The notes beneath the pieces are model-generated. The model was not told the origin of the DNA. It did no database searches and was given only the letters and a program-made list of their open reading frames with translations. The translations under genes and the position numbers were made by a program. Shown piece after piece: positions 1 through 64,000 of a DNA stretch of 64,000 nt (the first letter of the stretch is position 1; the number at the start of each line of letters is the position of its first letter). Origin of the DNA: Coniochaeta sp. PMI_546 (Eukaryota > Ascomycota > Sordariomycetes > Coniochaetales > Coniochaetaceae); NCBI GenBank assembly GCA_021432605.1, contig MU271146.1:62001-126000 (forward strand), read 5' to 3'.

Positions 1-1218
1 CTAATCGCACTAGCCCAGGGACACAATGTTGATTGTCCAGCCAAGCAGCCCAAGATGCTGTTCGAAACGGCGATTGCACTTGGCATGGCTAGACCAAAGT
101 CCGCACTATCGCTCTGTAGTAAATGAACAATTGTCGATCTCTCTCGTCAGTAGGGTCAATCCCTTCTTTAGGGCCAGCAGTCAGTGCAGAAGTCACTCCA
201 CCCGGAGGCATCCGGTACATCCGCCGTCTGGCCCCCGAGAGCCTTGAGCGACAACAAGCGCCGGCGCGGCAGCGGCCCGGCACTTAGTTCGCTTCCAGAA
301 AGTCAAACTTTTTTCCCAACGGCCGTGGGACCCGCCCCGTTTTGCCCGTCATACCTTTATTTGTGTGCCCTGGTGGTGATCGGGTTGCTGTCATTTATGA
401 CATATCAATGGCCCTGCCGGGTTCCTGAGTCGTGACAATGCGCCTCTCGCACCACAATGGCACAACCCTTGACGTATATCGCCATCGAGAGTGCGATCGT
501 GGATGAAATTGGGACGCCCATGCTTTTTTCGCAAGCTGCGACGCAAATTGGCGCTATACGCGATACGCTAAACCTGGCTAGCCCCAGGGGGAGTCGTCAA
601 CAGCTTTTCATGCACTGTAACCTCGATAAACCAGGAATTGAGTAACCGAGGTTATTGGCCGACACCACCCCTGGTGATGGTTGCAATCTCGACGGAAACC
701 TGTCGTTTCAACTCGTCAGAGTTTTAGAAAGCCGTTCATGGTTTCTTTTCTCGGTGTGCCCTCACACCACGGCGAATCATTACTTTGGAGTGACGACATA
801 TGTAGAAATTGCATTTTCCTTTGCCACTTATACCGTCCTTGAAACCTAGTAACGGTGTTCACCTTGTTACATAGACATGATTCTCTTGTTTCGCGGAGAG
901 TGCCGCGCCACTACGGAGAATAGGTGAGCGTAGCGTGCCATAGTAGTGTAGTGTATGCTTCTGTAGCGGATTGACGGGCCCCCTTTACTACTACGTACTA
1001 GACTTACTGTGGTATGGTAGAGGACCCCGAGGTGGACTTGGCCTGCCTGACCCCGTACTCCTTCATGTAACCGGCATCCACCCGCGTGCGTATGTAAATG
1101 CAATCGAGCGCCCAGCTTTCCATTCATTCATTTCACAAAAAAAGCGCACACCCGTTTCCGGCATCACCTTCGCACAAATCTCTCAGAATAAGCAAAAAAG
1201 AACCAAAAAAGCAAAGAC
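1..1218. other. Intergenic, left edge of window
   Basis: No convincing gene was found. The open frames here are short, have no recognisable domain and overlap on both strands. The last 100 bases before the hydrolase start are A-rich and fit a 5' leader. Part of the stretch could be the end or promoter of a gene lying outside the window. Confidence 0.5.
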
Positions 1219-2265
1219 ATGGCAGCCTCCACGACCGTTGAAGTCCCCCACCTGGGCGGGATCAAGGCCGGCTACGCCCTTTCGGGGGAGTACGACGCCA
1301 AGAAGCCGACCGTGGTGCTGATCAACTCCATGTGCACCACCGTGTCGCTGTACAAGGCCCAGTTCGACAGCCCAGAGCTCACCTCCGCCGTCAACCTGCT
1401 GGCCATCGAGCCCCTCGGCCATGGCGCCACCAGCTGCCCGACGGAGCACTTCACCTACTGGGATACCGCCATCATGGCCCTCCAGGTGCTGGACAAGCTT
1501 GGCATTGACAAGGCCTTCGCCCTGGGTACCAGCCAGGGTGGCTGGATGGTCGCTCGCATGGCCTTGCTGGCACCTGACAGGGTGGGTCGCACGCATCCTC
1601 GCAACTCCGATAAATTAAATGAATTCATCATTGACCAGGCGCAACGTGGCTGACCCGGGGACATGATGTAGATACTCGGCCTCCTGCTCCTTGGCACGTC
1701 GATGGACTACGAGTCCGCCGACTCGCGCAGCAAGGGATGCTGGGACCCCAAGACCGTCCTGAAGCCCTTCTTTGAGAAGTGGTGCAGCCCGACGCCCACG
1801 CCGGACTTTGTCGTCGACGACGTCTGGTGCGGCATGGTCGGCAGCATCGGCTTCGGCTCCGGCACCACGCCGGAGGTGACTGCCTTCTGGACCGAGACGC
1901 TCAAGGGCATCTACCGGGGCGACGAGGGCAGGAAGAAGCTCAAGATGGCGCTTGCCAACCTGATGGAGAGGGACGGCCTGCTGCTTAGGCTGAGGGATAT
2001 CACGTGTCCTGTTGTCTGGCTCCAGGTAAGTTAACTGTCAATGCCATTCTTTGGGGGTTGTTGAACTTGCTGCTAACAAGAACTCCTCCAGGGCACCGAG
2101 GACGTGCCGTATGGTACGACCATCCCGGCTGAGCAGATCAAGCTGTTCACGTCGTCGAAGGAGGCCACGCTGGACTTCATCGAGGGCGGAGGTCACTACC
2201 TCAATGCCACGAACCCCAAGGAAGTTGGGGATGCTCTGCTCAAGATGGTCAAGAGGTATAGCTGA
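1219..2265 (+). CDS. Alpha/beta hydrolase fold protein
   Basis: Predicted 296-aa hydrolase; substrate unknown. Exons are 1219-1581, 1672-2025 and 2092-2265; both introns (90 and 66 nt) are GT-AG and phase 0, and the protein reads through both joins as one family member. The nucleophile elbow GTSQGGW places the catalytic Ser near residue 105. An acidic residue after the last strand (GTEDVPYG) and a late His (EGGGHYLN) complete a plausible triad. The early LINSMCTT segment would form the oxyanion region. There is no signal peptide, so it is probably cytosolic. It is the first of three same-strand catabolic-looking genes with the flavoprotein and amidase downstream, which may hint at a shared substrate, but no pathway can be named. 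The ATG at 1219 follows an A-rich leader and is the only good start before the first beta strand. Confidence 0.88.
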
Positions 2266-3058
2266 GATGTTTTAGAGTTCCCGTCATGAAATGCAAGCGA
2301 TGATTTGAATGTGATGCCATCTACATGCTTGGTTGGCGTTGGGCTGGGGTGCTCAGGAACGCGTCAAGAAAATACGCTCGTGTCTGCGTGGTGTTGCAAA
2401 AGAGTTCTGATGTTCTGAATTGCTGCATGATAGCCTTTTTTCCTTTCGGTTACTATCCATCTTCTGTGGTCTTTTACGCCAACGTTGAAGATGCGCTGTC
2501 GCATAGGAAGCGATGAGCCTCCATTGCTATGTCGAAAGATGTTGAATATGTTTCAATCGTGCCGCTGACAGTACGTTGGCTGCCCCACTCTTTCGCCTTA
2601 TTGTTGACTTCTGACTTCTGACCTTAGTCAGCTCTACTGGCGGCATCTTGTAACCTCCACTGTGTAAAGTCTGTTCTACATGATTTCTTACGACTTCAAC
2701 CCTTCAATAACACCTACTTGCATTGGAGTCATTGCACTGGATTTTCCCTTTCCTCTCTGCCCTATGTTGGTAGCCAAGTCCGCCGGCATGGAGCAACTCG
2801 TGCGGGGGAAGTGCAACCTGGCAAGCTGGCACTTACCCCGCGAAAGCCCAGGACTTGGAGATTGGGGATGCCGAGGTCTGGCTTGAAAGCGACCCTAGAT
2901 TTTAGCGATGGCTACCTTACCTACCCCGACATCTTGGTGGCGTGAGGTGACAGCCCTGTACCTCGCATCATATTTGTTGATCATCGAGGTATGCCGGTCC
3001 GGATGACATCCACCAACCTGAATCGCAACTAGGCAACCCAACCAAGTCAAGCATCAAC
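2266..3058. other. Intergenic
   Basis: About 790 bases between two co-oriented genes. It should contain the hydrolase 3' end and the flavoprotein promoter. A small direct repeat of GACTTCT lies near 2610. No gene is supported. Confidence 0.5.
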
Positions 3059-4798
3059 ATGTCCACCAAGCCAGATCAGCAGGATGCGCGTGTGCCAACA
3101 GACACAGTTCTCATCGTGGGCGGCGGTCTAGCTGGTCTCGTCGCCGCCTTCGAGCTGACCCGCCGCCGCGTCAAGTGCATCATCCTCGACCAAGAAAACG
3201 CGGACAACCTGGGCGGCCAGGCATTCTGGTCCCTCGGCGGCATCTTCTGCGTGGATTCCGCAGACCAGCGCCGCTGGGGCATCAAGGACTCCCGCGAGCT
3301 CGCCATGGCCGACTGGATGAACTCGGCCCGCTTCGACCGCGAGCGGGACGATGTCTGGCCGCGGCAGTGGGCCGAGGCGTTCGTCAACTTTGCGACGGAT
3401 AAGATGGAGAAGTACGTCAAGGCGAGGGGCATGACCTTCCTCCAGGTTGGCTGGGCTGAGCGCGGGGACGGTCGTGCGTCCGGACATGGCAATTCGGTGC
3501 CTAGGTTCCACCTGACTTGGGGCACTGGACCTGAAGTGGTGAGAGTGTTTGCGGAACCGGTCAAGAAGGCTGCGGAGGAGGGTTTGGTCGAATTTAAGTT
3601 TCGTCATCGCGTCGACGAGATCATCAAGGACGAGAGCGGGCGGGCCATCGGTGTTCGGGGCGCGATTCTTGAGCCCAGTGACGGCCTCGCTAGGGGCGTT
3701 AAGTCATCGAGAGAGGTGATCGACAGCTTCGAGTACTGCGGCAAGGCCATACTTGTATCATCTGGTGGTATTGGAGGGGATGTGGAGAAAGTAAAGAAGG
3801 CCTGGCCGGTGGACCGGCTGGGCCCAAAAGTGCCCGAGAACTTTGTCGTCGGCGTGCCAGCACACGTCGACGGGCGGATGCTCGAAATCACAAAGGGAGC
3901 CGGGGCCAACATCGTCAACGCAGACCGCATGTGGCACTACACCGAAGGACTCGCGAACTGGAATCCAATATGGCCCAACCACGGCATCCGAGTCCTCCCT
4001 GGCCCGTCTTCGCTCTGGCTCGACGCCACTGGGAAGCGTCTACCAGCGCCGCTGTTCCCAGGCACCGATACACTGGCGACCTTAAAGCACATATGCTCGA
4101 CTGGTTACGACTACACCTGGTTCATCCTGGATAGGTCCATCATAGCCCGCGAGTTTGCTCTCTCGGGCTCGGAGCAGAACCCCGATGTCACGGGGAAGAG
4201 CTATCTCAGCCTTTTGACACGGATATTCGGAGGCAGCGGTACGGTCCCCGTACAGAACTTCATGAAGCACGGCAAGGACTTCATCGTAAAGGACAATCTT
4301 GAGGACCTCGTCCAGGGCATGAACGAGCTAGCTGCCACTGTCAAAGGACCAGAACTCGACATCCAGTTGATCAGGAAACAGATAGACGACCTGAACCTGC
4401 AACTGGCCAACAACTTCACCAAGGATGCACAGGTGATGCTCATCGATAACGCAAGGAGATACAGCTACGATAAGTGGACTCGGGTTGCGAAGAAGCACAG
4501 CCTGATGGATCCTAAGCACGGCCCAATGATCGCTGTCCGCATGAACCTCCTGACTAGAAAGACACTTGGTGGGCTCGAGACTGATCTGGAGTCCAAAATC
4601 ATCAAGCCGGATGGGGAGCGCTTCCCCGGTCTCTATGCGGCGGGAGAGGTCGCTGGCTTTGGCGGCGGAGGTGTCCACGGGTATTCGTCCCTTGAAGGTA
4701 CTTTCCTGGGAGGATGCATCTTCTCCGGTCGCGCTGCCGGAATTGCCATGGCGAAAGAGGTGCTCGGCGAGGAAGTCCTTTCGAAAGATGTTATATGA
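3059..4798 (+). CDS. FAD-dependent oxidoreductase, 3-ketosteroid dehydrogenase-like (COG3573 type)
   Basis: Intronless, 579 aa. It belongs to the FAD_binding_2 (fumarate reductase/KstD) group. An N-terminal Rossmann motif LIVGGGLAGLVAAFEL (about residues 19-34) binds the FAD ADP moiety. A segment reading NLGGQAFWSLGGIF follows, and the C-terminal FAD-contacting block LYAAGEVAGFGGGG-HGYSSLEG is typical of bacterial and fungal putative FAD-binding dehydrogenases of this family. The family oxidises or reduces C-C bonds next to carbonyls in ring or chain substrates; the substrate here is unknown. No signal peptide is seen. The start has an A at -3 (CAACATGTCC). It sits between an alpha/beta hydrolase and an amidase on the same strand, so a role in breaking down a cyclic or amide compound is possible but is inference only. 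Confidence 0.9.
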   Translation: MSTKPDQQDARVPTDTVLIVGGGLAGLVAAFELTRRRVKCIILDQENADNLGGQAFWSLGGIFCVDSADQRRWGIKDSRELAMADWMNSARFDRERDDVWPRQWAEAFVNFATDKMEKYVKARGMTFLQVGWAERGDGRASGHGNSVPRFHLTWGTGPEVVRVFAEPVKKAAEEGLVEFKFRHRVDEIIKDESGRAIGVRGAILEPSDGLARGVKSSREVIDSFEYCGKAILVSSGGIGGDVEKVKKAWPVDRLGPKVPENFVVGVPAHVDGRMLEITKGAGANIVNADRMWHYTEGLANWNPIWPNHGIRVLPGPSSLWLDATGKRLPAPLFPGTDTLATLKHICSTGYDYTWFILDRSIIAREFALSGSEQNPDVTGKSYLSLLTRIFGGSGTVPVQNFMKHGKDFIVKDNLEDLVQGMNELAATVKGPELDIQLIRKQIDDLNLQLANNFTKDAQVMLIDNARRYSYDKWTRVAKKHSLMDPKHGPMIAVRMNLLTRKTLGGLETDLESKIIKPDGERFPGLYAAGEVAGFGGGGVHGYSSLEGTFLGGCIFSGRAAGIAMAKEVLGEEVLSKDVI

Positions 4799-5226
4799 GT
4801 CTCCGTATATATATCACTTGGAGTGTATCTCTCGCAGTATTTTACTACTGACATAGCGCCTACACGTGTCAGCAGCGTGACCTGCGGTCCCCGCGGGCTT
4901 GGTGATGGGTGGGATCGGGTGCGGCCCGCGAAGCGGGTCGTCGGCCCCCAAATGCGCCGTTGATGCCTATCACGACAGGTGGATTGCAATGCACGATAGG
5001 CTTAGACTCTACGTGGCACAGCAGGCGGGGTCTGTTGTCGATAACGGACCTCGCCGACCGGGTATTCCATTGGCAAGCATTGGAGCGATGGACGATAGCA
5101 CTTGTGTATAATGTACATAGCAATCAAGATCTTGATAAGTGGCAGCCGGCTTCACCTCGAGAGCGTCGGCGCCCAGAGGGTAGGACGACAATTGCGTAGG
5201 AGTCTAGGTCTCCTGGATGCAGCGAA
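4799..5226. other. Intergenic
   Basis: No gene. It contains a GC-rich patch with a perfect small hairpin (CCCGC-gaa-GCGGG, about 4925-4937) and otherwise looks like terminator and promoter sequence. Confidence 0.4.
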
Positions 5227-7141
5227 ATGTCATCTTTCCGACTCTTGTCTGCCCTCGTCCTGGCCAGTGTGGTCGGCGTCCATACCCAGGACATTGGGAC
5301 ACTGATACCGCCATTATTTCCGCTGCAGAAAGATGCTGACTCCATCAACCTGTTTCCTATGGCCTCATGTGGCAGCTTTCGTCTTGAGGAGGCTACCATT
5401 AACGAGATGCAGGCAGCAATGCATAATGGCACTTTAACTTCGGTGCAACTCGTCACCTGCTACTTGCTCAGGACACTCCAAGTCGACGAGTACATCAAGT
5501 GAGTCTGAGATACAAACAGGGCAATGTACATTCAGTATCTGTTTTAAGGCTCCAGTCTGACATCAAGATGTTACAAGTTCGATCTTACAGCTCAATCCTG
5601 ATGCCTTGACCATCGCGGGTCAGATGGACATCGAGCGTAAAGCGGGCAAAGTCCGCGGGCCCTTACATGGCATCCCATTCACTGTGAAGGACAACATCGC
5701 GACCAAGGACAGTATGGAGACCACTGCCGGAAGCTGGGCTCTTGTGGGCAGCATCGTTCCACGCGATGCGCACGTCGTCTCTCGTCTCCGAGCAGCCGGA
5801 GCCGTGCTATTTGGCAAGGCAACCCTGAGCGAGTGGGCAGATATGAGGAGCAACAACTACTCGGAGGGCTATTCCGGGCGCGGAGGACAGGCGAGGAGCC
5901 CATACAATTTGACGCTCAATCCTGGCGGAAGCAGCTCTGGTAGTGCTGGAGGAGTTGCAGCCAATGTCATCGCCTTTTCACTAGGGACCGAGACGGACGG
6001 TAGTGGTGAGTGTATGTTCGGGCTCTAGAGAAGACAGGACAGCTGACCATTGGCAGTCATCAATCCGGCAGAAAGAAATGCCATTGTTGGCTTCAAGCCC
6101 ACGGTCGGCCTGACGTCAAGAGCCGGGTAAAGTTCTTGGCCTGAGTGCGAGGATTCTGTTGCTAACTTACAAAGCGTTATCCCGGAAAGCGAACACCAGG
6201 ACACGGTTGGAACATTCGGTCGCACCGTCAGAGACGCTGTGTATGCTCTTGATGCGATCTATGGAGTCGATCCTTTGGACAACTACACCATCTCTCAGGA
6301 GGGCAACACTCCCAAAGGCGGTTACTCCCAGTTCCTGACGACCAAGGACGCACTCAAAGGAGCCACCTTCGGCATCCCATGGAACAGCTTCTGGATCTAC
6401 GCGGATGAGGAGCAACGTCGGATTCTGAAGGCCTTGCTATGCCTCATTTCCGGAGCAGGAGCCACAATCATCAACGGGACCGAGATACTCGACTATGAGA
6501 TACTCGTGAGTCCGAACGGCTGGAACTGGGACTATGGCGGGACACGCGGCTACCCGAACGAGTCCGAGTACACCGTCGTCAAGGTAGACTTCTACAACAA
6601 CATCAAGACGTATCTCTCGGAGCTACAGAACACCAATATCAGGTCTCTTGAGGACATCGTGCAGTACAACTACGACAACGACGGTAGCGAAGGAGGCAAT
6701 CCGTGGCCCCTGGGTATCCCGGCCTTCTACTCTGGTCAGGACGGCTTCCTCGCCTCGCTCGACACAAAAGGTGTCAAGGACGAGATATACTTCCAAGCAT
6801 TGAACTTCAGCCAAACATCAACGAGAGTTGGCATCGACACCGCTCTCAGTTTCAACGGCAGACGTCTGTCCGGCTTGCTTGTCCCGCCCGACGTGGGCCA
6901 GACGTACCAGATCGCCGCCCAGGCGGGATATCCCATGATCACACTGCCGGCTGGTTTCCACTCGAGCACAGGCATGCCCTTCGGTCTTGCTATCATGCAG
7001 ACTGCGTGGGGCGAGTCGGAGCTGGTCAGGTGGGGAAGCGCTATCGAGGATCTCCAGCTCAGCTCGGGGATACCGTACAAGCGGACGCTGCCGAAGTGGT
7101 ATGGGTACTTGCAGAGGAACATTCCTGTGCTCAATCTATAA
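5227..7141 (+). CDS. Secreted amidase (amidase signature family)
   Basis: Exons 5227-5498, 5578-6005, 6057-6126 and 6175-7141 give 578 aa, close to the usual length of fungal secreted amidases. A signal peptide covers about the first 20 residues (hydrophobic LLSALVLASVVGV then HTQ). The amidase signature is clear: catalytic Lys in GIPFTVKDNIATKD, the glycine/serine-rich GGSSSGSAGGVAAN, and nucleophile Ser in GTETDGS, where exon 2 ends within the following codon and exon 3 continues VINPAERNAIVGFKPT. These give the Ser-cisSer-Lys triad of the family. It hydrolyses an amide (or small peptide amide) outside the cell or in the secretory path; substrate unknown. The first intron acceptor was chosen at 5577 because it restores the NSILQLNPDALTIAGQ segment expected ahead of the catalytic core. 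Confidence 0.9.
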
Positions 7142-7733
7142 GCGACCCGACCCAGTGAGTACAGAAGATGCATGACCGAACATTACATGTGCTGCTAAGC
7201 ATCATTCTGATCGCCGGCGCGGTCGACATGGCCGGTGGCAGAAGGTTAGGGTCACGTCGATCTGGCCTGGCGTGGTTTCGAGAGCCGCTCTCAGTCAAGG
7301 CCAGCCTAATCAAGATTGTCCCTGTGAAATTAGGCAAATTGGTTGGGATTGAGTTGCCACACGCTCGATTTCCTGCAACACGCGCTGACCATCGTTTCGT
7401 GGTTGTGGTCGTTGGTGGAGAGTGCTGTTGGCGGCGCTAAATCCGGAAGGTTGACAGGTTGGCTATATGCTCCGTCAACATGCAGAACTTAGCGTTGCAT
7501 GCAAACAGACTTCCTGCTCCAAATGCATTCTTTGAAGTAAAACTGTGCCTCTTAATCTGTTTAAGCTTATTTCAGACCGTGTCCGAAGAAAAATCTCGCT
7601 CCCTCTCACGCCTATGGTACTGGCTACCAACAAAGGATTGTGGCACGTCTTCCGAGTTCTCCAGTCCTCTGCTACAACACAATCGCCGCCCCCGTATGCT
7701 CAAATCCGTACATAGTTCATACCTCTATGTGCG
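7142..7733. other. Intergenic
   Basis: About 590 bases with amidase 3' sequence and the upstream region of the next gene. A 90-codon open frame at 7168-7440 has a hydrophobic start but no homology I recognise, and it begins 27 bases after the amidase stop. I do not call it. Confidence 0.4.
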
Positions 7734-8618
7734 ATGCTACAAGATTGCGAGAAGGAGCTCGCAACGGGCTATGGCGTCGAGGTGGTTCCTGGTCGCCACG
7801 ACTTAGAAGTTGTTCCTGGGCAGAAACTGGAAGGCTATCCGGCGCACCACTACATACGAGGACCCCATACAAAGCATCGAAACCACTCTCGAAGTCCAAG
7901 AACCAAGATTCTTGGCTTGAGAAAGACAACCTTCATCCTCACTTCTTTGTTGGTCATCGTGACCATCGCGGCCGCCATAGCTTGCGGTGTTGGAGGGTCA
8001 ATCGCTGCACAATGCACCAGAGAGTATGTACTCCTTTATTCCTGACCATGCTCCTTGAAGTCGATATGTGATTCGCTGGTCTAACATCGTCTTAGGACCA
8101 ACAACATCGACTCCGCTCCAAGTCCGCAGACAAACGGGACAGAGAGCATCCACACAGTGACAGTGACCATGACGGTACCAGCACCTGCTCCGACAGTAGC
8201 AGCTGTATCAGCCGCGCCCAACAACGGTACCACACCCACAACATCAGGACTGGTGGTACCGACCGGGACTCTGGCTTTGAATTGCCCCAACCTCGACCAA
8301 GCCGGTCAACAAACCATCAAAATTGGAGGCTACACTTGGTACTTCAACTCCATGTGCGGGACAGACTTTGCAGGCCACGACATTGTGGGAATCATCTCCT
8401 ATTCGCTCCAGAACTGCCTGCAGGCTTGTGTCATGTACAACCTCTTCTACGGCGACAACAACTGCGTAGCTGTCCATTTTACTGCTGATATGGTCGGGGC
8501 GCTTGCGGCGAATTTCGCCAACTGCTGGCTGAAGAATGGGACGGAGACGAATATGAGCCAGCGTCAGGGAAACCTCGTTATTACTGCCGTCTTGGCCAAC
8601 TCGTCCTTAAGTTTGTAG
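7734..8618 (+). CDS. Single-pass membrane protein with Cys-containing (Apple/WSC-like) ectodomain
   Basis: Exons 7734-8023 and 8096-8618 (72-nt intron) encode 270 aa. Layout: a hydrophilic N-terminus of about 65 residues, one strong transmembrane helix (TTFILTSLLVIVTIAAAIA, about residues 65-85), then a Thr/Pro/Ala-rich stalk and a C-terminal domain of about 120 residues. That domain has Cys in CPNLDQ, MCGTDF, NCLQACVMYN, NNCVAVHF and FANCWLK. The spacing is like the small extracellular Apple/PAN-type domains often found C-terminal to a helix in filamentous fungi. N-glycosylation sites (NGT, NMS) occur in the ectodomain, so it is likely a type II plasma-membrane or cell-wall-facing protein. 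Function unknown; adhesion or carbohydrate contact is a guess. The start is the least certain part of the model. Confidence 0.7.
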
Positions 8619-9180
8619 GCGGAAGCAGTTCGTGGAGGCCGAATCCGGCTGGTGTTTGGTAGTAATTGGATCCAGTCTATGTATGTAGGACACGTGCGAT
8701 CTTGTGGTTATACTGCCGTACGGCATCTTCATGCTAATAACGTTCAATGTACAGCCATATGACGCAAAAGTACACATATGATGAAATATTCTTGCACCAA
8801 AGGACATGATTGCTACAATTCTACTCGAATTTGCTCTCCTAAACAAATACCTTATTTGCAGCTAGTCGTGTGACTCGAGTGGCTGACCTCAGCACGGCCA
8901 TTGGACCGTGGCTGGTTGGTGGTTTGCTTTCCAGTGGAAGGATCTCCCGCAATAAGGTACTATACATCCTTGCGTGGCACACAACACTGCTTTACACACT
9001 ATATTGAAGGCTGGATCATTTGAACCTTTCTTAGGCCATTGAAGTGAACCATGGCTTTCTAGAAAGGGGGATACGAGGCGTGTTGGAGAGATGACAAGGA
9101 AACTTGTGAAAAACTTAAGAGCGACGCTGTTGAAATCATATTTGTACATAGGGGCATTCCACTCCGCAGTTGATCGAGAC
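8619..9180. other. Intergenic between convergent genes
   Basis: Converging 3' ends of the membrane protein gene and the glycosyltransferase gene. AT-richer than the flanks. No gene seen. Confidence 0.4.
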
Positions 9181-10313
9181 TCAGACCAGCTGGTTGACCA
9201 ACTCGCCCCCTAGTTCGTTCCTCCAAGTGCTAGCGTAATGGTGCGTGACCAACACTGGACCCAAAGTCTCCTTCTCATGATAGTGGTTCGTGCTCGCTGC
9301 AAAGGCATAACCGGGAAGTATCAGAACATCTCCAACCAATCTCGGTTTCCGCAGGTTTGAAAGACTCTGTTCGTAGATCTGTCCTTCCACGGAAGACGAC
9401 AAGCTCTTCAGGATGCTTCTTGTGAACCTCCTGGGACCAGTAACATCACAGACGTCTCCCACCATGCTATGCTTCAAACCAGAGAGCGTAACGTTGTTGT
9501 GTACCGCCATATCGTGAAGCCCCTGTATCACATCCTCAATCACCATCCACATGTGGGGGAGACCAGGCTTGGCCATGATGATCCATGTAGCGAACTGGCG
9601 AACGAAGTTCTGTCCCCAACCCGCATCAAACTCCCATCCTACGACTAAAGCAGCGTCGTTCTCGTACTCGGAGGGGACCCATTGTTCTATAGGTGTCCCT
9701 TCACAGGAGACATCGAGATCGGAGTAGACGCCACCTTCAGCAAAAAGGATGAGATATCGAAGAAGATCAGCTTTGAGGATAGGGACGCTGAGAGAAAGGT
9801 AGGTATTGACGATATCCGGGTGAGCAGCAAAGGTTTGCTTGACGTAATCATCGGCTGAGTGGTCTGTCATGTACTCGAGGCGGTAGGCAGGGTTGTTGTT
9901 GATGCAACTCTCTGTCCACTGACGCATCTCAACGCTCATGCCTTGAGGGCCGACCTTGTACCACAACTTCTTAGGTATCTCCGACTTGCTTGCTACTGGT
10001 GCAGGGGTGGCGCGTGCCCGAAACCGAAGTGGCTGACTGATAGGATCGTCGGTGTTCGTTCGAAAATGGGGGGCTCGTATAATGTGCTCGTCTGGGGCGC
10101 TTCAGTGACGACCGGGGCAGTGACAGGTTGCGTGTTTGCATTCAAGAACGCTGAAGGGTTCGGGAAGAATCGTTTCGCGACGACAGCCTCCACATTCGAG
10201 GTTGGGAGAGTTCCAAGCTGAAAGATGGAAAGAAAGACACAGAAACTGGACACCACAACCAGCGTGGTGAATCCGGCAACTCTGACAGCGACTTGGCGGT
10301 TTCTGAGGAGCAT
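9181..10313 (-). CDS. Och1-like glycosyltransferase (GT32, DXD motif)
   Basis: Golgi type II membrane protein by layout: N-terminal anchor (AGFTTLVVVSSFCVFLSIF) right after the Met at 10313, a stem, then a GT32 domain. The catalytic domain has the entry motif IPKKLWYKVG, the helix LKADLLRYLILFAEGG, the DXD metal/sugar-nucleotide site VYSDLDVSCEG, and the C-terminal VTHHYASTWRNE typical of Och1-type alpha-mannosyltransferases. The stem and catalytic frames differ. A GT-AG intron at 10112-10033 (80 nt, weak donor GTCGTC) would join them in phase 0 and give about 350 aa; otherwise there is a frame break near 10030. The catalytic domain starts at about 9980 and is intact to the stop. Likely role: adding a mannose or similar sugar to N-glycans or glycolipids. 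Confidence 0.75.
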
Positions 10314-11431
10314 GTTTATTGCGTTTGCAGTGATTTCGTGCCCGTATTGCATAGGAAAGTCAGTACAAGCTGAGAAAATATCCTGCAGGTGTCCTTGATG
10401 CTTCGGACACCACGAGAGTCCAAGGGACTTATACATCACTAAGATGCCCCATGCCCTCCACGACGACCACCTCCATCCAGGGCCTGCGGGTGCCATCTTC
10501 GTCACCCGTCTCAGATATCAATAATCATGCCGAACTGTCGCGAGAGCCGCCATCTGGCGGTGACTCTAGTCGTCCTGACGCGACGATATCGAAGGAGATT
10601 GGTCCTTGATATTGCAAGGGGTCTGAACTCACGTGTCTATCGTAGGCCCAGGTCCGGGGCCTGGGACCAGTAATAAAGTTATTGCTGGGACGAAGCGGTA
10701 CCGACAGACTGGAACTGCACTCGACAGGGATTAGGGGCTTAACCTTCTCCATGACCACAACTTTCAACCAACAGCATCAATCCTAGAACCCAACGTTTTG
10801 CTCTCTAGCGCAGCAATAGCCGCTGTTGAAATGGGCCTGTCATTCTTGTGAACAGCACAACACGTGTCATGTCAACGCTGCGTTCACCGCTTGATTTTCC
10901 CCCACTAGACCTGGCGGCCGGCGTCAACCCGCATAGTTAAATTCTCCTGGCACACAGCCTGCACAAAACCCATGCAATAAGCTGCTTACAATGTTCGCGT
11001 GTGTATTTGATTCTCGGAAGCACTTTGCTCGTTTCGAAATCAGCTCCAGACAACGTTCGACAAACAGACGGCTCTAAATTGCCGCCGGATTTCCCAAGCT
11101 AGGGTACTCATGCACGTCTTTGTTTGACCTAAACAAGCGGAGATAGTTAAAGAGAGTTACCAATCACGATAAGGGTGAAAAGCTCAGGAGTCTGTTTTTC
11201 GAAGAGGACGACGTACTTCCACGTCAGGAAGTCAGGCGATGGTTGATATTGAAAGAGAGACTGCCACTAACTACTTGTCTTTACTGCTACGCTGCATCCG
11301 AACGCCCACAAACCCAAAGTTCAGTCCGAGTATCTTGCAAGCCATAAGTCTCCTATTGTAGTAAATCCGGCTTACCTGTCCAATACAACCGCTCCTTAGT
11401 AAAAGTGGCAACCATCCTCAAACAAATCTAT
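10314..11431. other. Intergenic, upstream of the glycosyltransferase
   Basis: Holds the promoter side of the glycosyltransferase (minus strand) and the 3' side of the next minus-strand gene. Open frames here are short and without recognisable domains. Confidence 0.4.
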
Positions 11432-12253
11432 TCAGCCCGTGAACGAAAGGGGTACACCCTTTGCGCGTGGCAGAGTGACATGAAGCCGCTTGCCGTCAAC
11501 CTTGCGAATCTCGCCATTGGAGTAACCGGTGATCCACTCGCGCTCCTCGCCTTGCCAGGTGAAATACATATTCCCCATCTTTCGCCAGACATTATCCCAC
11601 ACAGCTAACGCTTCGTCGTCACTGCTAGAGTGAACAACAGCGTTGCCAAGCCAGCAGTCCTCGGAAACGCAGGCGTTAGTGCCGTCCTCTAGCTCCTCCA
11701 GTGGCCACCAACAAAATGGGCAGTCCGGTGGCGCCGAGCCACTAGACGGTGAGCACTGCGGGCACGGAGCGAAGATATAGTTGACGTAGTTGTCGTTGAT
11801 GCTGCTGATCTCAACGCCTGGCAGAGTGAAGACATGCGAGCCGGTGCAACGGAGGAAGACTAGAGCCTTGAAAGCATAGGGGGAGGTCATCGGGTACGAC
11901 ATGATTGGGGCGTTGATAGACTTGCCCTTCTCGCCCTGGGTTTCCTGGTGGTCATGGTCCATGCCGTCAACACCACCATTCAGGCCAACGGTGCTGTGCC
12001 TGGTGGTCCTAGCCTGCTGGAATGGATTTTGCTTGGCCTCTCTCTCGATGGCTTGGAACTGCTCCGATACTGTCATAGTTGGTAACGTTAGCAGGCTGTC
12101 GGTTCGAGAAGCCTGAGCTTCCCATTGAGCTTCGTGCTCCGTGAAATCATTGGTACTAAACAAGGATGCCCTAGATAACTTACCATTAGCAGATAAGGAG
12201 CTTGCGAATGCCGCCTGGCTGTCTGGCGATCCTGTCTGCTTGAAGCGAGGCAT
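11432..12253 (-). CDS. Uncharacterised protein with a CxxC-CxxC (zinc-ribbon-like) segment
   Basis: An open frame of 273 aa from the ATG at 12253; I do not recognise the family. The first 100 residues are polar and probably disordered, with Ser/Thr/Gln-rich stretches. The last two thirds look folded: YAFKALVFLRCTGSHVF, then CPQC and CPFC separated by about a dozen residues, then a Cys-containing acidic segment and a Trp-rich block (AVWDNVWRKMGNMYFTWQGE). The Cys pairs suggest a zinc-bound ribbon. A strong donor-like GTAAGTTATC occurs inside the frame (about 12183-12174 on this strand), but splicing it out to the nearby AG sites breaks the frame, so I keep a single exon. In-frame upstream Mets exist to 12433 but lie in sequence that does not look coding. 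Confidence 0.6.
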   Translation of the reverse strand: MPRFKQTGSPDSQAAFASSLSANGKLSRASLFSTNDFTEHEAQWEAQASRTDSLLTLPTMTVSEQFQAIEREAKQNPFQQARTTRHSTVGLNGGVDGMDHDHQETQGEKGKSINAPIMSYPMTSPYAFKALVFLRCTGSHVFTLPGVEISSINDNYVNYIFAPCPQCSPSSGSAPPDCPFCWWPLEELEDGTNACVSEDCWLGNAVVHSSSDDEALAVWDNVWRKMGNMYFTWQGEEREWITGYSNGEIRKVDGKRLHVTLPRAKGVPLSFTG

Positions 12254-14840
12254 ATTGAGAGGCAATACTCTATCAAGAGTCAAGCTAGCGTGCGAGTTCG
12301 ATTTCCTGTGAGGATGATGTGGTTTGAGGGGCTGGGTTGGGTAAGTAGAGATGGTGAATAGAATTAGGGGATGAGCCATTGAGATGTAGACTCGAATATA
12401 TACTCGCATGCACCAGTCGTCCCTCGTATACATCTTTGTTCTGATCTAGGACCATATGCCCTTCATTGCTTTGTGCCGTGTGCACCAAACGCTCGGCCTA
12501 TTCTCTTTGGCAACAAAGCGTCCTTGAAGGTCAGATGTGTTCTCTTGTGGGGAGCTAAGAATAGAACATATCAAAGCCTTGTTGTTCATTAACAGCCATG
12601 GTTGCAGCCCAATCCCGACGGATCCATATCACACTTGTTGTTACACCAGAATGGAAGCGAGGCTCTCTAGTATCAATTTCGGAACTGGCGGTAGTCTTGG
12701 AGGGGTTTAGGGAGCCCATATGCTGTGCGTACTCAACTCCTTGCCCCTATAGATTGTTCCATACCAACATAAAAATCAAGTAATTATGTGGTGTTCCAGG
12801 CATCAAACCTACAAGCGTAGCCCTCGACTAAACAAAATTCCGTCGACTTGCATCAAGTGGAAAAAGTATACTTCAACCGAAAAGAATCACTATACACGAT
12901 GGTATTGTCCAGTTCTTCAATTCACCAGTCAATTCACCAATGTATGAGTTACTGCATCAAATGCAATTCCTGAATGCCTGCCTGCCTTAGCTAGGTGATT
13001 CATCTAACGCTACAATATCACACTGAATTTCAAAAGCTGTCCCTTTTTTCCACGGGGCATAGACGCAAATGGGCAAAATGACGAGTGGAGGGCAGACGAA
13101 CTCCACACACCTCCTCTGAGTATACCAACAGGTAGAACGAGCCAGAACCGAACGGTCGACCCTGCCAACCATAGCGCACATACCTGGAGCTCGACAACCC
13201 TTCCTCAATCCTCCTGAGCACAACTCCATTGGAAGGCAAGACGAGAGCATTCACACATTGACTCCTAATGCATTCAAACTTGCTTTAACCAATTTTGGGT
13301 GCTGAACTAGGGTACGAAGTGGCTCACTCCTCATCGGCTGCTGCCATCGGCTTGATTGCGCAGATGATTATCGAGTTGATTAGTCAATGAGGCTCACAGA
13401 AGTACAGTATAATGACAAACACACAAGTGACTGTTGCAAGCACTTCAGTCAGGACCCTGGCTCAGAGCCTGTAGGATGCAGGTCTTGTGGCTGACGAGGG
13501 CGCTGATTTGACCTTGATAGCAAGTCTTATCAATAGCCCTGCCCATCCGGCGAGGGGATGGCATGCAAAGCTCCAAAGGTCCTGTCAATAGGCAGAACGT
13601 GACAGAGCGAAACGGGGGAATTTGTGAAGTCTTGAAGGCCTGGGGTTGTGTCAGATAAGCTGGGAGTAGGAGGAAGTAATCCAAAACAGCTATCGGTTTA
13701 CTACAGGGCAGCTCGGTAGTTGTGGTGCGATCTCTATGTTTTCTTAAGCTGACTCTCGTTTCTTTCGGCCATTTTACGGGCTGGACACCTATGCCAAGAT
13801 CTGAACATTGCTTGCTAAGGCCTTGCAATTCCGCGTCGTGCACAATACGTTCCTCTTCCTTCTCATTCTTAGGTGCGAGTTTGAAAACGAATGGATGACC
13901 GACTAGCCTACATGATGTGAAGAGAAGCAGGTTGCTCATCGTTGCTTCACGTGTTACTTGTTCTCTTAGGTCCTTGGAGATCGGTGGGCGCATACGTACA
14001 GCTTATTCCTTCCGACACCTGCGGCAGACACGAACCCCTGATCCGCACTGTCCCTGCTGCTCAAAAGTAGCGCAGCGAGATGTGCCTGACCTGACCGACG
14101 CAGGAAGAGGCCCCTGAGAGTGTGCGTATTATTCCGACGTCGCAATATATGTGACTAGATGTTTATCAAGTCACCCAGATTCCAATAGTCACCAATCTAC
14201 ATGGACATCTTCAAGGAACTTTGCAGATGAACAAACTGGTCCCGACTTCGTGGGAGACAGAACAGACACCGCCAGAATGACACGAGACTGCTGGCGCCAG
14301 TCATCCAGCATGGATAAGTCGAAGACCAATCAGCTCATTCCGATCGACCCGACAGTTTGGTACCGGCCTCTATATCAGGTCTAGTCTCAGTCTTGGTTTG
14401 CTAGATTCGCAAACTTCCAGCCAACATCAATCTGCCAACAAGCGCCTCGAAACTCTGGTTTTTTCCATTTACCGCCATCCTTCTGGGCGCCATGCAAAAC
14501 CTCGTCAGAAAAGCCTTCGAGACACGGACGTGCTTGATTTGTTTTAGCTCTCCTCCACGCTGAGTATTGCACGTTAACGCCCGCGAGCAGCGCGGCACTG
14601 CTAATGGGGCACCCGGCATAAGGATGGTACCAGAGGTGGGAAGGGAGCCGGCTATCATTGGCAGTCCGAAGACGTCGGTTGGTATTGAGTGGGGTGCAGC
14701 CACATCATCCGCATTGCCTGCCATGGAGCCTGGCGTCCTCCATCCGTCTACATATTCTCGTCTGCGGCTCGACTTGGTGGAATATGCCGCACGAATGTCT
14801 CATGATTTAGACCTGTCGAAGATCACCTCTGGGAGAGATA
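12254..14840. other. Long gene-poor interval (2.6 kb)
   Basis: No gene is supported. The longest frame (182 codons, minus strand, 13445-13993) has no domain, odd composition and no intron logic. The interval is less GC-rich than the coding flanks. No terminal repeats or obvious transposon parts were found by eye. Confidence 0.45.
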
Positions 14841-16675
14841 ATGCAGCACTGGGAAGACAGAGTCCTTTACGTCGCTCAGGAAGTACCTGGCAAGGGAACT
14901 GGACTAGTTGCTCTAAGGACGATCCGCAAAGGCACCCGAATTTTATGCGAAGAGCCAGCCATCACCCTTCCTCGGCTTGAAGATCAAGGGGAGTCCGAGC
15001 TTCTGACATCCATCAGCCGGCAAGTCAATGCCCTTACCGAGCACCAGCGCCAGATTTTCCTCTCTTTGCACAATCTTCATCCATATACGAACGATGCAGA
15101 GCGGTATCTCGGGTTAGCCTGCACTGTCTCCTTGCCCATCGACGATGCTAATGGGCGTGCCGATGGGGGTGTTTTCCTCGATGCAAGCCGTATCAACCAC
15201 GCCTGCGACAACAATGCGCAAAAGTATTGGAATACGAACATCCAACGACATACAGTCCATGCTTTGAGAGATATCGAGGAGGGAGAGGAGATAACAGTCT
15301 ATTACCTTCGGGCATATCGAAAACGCGAGATTAGACAAGCTACTCTGCGCTCGGATTTTGGGTTTGATTGCTCGTGTCGTCTCTGCTCCTTGCCACCAAG
15401 AGAGTCCCAGCAGAGCGACAGAAGACTGGAGGAGATACATCGTTTGGACGGTCTGATCGGCAACGACGGCTTGACCGGAGTCTTGTTAGACCCGTTGTGG
15501 ATTCTCCGTTATGTTGATCGACAAGTCCGGCTCTACGAAGAACAAGGCCAGGACCATGTCGGTCTGCCGAGGGCTTTTTTCGATGCGACACAGATTGCAA
15601 TAGCCCACGGTGACTTGGCGCGGGCGCGCATCTTCGCGGAGAGGGCAATCTCTAGCTGGCGAATAAGCCTTGGAGATGACGCAAAGGAAGTCATAGAGAA
15701 CAGCGTCATAGCCGAAGACCCAACAAAACACCGCCATTACGGGCTCTCCTTCAAGTGGCGGACAGCAATAGACGACGTACCCACGGATCTCGATGATGAC
15801 GACTTTGAAGACTGGTTGTGGAGAAGGAATAACACCGAGCCGACTATCGATCCAGTCGTCGCGAACCTTCGGACAAGGACAACATTCCCCAGCTTCGTTG
15901 CCCTTCCTGACGAGAAGGACATCGACTTCATATACTACGAGCGGAAAGATTCGGGGGCGTTCGGACCACGTCGACACTGGTGCTTCCTGGCCGAGATCAT
16001 TGACGTGGAGATGCTGCTCCAATCGCGTCTGAAGCTGGAGCTAAGGGACATTGATGGAAGGAAGGTAGACATGCTGTTTTACACACCTGGCAGAGGTGTG
16101 GAATTGGACCACTCTGTGGTTCAAAAAGGAAATACGGTTGCCCTCCTCTACGCGGAGCGTCACACATTCAAATATGCTCCCCAACCCGGTCTCCGACACG
16201 AAGATCCCGGGAGGATCAAGGTACGTAGTTCGACATCTTCGTCAGTGCATCACCGCTCATAACGGCTCAACATCTCATCTCTGACCGGATATGATATCGC
16301 ACAGCTCTTTCCCGTATCCCTCGACGGTCTCCTAGCGTTGAGTGACGAGGTTCAGCAATATTCGACAGTGCATAATGGCATCAGGACCTGCCATGGTTGC
16401 GGCAAGAAAGGGGCAATGCAAAATCATTGTGCCAGGTGTTCAGCTTTCTGGTACTGCGACAAGGTAAGGAATCCGCCAGAAAGCTTTCTATCCACTGGAA
16501 ATGCTAAGATTTTCACCGAAAGGCGTGTCAAGAAGTTGGCTGGAAAGACAAAGGACACAAAGATAGTTGCAGGCTCCTCCGGGACCAGGATTTGCGAGGA
16601 CTCTTTGCCCTGAAATGGGACGAGTTTGAGGACTATGTCAGCTTTCCTCTATCTTCATGGAAGGACTTCCCGTGA
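14841..16675 (+). CDS. SET-domain protein with C-terminal MYND zinc finger
   Basis: Exons 14841-16220, 16305-16463 and 16523-16675 give 563 aa; both introns (84 and 59 nt) are in phase 0. An N-terminal SET domain (about residues 5-180) has the opening motif GKGTGLVALRTIRKGTRIL, the SAM/active-site motif SRINHACDNNAQ, the EEGEEITVYYL strand and a post-SET-like CSCRLC cluster. A middle region of about 270 residues has no recognised domain. The last two exons make a MYND finger: TCHGCGKKGAMQNHCARC, then FWYCDK, then CQEVGWKDKGHKDSC, giving the CxxC-CxxC-CxxxC-HxxxC pattern. Likely a lysine methyltransferase acting on a histone or other protein. In animal SMYD proteins the MYND lies inside the SET domain; here it is at the far C-terminus. 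Confidence 0.88.
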
Positions 16676-17189
16676 TAATAAGATACATGGGCACGCCTAT
16701 CTAGCATCTAAGTGAATCTTAACTTGCATATGAATGCCCATTTTATCGCCATTTACTGGAGTCCTGCATGATACCACGCCTATACCAAGTAATGAAGAGT
16801 TGACAGTCACTCCGCCTTCAAGACAGGTTTGTGAATTGGTTGCCATGTTGCAGGGGGGACAGAGAGGATGGCCGCCAAGAACTATGACGCAGTGTCCTCC
16901 TCCCACTCACTGCCTTCCATGGCGGCATCCTTCACAGCCAAACAATAAAACAGTATGTTTACCAAAACCGGTTCGCCGCACAAACGTCACTGCTAAACCT
17001 AAAAAGGTTTTATATACACTACTACACGTGTAGAAAACGTCTACAGGCCAAGCCAAACTTAAACTCTTTTCAAGAACTCTAAGCTTTAGACCAAGCACCT
17101 GCAGTACCTTAGTTTCCCTGCAAGATCCATCCCCGCACTCCGCACTACTGCACCAGAGCACGATCATCACCTCGGCATCGAAACCAATC
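16676..17189. other. Intergenic, promoter side of the Con-6 gene
   Basis: About 510 bases holding the SET gene 3' end and the Con-6 upstream region. Besides the TATA-like site and CACGTG listed separately, nothing specific is seen. Confidence 0.4.
17011..17018 (+). promoter_or_regulatory. TATA-like element upstream of Con-6 gene
   Basis: TATATACA lies 179 bases ahead of the Con-6 start codon and is followed by a CACGTG palindrome at 17025-17030. Position and sequence suit a TATA box for a strongly regulated gene; the assignment is inferred from position only. Confidence 0.35.
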
Positions 17190-17515
17190 ATGGATTCTCA
17201 AGGCGCCAAATCCGTCATGTCCAACGACATGAAGGAGCTTACTGAGGGCAAGGAGCAGATCTCCTCGCAGATTCGCGGCCATAAGGCGAATCTTGCCAAT
17301 CCCAGTTAGGAACCCCGTATATATATATAGCCTCACACGAAGACATGCGACGACTGACAGTCATCACCACAGACACGAGCGAGCAGTCGAAGGAGAACAG
17401 CAAAAAGATCATCGAGGACCTCGGCGGCGATGACACTCTGGAGTCTCATCGGCAGAAGCCGATCAGCAAGTCTGCTGCTGAAGAGTTGGAGGGCACCAGG
17501 GCTGCGGCGGCTTGA
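17190..17515 (+). CDS. con-6: Conidiation-specific protein 6 (Con-6) family, small hydrophilic protein
   Basis: Exons 17190-17304 and 17373-17515 (68-nt intron containing a TA repeat) give 85 aa. The join restores the family motif GHKANLANPN-TSEQSKENSK, which is cut by the intron inside the second Asn codon. The protein is rich in Lys, Glu, Ser and Gln with no hydrophobic core, as in the intrinsically disordered Con-6 proteins first described in Neurospora crassa. Those are made during conidiation and persist in dormant spores; a desiccation or stress protectant role is usually proposed. Only one clear copy of the repeat is present, with a diverged second half ending EELEGTRAAAA. Donor GTTAGG is weak but is the only one that keeps the motif. 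Confidence 0.85.
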
Positions 17516-18335
17516 ATCGCTGGTCTCAGAGTTGAGATTCTGAAATGGACTAGCATTGTAAGAGGCGAAGACTATCATTAGGGCATGGCAATTTGCACGC
17601 GTTCTGAACAATGACGTGTCACGGTATGGCTGGGTGATGTTGAGCGCATGGTTTGCTTCTTCCTACATTTCGATATTGTGAGCCTTGTTTTTCTACTGTG
17701 TTTAGCTCCCTCATCCGTTGATAGCTTCGTTGAACATATAATGACAAGGTCTTACTCAAGAACGCTGGCTCTAATTCAGAACGTCGTAATGATTTGATAG
17801 TTGATATCCCGACTGTGACCACGGATTCTTCACCGAGGAGCGCCCTTTTTCCTCGTTGCTACTAAGTCGTTATTCAGAGTTGATTTTACATGTTCCTAGT
17901 CTCGGTGAGCCTTGGAGATTATCTACGTGATCGATGATATCAGCAAGTTCATTGAAGTTTCACCCCGTTCTCTGGCATTGCACACTGCCAGCCTAACGTA
18001 CAGCACTTGTATACTATGAGTGATGACAAATAGCTACTTGTACACACAGTAACAATCATTCTTGTTGACGTAGATTCCACAAGTGATACTCGATGATCTT
18101 AGAAGTGGATGGAAGGCATAACTATATGTATATATATTGCACACCAGGTAAGGTCAGAAAGTTTAGTGTGTCGAGCGGACAAGTCTTCGAGACGAGGATC
18201 AACACCATTGAACTGACACGAAGTGTGTAGACCATCTTCAGCCCCTTCAGGAGCAACCAGCTGCACGGTGTCCATAAAAAGTAGATGTAGCAAATGAGGG
18301 AAATCATGATTCATCGCGCATCATCAATCAATGGT
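17516..18335. other. Intergenic between convergent genes
   Basis: Converging 3' regions of Con-6 and the flavin monooxygenase. AT-rich with a TATATGTATATATAT tract near 18123-18139. No gene seen. Confidence 0.4.
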
Positions 18336-20027
18336 CTAGCGTTGCTTCTTGGCCTCCTCCTCCTTCTTCCACTTCTCCCCCATGGCCTCAACCTCTCTAT
18401 TAGCCCTCTCAATGGCCTCTCTGGCGCCAGCCCAAGCCTTCCTACCCCTGCCAGTGTCGAAGAGTCGGTAGACGTACGGCGTGTCGATGCCGTTCATAAC
18501 CAGGTTGTAGAACTTCCGATCCCGCCACCAGAACTTCCAGCCCTCGACACCCCAAGCCGCGAGCTTCTCGTTGACTCCCGTGCCAGCCACCTCGTTCATC
18601 CACCGGTAGGTAGCCCGCCCCCGAGACCAGCGAAATCCGGGGTGGGGCATAGGCCCGTACTTCAGCATCGTCACGACAAAGTCGTAGTGCGCGTCGATAT
18701 CCCTCGCCATCTCCCCGGCCGACGGGACGGGCCACTGCCCGGACCAGACGCTCGCCAGCGCCATGGTCTCCAGATCCGAGACGACGAAAGGCGGCTTCAG
18801 GAACAGCATGGTCCCGATGAAGGCCAGAGACTCCGGGAACTGCTCGCTGATGTAGCCGTGGTACAGCCGGGGGAAGTAGGAGTGAGAGTTTGCGAACTTG
18901 GATTTGCGCATCCGCTCGAAGCCGTCGGGCGCCTTTTCCGGGTCTGTCGGGCTGCCTGCGCCGTGGATGAGGGAGAAGTCGTAGCGGTAGCCCGAGCAGA
19001 CGATCACGGCGTCGATGTCCTCCAGGACCGTCCCGTCCAGGAGTCTGACGCTCCGGGGCCCCGTGAAGGCCTCGATGCCCTGGCAGGTTTGTATGGCATC
19101 GCTCACCAAGTTCTGTGCAAGGTTGTTGTCAAAGTTTGGGACGCGGTGAGGTACTCCTTGCAGGATCCGCGGCTTTGCGAACGACGGGTGCGTCTTGAGG
19201 CCGGGGTATTCCTTGAACATCATGGCGGTCATGCCCTTGGTCATCAGCCTGCTCATGACAACAGGAGCCCAAGATGCGAGTGTTCGAAGAATTAGGCCCA
19301 TCCGGTGGGTCAAGGTGTGGTCGAAGGCCTTGCCGTTCTGCATCCGGGGCAGCACGATGAAGCTGTCGCGATGGCTGAGGTAGACCTTGGCACCGGCCGT
19401 CACCAGGAAGGACTGGGTGTCGGTCGCCGACGCACCGACTCCCACTACGATCACGTTCTTGCCCTTGTACTTCTCGGCATTCCGGAACTGACGAGAGTGG
19501 ATTATCTCGCCCTCGAACAGTTCGGAGCCTTTGTACTTTGGCAGGTTGGGCACGTTGAGCATACCGGTGACGACGACGACGCGGTCGAACAAGTGATCCG
19601 TGACGGGGCCATCAGGGCCTACTGTGAGATCACGCGTGGAGACAGTCCATTTGTTCAGCTCCTCGTTGCGCTCGACCTTGACAGCCTCGGTGTTCAGCTT
19701 GACATGCGGGATCAAGTCAAATTTCTGGGCGTACAGCTCCAGGTACTCCTGGACATGGGCTGCTGACGGATGTGTACCGGCATAGGACTGATACGGGAAA
19801 TCCGTGAAGGAGGACGCTTGTTTGGACGTGTTCTTGGTAGTCAGATCCAAGGCCGCCGTCTGGTCCGTGTTGGCCGAAGGGTGCCAGTTCCCACCTATGT
19901 ACCCCCATCGTTCGAATACCGTCACCTCGAGCCCTTGTTCGAGCAGATTCTTGGCGGCGTTCAGCCCAAATGTACCGGCCCCGACAACACAGACATGATT
20001 TCCAGGGTTGCGAGATGATGTGACCAT
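18336..20027 (-). CDS. Flavin-containing monooxygenase (FMO/Baeyer-Villiger type)
   Basis: Intronless, 563 aa. Motifs in order: FAD-binding GAGTFGLNAAKNL near residue 16, the second FAD contact FERWGYIGGNW, the FMO fingerprint region FEGEIIHSRQFRN (about residue 170), the NADPH-binding GVGASATD, and the C-terminal VIVCSGYRYDFSL. The enzyme uses NADPH and O2 to oxygenate a soft nucleophile (N or S) or a ketone; which it does cannot be told from sequence. It has no signal peptide but ends in a long basic/acidic helix (AREAIERANREVEAMGEKW). Length fits fungal FMOs. It lies next to a decayed aldehyde dehydrogenase, so the two may once have formed a small catabolic or secondary-metabolite pair. 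Confidence 0.92.
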   Translation of the reverse strand: MVTSSRNPGNHVCVVGAGTFGLNAAKNLLEQGLEVTVFERWGYIGGNWHPSANTDQTAALDLTTKNTSKQASSFTDFPYQSYAGTHPSAAHVQEYLELYAQKFDLIPHVKLNTEAVKVERNEELNKWTVSTRDLTVGPDGPVTDHLFDRVVVVTGMLNVPNLPKYKGSELFEGEIIHSRQFRNAEKYKGKNVIVVGVGASATDTQSFLVTAGAKVYLSHRDSFIVLPRMQNGKAFDHTLTHRMGLILRTLASWAPVVMSRLMTKGMTAMMFKEYPGLKTHPSFAKPRILQGVPHRVPNFDNNLAQNLVSDAIQTCQGIEAFTGPRSVRLLDGTVLEDIDAVIVCSGYRYDFSLIHGAGSPTDPEKAPDGFERMRKSKFANSHSYFPRLYHGYISEQFPESLAFIGTMLFLKPPFVVSDLETMALASVWSGQWPVPSAGEMARDIDAHYDFVVTMLKYGPMPHPGFRWSRGRATYRWMNEVAGTGVNEKLAAWGVEGWKFWWRDRKFYNLVMNGIDTPYVYRLFDTGRGRKAWAGAREAIERANREVEAMGEKWKKEEEAKKQR

Positions 20028-20492
20028 TCTGAAAGGCTGCGATATGAACTGCGGAACGGCAACAGTGGAAGCAAATGGGAGTTATTAGTTGCGACCGTTG
20101 GCAGAGTTGGTAGCTCGAACAATATCTATGCTCTAGCCTGCCTCCGAACTTATAAGCATGTTTTGTGGGGGGATGATCCGGGGTGAGATGCTACGCTGCC
20201 AAGGGGCGCGTACTCGCCTTGTTCCTTCGGATCCTCAGCCGCACAGGCTAGCGGATGTCACCTTTCCCGAAGGAGACAGTGACCAAGTGACGGCTGACAA
20301 GACTCACACGATACGAATACACGTCTTGATAAGCAGAGGATTCTGGTGCTGACACCTGCAGGGAACCGCCGTCTTGCCCTCAGTACACAGTATGAATTGC
20401 TGCACATCTACTGATGATGAGTAGTAGTCAAGGTCAATGAATCGTCTGCCACGACTGTCGTTGCTCAGACAAGAAGCTACCTACCACACCTT
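20028..20492. other. Intergenic, upstream of the FMO gene
   Basis: Promoter side of the FMO gene and 3' side of the aldehyde dehydrogenase remnant. No gene seen. Confidence 0.4.
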
Positions 20493-21063
20493 CTACTCAA
20501 AGGTCTTCTTCCACACCCAGATACTCCTCGAGTTGGTAAAGTGCCCGAAGCCCTCGATGCCCCATTCCATCCCGATGCCGCTCTCCTTGTGCCCTCCAAA
20601 CGGCACGTCGGGCGCGACATCAAAGTGTGAGTTGACCCAGACGCTCCCAGCACTGATCTGCCTCGCCATCTTCTCCGCCCTCGCCACGTCCCTGCTCCAC
20701 ACCGACGTGCCCAGCCCGGTCCTGAGCGCGTTCGCGCGCGCTCAATGACCTCCTCCTCGGCCGACCACTTCAGCAGCGGCACGAAAACGGCTCCTCGACC
20801 CCAATCCGCGAGTCCTCGGGCGGGTTGTCGATGATGGCCGGCTCGATGAAGTAACCTCTTGCCCGTCTCGCGCACCCTGCCCTCCAGCGCGACCTTCCAG
20901 CCGCACCTCTCGATCTCCGCGTACATATCCCTGACCAGCCCGAACTGCACGCCCTTCTGGATCGGCCCCGACGACGATGTCAGGCTCGAACCGTCGCCGG
21001 TCTCGAACCGTCCCCGGTCTTCATGTGCGTCCTGGTGAAGTCCACCATGGCATCGGTCATCAC
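20493..21063 (-). pseudogene. Decayed C-terminal part of an aldehyde dehydrogenase
   Basis: The three minus-strand frames together carry the last 185 or so residues of an NAD(P)-dependent aldehyde dehydrogenase. Blocks in order: FTRTHMKTGDG; GVQFGLVRDMYAEIERCGWK; YFIEPAIIDNPPEDSRIG; VPLLKWSAEEEVIERA; and the intact end GTSVWSRDVARAEKMARQI, GSVWVNSHFDVAPDVPFGGH, KESGIGMEWGIEGFGHFTNS. About three frame changes separate the blocks: one after the RETGK segment, one before VPLLKW and one after EEVIERA. An imperfect 17-bp tandem duplication lies near 20988-21022 at the upstream edge. The N-terminal part with the catalytic Cys and the NAD fold was not found, so it is both truncated and broken. Confidence 0.85.
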
Positions 21064-21720
21064 TAAGTGCGAGAGACGTATAGGTAACCTCGTCTACTTT
21101 CTGGTTCGTGGCTTGAAGAATGCCCTTCTAAACGCCATTGGATTTAATCCAACGAGGATCTCAATGGCTCGACGTCCAAGAACGGAGAGTAGACTACTAG
21201 TTTGATGCCGCGGTGTCGCAGTGCCACTAGACTGGCACATTATCCGTGACCGAGGTCTTGGGAAGTCTCCCTCCGATGGCCTGGACTGTGCCTGGTTGAC
21301 CGTTGAGGCTTGTTGGCATCACTCCCGACCTTTGTCCGTTGCCATTCTTGGTTCAGACTCCAAGTCGAACCAGCATGGGAATCGTTCAAGCTGTCGAGTC
21401 TGAGTGGATAGGGAGCGGGGAAGAAGGCGAACAGGTTCAAGTATCCACTGTCGGTGCCCGGCGCGACGTTGTTTGATCGGTTTGCCAGTGAGGAGGAGTG
21501 AGAACAAGGAGAGGGGCGCCAAGAAGGACAGTCCGAAGGCGGAGAAGATATCAAGGTCACGACGGAGTGGCGCATGCAGGGCCAGGAGATGGATGCTAAG
21601 GCGTTGGAGCGCGAGAGGAGGGAGAGCATTACGGCAGGATATCACGTCCATGTATAATGTAATCCCTACTGCCAAGGGTATCAATCTAGTCTTCAACTCC
21701 ATCCCATGCAGCCTCCCATT
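21064..21720. other. Intergenic between the dehydrogenase remnant and rvt
   Basis: No gene is seen, and I could not find the missing N-terminal part of the dehydrogenase here. The right end is the 3' flank of rvt. Confidence 0.4.
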
Positions 21721-24306
21721 CTATCCCTGCCACTTGAACCGGCTCTGCCTCAACATCCCCATGAGCCCCATGGGCAGCAGCCCCTTGTCCACCACATTCA
21801 ACCCCCCGAACCGCGCAATCATGTCCTTGCAGAACAGCTGCACAACCCACCGATCATACCCGCTGAGGGCATACCACTCCTCCTCCTCGGTCGCAGCCTT
21901 GACCGCTCCCTTCAGCTCCACGTCCCGCGCAACCGGCTCCGCCATAAGCCGATTATACGTGTTGTACAGCAGCACCGACGTGCGCTCGCGGTACCTCACA
22001 AACTCTTCGTGGGACATGAACTCCTCCCCACGCAGGCCGTCGAACTCCGACCCCCTCCTCGCCGCCGCCGCCGGCCCGGTCTCCTCAAACCGCTCCTTGG
22101 CCCGGCGGTACTGCGCCTCCTCGTCCTCGAGGAACTCATCCACCAGCCTCCCCGGATCTTCCACCGTGGAGTCGCGGATGAGGTACAGCGCGACGAAGGG
22201 GTTCTGCAGCCCCAGCCCGCCCATGCCGGGGGGGAAATACAGGTACCCGTCCGGCAGGTCCCGGACCCCGAACCGGGACGAGATCATCTTCTTCAGGCAC
22301 TCCCCGGCCCCGCCGGAGTCGGCCCCGAAGAGGGCGTGCTGGATGCGCTGGAACGTGGCCAGCATGCCGTCCACGTGCGCGCGGCCGTAGCAGTTGGCCG
22401 GCCGGCCGAAGTTGTTGGTGAAGAAGCGCACGCCGTAGACGTTCCACGCCTGGATCCAGTCGAAGACCGTCCTGCAGGCGCCGAGCTGCAGCCTCAGCTC
22501 GGCGATGTGCCTGTCCACCTCGCCCTGGTCGATCACAAACCGGCCGTTCTCAGGATCCAGCTTGAGAAAACCCCAGGTGACGTCCCCGCGGGGTAGCTTC
22601 GCCAGCCCCCTTTCGACCTCCCGGTCCTTCCGGACCAGGAGCGCCGCAGACCCGGTCTTGTCCATGTTGAACTCCAGCCCCGTCACGTCGGCAAACCGCA
22701 CCATGGCCTCCCACCCGGCGGCGCAGGTCTCCACGTCGCCCCACAGCCACATATCGTCGTGCAGCCGGTAAAGCCGCGTGCCCGCGTGGCGATTGACCGC
22801 AAAGTCCAGCACGAACAGCAGGCTCTCGCCAAAGTAATCCGCCAGCGGGGTGCTGAGCGGCGTCCCCCTCCTGCGGGTCCGGGCTTCTGCATCGGGCGGA
22901 TCCTGCGCGAACCGCAGGGGCGCCTCGAGGACGCGCCTGAAGAAGTCGAGCCAGCCGGCCTCGACGCCCAGGAACTCGAGGACGGCGAAGATGGTCGAGT
23001 GGGGGATCGAGGGGCCGAACCACTTGAAGTCGGAGCGGATGACGACCATGTCCCTGCCCAGCTTGCGGCGGAGTATGACCTCCGTCTCGATCATGTGCAG
23101 CAGCTCCTGCGTCACCTGGCCGTGGCCCTTGCGCGTGTCCTCGCGCTCCGACCTGTCGTCGCCGTAGGACCCGCGCACCTCCTCCATGGCAGCCGGCAGC
23201 TGGTCGAGGAACACCGAGTCCCTGAAATGCGCCTCTCGCTTCCCCTCGACCGTGGTGGCAGCCGCCACCGTCTCCTGGCCGCCGAGGAAGTACTTCCGCC
23301 TCCGCGCGTCCTCCTTGGTGATGGGCGCGGCATCGGGCCTCCACACGCCCTCGGCCCCGACAAAGGCCACCAGGGCCGCGCGCAGGTGCACTGCGAAGCG
23401 GCGCCCAACATAATAGATGAGGATGGCGTGCAGCAGGTCCTCGTCCGGGTAGAACCTGTAGCGGCCGTTGAGGTTGCGCCTCTGCTCGACGACCTGGGCG
23501 GCGCCCCATGACCACGACGAGCGCGCCGCCAAGCGCATGTTGAGCACGTCGGCGATTTCCGTCAGGACGACCGGGTTGCCTAGGAAGTCGCGTAGGCTGG
23601 CCCGCTTGGCGTCGCTGAGCACGTCGGACCGCAGCATGCCCTTGATGCAGGTCGAGACGGTGTCCTGGTCGAAGTGGACGCCGCCGCCCTGGCTCTGGCT
23701 GCTGCCGATGCCGGACTGCTGGAAGTCCTTGACGGACTGGACGAGGGCGTCGTAGGCGCGCTTGATGTCCTTGGAGCCGGAGGTGAAGATGTGCTCGAGG
23801 TAGGCCTTGATGGCGGCGCCGTCGGTGTGCTTGGGGTGGAAGACGTAGGCCTCCCAGGTGGCGCGCTGCTGGTGCATGTCCTCCCTGCCGACGGGCTCGA
23901 AGCCTTCTTCGTTGTGGTCGTCGGCGACAGAGGTCCACTCGTCGACCAGGTTGCCGTAGAGGGAGGCGAACTCGTACTTGGTGGACTGGACGTCGAGGTC
24001 GTTGCGCAGGGTGGCCTCGTAGTCTCTCAGAAGGTACTCGGACACGGCCGGGTCGTGGTCGGCCTGGTCGACGAAGCGGGCGAGGTTGGCGAGGGAGACG
24101 GTGGGGTTGGCGGCCATCATGGAGGGCAGGGTGCGGATGCCGTGCAGCAGGGCCCTGGCGCGCTTGCGGGTGTCGGTCTCGGAGGCGACGTCTTCCAGCA
24201 GGGCGCGCTTGCGGGACTCGTAGTCTGTCCTCTGGTTCTGCAGCTGGGAGAGCTTGATGGCGGTGATGGAGGAGAGGGTGTGGGAGAGGATCTCGGAGGA
24301 GGCCAT
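21721..24306 (-). CDS. rvt: RVT: cellular reverse-transcriptase-related protein (rvt gene)
   Basis: Single exon, 861 aa from the ATG at 24306. The same frame is open 48 codons further upstream, but that stretch is pyrimidine-rich leader. Domains: an N-terminal helical, probably coiled-coil region (about residues 10-60); a long N-terminal part without known fold; a reverse transcriptase palm and thumb (about 400-640); and a C-terminal extension to the stop. RT landmarks: motif A VVIRSDFKWFGPSIPHSTIF (Asp about 426), motif B GTPLSTPLADYFGESL (about 481), motif C RLHDDMWLWG (Asp pair about 517-518), motif D GLEFNMDKTG (Lys about 550), and the thumb-side WGFLKLDPENGRF. This combination, HDDxWLWG followed by WGFLxLD, marks the rvt genes known from fungi and some other eukaryotes and bacteria. 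All catalytic positions are kept. No RNase H, endonuclease, integrase or flanking long repeat is present. Confidence 0.93.
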   Translation of the reverse strand: MASSEILSHTLSSITAIKLSQLQNQRTDYESRKRALLEDVASETDTRKRARALLHGIRTLPSMMAANPTVSLANLARFVDQADHDPAVSEYLLRDYEATLRNDLDVQSTKYEFASLYGNLVDEWTSVADDHNEEGFEPVGREDMHQQRATWEAYVFHPKHTDGAAIKAYLEHIFTSGSKDIKRAYDALVQSVKDFQQSGIGSSQSQGGGVHFDQDTVSTCIKGMLRSDVLSDAKRASLRDFLGNPVVLTEIADVLNMRLAARSSWSWGAAQVVEQRRNLNGRYRFYPDEDLLHAILIYYVGRRFAVHLRAALVAFVGAEGVWRPDAAPITKEDARRRKYFLGGQETVAAATTVEGKREAHFRDSVFLDQLPAAMEEVRGSYGDDRSEREDTRKGHGQVTQELLHMIETEVILRRKLGRDMVVIRSDFKWFGPSIPHSTIFAVLEFLGVEAGWLDFFRRVLEAPLRFAQDPPDAEARTRRRGTPLSTPLADYFGESLLFVLDFAVNRHAGTRLYRLHDDMWLWGDVETCAAGWEAMVRFADVTGLEFNMDKTGSAALLVRKDREVERGLAKLPRGDVTWGFLKLDPENGRFVIDQGEVDRHIAELRLQLGACRTVFDWIQAWNVYGVRFFTNNFGRPANCYGRAHVDGMLATFQRIQHALFGADSGGAGECLKKMISSRFGVRDLPDGYLYFPPGMGGLGLQNPFVALYLIRDSTVEDPGRLVDEFLEDEEAQYRRAKERFEETGPAAAARRGSEFDGLRGEEFMSHEEFVRYRERTSVLLYNTYNRLMAEPVARDVELKGAVKAATEEEEWYALSGYDRWVVQLFCKDMIARFGGLNVVDKGLLPMGLMGMLRQSRFKWQG

Positions 24307-24955
24307 TATGGAGGTGTCGTATGATATTGAAGGGCAGGAGGGTGTGGGATGACGAGAGGAGGTATAAGGAATGGTGAGACGAGGAAGGGCAAAGAGCTGG
24401 CTGAGTGAGTGAGTGCAGGTTGGAGGTGGACAGATGGACAGGACAGTCAAGAAGAGTCAAAAGGAGGTGAGGGTGGTGGGATGCCCTGCCGACTATTTAT
24501 CTCCAGCTGGAAGCAACCTTACTAGAGTGAAGACAGAGATAGTAGAATGCCATCCATCCAATGAAGTCTCCAGATCTTGGCAGGTGGTGATCACTTCGAT
24601 CCAACATTCCCAACTACCAACTACCACCTACCCGTCAAGGGAAAGGCAATCCGTGACTCAATCGGGCAGCTACATCGTCATCATCATCACAGGCAGTTAT
24701 TCATGGAGTAGCAGTAGACCATCTCATATCACCAACTTATGAGCAAGACGGTGTAGCTAGGCCTTTCCATGCTTGATACTTGATACCGTGATGGTTGAAA
24801 AAGACGACATCGGCCTGAGTCACTCTCTGATTCTCGGGCTGCCTCTTCTGTAACTTGACGTCTCTCCAGGAATCCGCGCTGCATCCGGATGACTGAGAAA
24901 AGCCATCAGTTGATAGAAACCATCAGATACCTCGTGTCTGGTTGCCATGACATCA

Positions 24956-24990
24956 ATTGATTGATTTCTTGATTGATTGAATTGATTGAT
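24956..24990. repeat. TTGATTGA simple repeat
   Basis: A run of imperfect TTGATTGA units, with TTGATTTC and GAATTGATTGATT variants, in the shared rvt/CDC16 upstream region. Simple sequence; no function assigned. Confidence 0.7.
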
Positions 24991-25036
24991 TCTGCATGAT
25001 TGTTATCTGCCAGCGAGTGAATGTTTCGGCGAGAGC

Positions 25037-25076
25037 CCACTGAAGTCCACTGGAGCCCACTGGAGTCTACTGGGGT
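25037..25076. repeat. Four 10-bp tandem units
   Basis: Four consecutive 10-mers read CCACTGAAGT, CCACTGGAGC, CCACTGGAGT and CTACTGGGGT. They sit between two divergent promoters and could be a small array of factor sites or slippage. Seen directly in the sequence. Confidence 0.8.
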
Positions 25077-25499
25077 CTAGCAGGGACGACCCCTCCATAG
25101 CCCCACCTCGTGTCTCGCTCGCCATGTTGACTTTTGGACGCGACGACCGCGTTAAGAGAGTAAAACTGATCAAACAGAATGATCATCAGAGTCTAATCAT
25201 TAATCATTTGTGCAACACCTCGACGACGTGACAACCGCCGTAACGAGAGAAGCAGCACAGCGTGTCGGACTGTACAGCTTCGACAGGTATCTTGCTACTG
25301 TCTGCCATTTGCACGTCAAGAGTCACCAACTTGTCCGACCACACGCACACAGAGACAAACACACCACGCCATTTGCTGCCCACGGCTGGCTTGATTATCT
25401 GGCTTGCTGTGGCCTCCTCATCTTGACGGACCTCTTCCTGGGGGGCAATGATTTGACTCCAAAAGACACCGCGCATCATAGTCTCGACGCCTCGCGAGC

Positions 25500-27587
25500 A
25501 TGGAGAAGTTCCTGAGAGAATGGCGCCAGGATGCCCTCAACAAGGCCCAGTACGACTCGGCCATCTTCATCGGCGACAAGCTGCTGGCCATGACAAGTGA
25601 GTTAGTTTCTATATACATATCTATGGTCATGTTGACTGACACGTCAATCACCCCCTCTACTACAACAGACGACGATAACGACGCATTCTGGCTGGCACAG
25701 GTCCACTTCGCCCACGGCAGCTACACCAGAGCCCAGGTCCTGCTGTCCAAACAAGACCTCGTCAGCCGGAACCCCTCGTGCCGATACCTCGCTGCCCACT
25801 GCCTGATCAAGCAGTCCAGATACGACGAGGCCCTCGCCATGCTGGGCGAGCGCAACCCGACACACCTGATCCACACCACCTCCGCCACGAAACGAAAGAC
25901 GCAGCATGCCCGCCCCAAGACATCATCGTCGTCAGCCAAGCTGCCCAGCGCGAGACGACGAGACGCGGCAGCCGACGAGGAGGAGGAGACATCCAACCGC
26001 CGCTACGAGGCCGCCATGTGCTACCTGCGCGGCATCTGCTTCGCCAAGCAGAACGCCTTCGACCGCGCCAAGGAATGCTACAAGGACGCCGTGCGCATAG
26101 ACGTGCAGTGCTTCGAGGCCTTCAACCAGCTGATGAAGAACTCGCTCATGTCCCCGGACGAAGAGGAGTCCTTCCTCGAGTCGCTCGACTTCGAGTCCAT
26201 CAGAGCAGTAGTAACTCCCTCCTCCCACTCACCGGACACAGCAGCCGCCCCTGCACCCGCCGAGACAGCCACCACCGCCGACGAGACAGCCGCCGACGAC
26301 GACGAGCCGGCCGACTACGTGCACATGCTCTACCAGACCCGCCTCAGCAAGTACCGCAACCCGCGCGCCTTCAACACCGCCGTCGAGAGCCTGTCGACCC
26401 ACTACGGCCTGGCCGACAACGCCGACATCCTACTAGCCCGCGCCGACCTGCTGTACACCCAGTGCCGCTTCCGCGACGCCCTGGCCGTCACCAGCTCCGT
26501 GCTGGACGCGGACAAGTACAACTTCGCCGCCTACCCGCTGCACCTGGCCTGCCTCTTCGAGCTCAAGATGGCCAACGCCCTGTTCCTCGTCGCCCACGAC
26601 CTGGCCGACCACCACCCGGACGAAGCCTGCACCTGGCTGGCCGTCGGCACCTACTACTTCTCCACGGGCAAGATCGCCGAGGCCCGCCGCTACTTCTCCA
26701 AGGCGAGCATGATGGACCCCCACTTCGGCCCGGCCTGGATCGGCTTCGCCCACACCTTCGCCGCCGAGGGGGAGCACGACCAGGCCGTCTCGGCCTACTC
26801 CACCGCCGCCCGCCTGTTCATGGGCACCCACCTCCCGCAAGTCTTCCTCGGCATGCAGAACCACGCCATGAACAACATGACCGCCGCCGAGGAGTTCCTC
26901 AAGACCGCCTACGGCCTGTGCGCCAGCGACCCTTTACTCCTAAACGAGATGGGGGTGGTCATGTACCACCAGGACCGGCTGAGGGAGGCCGCCGCGGTGT
27001 TCCAGCAGGCCCTCCGGACGGCGGACGAGATGGGCTCGGACCCGGCCGCCTGGCTGCCCGCCCGGACGAACCTGGCCCACACCTACCGCCGGCTGAGGCT
27101 GCACGGCCAGGCCCTCGGGGAGCTGGACCGGGTGCTGCGCGAGGGAGGGAGGGATGCGGATGTCTTTGCTGCCAAGGGCCTGGTGTTCCTCGACCAGGGA
27201 CGGGCGGAGGAGGCGGTAGGGGTCTTGCATGAGGCGCTGGCTATTCATCCGCAGGATCCGATTGCTACGGAGCTGCTTAATAAGGCGCTCGAGGAGACGG
27301 TGGGGGGGGTGGTGGCTGCTGCTGGGGTGGAGGAAGGGGAAGGGGAAGGGGAAGAGGGGGAGATGGAGGCTTTTGAGCGGGAGCTGGGGATGAGGAAGGC
27401 GGAGGCCGGGGAGAGGATGGTGGGACGGCTGAGGGGTGGGAAGGGGAGGGGGAAGGAGGGTGGTCGAGGGAGTGCGAGGGGGACGGGGAAGGGGAAGGGC
27501 AAGGCGCGGTCGGAGGCTTTTGGTGGTCGGCGGGAGGGGAGGGAACAGAGTCTCATGGATATCACGGATGATGAGGAGGTTAGGTGA
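25500..27587 (+). CDS. CDC16: Anaphase-promoting complex TPR subunit Cdc16/Cut9 (APC6)
   Basis: Exons 25500-25596 and 25669-27587; the 72-nt intron is a multiple of three, so the frame stays open through it. The spliced protein is 671 aa. It is a TPR scaffold subunit of the APC/C, the ubiquitin ligase that drives exit from mitosis. It starts with the helix EKFLREWRQDALNKAQYDSA and continues as stacked TPR pairs: FWLAQVHFAHGSYTRAQ, CYLRGICFAKQNAFDRAKEC, AVGTYYFSTGKIAEARRYFS, AWIGFAHTFAAEGEHDQAVS, NEMGVVMYHQDRLREAAAVF and AAKGLVFLDQGRAEEAVGVL, which match Cdc16 in order. A low-complexity insertion lies near residues 110-150, a Pro/Ala/Thr-rich one near 215-250, and a Glu/Gly- then Gly/Lys/Arg-rich tail fills about the last 90 residues. 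Essential in yeasts. Confidence 0.95.
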   Translation: MEKFLREWRQDALNKAQYDSAIFIGDKLLAMTSELVSIYISMVMLTDTSITPSTTTDDDNDAFWLAQVHFAHGSYTRAQVLLSKQDLVSRNPSCRYLAAHCLIKQSRYDEALAMLGERNPTHLIHTTSATKRKTQHARPKTSSSSAKLPSARRRDAAADEEEETSNRRYEAAMCYLRGICFAKQNAFDRAKECYKDAVRIDVQCFEAFNQLMKNSLMSPDEEESFLESLDFESIRAVVTPSSHSPDTAAAPAPAETATTADETAADDDEPADYVHMLYQTRLSKYRNPRAFNTAVESLSTHYGLADNADILLARADLLYTQCRFRDALAVTSSVLDADKYNFAAYPLHLACLFELKMANALFLVAHDLADHHPDEACTWLAVGTYYFSTGKIAEARRYFSKASMMDPHFGPAWIGFAHTFAAEGEHDQAVSAYSTAARLFMGTHLPQVFLGMQNHAMNNMTAAEEFLKTAYGLCASDPLLLNEMGVVMYHQDRLREAAAVFQQALRTADEMGSDPAAWLPARTNLAHTYRRLRLHGQALGELDRVLREGGRDADVFAAKGLVFLDQGRAEEAVGVLHEALAIHPQDPIATELLNKALEETVGGVVAAAGVEEGEGEGEEGEMEAFERELGMRKAEAGERMVGRLRGGKGRGKEGGRGSARGTGKGKGKARSEAFGGRREGREQSLMDITDDEEVR

Positions 27588-28328
27588 TGGGACATGGCCG
27601 CTTTTATTATCCTTTTTGTCATTGGTATTTATGGGATTGGCACGGGCTTGTTTGATTATTACAGGTAGAGAGTACTACACATGGCGATGGCGTTTTGGTG
27701 GTGGTCAAAACAAAGGTAGGGAATGGTCATTGAGAGAAACAGCTATCTGATACCACGATACAGGACGGTTTCATAGGAGAGTAGTAGTAGCCTGTGACTG
27801 TAGCAGTATGGTAGAGAGGGATAGGATAAGAGAGAAAGACAGAGAGAGACAGAGATAAAGAAGGGTGCGGACACGCCGTATTATCGAGGTGCCTAGTGGT
27901 GTGTGTCTCAGCTCGCATTCGCCTAAACGGCCATTGGCTCTTTTCCGAAATAAGCCTTTGTCCTTGGGGATCATCCCGATTGGGACTGGGTCGGCCCCCA
28001 AGGAGACATCAGTTGCGCCGTGTCGTCGGCGGTGGCCTGACGCGATGGAACAGTAGAATATATAAGCACACGGCCATATCACGATCGTGTGAGATCCCGT
28101 GTGAAGTAATGTACATGTTGATGCATTGTTGACTACCACATGCACTGTCTAGACACACGGCTATAAGTCCCCCTGTGTCTCTCTCTATCTCATTCAACAT
28201 CTACTCAATCCGTTTCCTCACGTTAATAACAACACACCATTTACATTCTTACAGTCCCTCCAGAGGAAGAAGAAGAAGAGAAGGAAAAGGAAACAAAAAA
28301 AAAGGGCCCCCAAGGCAGTCAAATCACA
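27588..28328. other. Intergenic
   Basis: Contains the CDC16 3' end, a purine-rich GAGAGAGACAGAGA tract near 27810-27860 and an A/G-rich leader just ahead of the next start codon. No gene seen. Confidence 0.4.
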
Positions 28329-28826
28329 ATGTCCCGCCTCTTCCCCCACCCCGACTACGCCGAAGACCAGCCATTCGGGCACACGATCCTGGCCCTGCAC
28401 GCGCTCTCCCGCGGCTTCGCCCTGGGCGCCGGCGCCGGCTCGGCCATCCACCTCGTCCGCCGGCTGGTCCGCCCTGGGTCCCCAACGCCGTCCCTCCTCG
28501 CCAGCTCCGGGACCGGGGCGCTGGTCGGCACGGGACTGCTGGCGCTCGGCCTGCTGGGCCGCATGAGGGGCCGGGAGGAGATTGAGTGGAAGGATCGGAG
28601 CTGGAGGTTGTTGTGGAATCGCGGCCAGAAGGAGGTGGATGACTGGTTGGTCGCGGGGGCGGTGCTGGGTGCGGCCGGGGTGGTGGTGGCTAGGAGGGAG
28701 CTGAGGGGGTTGGGTGCGAGGGCGGTAATTGGGGGGATGGGGCTGGGGGGTCTGGCTGGGATGCTGGGGCAGTCGGCGTGGAGGTATGGGATTAGGGGTG
28801 GGTTTGAGGAGGAGAAGGTAGTCTGA
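28329..28826 (+). CDS. Small hydrophobic fungal protein of unknown function (possibly DUF1757)
   Basis: Intronless, 165 aa. After a short polar start (SRLFPHPDYAEDQPFGHTIL) it has several Gly/Ala-rich hydrophobic segments (GFALGAGAGSAIHLV, GTGALVGTGLLALGLLG, LVAGAVLGAAGVVVA, RAVIGGMGLGGLAGMLG) that look like three or four membrane spans with GxxxG-type packing. Length and layout resemble a fungal family of about 150-aa uncharacterised proteins (DUF1757, by memory). An organelle inner membrane would suit the composition. The start has AATCACAATG context and follows a purine-rich leader. Function unknown. Confidence 0.7.
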   Translation: MSRLFPHPDYAEDQPFGHTILALHALSRGFALGAGAGSAIHLVRRLVRPGSPTPSLLASSGTGALVGTGLLALGLLGRMRGREEIEWKDRSWRLLWNRGQKEVDDWLVAGAVLGAAGVVVARRELRGLGARAVIGGMGLGGLAGMLGQSAWRYGIRGGFEEEKVV

Positions 28827-29060
28827 GGACGGTTGGCGATGGATGGCGGAGCAGATTGTCCATGCTGAGTCCTGGTGAGGCATATATTGTGTACAGCAAT
28901 TGGATGTGGGCTTATGGTAAGGCAAAAGGTGGAACAGGGCGTTTGGAGTCGTGTGAAACAGTTCTCCTCTAATGCTTATATATATCCAGGTGTTGCTTCT
29001 ATAAGGGTTAAGCAAACACAGCATCGCGATGTTTTCACCCGTCTATGCACACCTCTGTCT

Positions 29061-31298
29061 CTAAAGCTTCTCCTTGGGCCCGACCACCTCCTCGACCCTG
29101 GCGAACTGGTAGTAGTACTCCAGACTCTCCGGGTTGGCAAGCGTCCCGCTGGCCTTGATCTCCTGCCCGGACACGATCTGCTTCACCGGCAGCTCGACCT
29201 TCTTCAAGTTGATCGTATGCTGTGAGTCCCCCCCGTCTGTTAGTAACCCCATGTCCAACAATACATGCAGATGGAAATTGCAACTCACCGGTATCTCGGG
29301 CGTCTCAAACACATATCTCGGCACGTGCCGCTTCGACAGATCCCTCCGGATCGCCTCCTTGACCTCGTTGGCCAGCTTCCTGTCGAACTTGTGGCCCGGC
29401 TTCATCAGCAGGAACAGCATGACGCTCTCGTCCTCGTCCTGCGGCCTCCTCTGCCCGACGCACAGCGAGTCCTGGACCCGGTCGACGAAATACCTCTCGA
29501 CGACCGAGTAGATCTCGGCCGACCCGAACCGCACCCCGGACGGGTTGAGCACCCCGTCCGCCCGGCCGAGGAAGAAGATGTTGCCCGTCTTCGGGTGCAC
29601 GCAGCAGAAGTCGCCGTGCGCCCAGACGTTGTCGAAGCGCGCAAAGTACGCGGCGTGGTACTTGGACCCCGGCGTCGCGACGGGAGTCTTGTCGTTCCAG
29701 AAGCAGCACGGGATGTTGGGGAAGGACGCCTTGGCCACCAGCTCGCCCGGGGTGCCGTGCTCGACTTCCTTGCCGGGGCCGTCCGGCTCGAGGGCGTCGT
29801 AGATGGCCACGTGGACGCCGAGCGAGGGCCCCTGCGTGCCGCCGACGTAGACTGGTGTGAGCGGGTTCATCACACCGAAGCAGCCAATCTGGGTTTTAGC
29901 GTTCATGTTAGTACACGGTCAAGATGATGATGACTATTAGGAAGGGGGAGGGGAAGAGAGGTGAATGCCCATGGCAGAACTCACAATGTCCGTCCCGCCA
30001 GATATGTTAGCCAGGTGCACATGCCCGGGGAACCCCTTGTCGTAGAACCACTCAAACAGCTGATCGCTCAGCACCATGCCCGTGCACGTCACGATGCGCA
30101 GGCTGCTCAGGTCCGCGATCTCCCTCGGCGCGATCCCGCTCTTGACCAGCTCGCCCATCCACCGCGGGCTGATGCCCAGCTTCGTGACCCTCTCCCTCTC
30201 GGCGATCTTGACAAGAATCGTCGGGTCGGGCTGGAACGGGCTGCCGTCGTACATGACCGTGCGCCCGCCGAACATGAGGATGAAGACGTTGGCCACGTAC
30301 ATGATCCACCCGACCGTGGTGTACTGCATCGTCACCTCCTCCGGGCCCAGGCCCTCGTGCAGCCTGCCCTCCTTGAAGTAGTTGATCAGCGCGCCGCCGA
30401 CGGAGTGCACGATCGCCTTGGGTATCCCCGTGGTGCCGGACGAGTAGCAGATCAGGAACGGCTCGTGGAAGGCGATGCGCACAAACTCCGGTACGGGATC
30501 CTTTGCCGCGCGGTCGATGAACGCCTCCCACGTCTCCGCCTTGGGGACGGCGGAGATGTCCTTCGCCTTCTCGAACCGCGGGATGACCACCACACCCTGG
30601 AATCCCCTGCTGCCGCTCAGCCCCTCCACGGTCTCGGCGATCTTGGACCTCAAGTCGACCGTCTTGCCGTTGTACACCGCCGCGTCGTCGAAGAACAGCA
30701 GCTTGGGCTCGACCTGCACGGTCCGCTGCAGGATGCCCTTGACGCCCATGTCCGTGCTGCTGCTGCTGAACACGGCCCCCAGCCACCCGGCCGCGATCCA
30801 CACGCACAGCGTCTCGACGCTGTTGGCGCCCACCACGACCACCCGATCCCCCCTCGTCACGCCCCGGGCCTTCATCCCCGCCGCCAGCCGGCCGGCCCTC
30901 CTCCTCAGCTCTCCCCAGGTGACGTGCCTGGTCGCGCTGGCCCCCTCCCTGACCTCGGTGACGGCCACGTCGCCGTCCCTCTTGACGGACGCGTCGTTGG
31001 AGTACAGCAGGTTCTCGGCGAAGTTGAGCGACACGCCCTCGAACCAGCGCGGCACGGCGGAGATGGGCAGCGACTCGTCCACGACGCGGGCCACGGTGCC
31101 GGAGTAGATGAAGTCGGCGGCGTGGAAGACGTCGGCCCAGAAGCGGGAGCGGTGGGCGAGCGAGTAGTCATGCAGGTCCTGGAAGGTGCGGAGGGAGAGG
31201 CTGTGCTTCCTGTTGAGGGACTGGAGGAACTGGTGCATCGGTGTCGACTCCGGGTCCGGGTGCTCCCATAGTTTCCGGGGTATGACTGCGGGGTCCAT
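29061..31298 (-). CDS. Acetoacetyl-CoA synthetase
   Basis: Exons 31298-29985, 29888-29289 and 29219-29061 (introns 96 and 69 nt, both phase 0) give 690 aa, the normal size. The enzyme ligates acetoacetate to CoA with ATP in the cytosol, feeding sterol and lipid synthesis and helping use of leucine and ketone bodies. Features: the N-terminal ACAS-type segment ending WFEGVSLNFAENLLY; the adenylation P-loop FLICYSSGTTGIPKAIVHS; the hinge region FFLGRADGVLNPSGVRFGSA; and the C-terminal Lys-bearing loop near GQEIKASGTLANPES. The middle join ISGGTDI-IGCFGVMNP restores a core block. The start at 31298 (MDPAVIPRKLWEHPDP) matches the family; the in-frame ATG 13 codons upstream does not. Confidence 0.95.
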
Positions 31299-32741
31299 GG
31301 CTGGAAGGTGAGTTTGGGCGGTTAGGAGACGATGCAACTGGGTGTCTCAATGGTCAAACTTGCTTGAAGGGAGGGAGTTTGGAAGTCACAGAAAACAAGG
31401 CAACACAGACAGGTAATGAGAATGTCAGTGAGGCCAAAGAACTTTTGTGAAAGTGAGGTGGAAAAGGGAAACACCGAGAGCATGAGAAGGGGGGAAGTTA
31501 GCAGCTCCTCCGTTCACATCTTGGCCGACATCCCGGACCGTTTACCGGAACGCCGAGGACTCGAGGTGAAGTCCGGGGTATCAATGCTGTATCTGGGCGG
31601 TCTTCTGGGTATCTGCGGGGACCCCGCAGCGTATCATTGCTATCCAGAGGTTTGAAAGCGTACTAAGGTAAGGTAAGGTCGGGTAGCTTAGCTGCTGAGT
31701 AAAATAACCGTTATGGGGGTCATGAATACCCGTTTTGGGGTAACTACTTGGTGAAAACACCCCGTCTATTCACGGCTCAACGACATCAGTACCTTTCATA
31801 CAAGAGTACTGAGAACCACGCATGCTCTGTGCTACTATGTAGACATTCCTTGCTTCTTCTTGCTAAGGAGTCAAGGTATGTACATCCTTCCAGTTCAGAG
31901 TATAGCTAGAACTGGGTTATATCTTGCTCCTTGTTGTCGTTACTACCTACCTAAGGTATATACGGTTCTCATCACAACAAGCCAGCGTCTCGTTCTGTGA
32001 TAAGGTACCTCTACATAGTAAAGATACATGGACGGTTATTTTACGACCCCAGACGGTTATTTTAAGCGGCCCAGAGAAGATGTGGGGACGTGCCTCGGCC
32101 CGGCATCTTGGGACGGATCAACGACAACAACGCGGGCCGTTTTCTGAGGGGGGGGGGTTCGGGTTTCGGGCGGATCCTGGAACTTGCCAATTCGACCGGG
32201 CTAACACACTTTTGACTTCAGGCTTAGTAAGTATATCTTATACAGTATATTCCCGTACAAGTCGTAATGCTCACGTCGTAGGTCCAGGGTGTAAGTCTGA
32301 GTATGGGTATGGTCCTGAGGTATTAGCACATGACAGCATCTATGTCTAAAGGAATCACCTCGCAGAGAAACCAGACAAATCTGTGGACAAGAGCAGGACG
32401 AGAGCAGATTCTCGCTAATATTATCATATCGCCCGCAACGATACTAGTAATGAGCCACATAGCACCTTTGATCGCCCTCTCCGTCTCCCAGCCAGGCTGA
32501 ATCCCTAAACACCCTGACGCCGTGCAGAATACCGCTCAGTCATAGCTCATGACCTTCCAATGCTTTCCCTCTCCTCTCCCTGCCTTGCAGCATTTCCATT
32601 TTCCAGTTTTCCATTCTCGATGTTTCCCATGCCGAAGAACAAGTCCCCTCCGGCTCGGCCGATCTCTGACTCATTGATCAATCTCCCCAACTCCTGGACT
32701 TCCACCCGCCCGAAAAAAGAAAAGAAAAAGAAAAATGTAAA
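31299..32741. other. Long intergenic stretch (1.4 kb)
   Basis: Upstream of the acetoacetyl-CoA synthetase gene and downstream of TRA1. It has an AAGGTAAGGTAAGG run near 31665, a 10-G run near 32150 and three copies of an 11-bp ACGGTTATTTT word (listed separately). An open frame at 32560-33060 overlaps the TRA1 end antisense and is not called. Confidence 0.5.
31701..32064. repeat. Three copies of ACGGTTATTTT
   Basis: The word ACGGTTATTTTA occurs at 32032-32043 and 32053-32064 as direct copies 21 bases apart. An inverted 11-base copy (AAAATAACCGT) lies at 31701-31711. It could be a protein-binding word in the acetoacetyl-CoA synthetase upstream region. Seen directly; function unknown. Confidence 0.6.
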
Positions 32742-35700
32742 TTACAAATACGGCATCCACAAGGCATCGCACATGGCCAGGTGCATCGGATTGACCGCCT
32801 TGGCAATGAGGTCGATCACCGTCTGGTTAGCCGGCAGGTTGCCCACCGGCGCCTGCGCGAGGCTGACCGCCTTCTTGACAATCATCTCGCTGTTGGTCTG
32901 CACCGACGACCGGAGCTGCTCCTCCGTCAGCGCCGACGCCCTGTGGTTGCTCGTGAACCAGAACATCATCTCGTCCCTCACAAACAGCGTCAGCGCGTGC
33001 TCCAGCTGGAAGTCCGGCTCCGTCAGGCACCGCGCGATCGCCATCACCGAGCAGCTGTAGATGCCCTCCGTCGCCAGCGGGCCCATGAGCGTCTGCAGGT
33101 TGGGCGTGAGCCGGAACGGCACCGGCTCCTGGTTGTGGAAGAACGGCTTCGTCGGCGCCATCGACGCCATCAGCTCGTTGCTCCAGATGTTGCCCGACCC
33201 CCGCGCAATGTTCATCTTGTGCGGATACCGCTTGTCGATGTGCAGGATGTACGTCATGAACGTCAGCGCCGCGAGCTGGTACGAGAAGCGCCGCCGGAAC
33301 AGCCAGAACTCCGAGAACTCGGGATACGCCGCTTGGAAGTACTCCAGCGCGACCGTGTGCGGCACCCACTTCTCCTGGATCGCCGTCAGCACTTCGAGCC
33401 GTGCCGTGACACCTTGGTCGCCAGGCTTCTGCAATCGAGCGTCAGTCAATGTTGTTAACCTGAAAATTTTCAAAAATCGCCGTGTCACTTACAGTTCCCT
33501 TAGTCTCCATAAGCCCCCTCAGCTTGTCCATGGTAAACAGCACAGGCTCGTCCTTGGAGATGCCGCTCCTGCGGCAGTGATCTTCGTAGATCCCCTGCAG
33601 CGTGATCCACGAGGTGTCTTCCGACACAATCCTTATGTGCGGCGCAAGAGGCACCATCAGTGGCAGGGTAAACTGCAGGTCGCGCCGTCGGCTCTCCTTC
33701 TTGCTGCCCAGCGTCTGGTTCAGCTGTCGGAAGAGCTGCACTATCCGCTCTTCACGCCGACACTGCCGCGCCGCCGGGTGCTGCACGGCGAACGGGTGAA
33801 CACTGCCGTCGTGGCCGCGCATCTTCAGGCGGCGGTGCGAACCCACGATCGTCCGGACGAGATCCACGTCGGGCAGAAACCGGTCGATACGGATGAAGTC
33901 CTGGTTCTTGTCCTTATGCTGCAGGTATTGCCCCGGGATCTCCACCTCGTCGAACTTGTTGTACCGGAACTCGCTGAGATGCTGCGAGTAGTGCTCCAGC
34001 GGGATCTTGCAGTGCCGCCGGTCCAGCTTCTCCTCAAACTTGTCTCGCCACTTGCGCAGCTTGTGGATGTACTCGTACATTGTCGGCTTCACCTGCACAA
34101 AGTCTGCCTCGAATGTTGACCTGATGTGAGCCGGCAATATCGTCTCAGCAAACCGGGTAATGTTGGTCTCGGTCGCGGCAGGTAGCTTCACGTCCCGCGC
34201 GTAGGACGTAGGCATGCGACTGACATACGCCAGCGCATCGTTGAGGAGAGCGACGATGAGACGGTAGGCATCCTCGTCCGGAGGGCACTTGAAATTCTTT
34301 TGTATCTGATCCACCATGGTCTCCATCGACAAAGCAAGCAGAGGGAAAGCGGTCTTGAGAACACTCATAATCTCCTCAGTAAGGTCCCATGGCTGCTTCT
34401 TCTGCGCGCCTTGGGTCTGCTCCGGCACCGGCATCCCGTTAGCCGCCGCAGCGGATTGAGCCTGCGCAGCGGCGGGAGCAGGAGTCCCGTTCGGCTCGCC
34501 CCCTTCGGTCTTGGGCTGCACGGTGCCTTCGCCGTTTGCTGTCGCAGGCCTCGAGGTAGAACCTTCCGTCTTGGTTGCTGGGGTGTCTTGCCTCGTCTGC
34601 TGTGGAGAGCTGCTCGGCTTGCCGGCCTGGGCTTGAGCCTGGGCCTGGGCCTGGGCCGACTGTGCCCGTCGCATCTTCTCCTTGGCAGCCTTGGCCTCCT
34701 GGTTCTTCTTGATCGCCAGCATGTCCTCCCTGCTGGTTCTGAGCTGGAAGTAGAGAGCCTGTGGATAGCTCTTGGCGATCTTGAGCAGGATAGGATGCAC
34801 GCGCGGAGCTTCCTTGTGACCGAGACCGGTGAGAAGCTGAGGGATGTACGTGATCCAGTACCACACAGGGATGTCGCCCTTGTAGTCGTCGAACCCTTCG
34901 GCGATCGTACCCTTCGCATCGTCGAGGCTGAGGAGCCAGAGAATGCGCGCTATGAGCTTCCTCGCCTTGTGGTTCTTGTAGCTCGACGCAGCTTGCAGGT
35001 AGCTGGTCAGCGCCTGTTTGGCCGCGCTCAGATCCTTGGGATTCTCCTTGAATTGGCGGTCGTTGAAGTAGCCCCATTCGGCCCAAGCCTTGGCTGCTGT
35101 GATGTCGAAATACAATGCTGTGCCGTACGCCGTGTTGGCCTCTTCCTTCTGGCGCAACTTCTCCAGGAACATGCCCTTCAGAGTGTAGAACTCTGCCTTC
35201 TGCGGTGCACTGAAGTAATTAAGATTCGTATTATTAATCACATCGAGACCGCTCGACAGCTCGTCCGGGTTCTGGTAGTGGCATTTCGCCTGCTCCCTCA
35301 GCTTCAAGAACGCTTCCTGGATCTCAATGTTAGGCAGAGTGTAGATGCGGCTGAGCTGGCTGATGCAGACATCCGGCAGGTTGTGCTTTCTCGCGACGTG
35401 CGCGAAGCGGTTGATGATCCATGCCGTCTCGTGATAGCCACGGTATGCGAACGATGCCCCGCTTGTGTTTTGCCCTGCCGGCGGCAACAGCTGTAGGTAC
35501 GTATTGTTAATGAGACCAAAGATATGCTGCCTCCAGGTGACGAGATCCTGCCAGGCGACGATGTCATCCCACGTGTTGGGGAGTCGGTCTCTCCATGCGC
35601 CTAGGAGTAGCTTAAGCTCCCCTGACTTAGCATCAAGATTCTCACGCGTTGTGTTGGCAAGGCTGTTGCAAATCACAGACGCATCGTGCAGCTCAACCAG

Positions 35701-38700
35701 TTGTTGGAAGTTTTGCAGAAGAGGTATGTGGGCATTGGTGAGCCGTTTCGGGAGCTGGTGCCATTTTCGAATCGACAACTGGATAGCCTCGTCCACGACC
35801 CTGTTGAATTCGGGGGCCACCTCCGCTTTGGTTGGGCTGTTGTGGTACTTGAGAAGAGCCATAAACGCCTGGAAGAAGGACCGTCTGGGCGTGGGGGCGT
35901 CCATCACACCCTTGATAAGCGTGTCCAGCTGGTCTCTGTGCTCTTGAGTCTGCCACATCTCCGTATTGCGCCAAGCGCATTCGAGCAACAAGTCCTGGTA
36001 GTTCTCATGCTTTGCGAAGTCTTGAAGGATGTCCCACTGCTGAAGCTTCTGCGCGCACAGCACCCAGTGGTCCTCCCAAAGCATGTACTCGGCTTGGGAG
36101 AAGGGGATGACGCCCGTGCGGGCCTTGATCTGCGCAGCTTCGTACATCTTCTGCGCCTTGTCCCACATGCCGTTCTGCTCGAAAGAGAGGGCCGCATTCG
36201 TTTCCACGAACTGGCAGCGCCGCCGCCAGGTTCCGTAGAAGAGGTCTTCTTCCGACAGAGCTGCGTACAGCTCGACCAAAGCATCCAGATTGCTCTCTCT
36301 GGCATTAGCAGAGTCGATTTCTGGTTTGATCGCGGCATTTTCGAGCTGGAACAAGGCCGTGTACCAAGCATCGTAGCTCTTGGCCTCGAACTTCAACACG
36401 TGTGGAGGGATCTTGCAGTCAGGCCAAGCTTTGGCAGCACCGGCTAAGAGTGACTGCACGACATTGGGCCGCTTGTCCATCTGGCGGGCATGGTAGTCCT
36501 TTGTAAGAAGTGTAACCAGTCCGCGCTCGAGCTCCGCCCGCTCCTCACGGAGGGTAGCTGACCAAAACATTGGGAAAAGGCAGACCCAGAGCTCATGTGA
36601 GAGGTTGGGATCAATGTGTTGGAGCTGAGTCAACGGCTCGAGGACATCTCGCACTCTCACATCACCAAGCTCATTGACGAACCGGCGATGGTTTGCCATG
36701 AAGGTCTCGTACCTGTCGTCGGCCATCATACTCGGTTCGCGGATGTCCTTTGAATAGAGCCCAAAGATCTGCGAGGCAGGAAGCACCCGGAAGTCCTCGG
36801 GGTGCAACTGAACTGCGGTATTTGACTCGATAGCCCCAAGTAGTAGTTGTGACGCCTGAGCCAGCCAATACGTGTCGGCCAAGGTGTCCCAGTTCTGAGA
36901 CACAATCACATAGGCAAGCCGGGCGCTCGCGGTCTTAGACAAGCTCTTGTCAAATATTGCCATGAAGCGATTGCGCATATCCACGTCCTGCGCCCTGGTG
37001 CCGATAAGGAAAGCATGCTCCATTCGAACCGTAAGCTCCGTCCTGGTGATCTTGGGATCCTCGTAGATCCGTATCACGAGATCAAGGAACTTCATGAGCA
37101 TTGTCGGATCTTGCCTATGCTCGAACGACAGCATTTTGTGCAAGACTGCTGTTTTCTCCTTAAGAGTAGGCCACGTGCCTTCAGACCTAAATACCCAAGT
37201 TTCAACCATATCGAGAATCTTCTGGCACAGCGGCAGATGTAGTGACTTTTCGACGAGTGTCGCGAGGACACTAAGGAAGGGACGCCGGTTGTCACCAAGA
37301 CTATCCATCCGCAATGCTGTAATCTCAATAGCTTTAAGGATCAGCCCAGTCTGGATCTCTAGGTCGTAAGGATTCATCTCCGCCGGCGCGTTCGGGTCTT
37401 GGGGCGGGCGGACAGCCGGGTTAGTCTGAGCATGAGCGAGGGCTGCGTAATGCGAGACGTGATCCCTAGCCAACTTTGACTGTAGCGACTTCATGATCGC
37501 TGGAATGTGTTGGTCGATAACAGTCGGTTTGCGCTGTGCAAGCGACCACAGGACATTGATGCCCGAGACGTAGTTGCCTGCATTCATGCTCTCCGTCGCG
37601 ATCCCCGACAAAAAGGTAACAATCTCGTAGGTCTGCGCTTCCGGCTCGGCTTCGGCATCTGCATCATCCATTGGCACGTCCTCGGGAATAGCTTCTAAGA
37701 TCCGCTGAACAATCGGCTTCAGATCGCGGCCATCGTCATACTTCTTGTCGGCGCTGTGCAAGCAATCCTGGAGTTCGGGATTCTCGGACTTCAGGCACTT
37801 CTCCAGGATCTTCTGAATCTGAGGCATGTTCCCGTTGATCCAATCGTTCGTCTTGAAGTTAAGAATGATGCGTACGACCTGGAGAGTGTTGATGATGTTG
37901 GTGATAAACTTCTCGTCGTAGTGCTCCTTGTCAGCTGGATCGGCGGCAAGGATCGCAGTCGTCTTGTCGCTGGCCAGCACAACATCAGTGACATTGGGGA
38001 ACAAGTCAAAGTCGAGGTCGCCCCAGTACTGAGGCTGCAAGAGGTTATAAAGAAGTGTCATGGCCTTCTTGCACAGCTCGTGGGACTGCGGCGGCAACGC
38101 TGGCCCAGTCGGTGTCGCATCCCGATGTTTGGTTGAAGGCAGCTGATACCGCTCATTCAGCTGGGCGATGAACTCAACGAGGTACTTGACCATCTTCTGC
38201 CGGCCAAGGGCGGGAATCTGGAATTCCGCCCTCTCCTGCCGAGGCGCAGGCGGCGAAGAGTTTTGTTGGTCTTCGAGCTTCCGCTTCTTAGCATTCGGAG
38301 ACTCGGACAGTGACCGGTCCGGCTCGGTTCGCTTGCCTTCCACGCGCCGCTGCTCCCACTGCCATACTAGCCACATCATGTTGAGGACAAGCTTCTTGCT
38401 CTCGTTCGACGCGTTGACGGGCGTCGCCACCTTTCGGAGACAGGTGATGATCAACATGGCAAACTTATCGCGGGTGTCATAGAAAAGGTCAGGGTGCTTG
38501 ACCAGGAAGTGGAAGATGCACGTCATCTGTTGGACGTTCTGGCTTTCTTCCGCGAGGATCCTCCGTGGCGCAACAGCCCAGACAGCGTTTCGATCGCTCA
38601 CGTTGAGATTGCACCGCTTGGGCATAACAGGGGCCATGAGCTCCAACGCCTGCGTGACCAGCGCCCGACCTTCAGTCTGGTTTGTCTTCAGAAGCGAGAA

Positions 38701-41700
38701 ATAGATCTGCGTGACAATCTTCGCCGGCGTGTCATAATGGGCGATGAAGTACCCAATGACAACATAAGCGGCGTGCTTGTTGATGACGTCGTCAAGCCGG
38801 ATATAGGTCCAACCAAACTTGATAAAGTCTTTCCTAGCCTCTTGCAAGTAGTTGTGATGATACTTGACCAGCATAGCAGAAAGTTGCAGGACCTCCATGC
38901 GAGTGTGGTCGATGCCAGGCTGAAGCAGATCTTCCTGAGGGTCCGCCAGGTTGACCTTCCAAATCTTGCTGTTGATGGAGTCGATGACTGTCTTATCCAG
39001 AAGCCTCGCCTTGTTCGCCTCTGGCTTGTTCCAGTGGCGCATGACGTCCATCGCCAAGATCGGATTAACCACATTGTGCAGCAAGAAACACTTCGTCTTC
39101 TGTGTGGCAGCCCTGCCTGCATAAACGTCGAGGCATCGAAGAATTGCCGCCTTCCAGAACTCCAGAGAGTCGCTGCAGATAATGTTCTTGTAGAGGTAGG
39201 TGAAGAGGTCCGGAGTGGCGCGGAAATCGTCTGCAGTGACTGACTCGACCAGACTGAAGAGAGCATCAAGATCCTTCGGGTGTTGCTCCAGCGACTTGGT
39301 GAAGATAAACATAAGCTGCTCCGCTGCTTGGTCTGCTGGGAGTCGCAGATGTGGCTGAAGTGCATGCCCCTTGAAGTTACGCTCAAGATCCTTACCAACT
39401 TGTTTCAACCACTCGATATGATCTCTATTCTCCAGCCATGAAGATGTGCTCGGGTGCTGGCTCATAGCATGAAGGATGTTGATTGTGTTTATGATGGCTG
39501 CGAACTTGGTCTCGCCATCAGTGTTGGCAGTCTCACTGCATGCCTTGATTAGATCCTCGACCTTGGTCCGAGTAGCCGAGTTCCCAGCGTCGGACGCCGC
39601 TGCTGGCGTGGCCGGAGCACCTGCTGGTGTCTGGGTCTGCTCGGGAGAAGACCCCAGCCGCTTGACGCCGTGGGCTCTCAGCGGCTCACTGTCACGGTCG
39701 CGCAGGACTTGAGCGAAGAATCGGCCATATCTGATATCGTCGATCTTGCTGATGAAGAAGTTCCAGTTATCATCTGGATAGCGATTGAGATACTTGTAAA
39801 GGGGCTTTCGGAAGGGGCTGTGATGCGTTCTCCGGAGCTTGAACTCCAGATCCATGACGATGTCGATGACGGGCTCCTTGAATGCCCTGACACCCTCCGG
39901 CAAGAGATGGAAGATGTTGAAGACAGCAGCGATCACCTTCATTTGAGGGTTTTGCTCGAAGAAGGTGAATGAGATCTGCTGGAGAACATTCGGCTCTGCA
40001 ATGACCTTGATATGCTCAAGCAGCCGTGTACCGATGCCCACCTTAAAATAAGAGTTGAGCAGTCGCAACAGTCGTGCGAGGTTATCCAAGCCATGCGTCG
40101 TGAGTTGCTTGGCGTTTTGAAGGCTTGCGAGAACCGGCCTGAGGCCAGTTTGCAACAGCTCCTTGGGCAGCTTCGTCGTGTGAGTCAGGACAGCCTTGAG
40201 CGCGTCGTTAGCGGCCTCGATTGTTGGCTTCGATTCCGAGTACAAGCACTTGAAGAATACCGAAACGATCTTCCCTCGAGTCGGATTCGTCTGCCCATTC
40301 ATAAAGTTCTCGAATCCCATTGCCGTGCTCAAAATCTTGATGCACGAGACTCGCAGCCGGACGATGAAGTCATGCGTCCTAAACTCCAGGTTCTTTCCCG
40401 CAAGACTCTCATCACTCGCATCAGCAAGCGCCAGAGACTCCATAAGCAAGCGATTGAGATGTTCATCGAATGTAACAAAGTCAGGCCTCAACTGCATGTA
40501 GTAGGTGACGGCGTCAATGTAACCGATTTGTATCGGGAATGGCAATGCCCTCAACGGCTTGGCGTATATGGGTACGAGGAGCCGGTCTTTGTACGGCTCA
40601 ATTAACTCCGGAATAGTCGCCCCGGAGGCCTCGGCGATGATCTCCAGAGCCTCCTTCGCCATGGCCCGAACGTGAAGGTTCATATGCGCCAGTTCGTTGT
40701 TGAGAAGCATGCACAGCTGCGCAAGACGAGGTTGTTTAGGCTGCGGTTGACCCGGCTGTACTGGTGCAGGGAGGGCGTCCTCCTTCTTGATATTCTTTGT
40801 GATTCGTCGCAACAAGATCACCAGCGTGTCCTGTGCAGACCTTCGAGTCTTCTGAGGGAGATCTTGCGGCATGTCCTTGATCACATACATGAGGGAGCGG
40901 ATGAATTCCATCTGCTTCGCAGCAACCCAGGCGTCGCCGAGATCCATCTCGGTCAGTAGGATCCTGATACCCAGGCTTCCTCCAGCCTTGGTGAACCACT
41001 CTTCCTCGTAACAGCCGTGGCAGAATGTAGATGCCAAGCTGCTGAAGAAGGTAAGCCGTGCGACATGATTTGGCGAACCAAATATCGTAACGGCAGACCT
41101 GTGAATCTCTTTGACTATCCGTTGCGCACCCTCACGAACCTCTGGGCTTTCCGAGGCAAGAGACTCCAGAATGGCGTCCGAGATGACACGGCTGTCGATG
41201 TGCAAGGGACCTTCGCCAGAGTTGGCATTGAAGGGGCTAGTAGTACGCTTGAAGTCGATCAGAGCTCGCCCAATTTCTAGGACGGTGAAATGTCGGGCCA
41301 AGTTCATCAGGAACGCATCCGCGTCTTCCTTGAACTCGGGCATGGACTGAGCGTACATGATGGCCTTGATGAGTCGCTGCAGGTTCTTGTCTTCGTCGTC
41401 CTTCTTGGCGATCGAGCGCGACTTGTCCGTCTGCTCGAACACCGAGAAGTCGGCTTCTGGCTTCCTCGTAATGAGATCCTGCGCCTCAAGCCGGACAAGC
41501 CGTGGGAGGTCATCGGGGAGGTAAGGGTCAACACCAATCCGAAGCTTGACTTGAGCCTTGATGAGTTGCAAGGCCTGCTTCTTGTAGTAGGCATCGTATT
41601 GCTTCGGCATGGCTCCTTTGGAGTTCCTCGGGACCTCCATCAACTTCTGGATTGCCAGATCAATGCCTAGATGTGCCGGAAATGCGCGATCACGCTTGGA

Positions 41701-44601
41701 ACCTATAAGCCGAACGTCAAAGCTGGAGCGGTCATCCACGTATTCTTGGAATGAGACGGGCAGGGCATCGGTCATAAACTTTCGATTCCGGCCGCCGAGT
41801 TTGCCCAAGATCCGCATCGTGGTGTGGGCGTGGAAATGACTGTACGGATGCGGCTTGAGATGATCAAAGAGCGCGGTCATCAGGTCATCGATGACAGGCG
41901 CCATGATAGGATCGAGATAGTCCGCCGTCAGGTTGTCGACGCAGAGTTCCAAAGTACGGAGCCCCTGGCCCACAAGCTCAGTGCCGGCACGCAGAGCGAC
42001 AACTAGCGGTCGCATCAGGAAACTCAGGTGAGGCAAGAGGTTACTTAACCTTGCTGGGACCGTCAGACATAACTCGACATACAAGTCTCGCTCGGTGGGC
42101 TTTCGCGCAGCCATCAAGAGGTTATTGAGGACGTCCAGAAGCATCTCTAGAAGAGGTAGTATCTGCTTGTAGAGGTGCTCGAACTTTCCGCCACCGATGC
42201 TCCTGAATAGAGACCTCAGGAGAAGGAAGTAGTTCATCGGTTCCTCAGCCTTAGTAGAGAGTTCGATAGACTTGACCACAATGTCGACCACATGGGGAAG
42301 GAGGACCTGCTCGTTCTGGCTAGCGAACAGGGTTACAGCCATGAATGCCAGCTTGAAGAGTCGCAGCAGAATCGATGCCTTCTTGACATCGGCAGACCCC
42401 ACATCCTCGATACGCTCCATCAAGAAGCGTAGAAGCATACCACAGAAACTGGGAGAGGTTGCCTCGCTGGCCAGGAAGAACTGGGGGATGTGCAGGAGCG
42501 CAGTATGCTCGTGGATCATGTCATAGAGCCGCGGGATCTCCTGCTGGAAAACCTCGTGGAATGTCGCTGGATCGATGCAGTGGAAGACGGTCGCAAATGT
42601 CTCAAGCAGGTCCTTCTCCTCCTTACTACTGCTAATCATGTAGAAGTTGGCCATATACTCCACAGGTGATGCGTACTGCGATTCTGTTGCCGGCTTCTCA
42701 ATTTCGTAGTACCGGAAAACGTAAGCACCCTCTCGGAATAGCTTGATGATGATCTGGACTTCTTCGGCCGAGAAACCGAACGAAACATCCTGCCAGTGGC
42801 CCGGGGCATGGCTGGGATCGACAGGCGGGGGTGGATTGCACGTCTTCAGTTGATAGAAGGTGTTCTTGAGCCCCGTCATGAGGTTCTTGAAAAGGAACTT
42901 ATTATCCACCACCGGGTCGGCGCCACGATCACGCAGGTTCGAGGTCTTGATGGGCATGGCGTTGAAAACATCGATCTCGTCCCACTCTGGCGGGTGTTCC
43001 TTATCCGCAAGGTACGTCTCCGGAGTGGCATCAGCAGCCTGCTGGTGGTACTGCTTCGAAAGCTTGACAGCGTTCGGGTACTGTCGATTCATGGCAGCAA
43101 ACTTGTCACCAATGGCGTTGAGTATCATGAGCAGATAGTACCGGGCATCCACCTTGTTGGGCATCTTCGCAATGCACTCAGCCATATTGAGGAGGAGCTT
43201 GGCGCTCATTGTCTGGAAGCTCGTGCCCGGAAAATTGTCCTGGAGGTTCCGCGTGTACACCTCGACCGTCTTGCGGATCTGGTCCGGTTGTAGATGTTCG
43301 CGGACGTGATGGATCAGATCAGCCAGCATGCTGTACGCCAAAGGACGCATCGTCTCGTACACGGTCAAGCCGTCTCCTATCAGGGTCCTCTCATCCAGCA
43401 ACTCATCAATCTTGGGCAGAAAGATCTTCCTAAAATTGAAGTTGATGATGTGTCGGATGGCAACAAGTAGTTCCTTACGTGCACTTGATTTCTCCCGGGG
43501 ACAGTCCTGGAGAAGCCGGACCACAATATCGGGCAAGGTGTGGAGAAAGTCTGCAAGCTGCTGCGAATACTGACGCAGCAGATACGCCAGGAAGCTCATA
43601 GTCTTGACCTGAGCCGTGATAAACTCACCAAACGCTGCTCGGTTCTTGATGTTTGGGCTGACACCAGTGAAGATGGTACCTCGAGCTGCAGCGTCCTTGT
43701 GTGCCTGTTCCTGTGCTTTCGCTTGGAGGCAGAGAACCCCCTTGATGCTTGGTACGAATTGCCTCACGTTCTGCGCAACAGTCGTCCTATACACCTGAAA
43801 TATGGACACGACAATGATTGGGCATTCCGAGAGGACTTTGAAGGACTGCATTCCCTTAAGAAGAGGCCGGCCGGATTGTTGAGTTGGATCGGAAAAGTCA
43901 GATCCGGAGGCAACAGGTGATCCTGGCCTTGGGGAAGCCTGATGCTGAAGCAGCTGAGAGTGTGAGCTACTAGGTGTGCCAGTGTTGGCAGCCACGTTCC
44001 CTGTGGCGGTATGAGGGTGGGTAGTTGATGATTCGTCCAGCTGCTCTCGCACCACGCGCTCCAACTGATCGAAGAGTTCCTGAATGAGGGATAGGAAGCT
44101 CTGTACTTTGCCGCCTAGCACCTTGGACTGATGCCGCATGATGTCCGAGATTATCTTGACACATAGTATAGCATTGTCCTCATTGTCGGTGCGGACTAGG
44201 CCCATCAGAAGGTCGACGACCTCCTCGGCATAGGGCTCGAATGGCTCGGTCGGGCTGGGACTGGTCGGCAGCCGGTGGAGGATCTCGAGGACGCAATTTC
44301 GAAGCTTCTGGAGGTTCTGTTGATCTGCTGTGTTGGTCTGGAAAACGGGCGGTCCTCTCAGGATGTTGATGAAAATGGGCATGAACTTCTTCAGGAAGAA
44401 GGGGTAGGATGGACCGGTGACATAGTGGTCAAGTGAGTCCCGTAGCGTCGTCGCAGCCTCGACCTTGACCCGGAGCTCTGAAGATAATAGGTTTAGTGAC
44501 TGGAGGGCCTATGATAGACAATTCAACTGTGCAAGATAAGACTTACCCGTCTCCGGTATGGTCAGGCGCTTCAACACATCCTCAAGAATATTGGCCGCCA
44601 T
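32742..44601 (-). CDS. tra1: Tra1, PIKK-family pseudokinase scaffold of SAGA and NuA4
   Basis: Exons 44601-44547, 44477-33493 and 33428-32742 (introns 69 and 64 nt) encode about 3,908 aa; the middle exon alone is about 11 kb. Tra1 is the activator-binding scaffold of the SAGA and NuA4 histone acetyltransferase complexes. It starts [17 protein letters not shown]. Residues up to about 2,500 are HEAT-type helical repeats; a FAT region covers about 2,550-3,210; the PI3K-like domain about 3,500-3,850; and a FATC end ATGs the C-terminus ([18 protein letters not shown], then MPYL). The kinase-like part has [20 protein letters not shown] and [16 protein letters not shown] but no HRD/DFG-type catalytic residues, as in known Tra1/TRRAP. 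A low-complexity AQAQAQAQA stretch with Ser/Pro/Gln/Thr lies between FAT and kinase (about 3,285-3,360). Joins at both ends restore expected blocks ([11 protein letters not shown] and METKGT-KPGDQG). Confidence 0.97.
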
Positions 44602-45847
44602 AGCTGCAACATCTATGGCTGCTCGCTAGGTTATACCTAATTCGTGAGGTTCATGGGTGGAAAGACGGTAAGAAAGGTGGTATGGTTTCGCTGTTTGCCC
44701 TCTGAAGAGGCCCGTTGTTGAGGGTGCGCAGTTGGGCGACGGCGACGCAGCCTCGCTTCAGTCGATGCGCGTCGAGAATGTTGGCCCTAGTTCGCGAACT
44801 ATTATTGATGGAAGGGGTGGAAGGTTCGTTATTCGTGATGAATGAAGCACTCTCAGCCGTGAAAGAAAAGGCAAAGAACGGGCAGGCAACAGGCAGAATC
44901 TGAGGGTATCACAACGAACTGTACGAATCAAGAAGGCTCTGCCCGCAACTGCAACCACTTGCACGTCAGAGTCGACGCAACAGTTGAAAAATCACTTGGA
45001 GAACGCGAAGCTGGGGGATGCGCCCGCCAAATCACAAAGCCGCTAGGGACGTATCAATATTCTTCCGGCACTAGCGTCATGTACTATGGTGGGGATTCAC
45101 CTACTTCAACCAATCGATGCTCGACCTTGCCAGGGTGTGCTTTTAACAGCTGGGTGTCTTCTAGGAAGGCGCAGCTGGGGTCCTGAGGGGAAGCAGATCT
45201 AATCTAATCTGATCTTATCTTATCGATTTTTTATATCAGTTGAGATGTCCATTACTTTTATGATGTACAGCACAACCAGCATAAAATCATCTGACATTTC
45301 ACGCAATACAAGAGCCGATCCAAACCCGATGAACCTATGTATGACATCTAAGTCTGCCACGATCGCTGTCGCACGCATTCAAGCTCTGTGTACATATATA
45401 AAATTGAGGTGGAGTCTACTAAATCGATCTGCTGTGCACACACACCTCACCTGATCATCGGAGTGGGCGTCACATAGGTATACAAAAGTCACATCACTCA
45501 GAGCAAGGAAAGTTGCCAAGATAGCAGAAGTGTTGTTGTTGATTCGTGGTTACAACCATAACCATGCAACGGCATCTTTCAGCCCAACCGACTAAACAAC
45601 TGACCACCAGAGGTCTCTATATAATCAACCATGCCCAAGACCAGTATGTACAAGATATAGCTCTCAGGAGCACACCCACAGTATATGTCCAGGAAGGTAT
45701 AACGCCCCAAGATATGCTTGCCCTAGATGTCTTTCACATGTATCCAAGAAGTAGAAAGATCATGATGGAATCCAAACACCAGCTGGATCCAAGAGAATGC
45801 GAACGCGTCGCCCAACCAAGAAGTAGTCACAGTCACCCGAGGTCAAT
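44602..45847. other. Intergenic, upstream of TRA1
   Basis: About 1.2 kb with the TRA1 promoter side and the 3' side of the LPMO gene. An imperfect run of AATCT/TTATC units lies at about 45190-45225. No gene seen. Confidence 0.4.
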
Positions 45848-47092
45848 CTAGCTCGAGAACCGAGTGAGGCGGCGGCGCATCTTGCCGTTGATCGCCTTCA
45901 TGCTCAGAGTCGGTGCCTGGCCCGGCGTGCATTCCATGCCGGCCGCGAGCGCCATGACCGGCGACCAGATACCGCTGCCGCACTGCTGGAAAGAAGACCC
46001 GCCAACGCAGTTCCACAGACCCTCCGGGCTGCAAGCGCTTCCGGCGGTCTGGGCACCGCTCGAAGAGCCGGTGGTGGCACCAGAAGTGCCGGAGCTGCCT
46101 GTCGATCCAGAGCTAGCGCTAGCGGTGGCGGTCGAGGTGCCAACAGGCGATGTCTTGGCCACGCTGGCAAAGGTGGTTGGGGTGGTTGCTTGGACAGCCT
46201 GGGAGCTGCTGGGTGCTTGGGTGGCCTGGACAGCTTCGGCGCTGCTGGAAGCGCCGCCAGCGGGGACAGTGATGAAAACACCACCTGGCAGGGAGGCTGA
46301 GCCACTTGCAGCACTGGTGGTAGAGGCCTGAGCCGGAGCGGCGGAAGCAGTCGATTGGGATGATCCAGAGCTGACAGTTGAGCCTGAGCTTCCAGTCGCA
46401 GCCTTTCCACAGTCTCCGTTCAGGTCGACCAACGGCACCATGTTGAAGTTATCAACAGAGCTGCCAGGGTTGGGGTATTTGTAGTCACTGCCCTCCAAGC
46501 CCTCGGTGGTGCAAGTGGTGATAGCGGGAATGTTGGCAACCAGCATGTCCGGAAGAGCGTCAAAGTTTGACTTGTCGCCGGACGAGCCAGTAATGCTGAT
46601 AGGGGCGCAGTTCATGTAGTACTCGCGGTTGCCGATTCTGTTGAGCCACGTCCAGGCGATAGTGGCGTTTCCAGTGGGGACATCGTCCGGAATCTGGAAC
46701 TGGTAGGTGAAAGGGTCGGCAGCAGACGCGCTGCTGCCCATATTGCCCGCCTGGTTCTTGGCGGGACAACCACCCTGGATGGAGTGAATGACCTTCCAGA
46801 CGCTGTCCTTGGTGGGAGCTGTATCATAGGTGATAGAGACTTGGCATGAGCCTCCGCCGTGAACAGCCTGGCCGATGAAGGCAAGCTCTTGTGGTGAGCC
46901 CTTGGCCATAGTTGTTGAGCCCTGGGACTGATAACTGCCTCCAGCAGTCATCTGGCAGGGAAAGTTGCTGCCGTCTGTCGAAAGGGGGCTCTGTTGAACA
47001 CCCGCAAACGGCTTGGGGCTGGACATAATCATGTGTGCCGAGGAAAGAGTGGCAAGGCCGCAAGCGGCAGCGTACGTCTTTGCGAAGAACAT
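45848..47092 (-). CDS. AA11 lytic polysaccharide monooxygenase with C-terminal X278-like module
   Basis: Intronless, 414 aa, secreted. The signal peptide (19 residues, AAACGLATLSSA) ends just before His20, so the mature protein starts HMIMSSPKPF, the copper-brace N-terminus of AA11 enzymes. The second copper His is in GQAVHGGGSC (residue 78, mature position 59). Other AA11 landmarks are DGSNFPCQ, IQGGCPAKN, the IAWTWLNRIGNREYYMNCAP block with its axial-side Tyr, and the Cys pairs. After about residue 215 comes a long Ser/Thr/Ala/Gly linker (probably O-glycosylated), then a Cys-containing end module (CSPEGLWNCVGGSSFQQC, GIWSPVMALAAGMECTPG) of the X278 chitin-binding type. Expected role: oxidative cleavage of chitin, in wall remodelling or feeding. 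The last residues are basic (KMRRRLTRFSS). Confidence 0.93.
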   Translation of the reverse strand: MFFAKTYAAACGLATLSSAHMIMSSPKPFAGVQQSPLSTDGSNFPCQMTAGGSYQSQGSTTMAKGSPQELAFIGQAVHGGGSCQVSITYDTAPTKDSVWKVIHSIQGGCPAKNQAGNMGSSASAADPFTYQFQIPDDVPTGNATIAWTWLNRIGNREYYMNCAPISITGSSGDKSNFDALPDMLVANIPAITTCTTEGLEGSDYKYPNPGSSVDNFNMVPLVDLNGDCGKAATGSSGSTVSSGSSQSTASAAPAQASTTSAASGSASLPGGVFITVPAGGASSSAEAVQATQAPSSSQAVQATTPTTFASVAKTSPVGTSTATASASSGSTGSSGTSGATTGSSSGAQTAGSACSPEGLWNCVGGSSFQQCGSGIWSPVMALAAGMECTPGQAPTLSMKAINGKMRRRLTRFSS

Positions 47093-47365
47093 GTTGGTCT
47101 GTGTAGAGACTGTGATGTGAGATGATAAAATCGTTCCAGACGAATAGTCTCAAGAGTTAGCTGTGAAGCTGGTGTGTAAAAGTCTGTGCGACTGTGTGTA
47201 TGACTTCAAGTCTTAAAAAGGAAGGTATTGCACCAGGCGAAGAGATAGCAAAGGAACAGAAGGAGGGAAAAGGGCTAGCCTTCAAGAGAGTGGAAAGGCA
47301 AGTCAGGGACTGTGAACGTGAGGAAACATTCAGAAACATCCTGCCAGTGGGAGCACGGAAAACGT

Positions 47366-47373
47366 CTTATATA
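47366..47373 (-). promoter_or_regulatory. TATA-like element upstream of the LPMO gene
   Basis: On the minus strand the sequence reads TATATAAG, 274 bases ahead of the LPMO start codon. This is a good TATA match, at a distance that would need a long 5' leader. Assigned by position only. Confidence 0.3.
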
Positions 47374-48659
47374 TTCCAGGGAGAGGAGCTGGACACTAGA
47401 GACATGCCAAGATGGAATCAAGGGAGCTAAGACTGCTGCAGGAACCAGCGACGATCTGGCATCCATTGGATGGAGTTCGTGCAGGGTAGAACATGAGCTG
47501 TCCACTCGGACGTCCAGATGTTGCGGAGAAGAGCAAGGCGTTGTGGAACTGATCCAGTGGAACTCAGCCATCGTGTGCAGTCGACGCGAGTCGACGCATT
47601 GTGGATCGACGGGCAGTGGCAGCGGAACACCGTTAAGGCATGTGAGGTTGGATGGGGAGCAATGATAGGCTGATGTGGTTTTGCGCTTGTGGTTTCGGAG
47701 CGGGAAAGGAATGGTAAAGAGTTTTCCTCTTCTGGGGCTAGAGCGGAGGGATAGGGCCACATCGGTCCCTCTGCAGCTGGAAGAGATGCTCGAACCCCTG
47801 ACTAAGGTAGCATGCTGTGTAAATGCCGTTCCTTCCCCCCTATCACCGGCTGTTCCGCACTGAGGGATGGAGGTGTGGACAGATCTAGCGGCGAATGTCA
47901 GGAGACATCACACCTCTGACCCCGAGCGACGACATTGTGCAGCGCTGACCCAGACTAAAAATTAGACAGGCTAGCTCGTGTAAATCCGGGCCAGCAACCC
48001 AGCCATCGTTTATTTGCGACGAGTCGTAGCATCAGCCCGGACAGGTTGCTCTATAATAGAGCGCTGGATTCAGAATAATAACTGGTAAACGGATCGAGAA
48101 CATGCAAGCACATTCAGTTACATTCGCTTCTGCTTAGGCCTCCTATTTAGACTGCGGCCTCCAATGGCGACCGATTTTGCCGTGGTATTGGTCGTTCGCT
48201 AAAGCCGGTCGCGGCCATGGCAGTTCTTTCTTTGGGCCGTGTTGCTGCAGTGCTGTGTGTGCTGCTGACTTTGCAGAGGCTAAAAAAGACGGGCAGCCAC
48301 CTCGTCAGGGGTGGTCAGGGGAGATCCAGGGGTCGCGCTAAGCTGACAAGGGTGTCCAGAGAGATCTGTACCACAGAAGGGAGAGGGGCCGCGTGCTGGT
48401 GGCCAGGGCTTCTTTTGCAGGGGGTTTGGAACGTGGAGCAATAGCGCCAATGACGTGTCAAGGTGTCAAGAGGCAAGTTCAAGCTGAATTCCATCATGAG
48501 GCAGCCACATTGACTCGCCCGGAGGAAACGTAACAATTGATCGCAGCCAGAAAAAGTGACGTTCTTGTTTTTCGGTCTGTCGGTGAGAATTCGGTGTAAA
48601 ACCAAAGCCTGCAAGAGCTTCTGAGTCGTGTTCAAGCATGTTAAGGGTGTGTGGGGGTT

Positions 48660-48713
48660 TTCTTTTCTCCTTTTTCTTTTCTTTTTCTTTCTTTCCTTCT
48701 TTCTTTCTCTTGA
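48660..48713. repeat. Pyrimidine (TTTC/TTTCC) tract
   Basis: More than 50 bases of almost pure T and C built of TTTTC, TTTCC and TTTCTT units. Simple sequence in a gene-free stretch. Confidence 0.85.
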
Positions 48714-50326
48714 ACTGAGTCGTGAGGATCAGCGAGTTGCCAGAGAAGGAGCGAGAAATCTTACACGTAAGTGTACCCTTCGAGTGGCCAGATATTCACC
48801 CCAGAGAAATTCTTCATGGTGGTGAGGCATCGGAATCGCATGATTGGTTCAAGATTGAGGCCTCAGGCTCCTCCAAAGACATGGGTGGCGTTTGCAGGGG
48901 TCATTGGATCCGAGCTTATGGGTGCGGAGTGGATAAACCAGCCGAATGGTGAAACAGAAAAGCACAAAGGAGACAGCTGGGGGGGCTGGAGGGGCAAGTG
49001 TTTCATGTGGTTGGCGACTTTGAAGTCCGCTAGGCATTTCCCGCCTCTCCTTGGCTCCCTTTGGACTCGACTGTGCTTGACTCCTCTGGTCTAGAATTTT
49101 CGCGCTCACGGCAGCCTATGAGGAATGGCAGATTGCTAGCCCCGAGAAGTCTCGCAATTGCTGCAACAAAGGCCCTGTCGCGCTTGTCCTGTGGCTCTCG
49201 TCGTGCGGCCGGAGAAATGGTGAGGATGTGGTTCGTTCTGGGCAGCATCGCGGAGTCAAAGGTTTTGTTGACTTTGTGTATCAGCCATCAGCGCGTAGTA
49301 GCATAGGGATGTGTTCTATCTCATGAAAATTTGATTTGGTCATGTTTTGGACACGGTCCAGTATTCGACTGCCATCCGCTAACTTTTCTCTCCCTGTCGA
49401 GGGTCGTTCTGCGGCCGCCGGCCAGTGGAGAGACCCGTAGTCATATGACATGGCGATCTGTCAATGAGAGCGGTGTGTATCGGGACGCGCGCATATGCCA
49501 ATAGTCCTACGGAAACGTGCCTGCTGTTCGGTTCAGGCGGCAAAGTACTGGGTTTGACTTGTTTGGCTTGGTTGACGGCAAGAAGCTAGGCAGGTAGCTG
49601 CCAGCACTAGGGGTGGCTGGAGTGAGGTGGTTAGTTTAATGCCCGTGATGGAATGGAGACAGCTTGTTACGGATGGAATTTCGTTCTAATTTCATTGAAG
49701 GGATAGAAGGTCAAGGAGGATGGCGCAGTCATTCCACTACCGTGATCCCCGCGAGGATGTCCATGATCGTCTCTAGGTTCAGGCGGAAAAGGCAAGTCCA
49801 GACGTCTAAGCCTCGCTCCGTTGTCGTAATTACCGTAGGGACTCGAAGAATTATGCCGATTGTCGATACTACTGCGAAGGCCAAGGCCAGTCAAGCCGCA
49901 ATGGCAAGGCCGAAGTTGTTAAACTTCGTATGCTCCCTCAGTTGATGGTCAACGCTGGTCGTAAGTCTGAAATTGGTGATGATGGGACTTCAAACCGCAA
50001 GCGAAGTCAAGTGACAAACAGAACACTGTCTGCAGAATGCAATTTGAGCCGCTCATCGAAGCCTCGCTAGCAGATGCAGAATGCTCAGTCGCTCCTTCCA
50101 TGTCGAACTGAAGAACCCCGAACACGTCACATTTGACGGCTTTTCAAGGAGAGTTTAGGTTCGTCAGAAGATCGAAGGTCCAGATTGGAGACGGATCTAT
50201 TCTCTATGATCTATCAGATAGACTCGGTGTTCTCGCTTTCTAAAAGATAATTAGGCACCTGCTCCCCCCTCTAATCTCTGCATTGATGCCATCATTGACC
50301 TTCCATGGCTGTCGACTCTCCCACCA

Positions 50327-51131
50327 TCACCAACGAGGATTGTCTGAAGCGACGTATGCCCGGTCATTCTCATCGGTATCTAGAGAAATTGTCAGTTGGG
50401 CCATGTGGGTTGAGGTTGGACAGCGTCGCTTGCTCACCCTCAAACACAAAGCCATCGCGAGTCCAGATACTCAACTTCTCCTTGCGAAACTCCTCGAGAT
50501 CCCACCTGGAACACATTAGCTTAGAATAGAACATATAATTGCGGCGTTGGTATCACGCTATACTTACTCCTTGTCCTCGAGCTCCTCTGGATATTTGAAG
50601 ATATAAACCTCAGCCGAGCGCTCCCCTCCCTCCACGTTGCCCTCGCCCTTAGTGTTGCCGATGTGAGTGAGAAGCTTGACTTTTACTGTCCGGCGCTCGT
50701 ACTGGCACCCCTCAAAGATGTCCAGCTTCCGCATGTTGGCATCGGACAAGCCCGTGGCGTACGTTCCGAAGACTTGGTGCTGCTCGTCGGGTGTGATGCC
50801 GGGGTAGTCGGCTCCAACGACTCGGCGCCGACAGTACCCATGCAGGATGGCTGGAGTGAAGGTGTGTCGCTCTGCGATCTCGGCTGGGACGTCCTGATTG
50901 TTGTAGCAAACACTAAAGAAGACCTCAGGTGCCATCTGCTGTCGTTAGTATCTGGCGACGTGACAGCTTAGGTCAAACGGGGGTAACAGCTCGTGCGGCT
51001 TACCAGGGTTCCTGCTATTGCGTCAGCTTCTGCAATGTAGCCAACGAAAGAAATCAACTTAAGTACCTACCATAGAAGAAGGCAGTGTGTGTGCCATCAT
51101 TGGGCTTGGGCTTCTCCTTGCTGTCGTCCAT
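50327..51131 (-). CDS. AIG2-like gamma-glutamylcyclotransferase family protein, five exons including an 8-nt microexon
   Basis: Exons 51131-51071, 51011-51004, 50935-50568, 50505-50438 and 50379-50327 total 558 nt and give 185 aa. The second exon is only 8 nt (GAACCCTG), flanked by CAG and GTAAGC; without it the family's opening motif is lost, and with it the protein reads TAFFYGTLMAPEVFFSVCYN. That motif forms the GGCT substrate loop (YGTLM). The likely catalytic Glu is in LDIFEGCQYERR. Later landmarks are RRRVVGADYPGI, AEVYIFKYPEELEDKE, then WDLEEFRKEKLSIWTR and the ending FEDTDENDRAYVAS. The family acts on gamma-glutamyl compounds by cyclising the glutamyl part, though many fungal members are untested. 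No signal peptide. The four introns are 58-68 nt. Confidence 0.88.
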
Positions 51132-51563
51132 CTCGTATTACGCAAACAGAGACAATGAGGTATGGCAGTTGTCTGTGATGGGGGAAAGCGGGCAACTCTG
51201 AGCAAGGTGCTTTGGGCGGGATGAAGGCGCAACCGCTTGGTCAAAGAATGCTCCTCCCACTATAAGTAAGGTAGGTACTACAAGAACCTCACTCCGCAAT
51301 CATCGTCCGCATCTCGGAATCCCGCATGGTTTGTACGACGGACGACTACGGTAAATGTTGATGCGATGCTGTGATGTTGTTAGTGGGCTAACTGTAGCCG
51401 CGGCAATATGCTACCCAAACTAGTTATCGCCTATCCGATCATCGGATGACCACCAACCGGCTGTGACTGAATAGGACCTTATCACCACTCCTTCACGTAA
51501 AGGCAGCAGTCAAATATATTCAGCCAACCAGAGGTCCAATGGTTTGTATTCATTACGATAACT
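51132..51563. other. Intergenic
   Basis: About 430 bases of promoter for the AIG2-like gene and 3' flank of the DUF3433 gene. Nothing specific seen. Confidence 0.4.
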
Positions 51564-54500
51564 TTAAAAGTGACCTTTCGGCGACATCGACCTATTCCTG
51601 GGTTTAGGTCTAACAAACCAATTCCTCAGCCTAAGCGAACCAGCATCACCTGCTGACACAACAAATGGATCCAACTCGACACCAACGTGCTCCTTTCCAT
51701 CAATGCCAACGAACTTGCCAAACGAGTATGTCGCTGTCGCAGCCATCCCCCGGTGAGCTTTGCCAGTCATTTCCTCGCATTCCTTATGCTCCCTCACGGC
51801 CCGGCTGGCTGCCACATAAGCAAGCAATGATCCGATTGTCGAAGGCAGCCTCGGCAGGAAAGGACTACTCTCTTGGACATACAGCACCGTCACTACCAAG
51901 ACGTTGAGGCACAGAATCACAATCGTGATGATGAACGCCGTATCATCCATGAAAATCCGTGTCTCCTCCACCGTCATTGTCCCTTCAATCCGAGCTGGGA
52001 TATCCGAAGTCTTGAAGACACCGCCCATATTTAGTCCCAAAGCGACACTGAAGAGTCGCTGGTACATATCCTTCACCGCCGGAACCATCCTCGTCGCATT
52101 CGGAAGCCCCTGTTGAGGATCGACCAGACTGGTGCTGTTCGCCATTAACTTGAGGAAGTAGTTGAACCAGTCCCTTGTAAGTGTATCGTTGTGCCAACTC
52201 GCGTCCTCGAGAGTAATACTGGTTGAGTCCCCGAGGACGGCTGCTCCCGAACCGACCACGTCGGCTCCGCTGGTGAGCAAGAGAGCTGTCTCGTTCGCGC
52301 TGATGGTTGTCAGATTCTCGAAATCCCCAACTCTTGTTGACTCCAGGACGTAACCGGACGAGTCTACAGCAACGCTGAATATTGCAGTCCGTAGCAAGGA
52401 GGTGCAGTGAACGTAGGTCGCCTTCAAAGATCCCTCGCGGTCGGACGGGTCGATGCGCATCCAACTCAAAATCAAATGGCGTTCGCATAGCCCCGGCTTG
52501 CCGTCGCTGGACAGGTTTCGCAAGCTGGTTGCCACCTCTTGCGCCAGAGGCCCCGGTATGACGGGTGCCGATATGTTCAGACGAGAACTTCGCATGGGTG
52601 CTGCAAACGGAGAACACAACGCTACTGAGCCGTCTTCATTCTGGACCATGATGTCGAGTCTCGAGCTCCCATCGTCGCCTTGGCTATAGTTTGCATACGG
52701 GAGCGATTCTGGCGATGTCCCGATTTCGGAGCATACAGCCTCGATCCCGAAACCTCTAGTCTTGGCTCGATATATCAGCGAGCTATTGTCGTGACCGTCA
52801 CCAGCCGCAGAGAACGGGAAGTACGTAAACCCGGCGTCTGTCCATGGTGTGAGCCGTGTCCCAGATGACAAGTTCGCCATCGTGACGTAGAAGTGGTCGT
52901 AGAAACCTGCTGGAACGTTGGATTGGTCGATTACTGTTCGGTTGAGGATAGGGATCTGAGACTGTTGCAGGGTCGTGTTGTAGCTAACAAAGACGGGTGC
53001 TTCATTGAACAGGCCACCAAGAGCGATAGCTAGGATGTTAGCCAGGAGAGACATTACACATAGACCAGTCAAAAGAACGTGTCCGGACATAAGCGCCTTG
53101 AATACGGCTAACTGGGGAGGGATGGTGGTATATGATGTCTCGAAGGTCCTTTTAGCCGATTTGTGGCCCTGCCGAAGATCGTGGAATGGTTGAAGAACGC
53201 AACGCAAGCGATTCAGGAGGACCAGGAACGGTTCCACGAGAGTGGCAAAGATCGTCGGAACGTAATTTTCTAGGATCTGGAGAACTTCGAAGTTCTCGGT
53301 TGGTCGTGGAAGGCCTAAAACCAGAGTCAGTTAGGAGCGCCTTTGGATGACTGAGATAACCAACCGCCAAGTAACTGCTCTTGTCTCTTCAGATACGACA
53401 GTACGGCGATCCCAGACAACAAGGTCACAACAAAGAGCCCGCCGCTCAGGGGTTTCAAGGCTTTGTGTTGTGTCGCTTTCCCAATATCGTGACGGGTGTT
53501 TGGCTGCTCGTCTAGCCCTTGACTGTCACTCTGCTTGATCAGGGTCTCGATCTGTAACCCCGGTCCTCTCAAAGAAGGTACATCGACAAGTCTGTAGCGA
53601 TTGCCTTGTACGCTTTTCCGCAACGTGTCTTCGTCATATTGATCCTTCGGCGCGAAATCGTTCAACAGCAGCCTGCTTTCCCTGAATATTCCGAGCGTTG
53701 CTGCTAACCCACCCGGATCCCTGGCAAGAGTGCTGTGCGTTCGACAGGTTAGGTACAAAATGGCTGCAACGAGCACGGCAATGAAGCCCAGCAGGGCCTC
53801 AACAACTAAGGAGATCGGCCTGCTGACGACAACGCCGTATAGGGTGTACTGAACGGTCCCTGACCTCGGCGATGTGGGGGACTCGACAGCGGTCATGAGT
53901 TGCGGCATGGCGGCCGAGAAAATCAGCTTGTGCGCGGACGCGAAGGTATGCTGTAGGACTGTCGCGTTCTGCAGATCGTCGAGCGTGGCGTTCTTCAGCC
54001 CAAGGGCAAACCCAACCATATTTGTCAAGGGAAAAGCAAGTCTGGTGTCCTTCGCAGTGGCATACTGGTCTATCACCCTGTCTCTCGGATAATCTCGGCG
54101 CATCTGTTTGGAAGCGAGCCCTGTTCCGAGGAGATACTCAAAGGCCGTTGTGTTAAACTCCTCCGGAGCAACAGCAACGGCCTCGCCCACTGGAAGTATG
54201 GAAGTCTCCTGGGGTCGGCGGTCTTGAGCCGACATCCTCACTGATACTGTTTGCTTCTGGTAAGAGGGCTCACAGAATAAGGCTGTCAGGTTGGTGCTTC
54301 TTGTCGATGTCCAAATGGCCAGGAACTGATGAGACGCTGCCTGACTGCAGTTGGGGTTCTCTAGAAACCAATCGAGGTGAGCTTCTTCGTGGTAGCCAAC
54401 GTAAATGATAGTGTACTTGATGTTAGTTCCGTTACCAGAAACGGGTCTGATATTCAGTGCCAGCTCCGCTGAGCAGCCTCGACCATTATCGAAACCGAAG

Positions 54501-55508
54501 GTGCCTGTGATAGCCGTGTCTGTGACAACTGCTGGCCAGCAATCTAGGTCTGTGCTGAGTGCTGTTGCGGTTGTAGTCCACGTCTCTTCTGGCAGTACAT
54601 CAGAACCTTGAGCCACTGGCTCGAAAGGGACAAAGGCGTGATCGGAGGTAGTGAAGCCAGGCAATGGCTGACCAAGCCATGTCATAGCATATGCATCCTG
54701 AAGTACAGAGGCATCCAGGACATCAAGCTGCTGGCCAAGGGTAGCGAACCTTGCGGTGTCTGCCATAGACACCGTTTTTGTCACTACGACTGTCTGAAGC
54801 CCGAATATGGCACTCTGAAGAGGGGTTACTGCCCAGAAGACGATCATCATGATGGTCCCAGCCAGAAATACCTGCCAATGTCTGTGAAGTCGGGTCAGCA
54901 ATATACTATGAATGAGCTGAACGGCCCCAGTCATACTTTCTCTTCCAAGCTTTGAGAGGTATGAAGGCCAAAAACTCAAACGGATAATCAAGTAAGAGGG
55001 TTGATTCCGCTTGAGCGCCTTCAGGGCGCGACAATTCGATCCAAGGCTGAATTCTGCGGATATCAAGATCGATCCAAGTCCACACCAAGCTGTATAGCAC
55101 GGCAATGACCGTTGGTGCATATTGACTGTAGATCAAGACCGAAGTACTTCGATCGGTGTTGGTAGAAAGAGAGAGTCCTCCTTGCTTCAGACTCTGCTGC
55201 GCAAGATATTCAACAAGGGCAATCAAGGCAAGAGAAACAATGATGAATGAGCAAAGCACAGGGGCTCTGAGAGAGAATGGTTTCCACCCTGCCGAATGGA
55301 TGTTAGTGTCACACTATGCTAGATCCTGGTGACAGACCGAGGGCATACCTGTGCGCTGCGTCAGTGTTACCTGTGTAGTGAAGCTAACACTTATTCCAGA
55401 ATATATCGTTTGGAGACGTGCGGTCGGCGGAAGAAAGTCATCAGACCCAGAGTCGGAACGATCAACATCCCGCTCTCGTGTGGAGACGAGGCTCTTCAGA
55501 AGCCCCAT
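51564..55508 (-). CDS. Double DUF3433 multi-pass membrane protein
   Basis: Exons 55508-55349, 55288-54937, 54881-53365 and 53314-51564 total 3,780 nt and give 1,259 aa. The three short introns (50-60 nt) all keep phase. The protein has two similar halves. Each half has a tail-like entry with the DUF3433 core (YAPTVIAVLYSLVWTWIDLD in the first, NYVPTIFATLVEPFLVLLNR in the second), a helix (GTIMMIVFWAVTPLQ; GLCVMSLLANILAIALGG), a large glycosylatable extracellular region with many N-x-S/T sites, and closing helices (VVEALLGFIAVLVAAILYL; FIITIVILCLNVLVVTVLYV). About eight to nine membrane spans in all. The start at 55508 (MGLLKSLVSTRERD) is preferred to an in-frame Met 31 codons earlier. The family is common in filamentous ascomycetes and has no known function. 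Confidence 0.85.
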
Positions 55509-57198
55509 CTCGACGAGTATGCAGCTCGAATGCCTTGGGAAGCATACTTGTGAGAGAGAGGAAAACAGACAGCGTGAACTTCCAAGCTGGTCAACGATCA
55601 TATAAGAGGTGGCTCTGCACCGGGCAGCTCCATATCGCTAGACAGGAAAGCGCATGCTCAAACGCAGGGGGCCGCGACTCTGCTACCAACATTGCAGGCC
55701 ATAGCAACGTCGCCGGCCGCAGTCCGGGGTAGATACGTCGATCGTCGGCTAAATCTAGAACGGATGCAGTACGGACGACAGTGGTTCGCAGTGTAAGCGC
55801 CGGCATCCGCGCCTCCAGGTCGCTAGCCGGTCATGGCAATCATAATTCTGATCTTCAAGCCTGGCCGGCCCACAGTGAAAGGCACCGAGTTGCCATGACA
55901 TTGTCGAAGAATATCAACACTTGTTGATGGCTGCTATCACGGCTTCGGCGACGGTGTCTTGAGGTCGCTGTGCCGCCCATTGTGAAACTACTCGAGCCCC
56001 AAGAGCATGTCTGTGCGACGACTTTGACATGCCCAATCTTTGCAAGATGTCAACTCGATAACGTGGGACGATAAAGTTTCTGAGGCGCGTTGAGAGATCT
56101 AAGATCAGATCCTTCGGCGACAATTCGAGCAATGCCAATGGCTGAGCGAGATGCGATCCTATGATGTAGGGGTCAGTACCATAGTATGCGGGAGCCAATT
56201 AATGCCACACACTTTGTTCTGTGGGTCTGCGGCGCGGTTAGGGAGTCAAGCGGCCTGGGGACTTGAGTATGATTTGCGTCGCTAACAGTTCGCCGCTTGA
56301 GATTAATGACGTTCTGTTAGTGTTACGAATCACGTCGTTTGACGCTGAAGTTCTGTTTCAGCGACAAACGGCGCTTATTTTAAGATAAGGTATCGTACCG
56401 TTTACGAGACGATTTCGACGGAACAGCCCGGGAAATTCAGATATTCAGAGCGGATTTCGAGCTCTGTGAAGTGTATTTAAGCTTATCAAGTCCATGGCTG
56501 TTGGCCCTGTTCTCGTCATCAAGATCTTTCCCCAGGGAGGCGATGCAGGCCTAAAGAAGCCGGCCCAGATCGAAGGAAAGTTGGGACTGCTGCCAACAGA
56601 CTCGGTTATCACTGCGTTGATCTTTTGATATCGCCTGTACTCCACGTGTCTGCTATGTTGACACTGGCAAGTGGAACACCGCCCTCCAACCATGGCGCCC
56701 ATCCACGTCAAGAATTATTAGCTTCGTTATCGATGCTGGTATGTGACTTCAGCTCACCCAGTAACGCGGCGAATATCTACGATCGGATGGCGCTGAGCAT
56801 AACAGATCACACCAGACTTGGAGAACAGGGAGGTCTTCAGTGGCTCCCCATACGGCCCAATCGTCTCTGTGCGGGTTTGTGTGGTCTTGGACTATACTGA
56901 GTATCTTTCCAGATGTGGCTTCGGCGGTGCTATTACTGCTTACAATTGCAGGGCTGGCCCTGAAAGGATGTTGCTCTATGGTACGTATCTGACATCGCGG
57001 TGCTGCTGCACCATGTTATTCTTCAATGACGGGGCATTGTGCAGCGACTTCAAGCGAGCGGTAGATCCGACAACCATCAGAAGGACTGCGCAGCGTGGAG
57101 GCCGAGTGGAGAGGAGAGGTCAAGAGTCTCATGCATCACATATCCCATGATTAATCATTACGAGTCTCCAACCTCGATCTCCTACAACTACCGACACC
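55509..57198. other. Gene-free stretch with palindromic patch
   Basis: About 1.7 kb upstream of the DUF3433 gene and downstream of the phosphatase gene. A minus-strand frame of 94 codons at 55914-56198 has no recognised domain. The patch around 56280-56430 is rich in inverted repeats (see below). Confidence 0.5.
56334..56373. repeat. Strong imperfect palindrome (hairpin)
   Basis: CGTTTGACGCTGAA (56336-56349) and TTCAGCGACAAACG (56357-56370) are inverted copies with one mismatch, around a 7-base loop (GTTCTGT). Flanking bases extend the pairing by a wobble and two pairs. The next 60 bases contain further small palindromes (GGTATCGTACC). It could be a relic of a small inverted-repeat transposon or an RNA hairpin; no target-site duplication was settled. 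Confidence 0.75.
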
Positions 57199-59476
57199 CT
57201 ACTTCGAGCAGCTAACAGTCTTGTTCGTCCCGTGTCCCAGGCCCAGACACTCGGCAATCTTGTAGAACACATCGATATTACTGTACGTGCCCCCAAACGT
57301 CGCCTGGCACGGACCAAGGGCATAGACCGGCACGTCGGTGAGCGAATGCACGCCCTGGCTCTCGCTCGTGGGGAGGGTGCCGTTCACCACGAACCCGCCC
57401 GGGTTGTCAGCCGGGTTGACGTAGTAGTCGTCGCTGGCCCCGCCGGAGGCCGTGGCGGGGGTCCTGGGCCCGTCCTTCTTGACGCGGTAGTTCTCGCGGT
57501 GGTCCGGGTTCGCGCCCAAGCCGGCGGCGATGACGTACCGCGGGTCCCAGTTGAGCGGGAAGTTGGCGCCCGTGCCGTAGCTCACGCCGGGGACCTCGAT
57601 GGTGTACTGGGAGAGGCCCGAGTTGGCGTACGTGCCGACCGCGGCGCGCTTCTTGCGGTCGGTGGTCTGGGCGGCCAGGTACTGCGTGTCGGCGTTGCCG
57701 AAAACGTCGAAGCCGTGGCCGTGGTCGGCTGTCACGATGATCAGGGTGTTGTCGAGCTCGCCGAGGGCCCTCAGCTTGGCGATGGTGGCCTGGACGGTGT
57801 CGTCGAGCTCGAGCAGGTCGCCGAGGGCGCGGTCGTAGTCGAGCACGTGCATCTGCTTGTCGATCGAGGCGGCCTCGGACATGAGGAAGAAGCCCTTGTC
57901 GCCGCCGCGCTTGTGCAGGATGTCGATCGCCTTGAGGGTCATCTCCTTGAGGCCGGGAAGGTCGGTCGCGGCCGACTTGTTGCCGGCTGGATCGTTGGTC
58001 GCGGTCTTGAGGTTGTCCGGGAAGACGTTGCGGTCCAGCCAGACGGGGAGGTTCGACTTGCAGAAGACACCGAGCGCCTTTGAGGAGTTGGAGACCTTTG
58101 CGAGGGATGTCTTGTTCAGGCTGACCGTGTAGCCCTCTTTTGCGAACGCGGCGTAGTAGTCCTTGCCCTGGTACGACGTCGCGCCGGGGAGGAACTGCTC
58201 GGCGCCACCGCCAAAGTAGGCATCCGGACCCCCGTGGTTTGTCCAAGAGTAGTTGGTAACGCCGTGCAGTGCTTGGTCTATCAGCGGTCCGTAGGCATAG
58301 CGACTGCGGGTGTGGGCGGTAAGTGCGATGGGAGTGGCGTCGGCGAGGAAGGCAGTTGAAACGGCACCCCATGCCGAGCCCTGTTCGTAGTGTCAGTTCC
58401 ATTGCTCCGTGGCTGTGTGAGGGTCATCCATACCCAGATACGCTTCAAAAGCTCAACAATGGTCTCGACCTTTGGGTCATCGTAGAGATCGGGAGACGAG
58501 TCGGCGTACACGCTGAGTCGAATAGTCAGCAAATAGAACAATAACTTCCATTTTCCAAGGTATGGAACCCACTCACCCCATGGCATTGACGGTGCTCTTG
58601 TGACCAGAGTACAGAGCAGACGCCGAGTTGGCGCTGTCGGTGATGAAGCTGTCGATGGAGTGAGACTAATGCTTGTCAGTCAAGGGCACAAGAGCCGTGT
58701 TGCTAGATCCCGGATCCTACCATCTGATGGCCAATGACAGGGAACTTGTCGAGCTGCAGCAGGCTCTGGTATTTTCCGTTGACCATCTTGTGACCGAGCA
58801 GCCGAGCAGCGGTGATCATGTTTGTAGTCATGCCATCACCTACATGATCGTTAGAGCTGTCGCAGCTTCGCCCTCCCTTGATTGCAACGAGAGCTTACCG
58901 ATGAATAGGATGACATTCTTCGCCTTCTTAGCGGTGGCCAGAGGACGTACAGTCCACGTCGCTTTAGTGACTTTGGTGCCATTGTACGCAGACAGGGTGA
59001 CCACATAGTTGCCTGGCTCGTACAGAGCAACACGGCGGTAGATCTTGGAGGCGACGTTGACGACCGAGGCATTCTTCGCATCCTGAGCGAACAGATCCTC
59101 GTACCAGGAGAACGTCCATTTCTCGAGGGCAGGTTCAGACGTGTTGAAGAAGGCTGTCAGGCTCTTCGCCGCGCCTCCCTCCTTGGCGATGGTTACATTG
59201 AACTTCTCGTCGGGCACGCCTCTGTTATAAGCCTCGGAGCCATTCTTCGGGGCGTGAACCTCGAAGCGGATGTCAAACTGCTGGCCGGGCAGGAAATCTG
59301 GCGAATATTAGACCAAGGCACTACAGAGATTGGACCAATTGGACCGTATTACCTTGTTGGTCCGGAGGCAGGATACAACCAAGATCTGGACAGGTCCCTA
59401 GTCTTTGGAAGGTCTGCGCAGACACAGCTGAAAAGGCTGCTGCCAGGATGGCAAGACTACTGAGCTTGGGGAGCAT
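57199..59476 (-). CDS. Secreted alkaline phosphatase with N-terminal accessory domain
   Basis: Six exons: 59476-59353, 59297-58899, 58839-58721, 58665-58577, 58512-58434 and 58380-57199. Together they give 663 aa, and all five introns (53-64 nt) keep frame. A signal peptide (LPKLSSLAILAAAFSAVSA) starts it. Residues about 45-170 form an extra beta-rich, probably Ig-like domain (QQFDIRFEVHAPKNG to YVVTLSAYNGTKVTKATW). The alkaline phosphatase domain follows: metal-binding VILFIGDGM, nucleophile Ser in FITDSANSAS, metal ligands in FFLMSEAASIDKQMH, and the IIVTADHGHGFDVFG block. It releases phosphate from monoesters outside the cell or in the vacuole/secretory path. The C-terminal part has N-glycosylation sites and ends TNKTVSCSK with no obvious GPI signal. 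Phosphate-starvation control would be usual but was not read from the promoter. Confidence 0.92.
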
Positions 59477-60813
59477 TTTGTTGATCCTGCTCGACCGGCA
59501 CGCTCAATTGGTGGTGTTCGATAGCTTGGTAGGACCGGTAAAGAAGTTCAGGATAGCTTTGCCAGCACCATGGGTACCTGGACTGCTATATAGCCGGGGA
59601 GGCCGCGAGCTTTGACCCAGGTCCATAGTTCCAAGTTCCCAGGTTTGTGATCGTCCGCATGGCAGTGTAGGATCGAATGCCCGTCTTCACGCCAGCTCGG
59701 CACGAATACGTCAGGATCTGAAAGTGAACCAGGGCGGAAGCTCGCCGATGCGTGTTGAGCTAGCCATCGGAGAGGGCGCCCATTGGTCGAACGAGAGCCT
59801 TGCTCGACCGAGTGCAACGAAGAGCAGACAACATTGGACGGCGAGACTGCTAGTTCCAAGCCGGTGGATGGATGATGAGCTCTGCGGGAAGCTCCTGGAC
59901 GCACGTGTATCACCGGCGATGGACCATCTCGCTGAGCTTGTAAGTATGGCTTGAGTCGACTAGTCGAGGCTGGAGGTCTTGGCGATGACCCGATGAAGCA
60001 GGTCGCCTGCTTTTCCAGTGCCCAAGCGGCGAGGTCCTCCACGTTCTCTTCCCAAAGTCCAGCGATATTCAAGCCAAGAGTCCGTCTTGGCGCTGCAGGC
60101 CGAGCTATTTATCTTCGATGGAAGGTTCAGTGTTGAGGGAAGGTTTGAGGCCAAGAGATCGGGGCCGTTGAAAACGTGATGCCAATGTGCAGTCTCATTG
60201 GCGGACACGAGACATGTGTTATATCCATGTTACATGGTGCCTCGCAGGTTCATTATCTTAAGCTTGAACTGCTTTCCTGCAACACAGACTCGTTTGAAAT
60301 TGCACGATATATACATCGAGTCGAGACATCACTCTGCCCACGTTGTCTTTTGGTCGCAACTCTTCAAAATTTGGAAGATGGCGCTACCTCTGGGTTAAGG
60401 CTCGACCTCTGCACAGTTGGGAGACACCAATTGACGAGGAGTTACAGCTCGGGTTCTCAAAATTCAGACTTGGTGCAATCAATTCGAGATTCAATAGAAG
60501 AAGCTAGAGTCTCAAGTAGATCAGTACAATATAACATTCTTCAGTCTGTCTTTGTTTACTGACGATGATCGAACTTGCTCCACGATCGTGCCTTCCAAGT
60601 TCCTGCAATGGCGGTTATGTACATCGTAGTTGCTGCAAGGGGACCAGGGACTGAGGGACCAGGGTCCCCACTCTTACGGCTTCAGGGTCCACCGCTTTCA
60701 TTTCTCTCAATTTCATTTCATTGAACTTGGTACGACGTCATTTTCACGACTAAGACGCAGAGGGCAGCCTTACACCTACGTAGGCTTATTACAGCACGAG
60801 CTGCTATGAAACC
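59477..60813. other. Divergent upstream region of phosphatase and YIH1
   Basis: About 1.3 kb between divergent genes. A small inverted repeat GGGGACC ... GGTCCCC with internal GGGACCAGGG copies lies at 60639-60669. No gene seen. Confidence 0.4.
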
Positions 60814-61674
60814 ATGCCCCTATCAGAAGAACTGAACGACGAGGTCGAAGCCATAAACTCCATATACGGTCCCGGAACCCTGTCCGAGTCGAGCGATGAC
60901 CCGACCATATTCATCCTCACCCTTCCTGAGGAGACTGTCTCTCTTCGTCTCCAGTTCTCGCCGTCGTACCCAGGCGAACCGCCGTCCGTACTGGGGACCC
61001 ACAGTGTCGGAGAGCACGGCAAGCGCGGTGCTGCGGCCCGGGACCTGGAGCTGTTCCGGCAAGCCGTGGCTGCCGTGTACGAGCCGGGCCAGGTATGCCT
61101 CTTCGACGCGATTGAGAAGCTCAAGGAGCTCCTGGAGTCAGCTGCGGAAGACGAAGGTACACACGCGGCCCCGACACGTGAGGAGACCGGATATCCTGAG
61201 GCTGACTCGGCCGCTGACAAGGTACCTACCACGGCCGCCTCTTCGATGCCGGAACCCCCGTGGGTGCTGTCGGATCCCGTAGTAGAGATGAGATCCACCT
61301 TCGTCGCGCGCTGCGCGGTAGTCACCTCGCCAGAACAAGCGTTTCAGAACGTCCAGCACCTCCTGGCTACGGACAAGAAAGTGCGCACGGCGACGCACAA
61401 CATCACGGCCTGGCGCATCCGGGGACCCAACGGCACGTCCTTCCAAGACTGTGACGACGACGGCGAGACGGCTGCCGGGGGCCGGCTGCTGCACCTCATG
61501 CAGCTGATGGATCTCTGGGATGCCATGGTCGTCGTCACGCGCTGGTACGGCGGCCAGAAACTCGGCCCGCGCCGGTTTGCAGTCATCAACATGGTTGCTC
61601 GAGACGCCTTTGTGAAAGCCGGACTCGTGGCCGAGACACCGGCTACGAAAAAGAAGGGACATGGGAAGACTTGA
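60814..61674 (+). CDS. yih1: Yih1/IMPACT homologue (RWD plus UPF0029 domain)
   Basis: Intronless, 286 aa. An N-terminal RWD domain (about residues 5-110) opens LNDEVEAINSIYGPGTL and contains the LQFSPSYPGEPPSVL turn. An acidic, low-complexity linker follows. The C-terminal ancient IMPACT/UPF0029 domain (about 150-265) has ATHNITAWRI, CDDDGETAAGGRLL and the signature VVVTRWYGGQKLGPRRFAVI. In yeast and mammals this protein binds Gcn1 through its RWD part and so keeps Gcn2 from being activated, linking actin and growth to amino-acid-starvation control of translation. Cytosolic. Start codon in CACCATGCC-like context (GAAACCATGCC). It lies tail-to-tail with a CASTOR-like gene. Confidence 0.94.
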   Translation: MPLSEELNDEVEAINSIYGPGTLSESSDDPTIFILTLPEETVSLRLQFSPSYPGEPPSVLGTHSVGEHGKRGAAARDLELFRQAVAAVYEPGQVCLFDAIEKLKELLESAAEDEGTHAAPTREETGYPEADSAADKVPTTAASSMPEPPWVLSDPVVEMRSTFVARCAVVTSPEQAFQNVQHLLATDKKVRTATHNITAWRIRGPNGTSFQDCDDDGETAAGGRLLHLMQLMDLWDAMVVVTRWYGGQKLGPRRFAVINMVARDAFVKAGLVAETPATKKKGHGKT

Positions 61675-62104
61675 GTTCAACTTCTGAGTTCATGTTTTCT
61701 CGACTGCTTGCTACTCGCTTTTTAAAGACAGGGGGGTTTCCGCCTCGAATACCAGCACTGACATGTTGCGCCTTTCCAACGCGCATTGCGAACTAACACA
61801 CTCCCCCAGAGGACCCGGAAGAGCCCTTACTCCTCCATAAGACGTTGAATCAGGTGTCTAAAAATAAAGATACCTTTGCAAAACGCCAGCTGGTACTCCG
61901 ACAACTTTTTTTAATTGACACAAGACCTGCCACAATGCTTCGCAACCACACCAGTTTTTGTTCTTCGCTGGAAAAGGGACATAAGTTCTGAGCGGAGATG
62001 GCTGTCTCAATGACAGGCCTTCGTCTCCTGACCCCCCACAAAGAGAAAGGGTCAAGCCGACGGATTTTCTATGCATATAACCCTCCGTGAAATCCTCAGA
62101 GTTA
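61675..62104. other. Intergenic between convergent genes
   Basis: 430 bases of joined 3' regions between YIH1 and the ACT-domain gene. Nothing specific seen. Confidence 0.4.
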
Positions 62105-63354
62105 CTACTCCTCCTTGACCAAAAGCGGCCTCAGGATCTCCAACGCCCGCCTGCTCTGCTCAGCGCTCAATATCACCGCCCCGGCCCTGGCGGTGGACAG
62201 GTAGCTCAGCTCCGCGCTCTCGCCGATCTGCATCTCCTGCACCAGCCGGCCGGCCACGCCGGACACTATCCCCGTAGCCTCGAAGGGCAGGCTGACCAGG
62301 TCCAGGAAGATGGGCACCAGGTTGCCCTCGGTGTCGCCGACCAGCGAGTCGCCGAAGATGGGCAGCAAGGCCTTGTCGAGCAGCAGCGAGGGGGCGTCGT
62401 CCTGCGCCAGGGTGATGGACAGGAACCTCGGCCGCGACACCAGGGCCGAGACCAGGCCGGCGTACAGCTTGGTGTCCACCGTGTCCACCCAGCTGGGCGT
62501 GTGGGCCCCGTTGCCCGTCTGCGTGCGCGTCAGGGACGGCCGGGTGGCGTAGCCGCCGCCGAAGCCGGAGGGGGGCTTCTCGCGGCCCGAACACTGGATC
62601 AGCTGCAGGTCCGGGATGATGTAGGGCACCACGTCGCGCTTCTTGAGGGTCTCGAAGGTGCGGACCTGCAGCTCCGCCACGTTGGTCGGGGGAGGGGTGG
62701 AGGGTGGCGGGTCGCTGTGGTTGCTGCTCGTGCTCGGGCCGCGGTGGTGGTGGCTTAGGGGGCCCGGGGACCGGAAGCTGGACTCGTCCTCGGAAAAGAC
62801 GAAGCCGCGGGCCAGCAGGGCGGTGACGACCGACTGCCGGTCTTTGGTCGGGACCAGGATGAAGTCGGAGTAGTAGGTCGTGATGAAGAAGATGGGCACC
62901 CCGGCCAGGGCCAAGGGGGAGGTGAGGTCGACTACGCGCGAGCCGGCGTCCATGCCGGCCGAGATGACGGAGAAGACGGCGTAGGAGTCTTTGGAGGTGG
63001 AGACTCTGCGGGCGGCATCTTTGGGGAGGGAGGCGATGGCAGGGTTGAATAGGGAGGTGGCGAGGGAGGTGTGGCAGACTATGGAGACCTCGATTGGGGT
63101 GATGGAGATGTTGAGGAAGCCCTGGTGGGAGTCGAGGCTCAGGCTGCGAAGGTCGGAGTTGAGGCTGGAGACTTGAGACTGGGGGAGGAGCGTCTGCAAT
63201 ATTGGTTGGAGGAATGTCGTGTAGAGGTTCAGGGGGATGTGGATGAGGGCGAAGGTCCCGTCCTGGGTTGGTGGGTGTATGTTAGCTTGGGAGGTGGTGT
63301 TTGGGGGTTTATCTTTGGGGTGTCACTCACAAGGAAGGATATCTGGGCGTTCAT
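62105..63354 (-). CDS. CASTOR-like ACT-domain protein
   Basis: Exons 63354-63331 (only 8 codons) and 63262-62105 (68-nt intron, phase 0) give 393 aa. The first exon MNAQISFL joins to DGTFALIHIPLNLYTTFLQP, giving the strand that opens the fold. An ACT domain is recognisable at about residues 90-175: SYAVFSVISAG, then PLALAGVPIFFITTYYSDFI and LVPTKDRQSVVTALLARGFV. That stretch is the hallmark of CASTOR/GATSL proteins, which in animals bind arginine and hold back GATOR2, an activator of TORC1. A Ser/Pro/His-rich insertion (about 180-205) precedes a second half with LVSLPFEATGIVSGVAGRL, consistent with another ACT module. That fungal members sense an amino acid is inference. Confidence 0.8.
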
Positions 63355-64000
63355 GATGCCTGGGTGCTCGTGGGACGAGAGGTCGCCCCTCTAGTGCAAT
63401 CTCGTTGTCGGCATTACCCCTCGGATTTTTGTCAAGTGTGGCCTTTCGCGAATCAGATGAGTGCTTGCCAGTATAGAAAGCCGGTCCCGATTCGTAGATT
63501 GAAGTTTATAGTTGAGGCTGTCTAGAAACTGCCTTGACAATGAGGCAGATCCTGAGCGAAAGGTCCAAGGATAAGTGGGAATGCAGATGTATAAATAAGG
63601 TTAGGGACCCTGATCCCGGAGACCAGTCTAAGTCGCTAGTGAGCTGATGGCTTATGGGTTGGGTGCCGTATCTCCTTTTGCACCCATGGGCACACAGCTC
63701 AGACCGGTGTGCGGCCCCCTACACAGAGCGGAGTGTATGGACCAGGGCGGAGCAGAAAGGAGACTTGAGGTGCCGACGGTTTAGGAGTGAAGGTGTTTAG
63801 AAGTGATCATCATGTCATGGTTGGCGTGTGGGGCGCGCTATCGACACGAGTGAGATAGCCTGGCCTTGGGGGGGGACAGGAATAGAGAAGAATACTAGCG
63901 TGGGATGATGATGAGAGTGATGGATGCGACAGCCTTGATTCTTGATTTATGTTCCCTGAATTGTTGCTCTCAGCAGTTCAGGTCTATTATCAGGTCTCAC
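63355..64000. other. Right edge, no gene
   Basis: Upstream of the ACT-domain gene. A plus-strand TATAAATA at about 63590 and an 8-G run near 63869 are visible, but no coding region starts before the window ends. Confidence 0.4.

Follow-up and report, generated by a model that had tools for sequence, protein, structure and literature searches.

The window analyzed here, a 64,000-nucleotide stretch of the genome of Coniochaeta sp. PMI_546, holds an open reading frame with the landmarks of a reverse transcriptase (RT). The question raised by this locus is whether the frame is an RT-related cellular gene (rvt) or an open copy of a mobile element, and which parts of the locus bear on what its protein may do. 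The features were placed as follows, in positions of the window:

21721..24306, minus strand: rvt gene, 861 aa, intronless and intact (ORF reading, protein relatives, alignment, genome match).
23902..24306, minus strand: N-terminal helical region, residues 1-135, a candidate multimerisation region (AlphaFold2 helices).
22540..23520, minus strand: RT fingers and palm, approximately residues 263-589, with D426, RGTPLS, HDD at 516-518, K550 and WGFLKLD at 578-584 (alignment, AlphaFold2, fold search).
21724..22539, minus strand: thumb and linker, residues 590-861, Prp8/R2-like (fold and profile comparison).
24493..24501, minus strand: TATA-like box GATAAATAG, followed by a CT-rich leader (box read by eye).
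24654..24660, minus strand: TGASTCA (CPC-1/Gcn4-type) site, 354 bp upstream of the rvt ATG (motif scan).
24816..24822, minus strand: TGASTCA (CPC-1/Gcn4-type) site, 516 bp upstream of the rvt ATG (motif scan).
25500..27587, plus strand: CDC16/APC6/Cut9 (TPR), the divergent neighbour (protein matches).

The uninterrupted 861-aa frame of the original prediction was exact: it opens with an ATG at 24306 and runs on the minus strand to 21721 through 861 codons and a stop, with no internal stops. Relatives were sought among 5.8 billion proteins, with 8000 candidates scored, and 202 were obtained, the best 120 of which were listed. Among these 120, query coverage was 86-100%, identities were 98% (an entry of source 'lgn') and 82% (Coniochaeta ligniaria), and the RVT proteins of Sordaria macrospora and Neurospora tetrasperma stood at 52%. 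Judged from its sequence, the frame is a full-length orthologue of fungal RVT proteins; it adds one member to the known class of RT-related cellular genes and defines no new family. A second, length-restricted search returned 120 proteins, and the entries shown with an organism name were fungi. Fungal profiles were run twice against bacterial and archaeal genomes and picked up 32 and 64 pattern matches, none of them confirmed as a relative; because the search patterns were fungal, published bacterial rvt genes are unaffected by these nulls. Of two IMG/VR searches, one gave nothing and the other 36 pattern matches, none confirmed; plasmids gave nothing, and neither did NCBIfam. Third-position GC was 0.93 in rvt, compared with 0.92 in the AMP-binding/ACAS_N neighbour, 0.85 in the CDC16 ORF, 0.79 in the FMO-like gene and 0.58 in the SET-domain gene, and the RIP indices of rvt were not elevated.

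All of the RT landmarks that had been claimed were found (D426, H516-D517-D518, RGTPLS and K550), as was the WGFLKLD segment at residues 578-584. D426, D517, D518 and K550 were invariant in an alignment of 29 sequences (A1) out of 121. Across the window protein and its 120 relatives, D426, G481, K550, W578 and W820 were present in 121/121, and D517 and D518 in 120/121, the remaining row having a gap; as read from these alignments, the catalytic residues of rvt are intact. Pfam RVT_1 gave no score in the rvt protein at E<=1 and scored in 15/29 family members (best E 8.8e-8); because the model misses the protein itself, the RT assignment stands on family and fold. In the AlphaFold2 model RT motifs 2 and 3 are separated by an insertion of ~130 residues (loop 2a; motif limits by eye), with helices at 291-317, 331-341, 353-365 and 395-415 between the strand at 283-288 and the D426 strand. 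A large insertion at this place is given as an rvt trait in PMC5718144, and the protein shares it with the RVT family. Long helices were also predicted at the N-terminus (4-41, 46-59 and 90-129). The RVTs P0055, P0081, P0089 and P0106 carry N-terminal extensions before the conserved MASS-type start that by eye resemble mitochondrial presequences and may be gene-model artefacts.

Upstream of rvt, no ATG was found after position -247, and two of the 5 TGASTCA sites in the 64-kb window lie in the intergenic region shared by rvt and CDC16. TGACTCA is described as the CPC-1 binding sequence (PMC7289440) and named the cross-pathway control element (PMC3199737). Elsewhere, 106 of 8379 sliding 1193-bp windows (1.3%) held at least two, and 4 of 55 ORFs (>=250 aa) had one or more within 600 bp upstream. 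As positive controls, five amino-acid genes of the same genome were checked, with start codons as we read them, and four had an upstream TGASTCA. The genes that we take to be his-3-like and ketol-acid reductoisomerase had sites 339 bp (one) and 349 and 458 bp (two) upstream of the start; those presumed to encode argininosuccinate synthase and tryptophan synthase each had a single site, 450 and 505 bp, respectively, ahead of the codon where the match begins; a second presumed histidinol-dehydrogenase gene had none upstream.

A competitor to regulation by CPC-1 is that both sites are chance occurrences or CDC16 elements and that rvt is induced by another route, a serious possibility although not the one we favor. 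When the intergenic region, which is common to CDC16, was simulated 5000 times with a first-order Markov model, 6.9% of the runs held at least two sites, so that by local composition such a pair is not very improbable; against this, no neighbouring pair within 200 bp occurred among 18 background sites in 190 kb (19 stretches), rvt alone of the 55 ORFs had two sites within 600 bp, and the sites are closer to rvt, at distances like those of his-/ilv-type genes. Control by CPC-1 fits meeting reports of rvt induction, and the two sites lend it modest support against chance.

The thumb and linker, with landmarks GGLGL (696-700), Y817, W820, F833-G834-G835 and LLP (843-845), set the C-terminal region of the protein beside Prp8. 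The best solved-structure matches to the rvt model by fold were R2 and LINE-1 proteins. A best match to a LINE or LTR-element RT with linked endonuclease or integrase sequence had been named as evidence against an rvt gene; by sequence the best matches are RVT proteins, and it is by fold that the best solved structures are LINE proteins. DRT9 was also among the structural matches, and its match stops at model residue 714-716, before the RVT linker. The likeness to Prp8 was first suggested by fold and then tested by sequence. The C-terminal region aligned to Prp8 in hhalign with P=3e-4 and a score of 35.3; a second segment (W820/GG) was weak (P=0.046 alone). Whole-protein PDB sequence searches gave nothing at E<=1 and no RVT structure was found; the whole-family profile gave weak unrelated rows (best E 0.072), as did the C-terminal profile (best E 0.061).

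Such a likeness would also result if helices had come to pack onto an RT core by convergence rather than through shared ancestry. In favor of convergence, helical domains readily reach middling Z, Foldseek with the isolated C-terminal model did not reach significance (its top match, a Prp8 chain, had E 0.088), and Prp8 was not among the rows of the unguided whole-family and C-terminal profile searches of the PDB. We consider convergence unlikely, given that the profile match agrees in place and register and that none of 400 column shuffles reached its score (maximum 30.8). The single Prp8 sequence scored 34.2, a value reached by 0/134 ORFs (maximum 22.4), and TERT scored 15.4, at background level. 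Shared ancestry is thus preferred: fold and detectable sequence of the C-terminal region appear to be those of a Prp8/R2-type thumb and linker, the Prp8 likeness being by fold and sequence and the R2 likeness by fold only. In the model, residues ~136-850 are one co-linear, nuclease-less LINE/Prp8-type RT, thumb and linker module, and RVT resembles an active cousin of the LINE/Prp8 polymerase module, one without an endonuclease.

A 2018 paper on RVT reportedly described multimerisation and protein priming. We assign a probability of about three in four to the joint reading that this is the sole rvt gene of Coniochaeta sp. PMI_546, that its product is an RT-thumb-linker module, and that it acts as a CPC-1-driven, tail-primed, non-templated polymerase. 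Amino-acid shortage or stalled translation would turn on rvt through CPC-1/Gcn4, and RVT would multimerise via its N-terminal helices and add nucleotides without an external template. Synthesis probably starts on the protein's own C-terminal tyrosine region, at Y817 or near it; because Y817 is kept in 116/121 of the aligned proteins, it may not itself be the primer. By homology with Prp8, the Y817 region would sit at the base of the alpha-finger/1585 loop segment, which would extend across the thumb in the direction of the active site, and the product would help the cell through stress. This chain from starvation through CPC-1 and rvt to a self-primed multimer was drawn from meeting reports, the CPC-1 sites and the placement of the linker. 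One such report states that rvt genes are of help against amino-acid starvation or some antibiotics, and that polymerisation is non-templated and needs intact catalytic residues (PMC10680173). Templated synthesis on an unrecognised RNA scaffold, as in DRT9 or telomerase, is a distinctly improbable alternative to non-templated terminal transfer: the same meeting report has polymerisation as non-templated (PMC10680173), and positions 17000-30000 held no Rfam family at threshold, a search that covers described RNA families only.

The genome is rich in RTs of another kind. At least 124 RVT_1 matches were found in it, and 123/124 had stop codons inside the match; rvt is outside this set because it is too divergent for the RVT_1 model. 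Most of the stops were TAG/TAA, and 19 rows had a single TGA (own count). RIP would leave such a pattern, and the stop-riddled matches are consistent with past RIP in this genome. Telomerase accounts for the one RVT_1 match free of stops, at C8:731217-731492 (Telomerase_RBD E 2.1e-22, TERT_C 9.8e-10). By stop content, two of the RT-like genes found, telomerase and rvt, are intact and the mobile ones are ruined. The possibility that rvt is itself TERT was rejected, as it has no telomerase RNA-binding domain in Pfam and the TERT of the genome is a separate gene (L002:3342-5132).

Single copy, a lone frame without nuclease or RNase H, and no long repeats had all been predicted, and each claim stood up: searched with the protein and with 5.1 kb of its DNA, the 33.5-Mb genome gave rvt itself as the one match; Pfam gave no nuclease (endonuclease APE/RLE included) or RNase H domain in the protein at E<=1, and the ORF ends after the linker; and 19500-26500 held no direct repeats >=20 nt, with three short imperfect inverted pairs. 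The further copies, element boundaries and linked endonuclease that would mark an element were likewise absent. That rvt is a recently captured or decaying LINE/LTR copy, open by chance, is scarcely credible: its nearest folds are R2 and LINE-1 proteins and the genome is rich in RT copies, but it is single, without boundaries, nuclease or RNase H, open where 123/124 RVT_1 matches are riddled with stops, has full-length relatives in Sordario-, Leotio- and Orbiliomycetes, and is placed by its gene tree with the sister species C. ligniaria.

The gene tree had 35 rows, namely the window protein and 34 named fungi hand-picked from two protein searches. The window protein paired with C. ligniaria (support 100/100), and both sat within an 11-row Sordariomycete set (99/97). 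The Leotiomycetes (93/99), Orbiliomycetes and Eurotiomycetes each fell on one side of a branch. By this tree, descent of rvt is vertical at the Coniochaeta node. The identification of the gene as rvt was therefore upheld (orthology, single copy, kept catalytic residues, pairing with C. ligniaria), whereas the label 'domesticated' presumes a mobile ancestor. Elsewhere in the tree, RVTs of Orbiliomycetes (nematode-trapping fungi; P0089, P0099, P0103 and P0106) nest in Sordariomycetes (98/96), which suggests horizontal transfer, although the adjoining long Clonostachys branch may mislead.

Protein divergence was compared with that of CDC16 in 8/8 pairs, with the PMI_546 CDC16 gene model as reference. 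Percent identities (RVT/CDC16) were 82/83 for C. ligniaria, 74/78 for the 'lgn' contig, 60/67 for Thozetella, 55/68 for Parathielavia, 53/69 for Podospora didyma, 49/67 for Fusarium falciforme, 54/67 for Colletotrichum plurivorum and 51/64 for Scytalidium. Over these 8 pairs RVT divergence, in percent differences, was 1.0-1.5x that of CDC16; at short range RVT is close to the essential CDC16, and at long range it reaches up to ~1.5x divergence.

The core cell-cycle gene said to adjoin rvt is indeed CDC16/APC6/Cut9. The two genes are divergent, with an ATG-to-ATG spacing of 1193 bp, and the CDC16 ORF probably reads through one or more introns, since a 645-aa gene model exists. Linkage in relatives was inferred from contigs of identical size in the RVT and CDC16 protein searches, so that 'same contig' is a deduction from sizes. 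Six cases were obtained: 8,042 (P0248/P0132), 30,861 (P0008/P0127), 372,297 (Thozetella), 3,225,153 (C. ligniaria), 3,731,975 (Parathielavia appendiculata) and 3,941,250 (P. didyma). We suggest that the three short contigs (8,042, 30,861 and 372,297) are informative on linkage and that the three Mb-sized ones may just reflect the same chromosome. Among eight named species seen by eye in both lists, 4/8 shared a contig size and four did not (C. plurivorum, Scytalidium lignicola, F. falciforme and F. duplospermum, the last with a 363-aa entry on a 10.9-kb contig). Synteny with CDC16 across relatives, offered as a check on the gene, thus appears to hold for some (the six inferred shared contigs), and four of these eight differed in contig size.

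Further genes within 40 kb of rvt were a 3646-aa Tra1 ORF (33442-44382, minus strand), an RWD+UPF0029 protein (60814-61674, plus strand), which we take to be a YIH1/IMPACT-like Gcn2 regulator, and an ACT_7 protein (62105-63199, minus strand), presumably CASTOR-like. The three amino-acid-response-related genes near rvt are possibly a chance cluster. Downstream of rvt, on the minus strand at 20506-20693, lies a C-terminal remnant (SVWVNSHFDVAPDVPFGGHKESGIGMEWG...), aldehyde-dehydrogenase-like by eye; it is apparently a broken gene and is missing from the genome's listed PF00171 matches.

A separate observation concerns divergent relatives, some of which have, in the insertion that precedes motif A, a stretch resembling the tail of histone H3 (alignment A3, columns ~570-640). 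Of 240 RVT-list proteins, 11 outscored the best of 20 shuffled H3 tails (50), with scores from 141 (P0271) and 139 (P0323) down to 52; in a comparison set of 120 CDC16 proteins scores went up to 41. The stretch lies at 138-176 in P0271, 430-466 in P0323, 417-450 in P0283 and 138-173 in P0270, and is present in 7 further RVTs. The H3 core motif STELL[IL]R was found in 0/240, and the stretch is missing from the window protein. In a quick 38-row tree all 11 fell within one 16-row clade (SH-aLRT 100), the other five rows of which hold shorter remnants (KQTARK in P0280, P0313 and P0315; STGGKAPR in P0345; KQTARA in P0325). One named carrier is Lachnellula occidentalis, whose database entry is titled 'histone H3'. 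No paper on such a stretch in RVTs was found; if true, mimicry of a histone by a cellular RT would be striking.

Gladyshev and Arkhipova are said to have described rvt in 2011 as reverse transcriptase-related cellular genes. Like them, the gene reported here is present once, joins an RT core that carries a large insertion to additional N- and C-terminal regions, and lacks a nuclease; the CPC-1-type promoter sites and the Prp8-like C-terminus are observations added by this analysis. Unlike R2/LINE non-LTR proteins, rvt has no endonuclease domain and no further copies. Prp8, which we take to be a protein of ~2400 aa with further domains, presumably has an inactive RT, whereas RVT retains its catalytic aspartates. 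DRT9 is described in PMC12483538 as a protein-primed, oligomeric RT; the DRT9/Abi protein-primed RTs are, unlike RVT, bacterial, ncRNA-scaffolded and antiviral. PMC5718144 describes rvt as being of obscure origin and as the one RT group that bacteria and eukaryotes have in common.

What merits follow-up at this locus is the Prp8-like C-terminus together with the promoter sites, which make rvt function easier to test. CPC-1, with two named sites, is a testable candidate regulator that would account for the induction of rvt reported under starvation and translation block, and placement of the C-terminus beside Prp8 and R2 suggests where the priming tail lies and where the family originated. A bolder joint reading, which we hold tentatively and consider rather unlikely as a whole, is that RVT is a live, stand-alone cousin of Prp8, with a tail that places the priming tyrosine and wiring into CPC-1 general amino-acid control. 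RVT would then have the same RT-thumb-linker chain as Prp8, without the nuclease, and the block Y817-x2-W820-x13-GG-x7-LLP would correspond to the helix from which the alpha-finger/1585 loop of Prp8 rises; the tail that touches RNA at the splicing centre in Prp8 would, in RVT, bring the priming tyrosine to the active site. If this is true, RVT, whose known range runs from bacteria to fungi, would serve as the best active model of the protein from which the spliceosome core protein descended.
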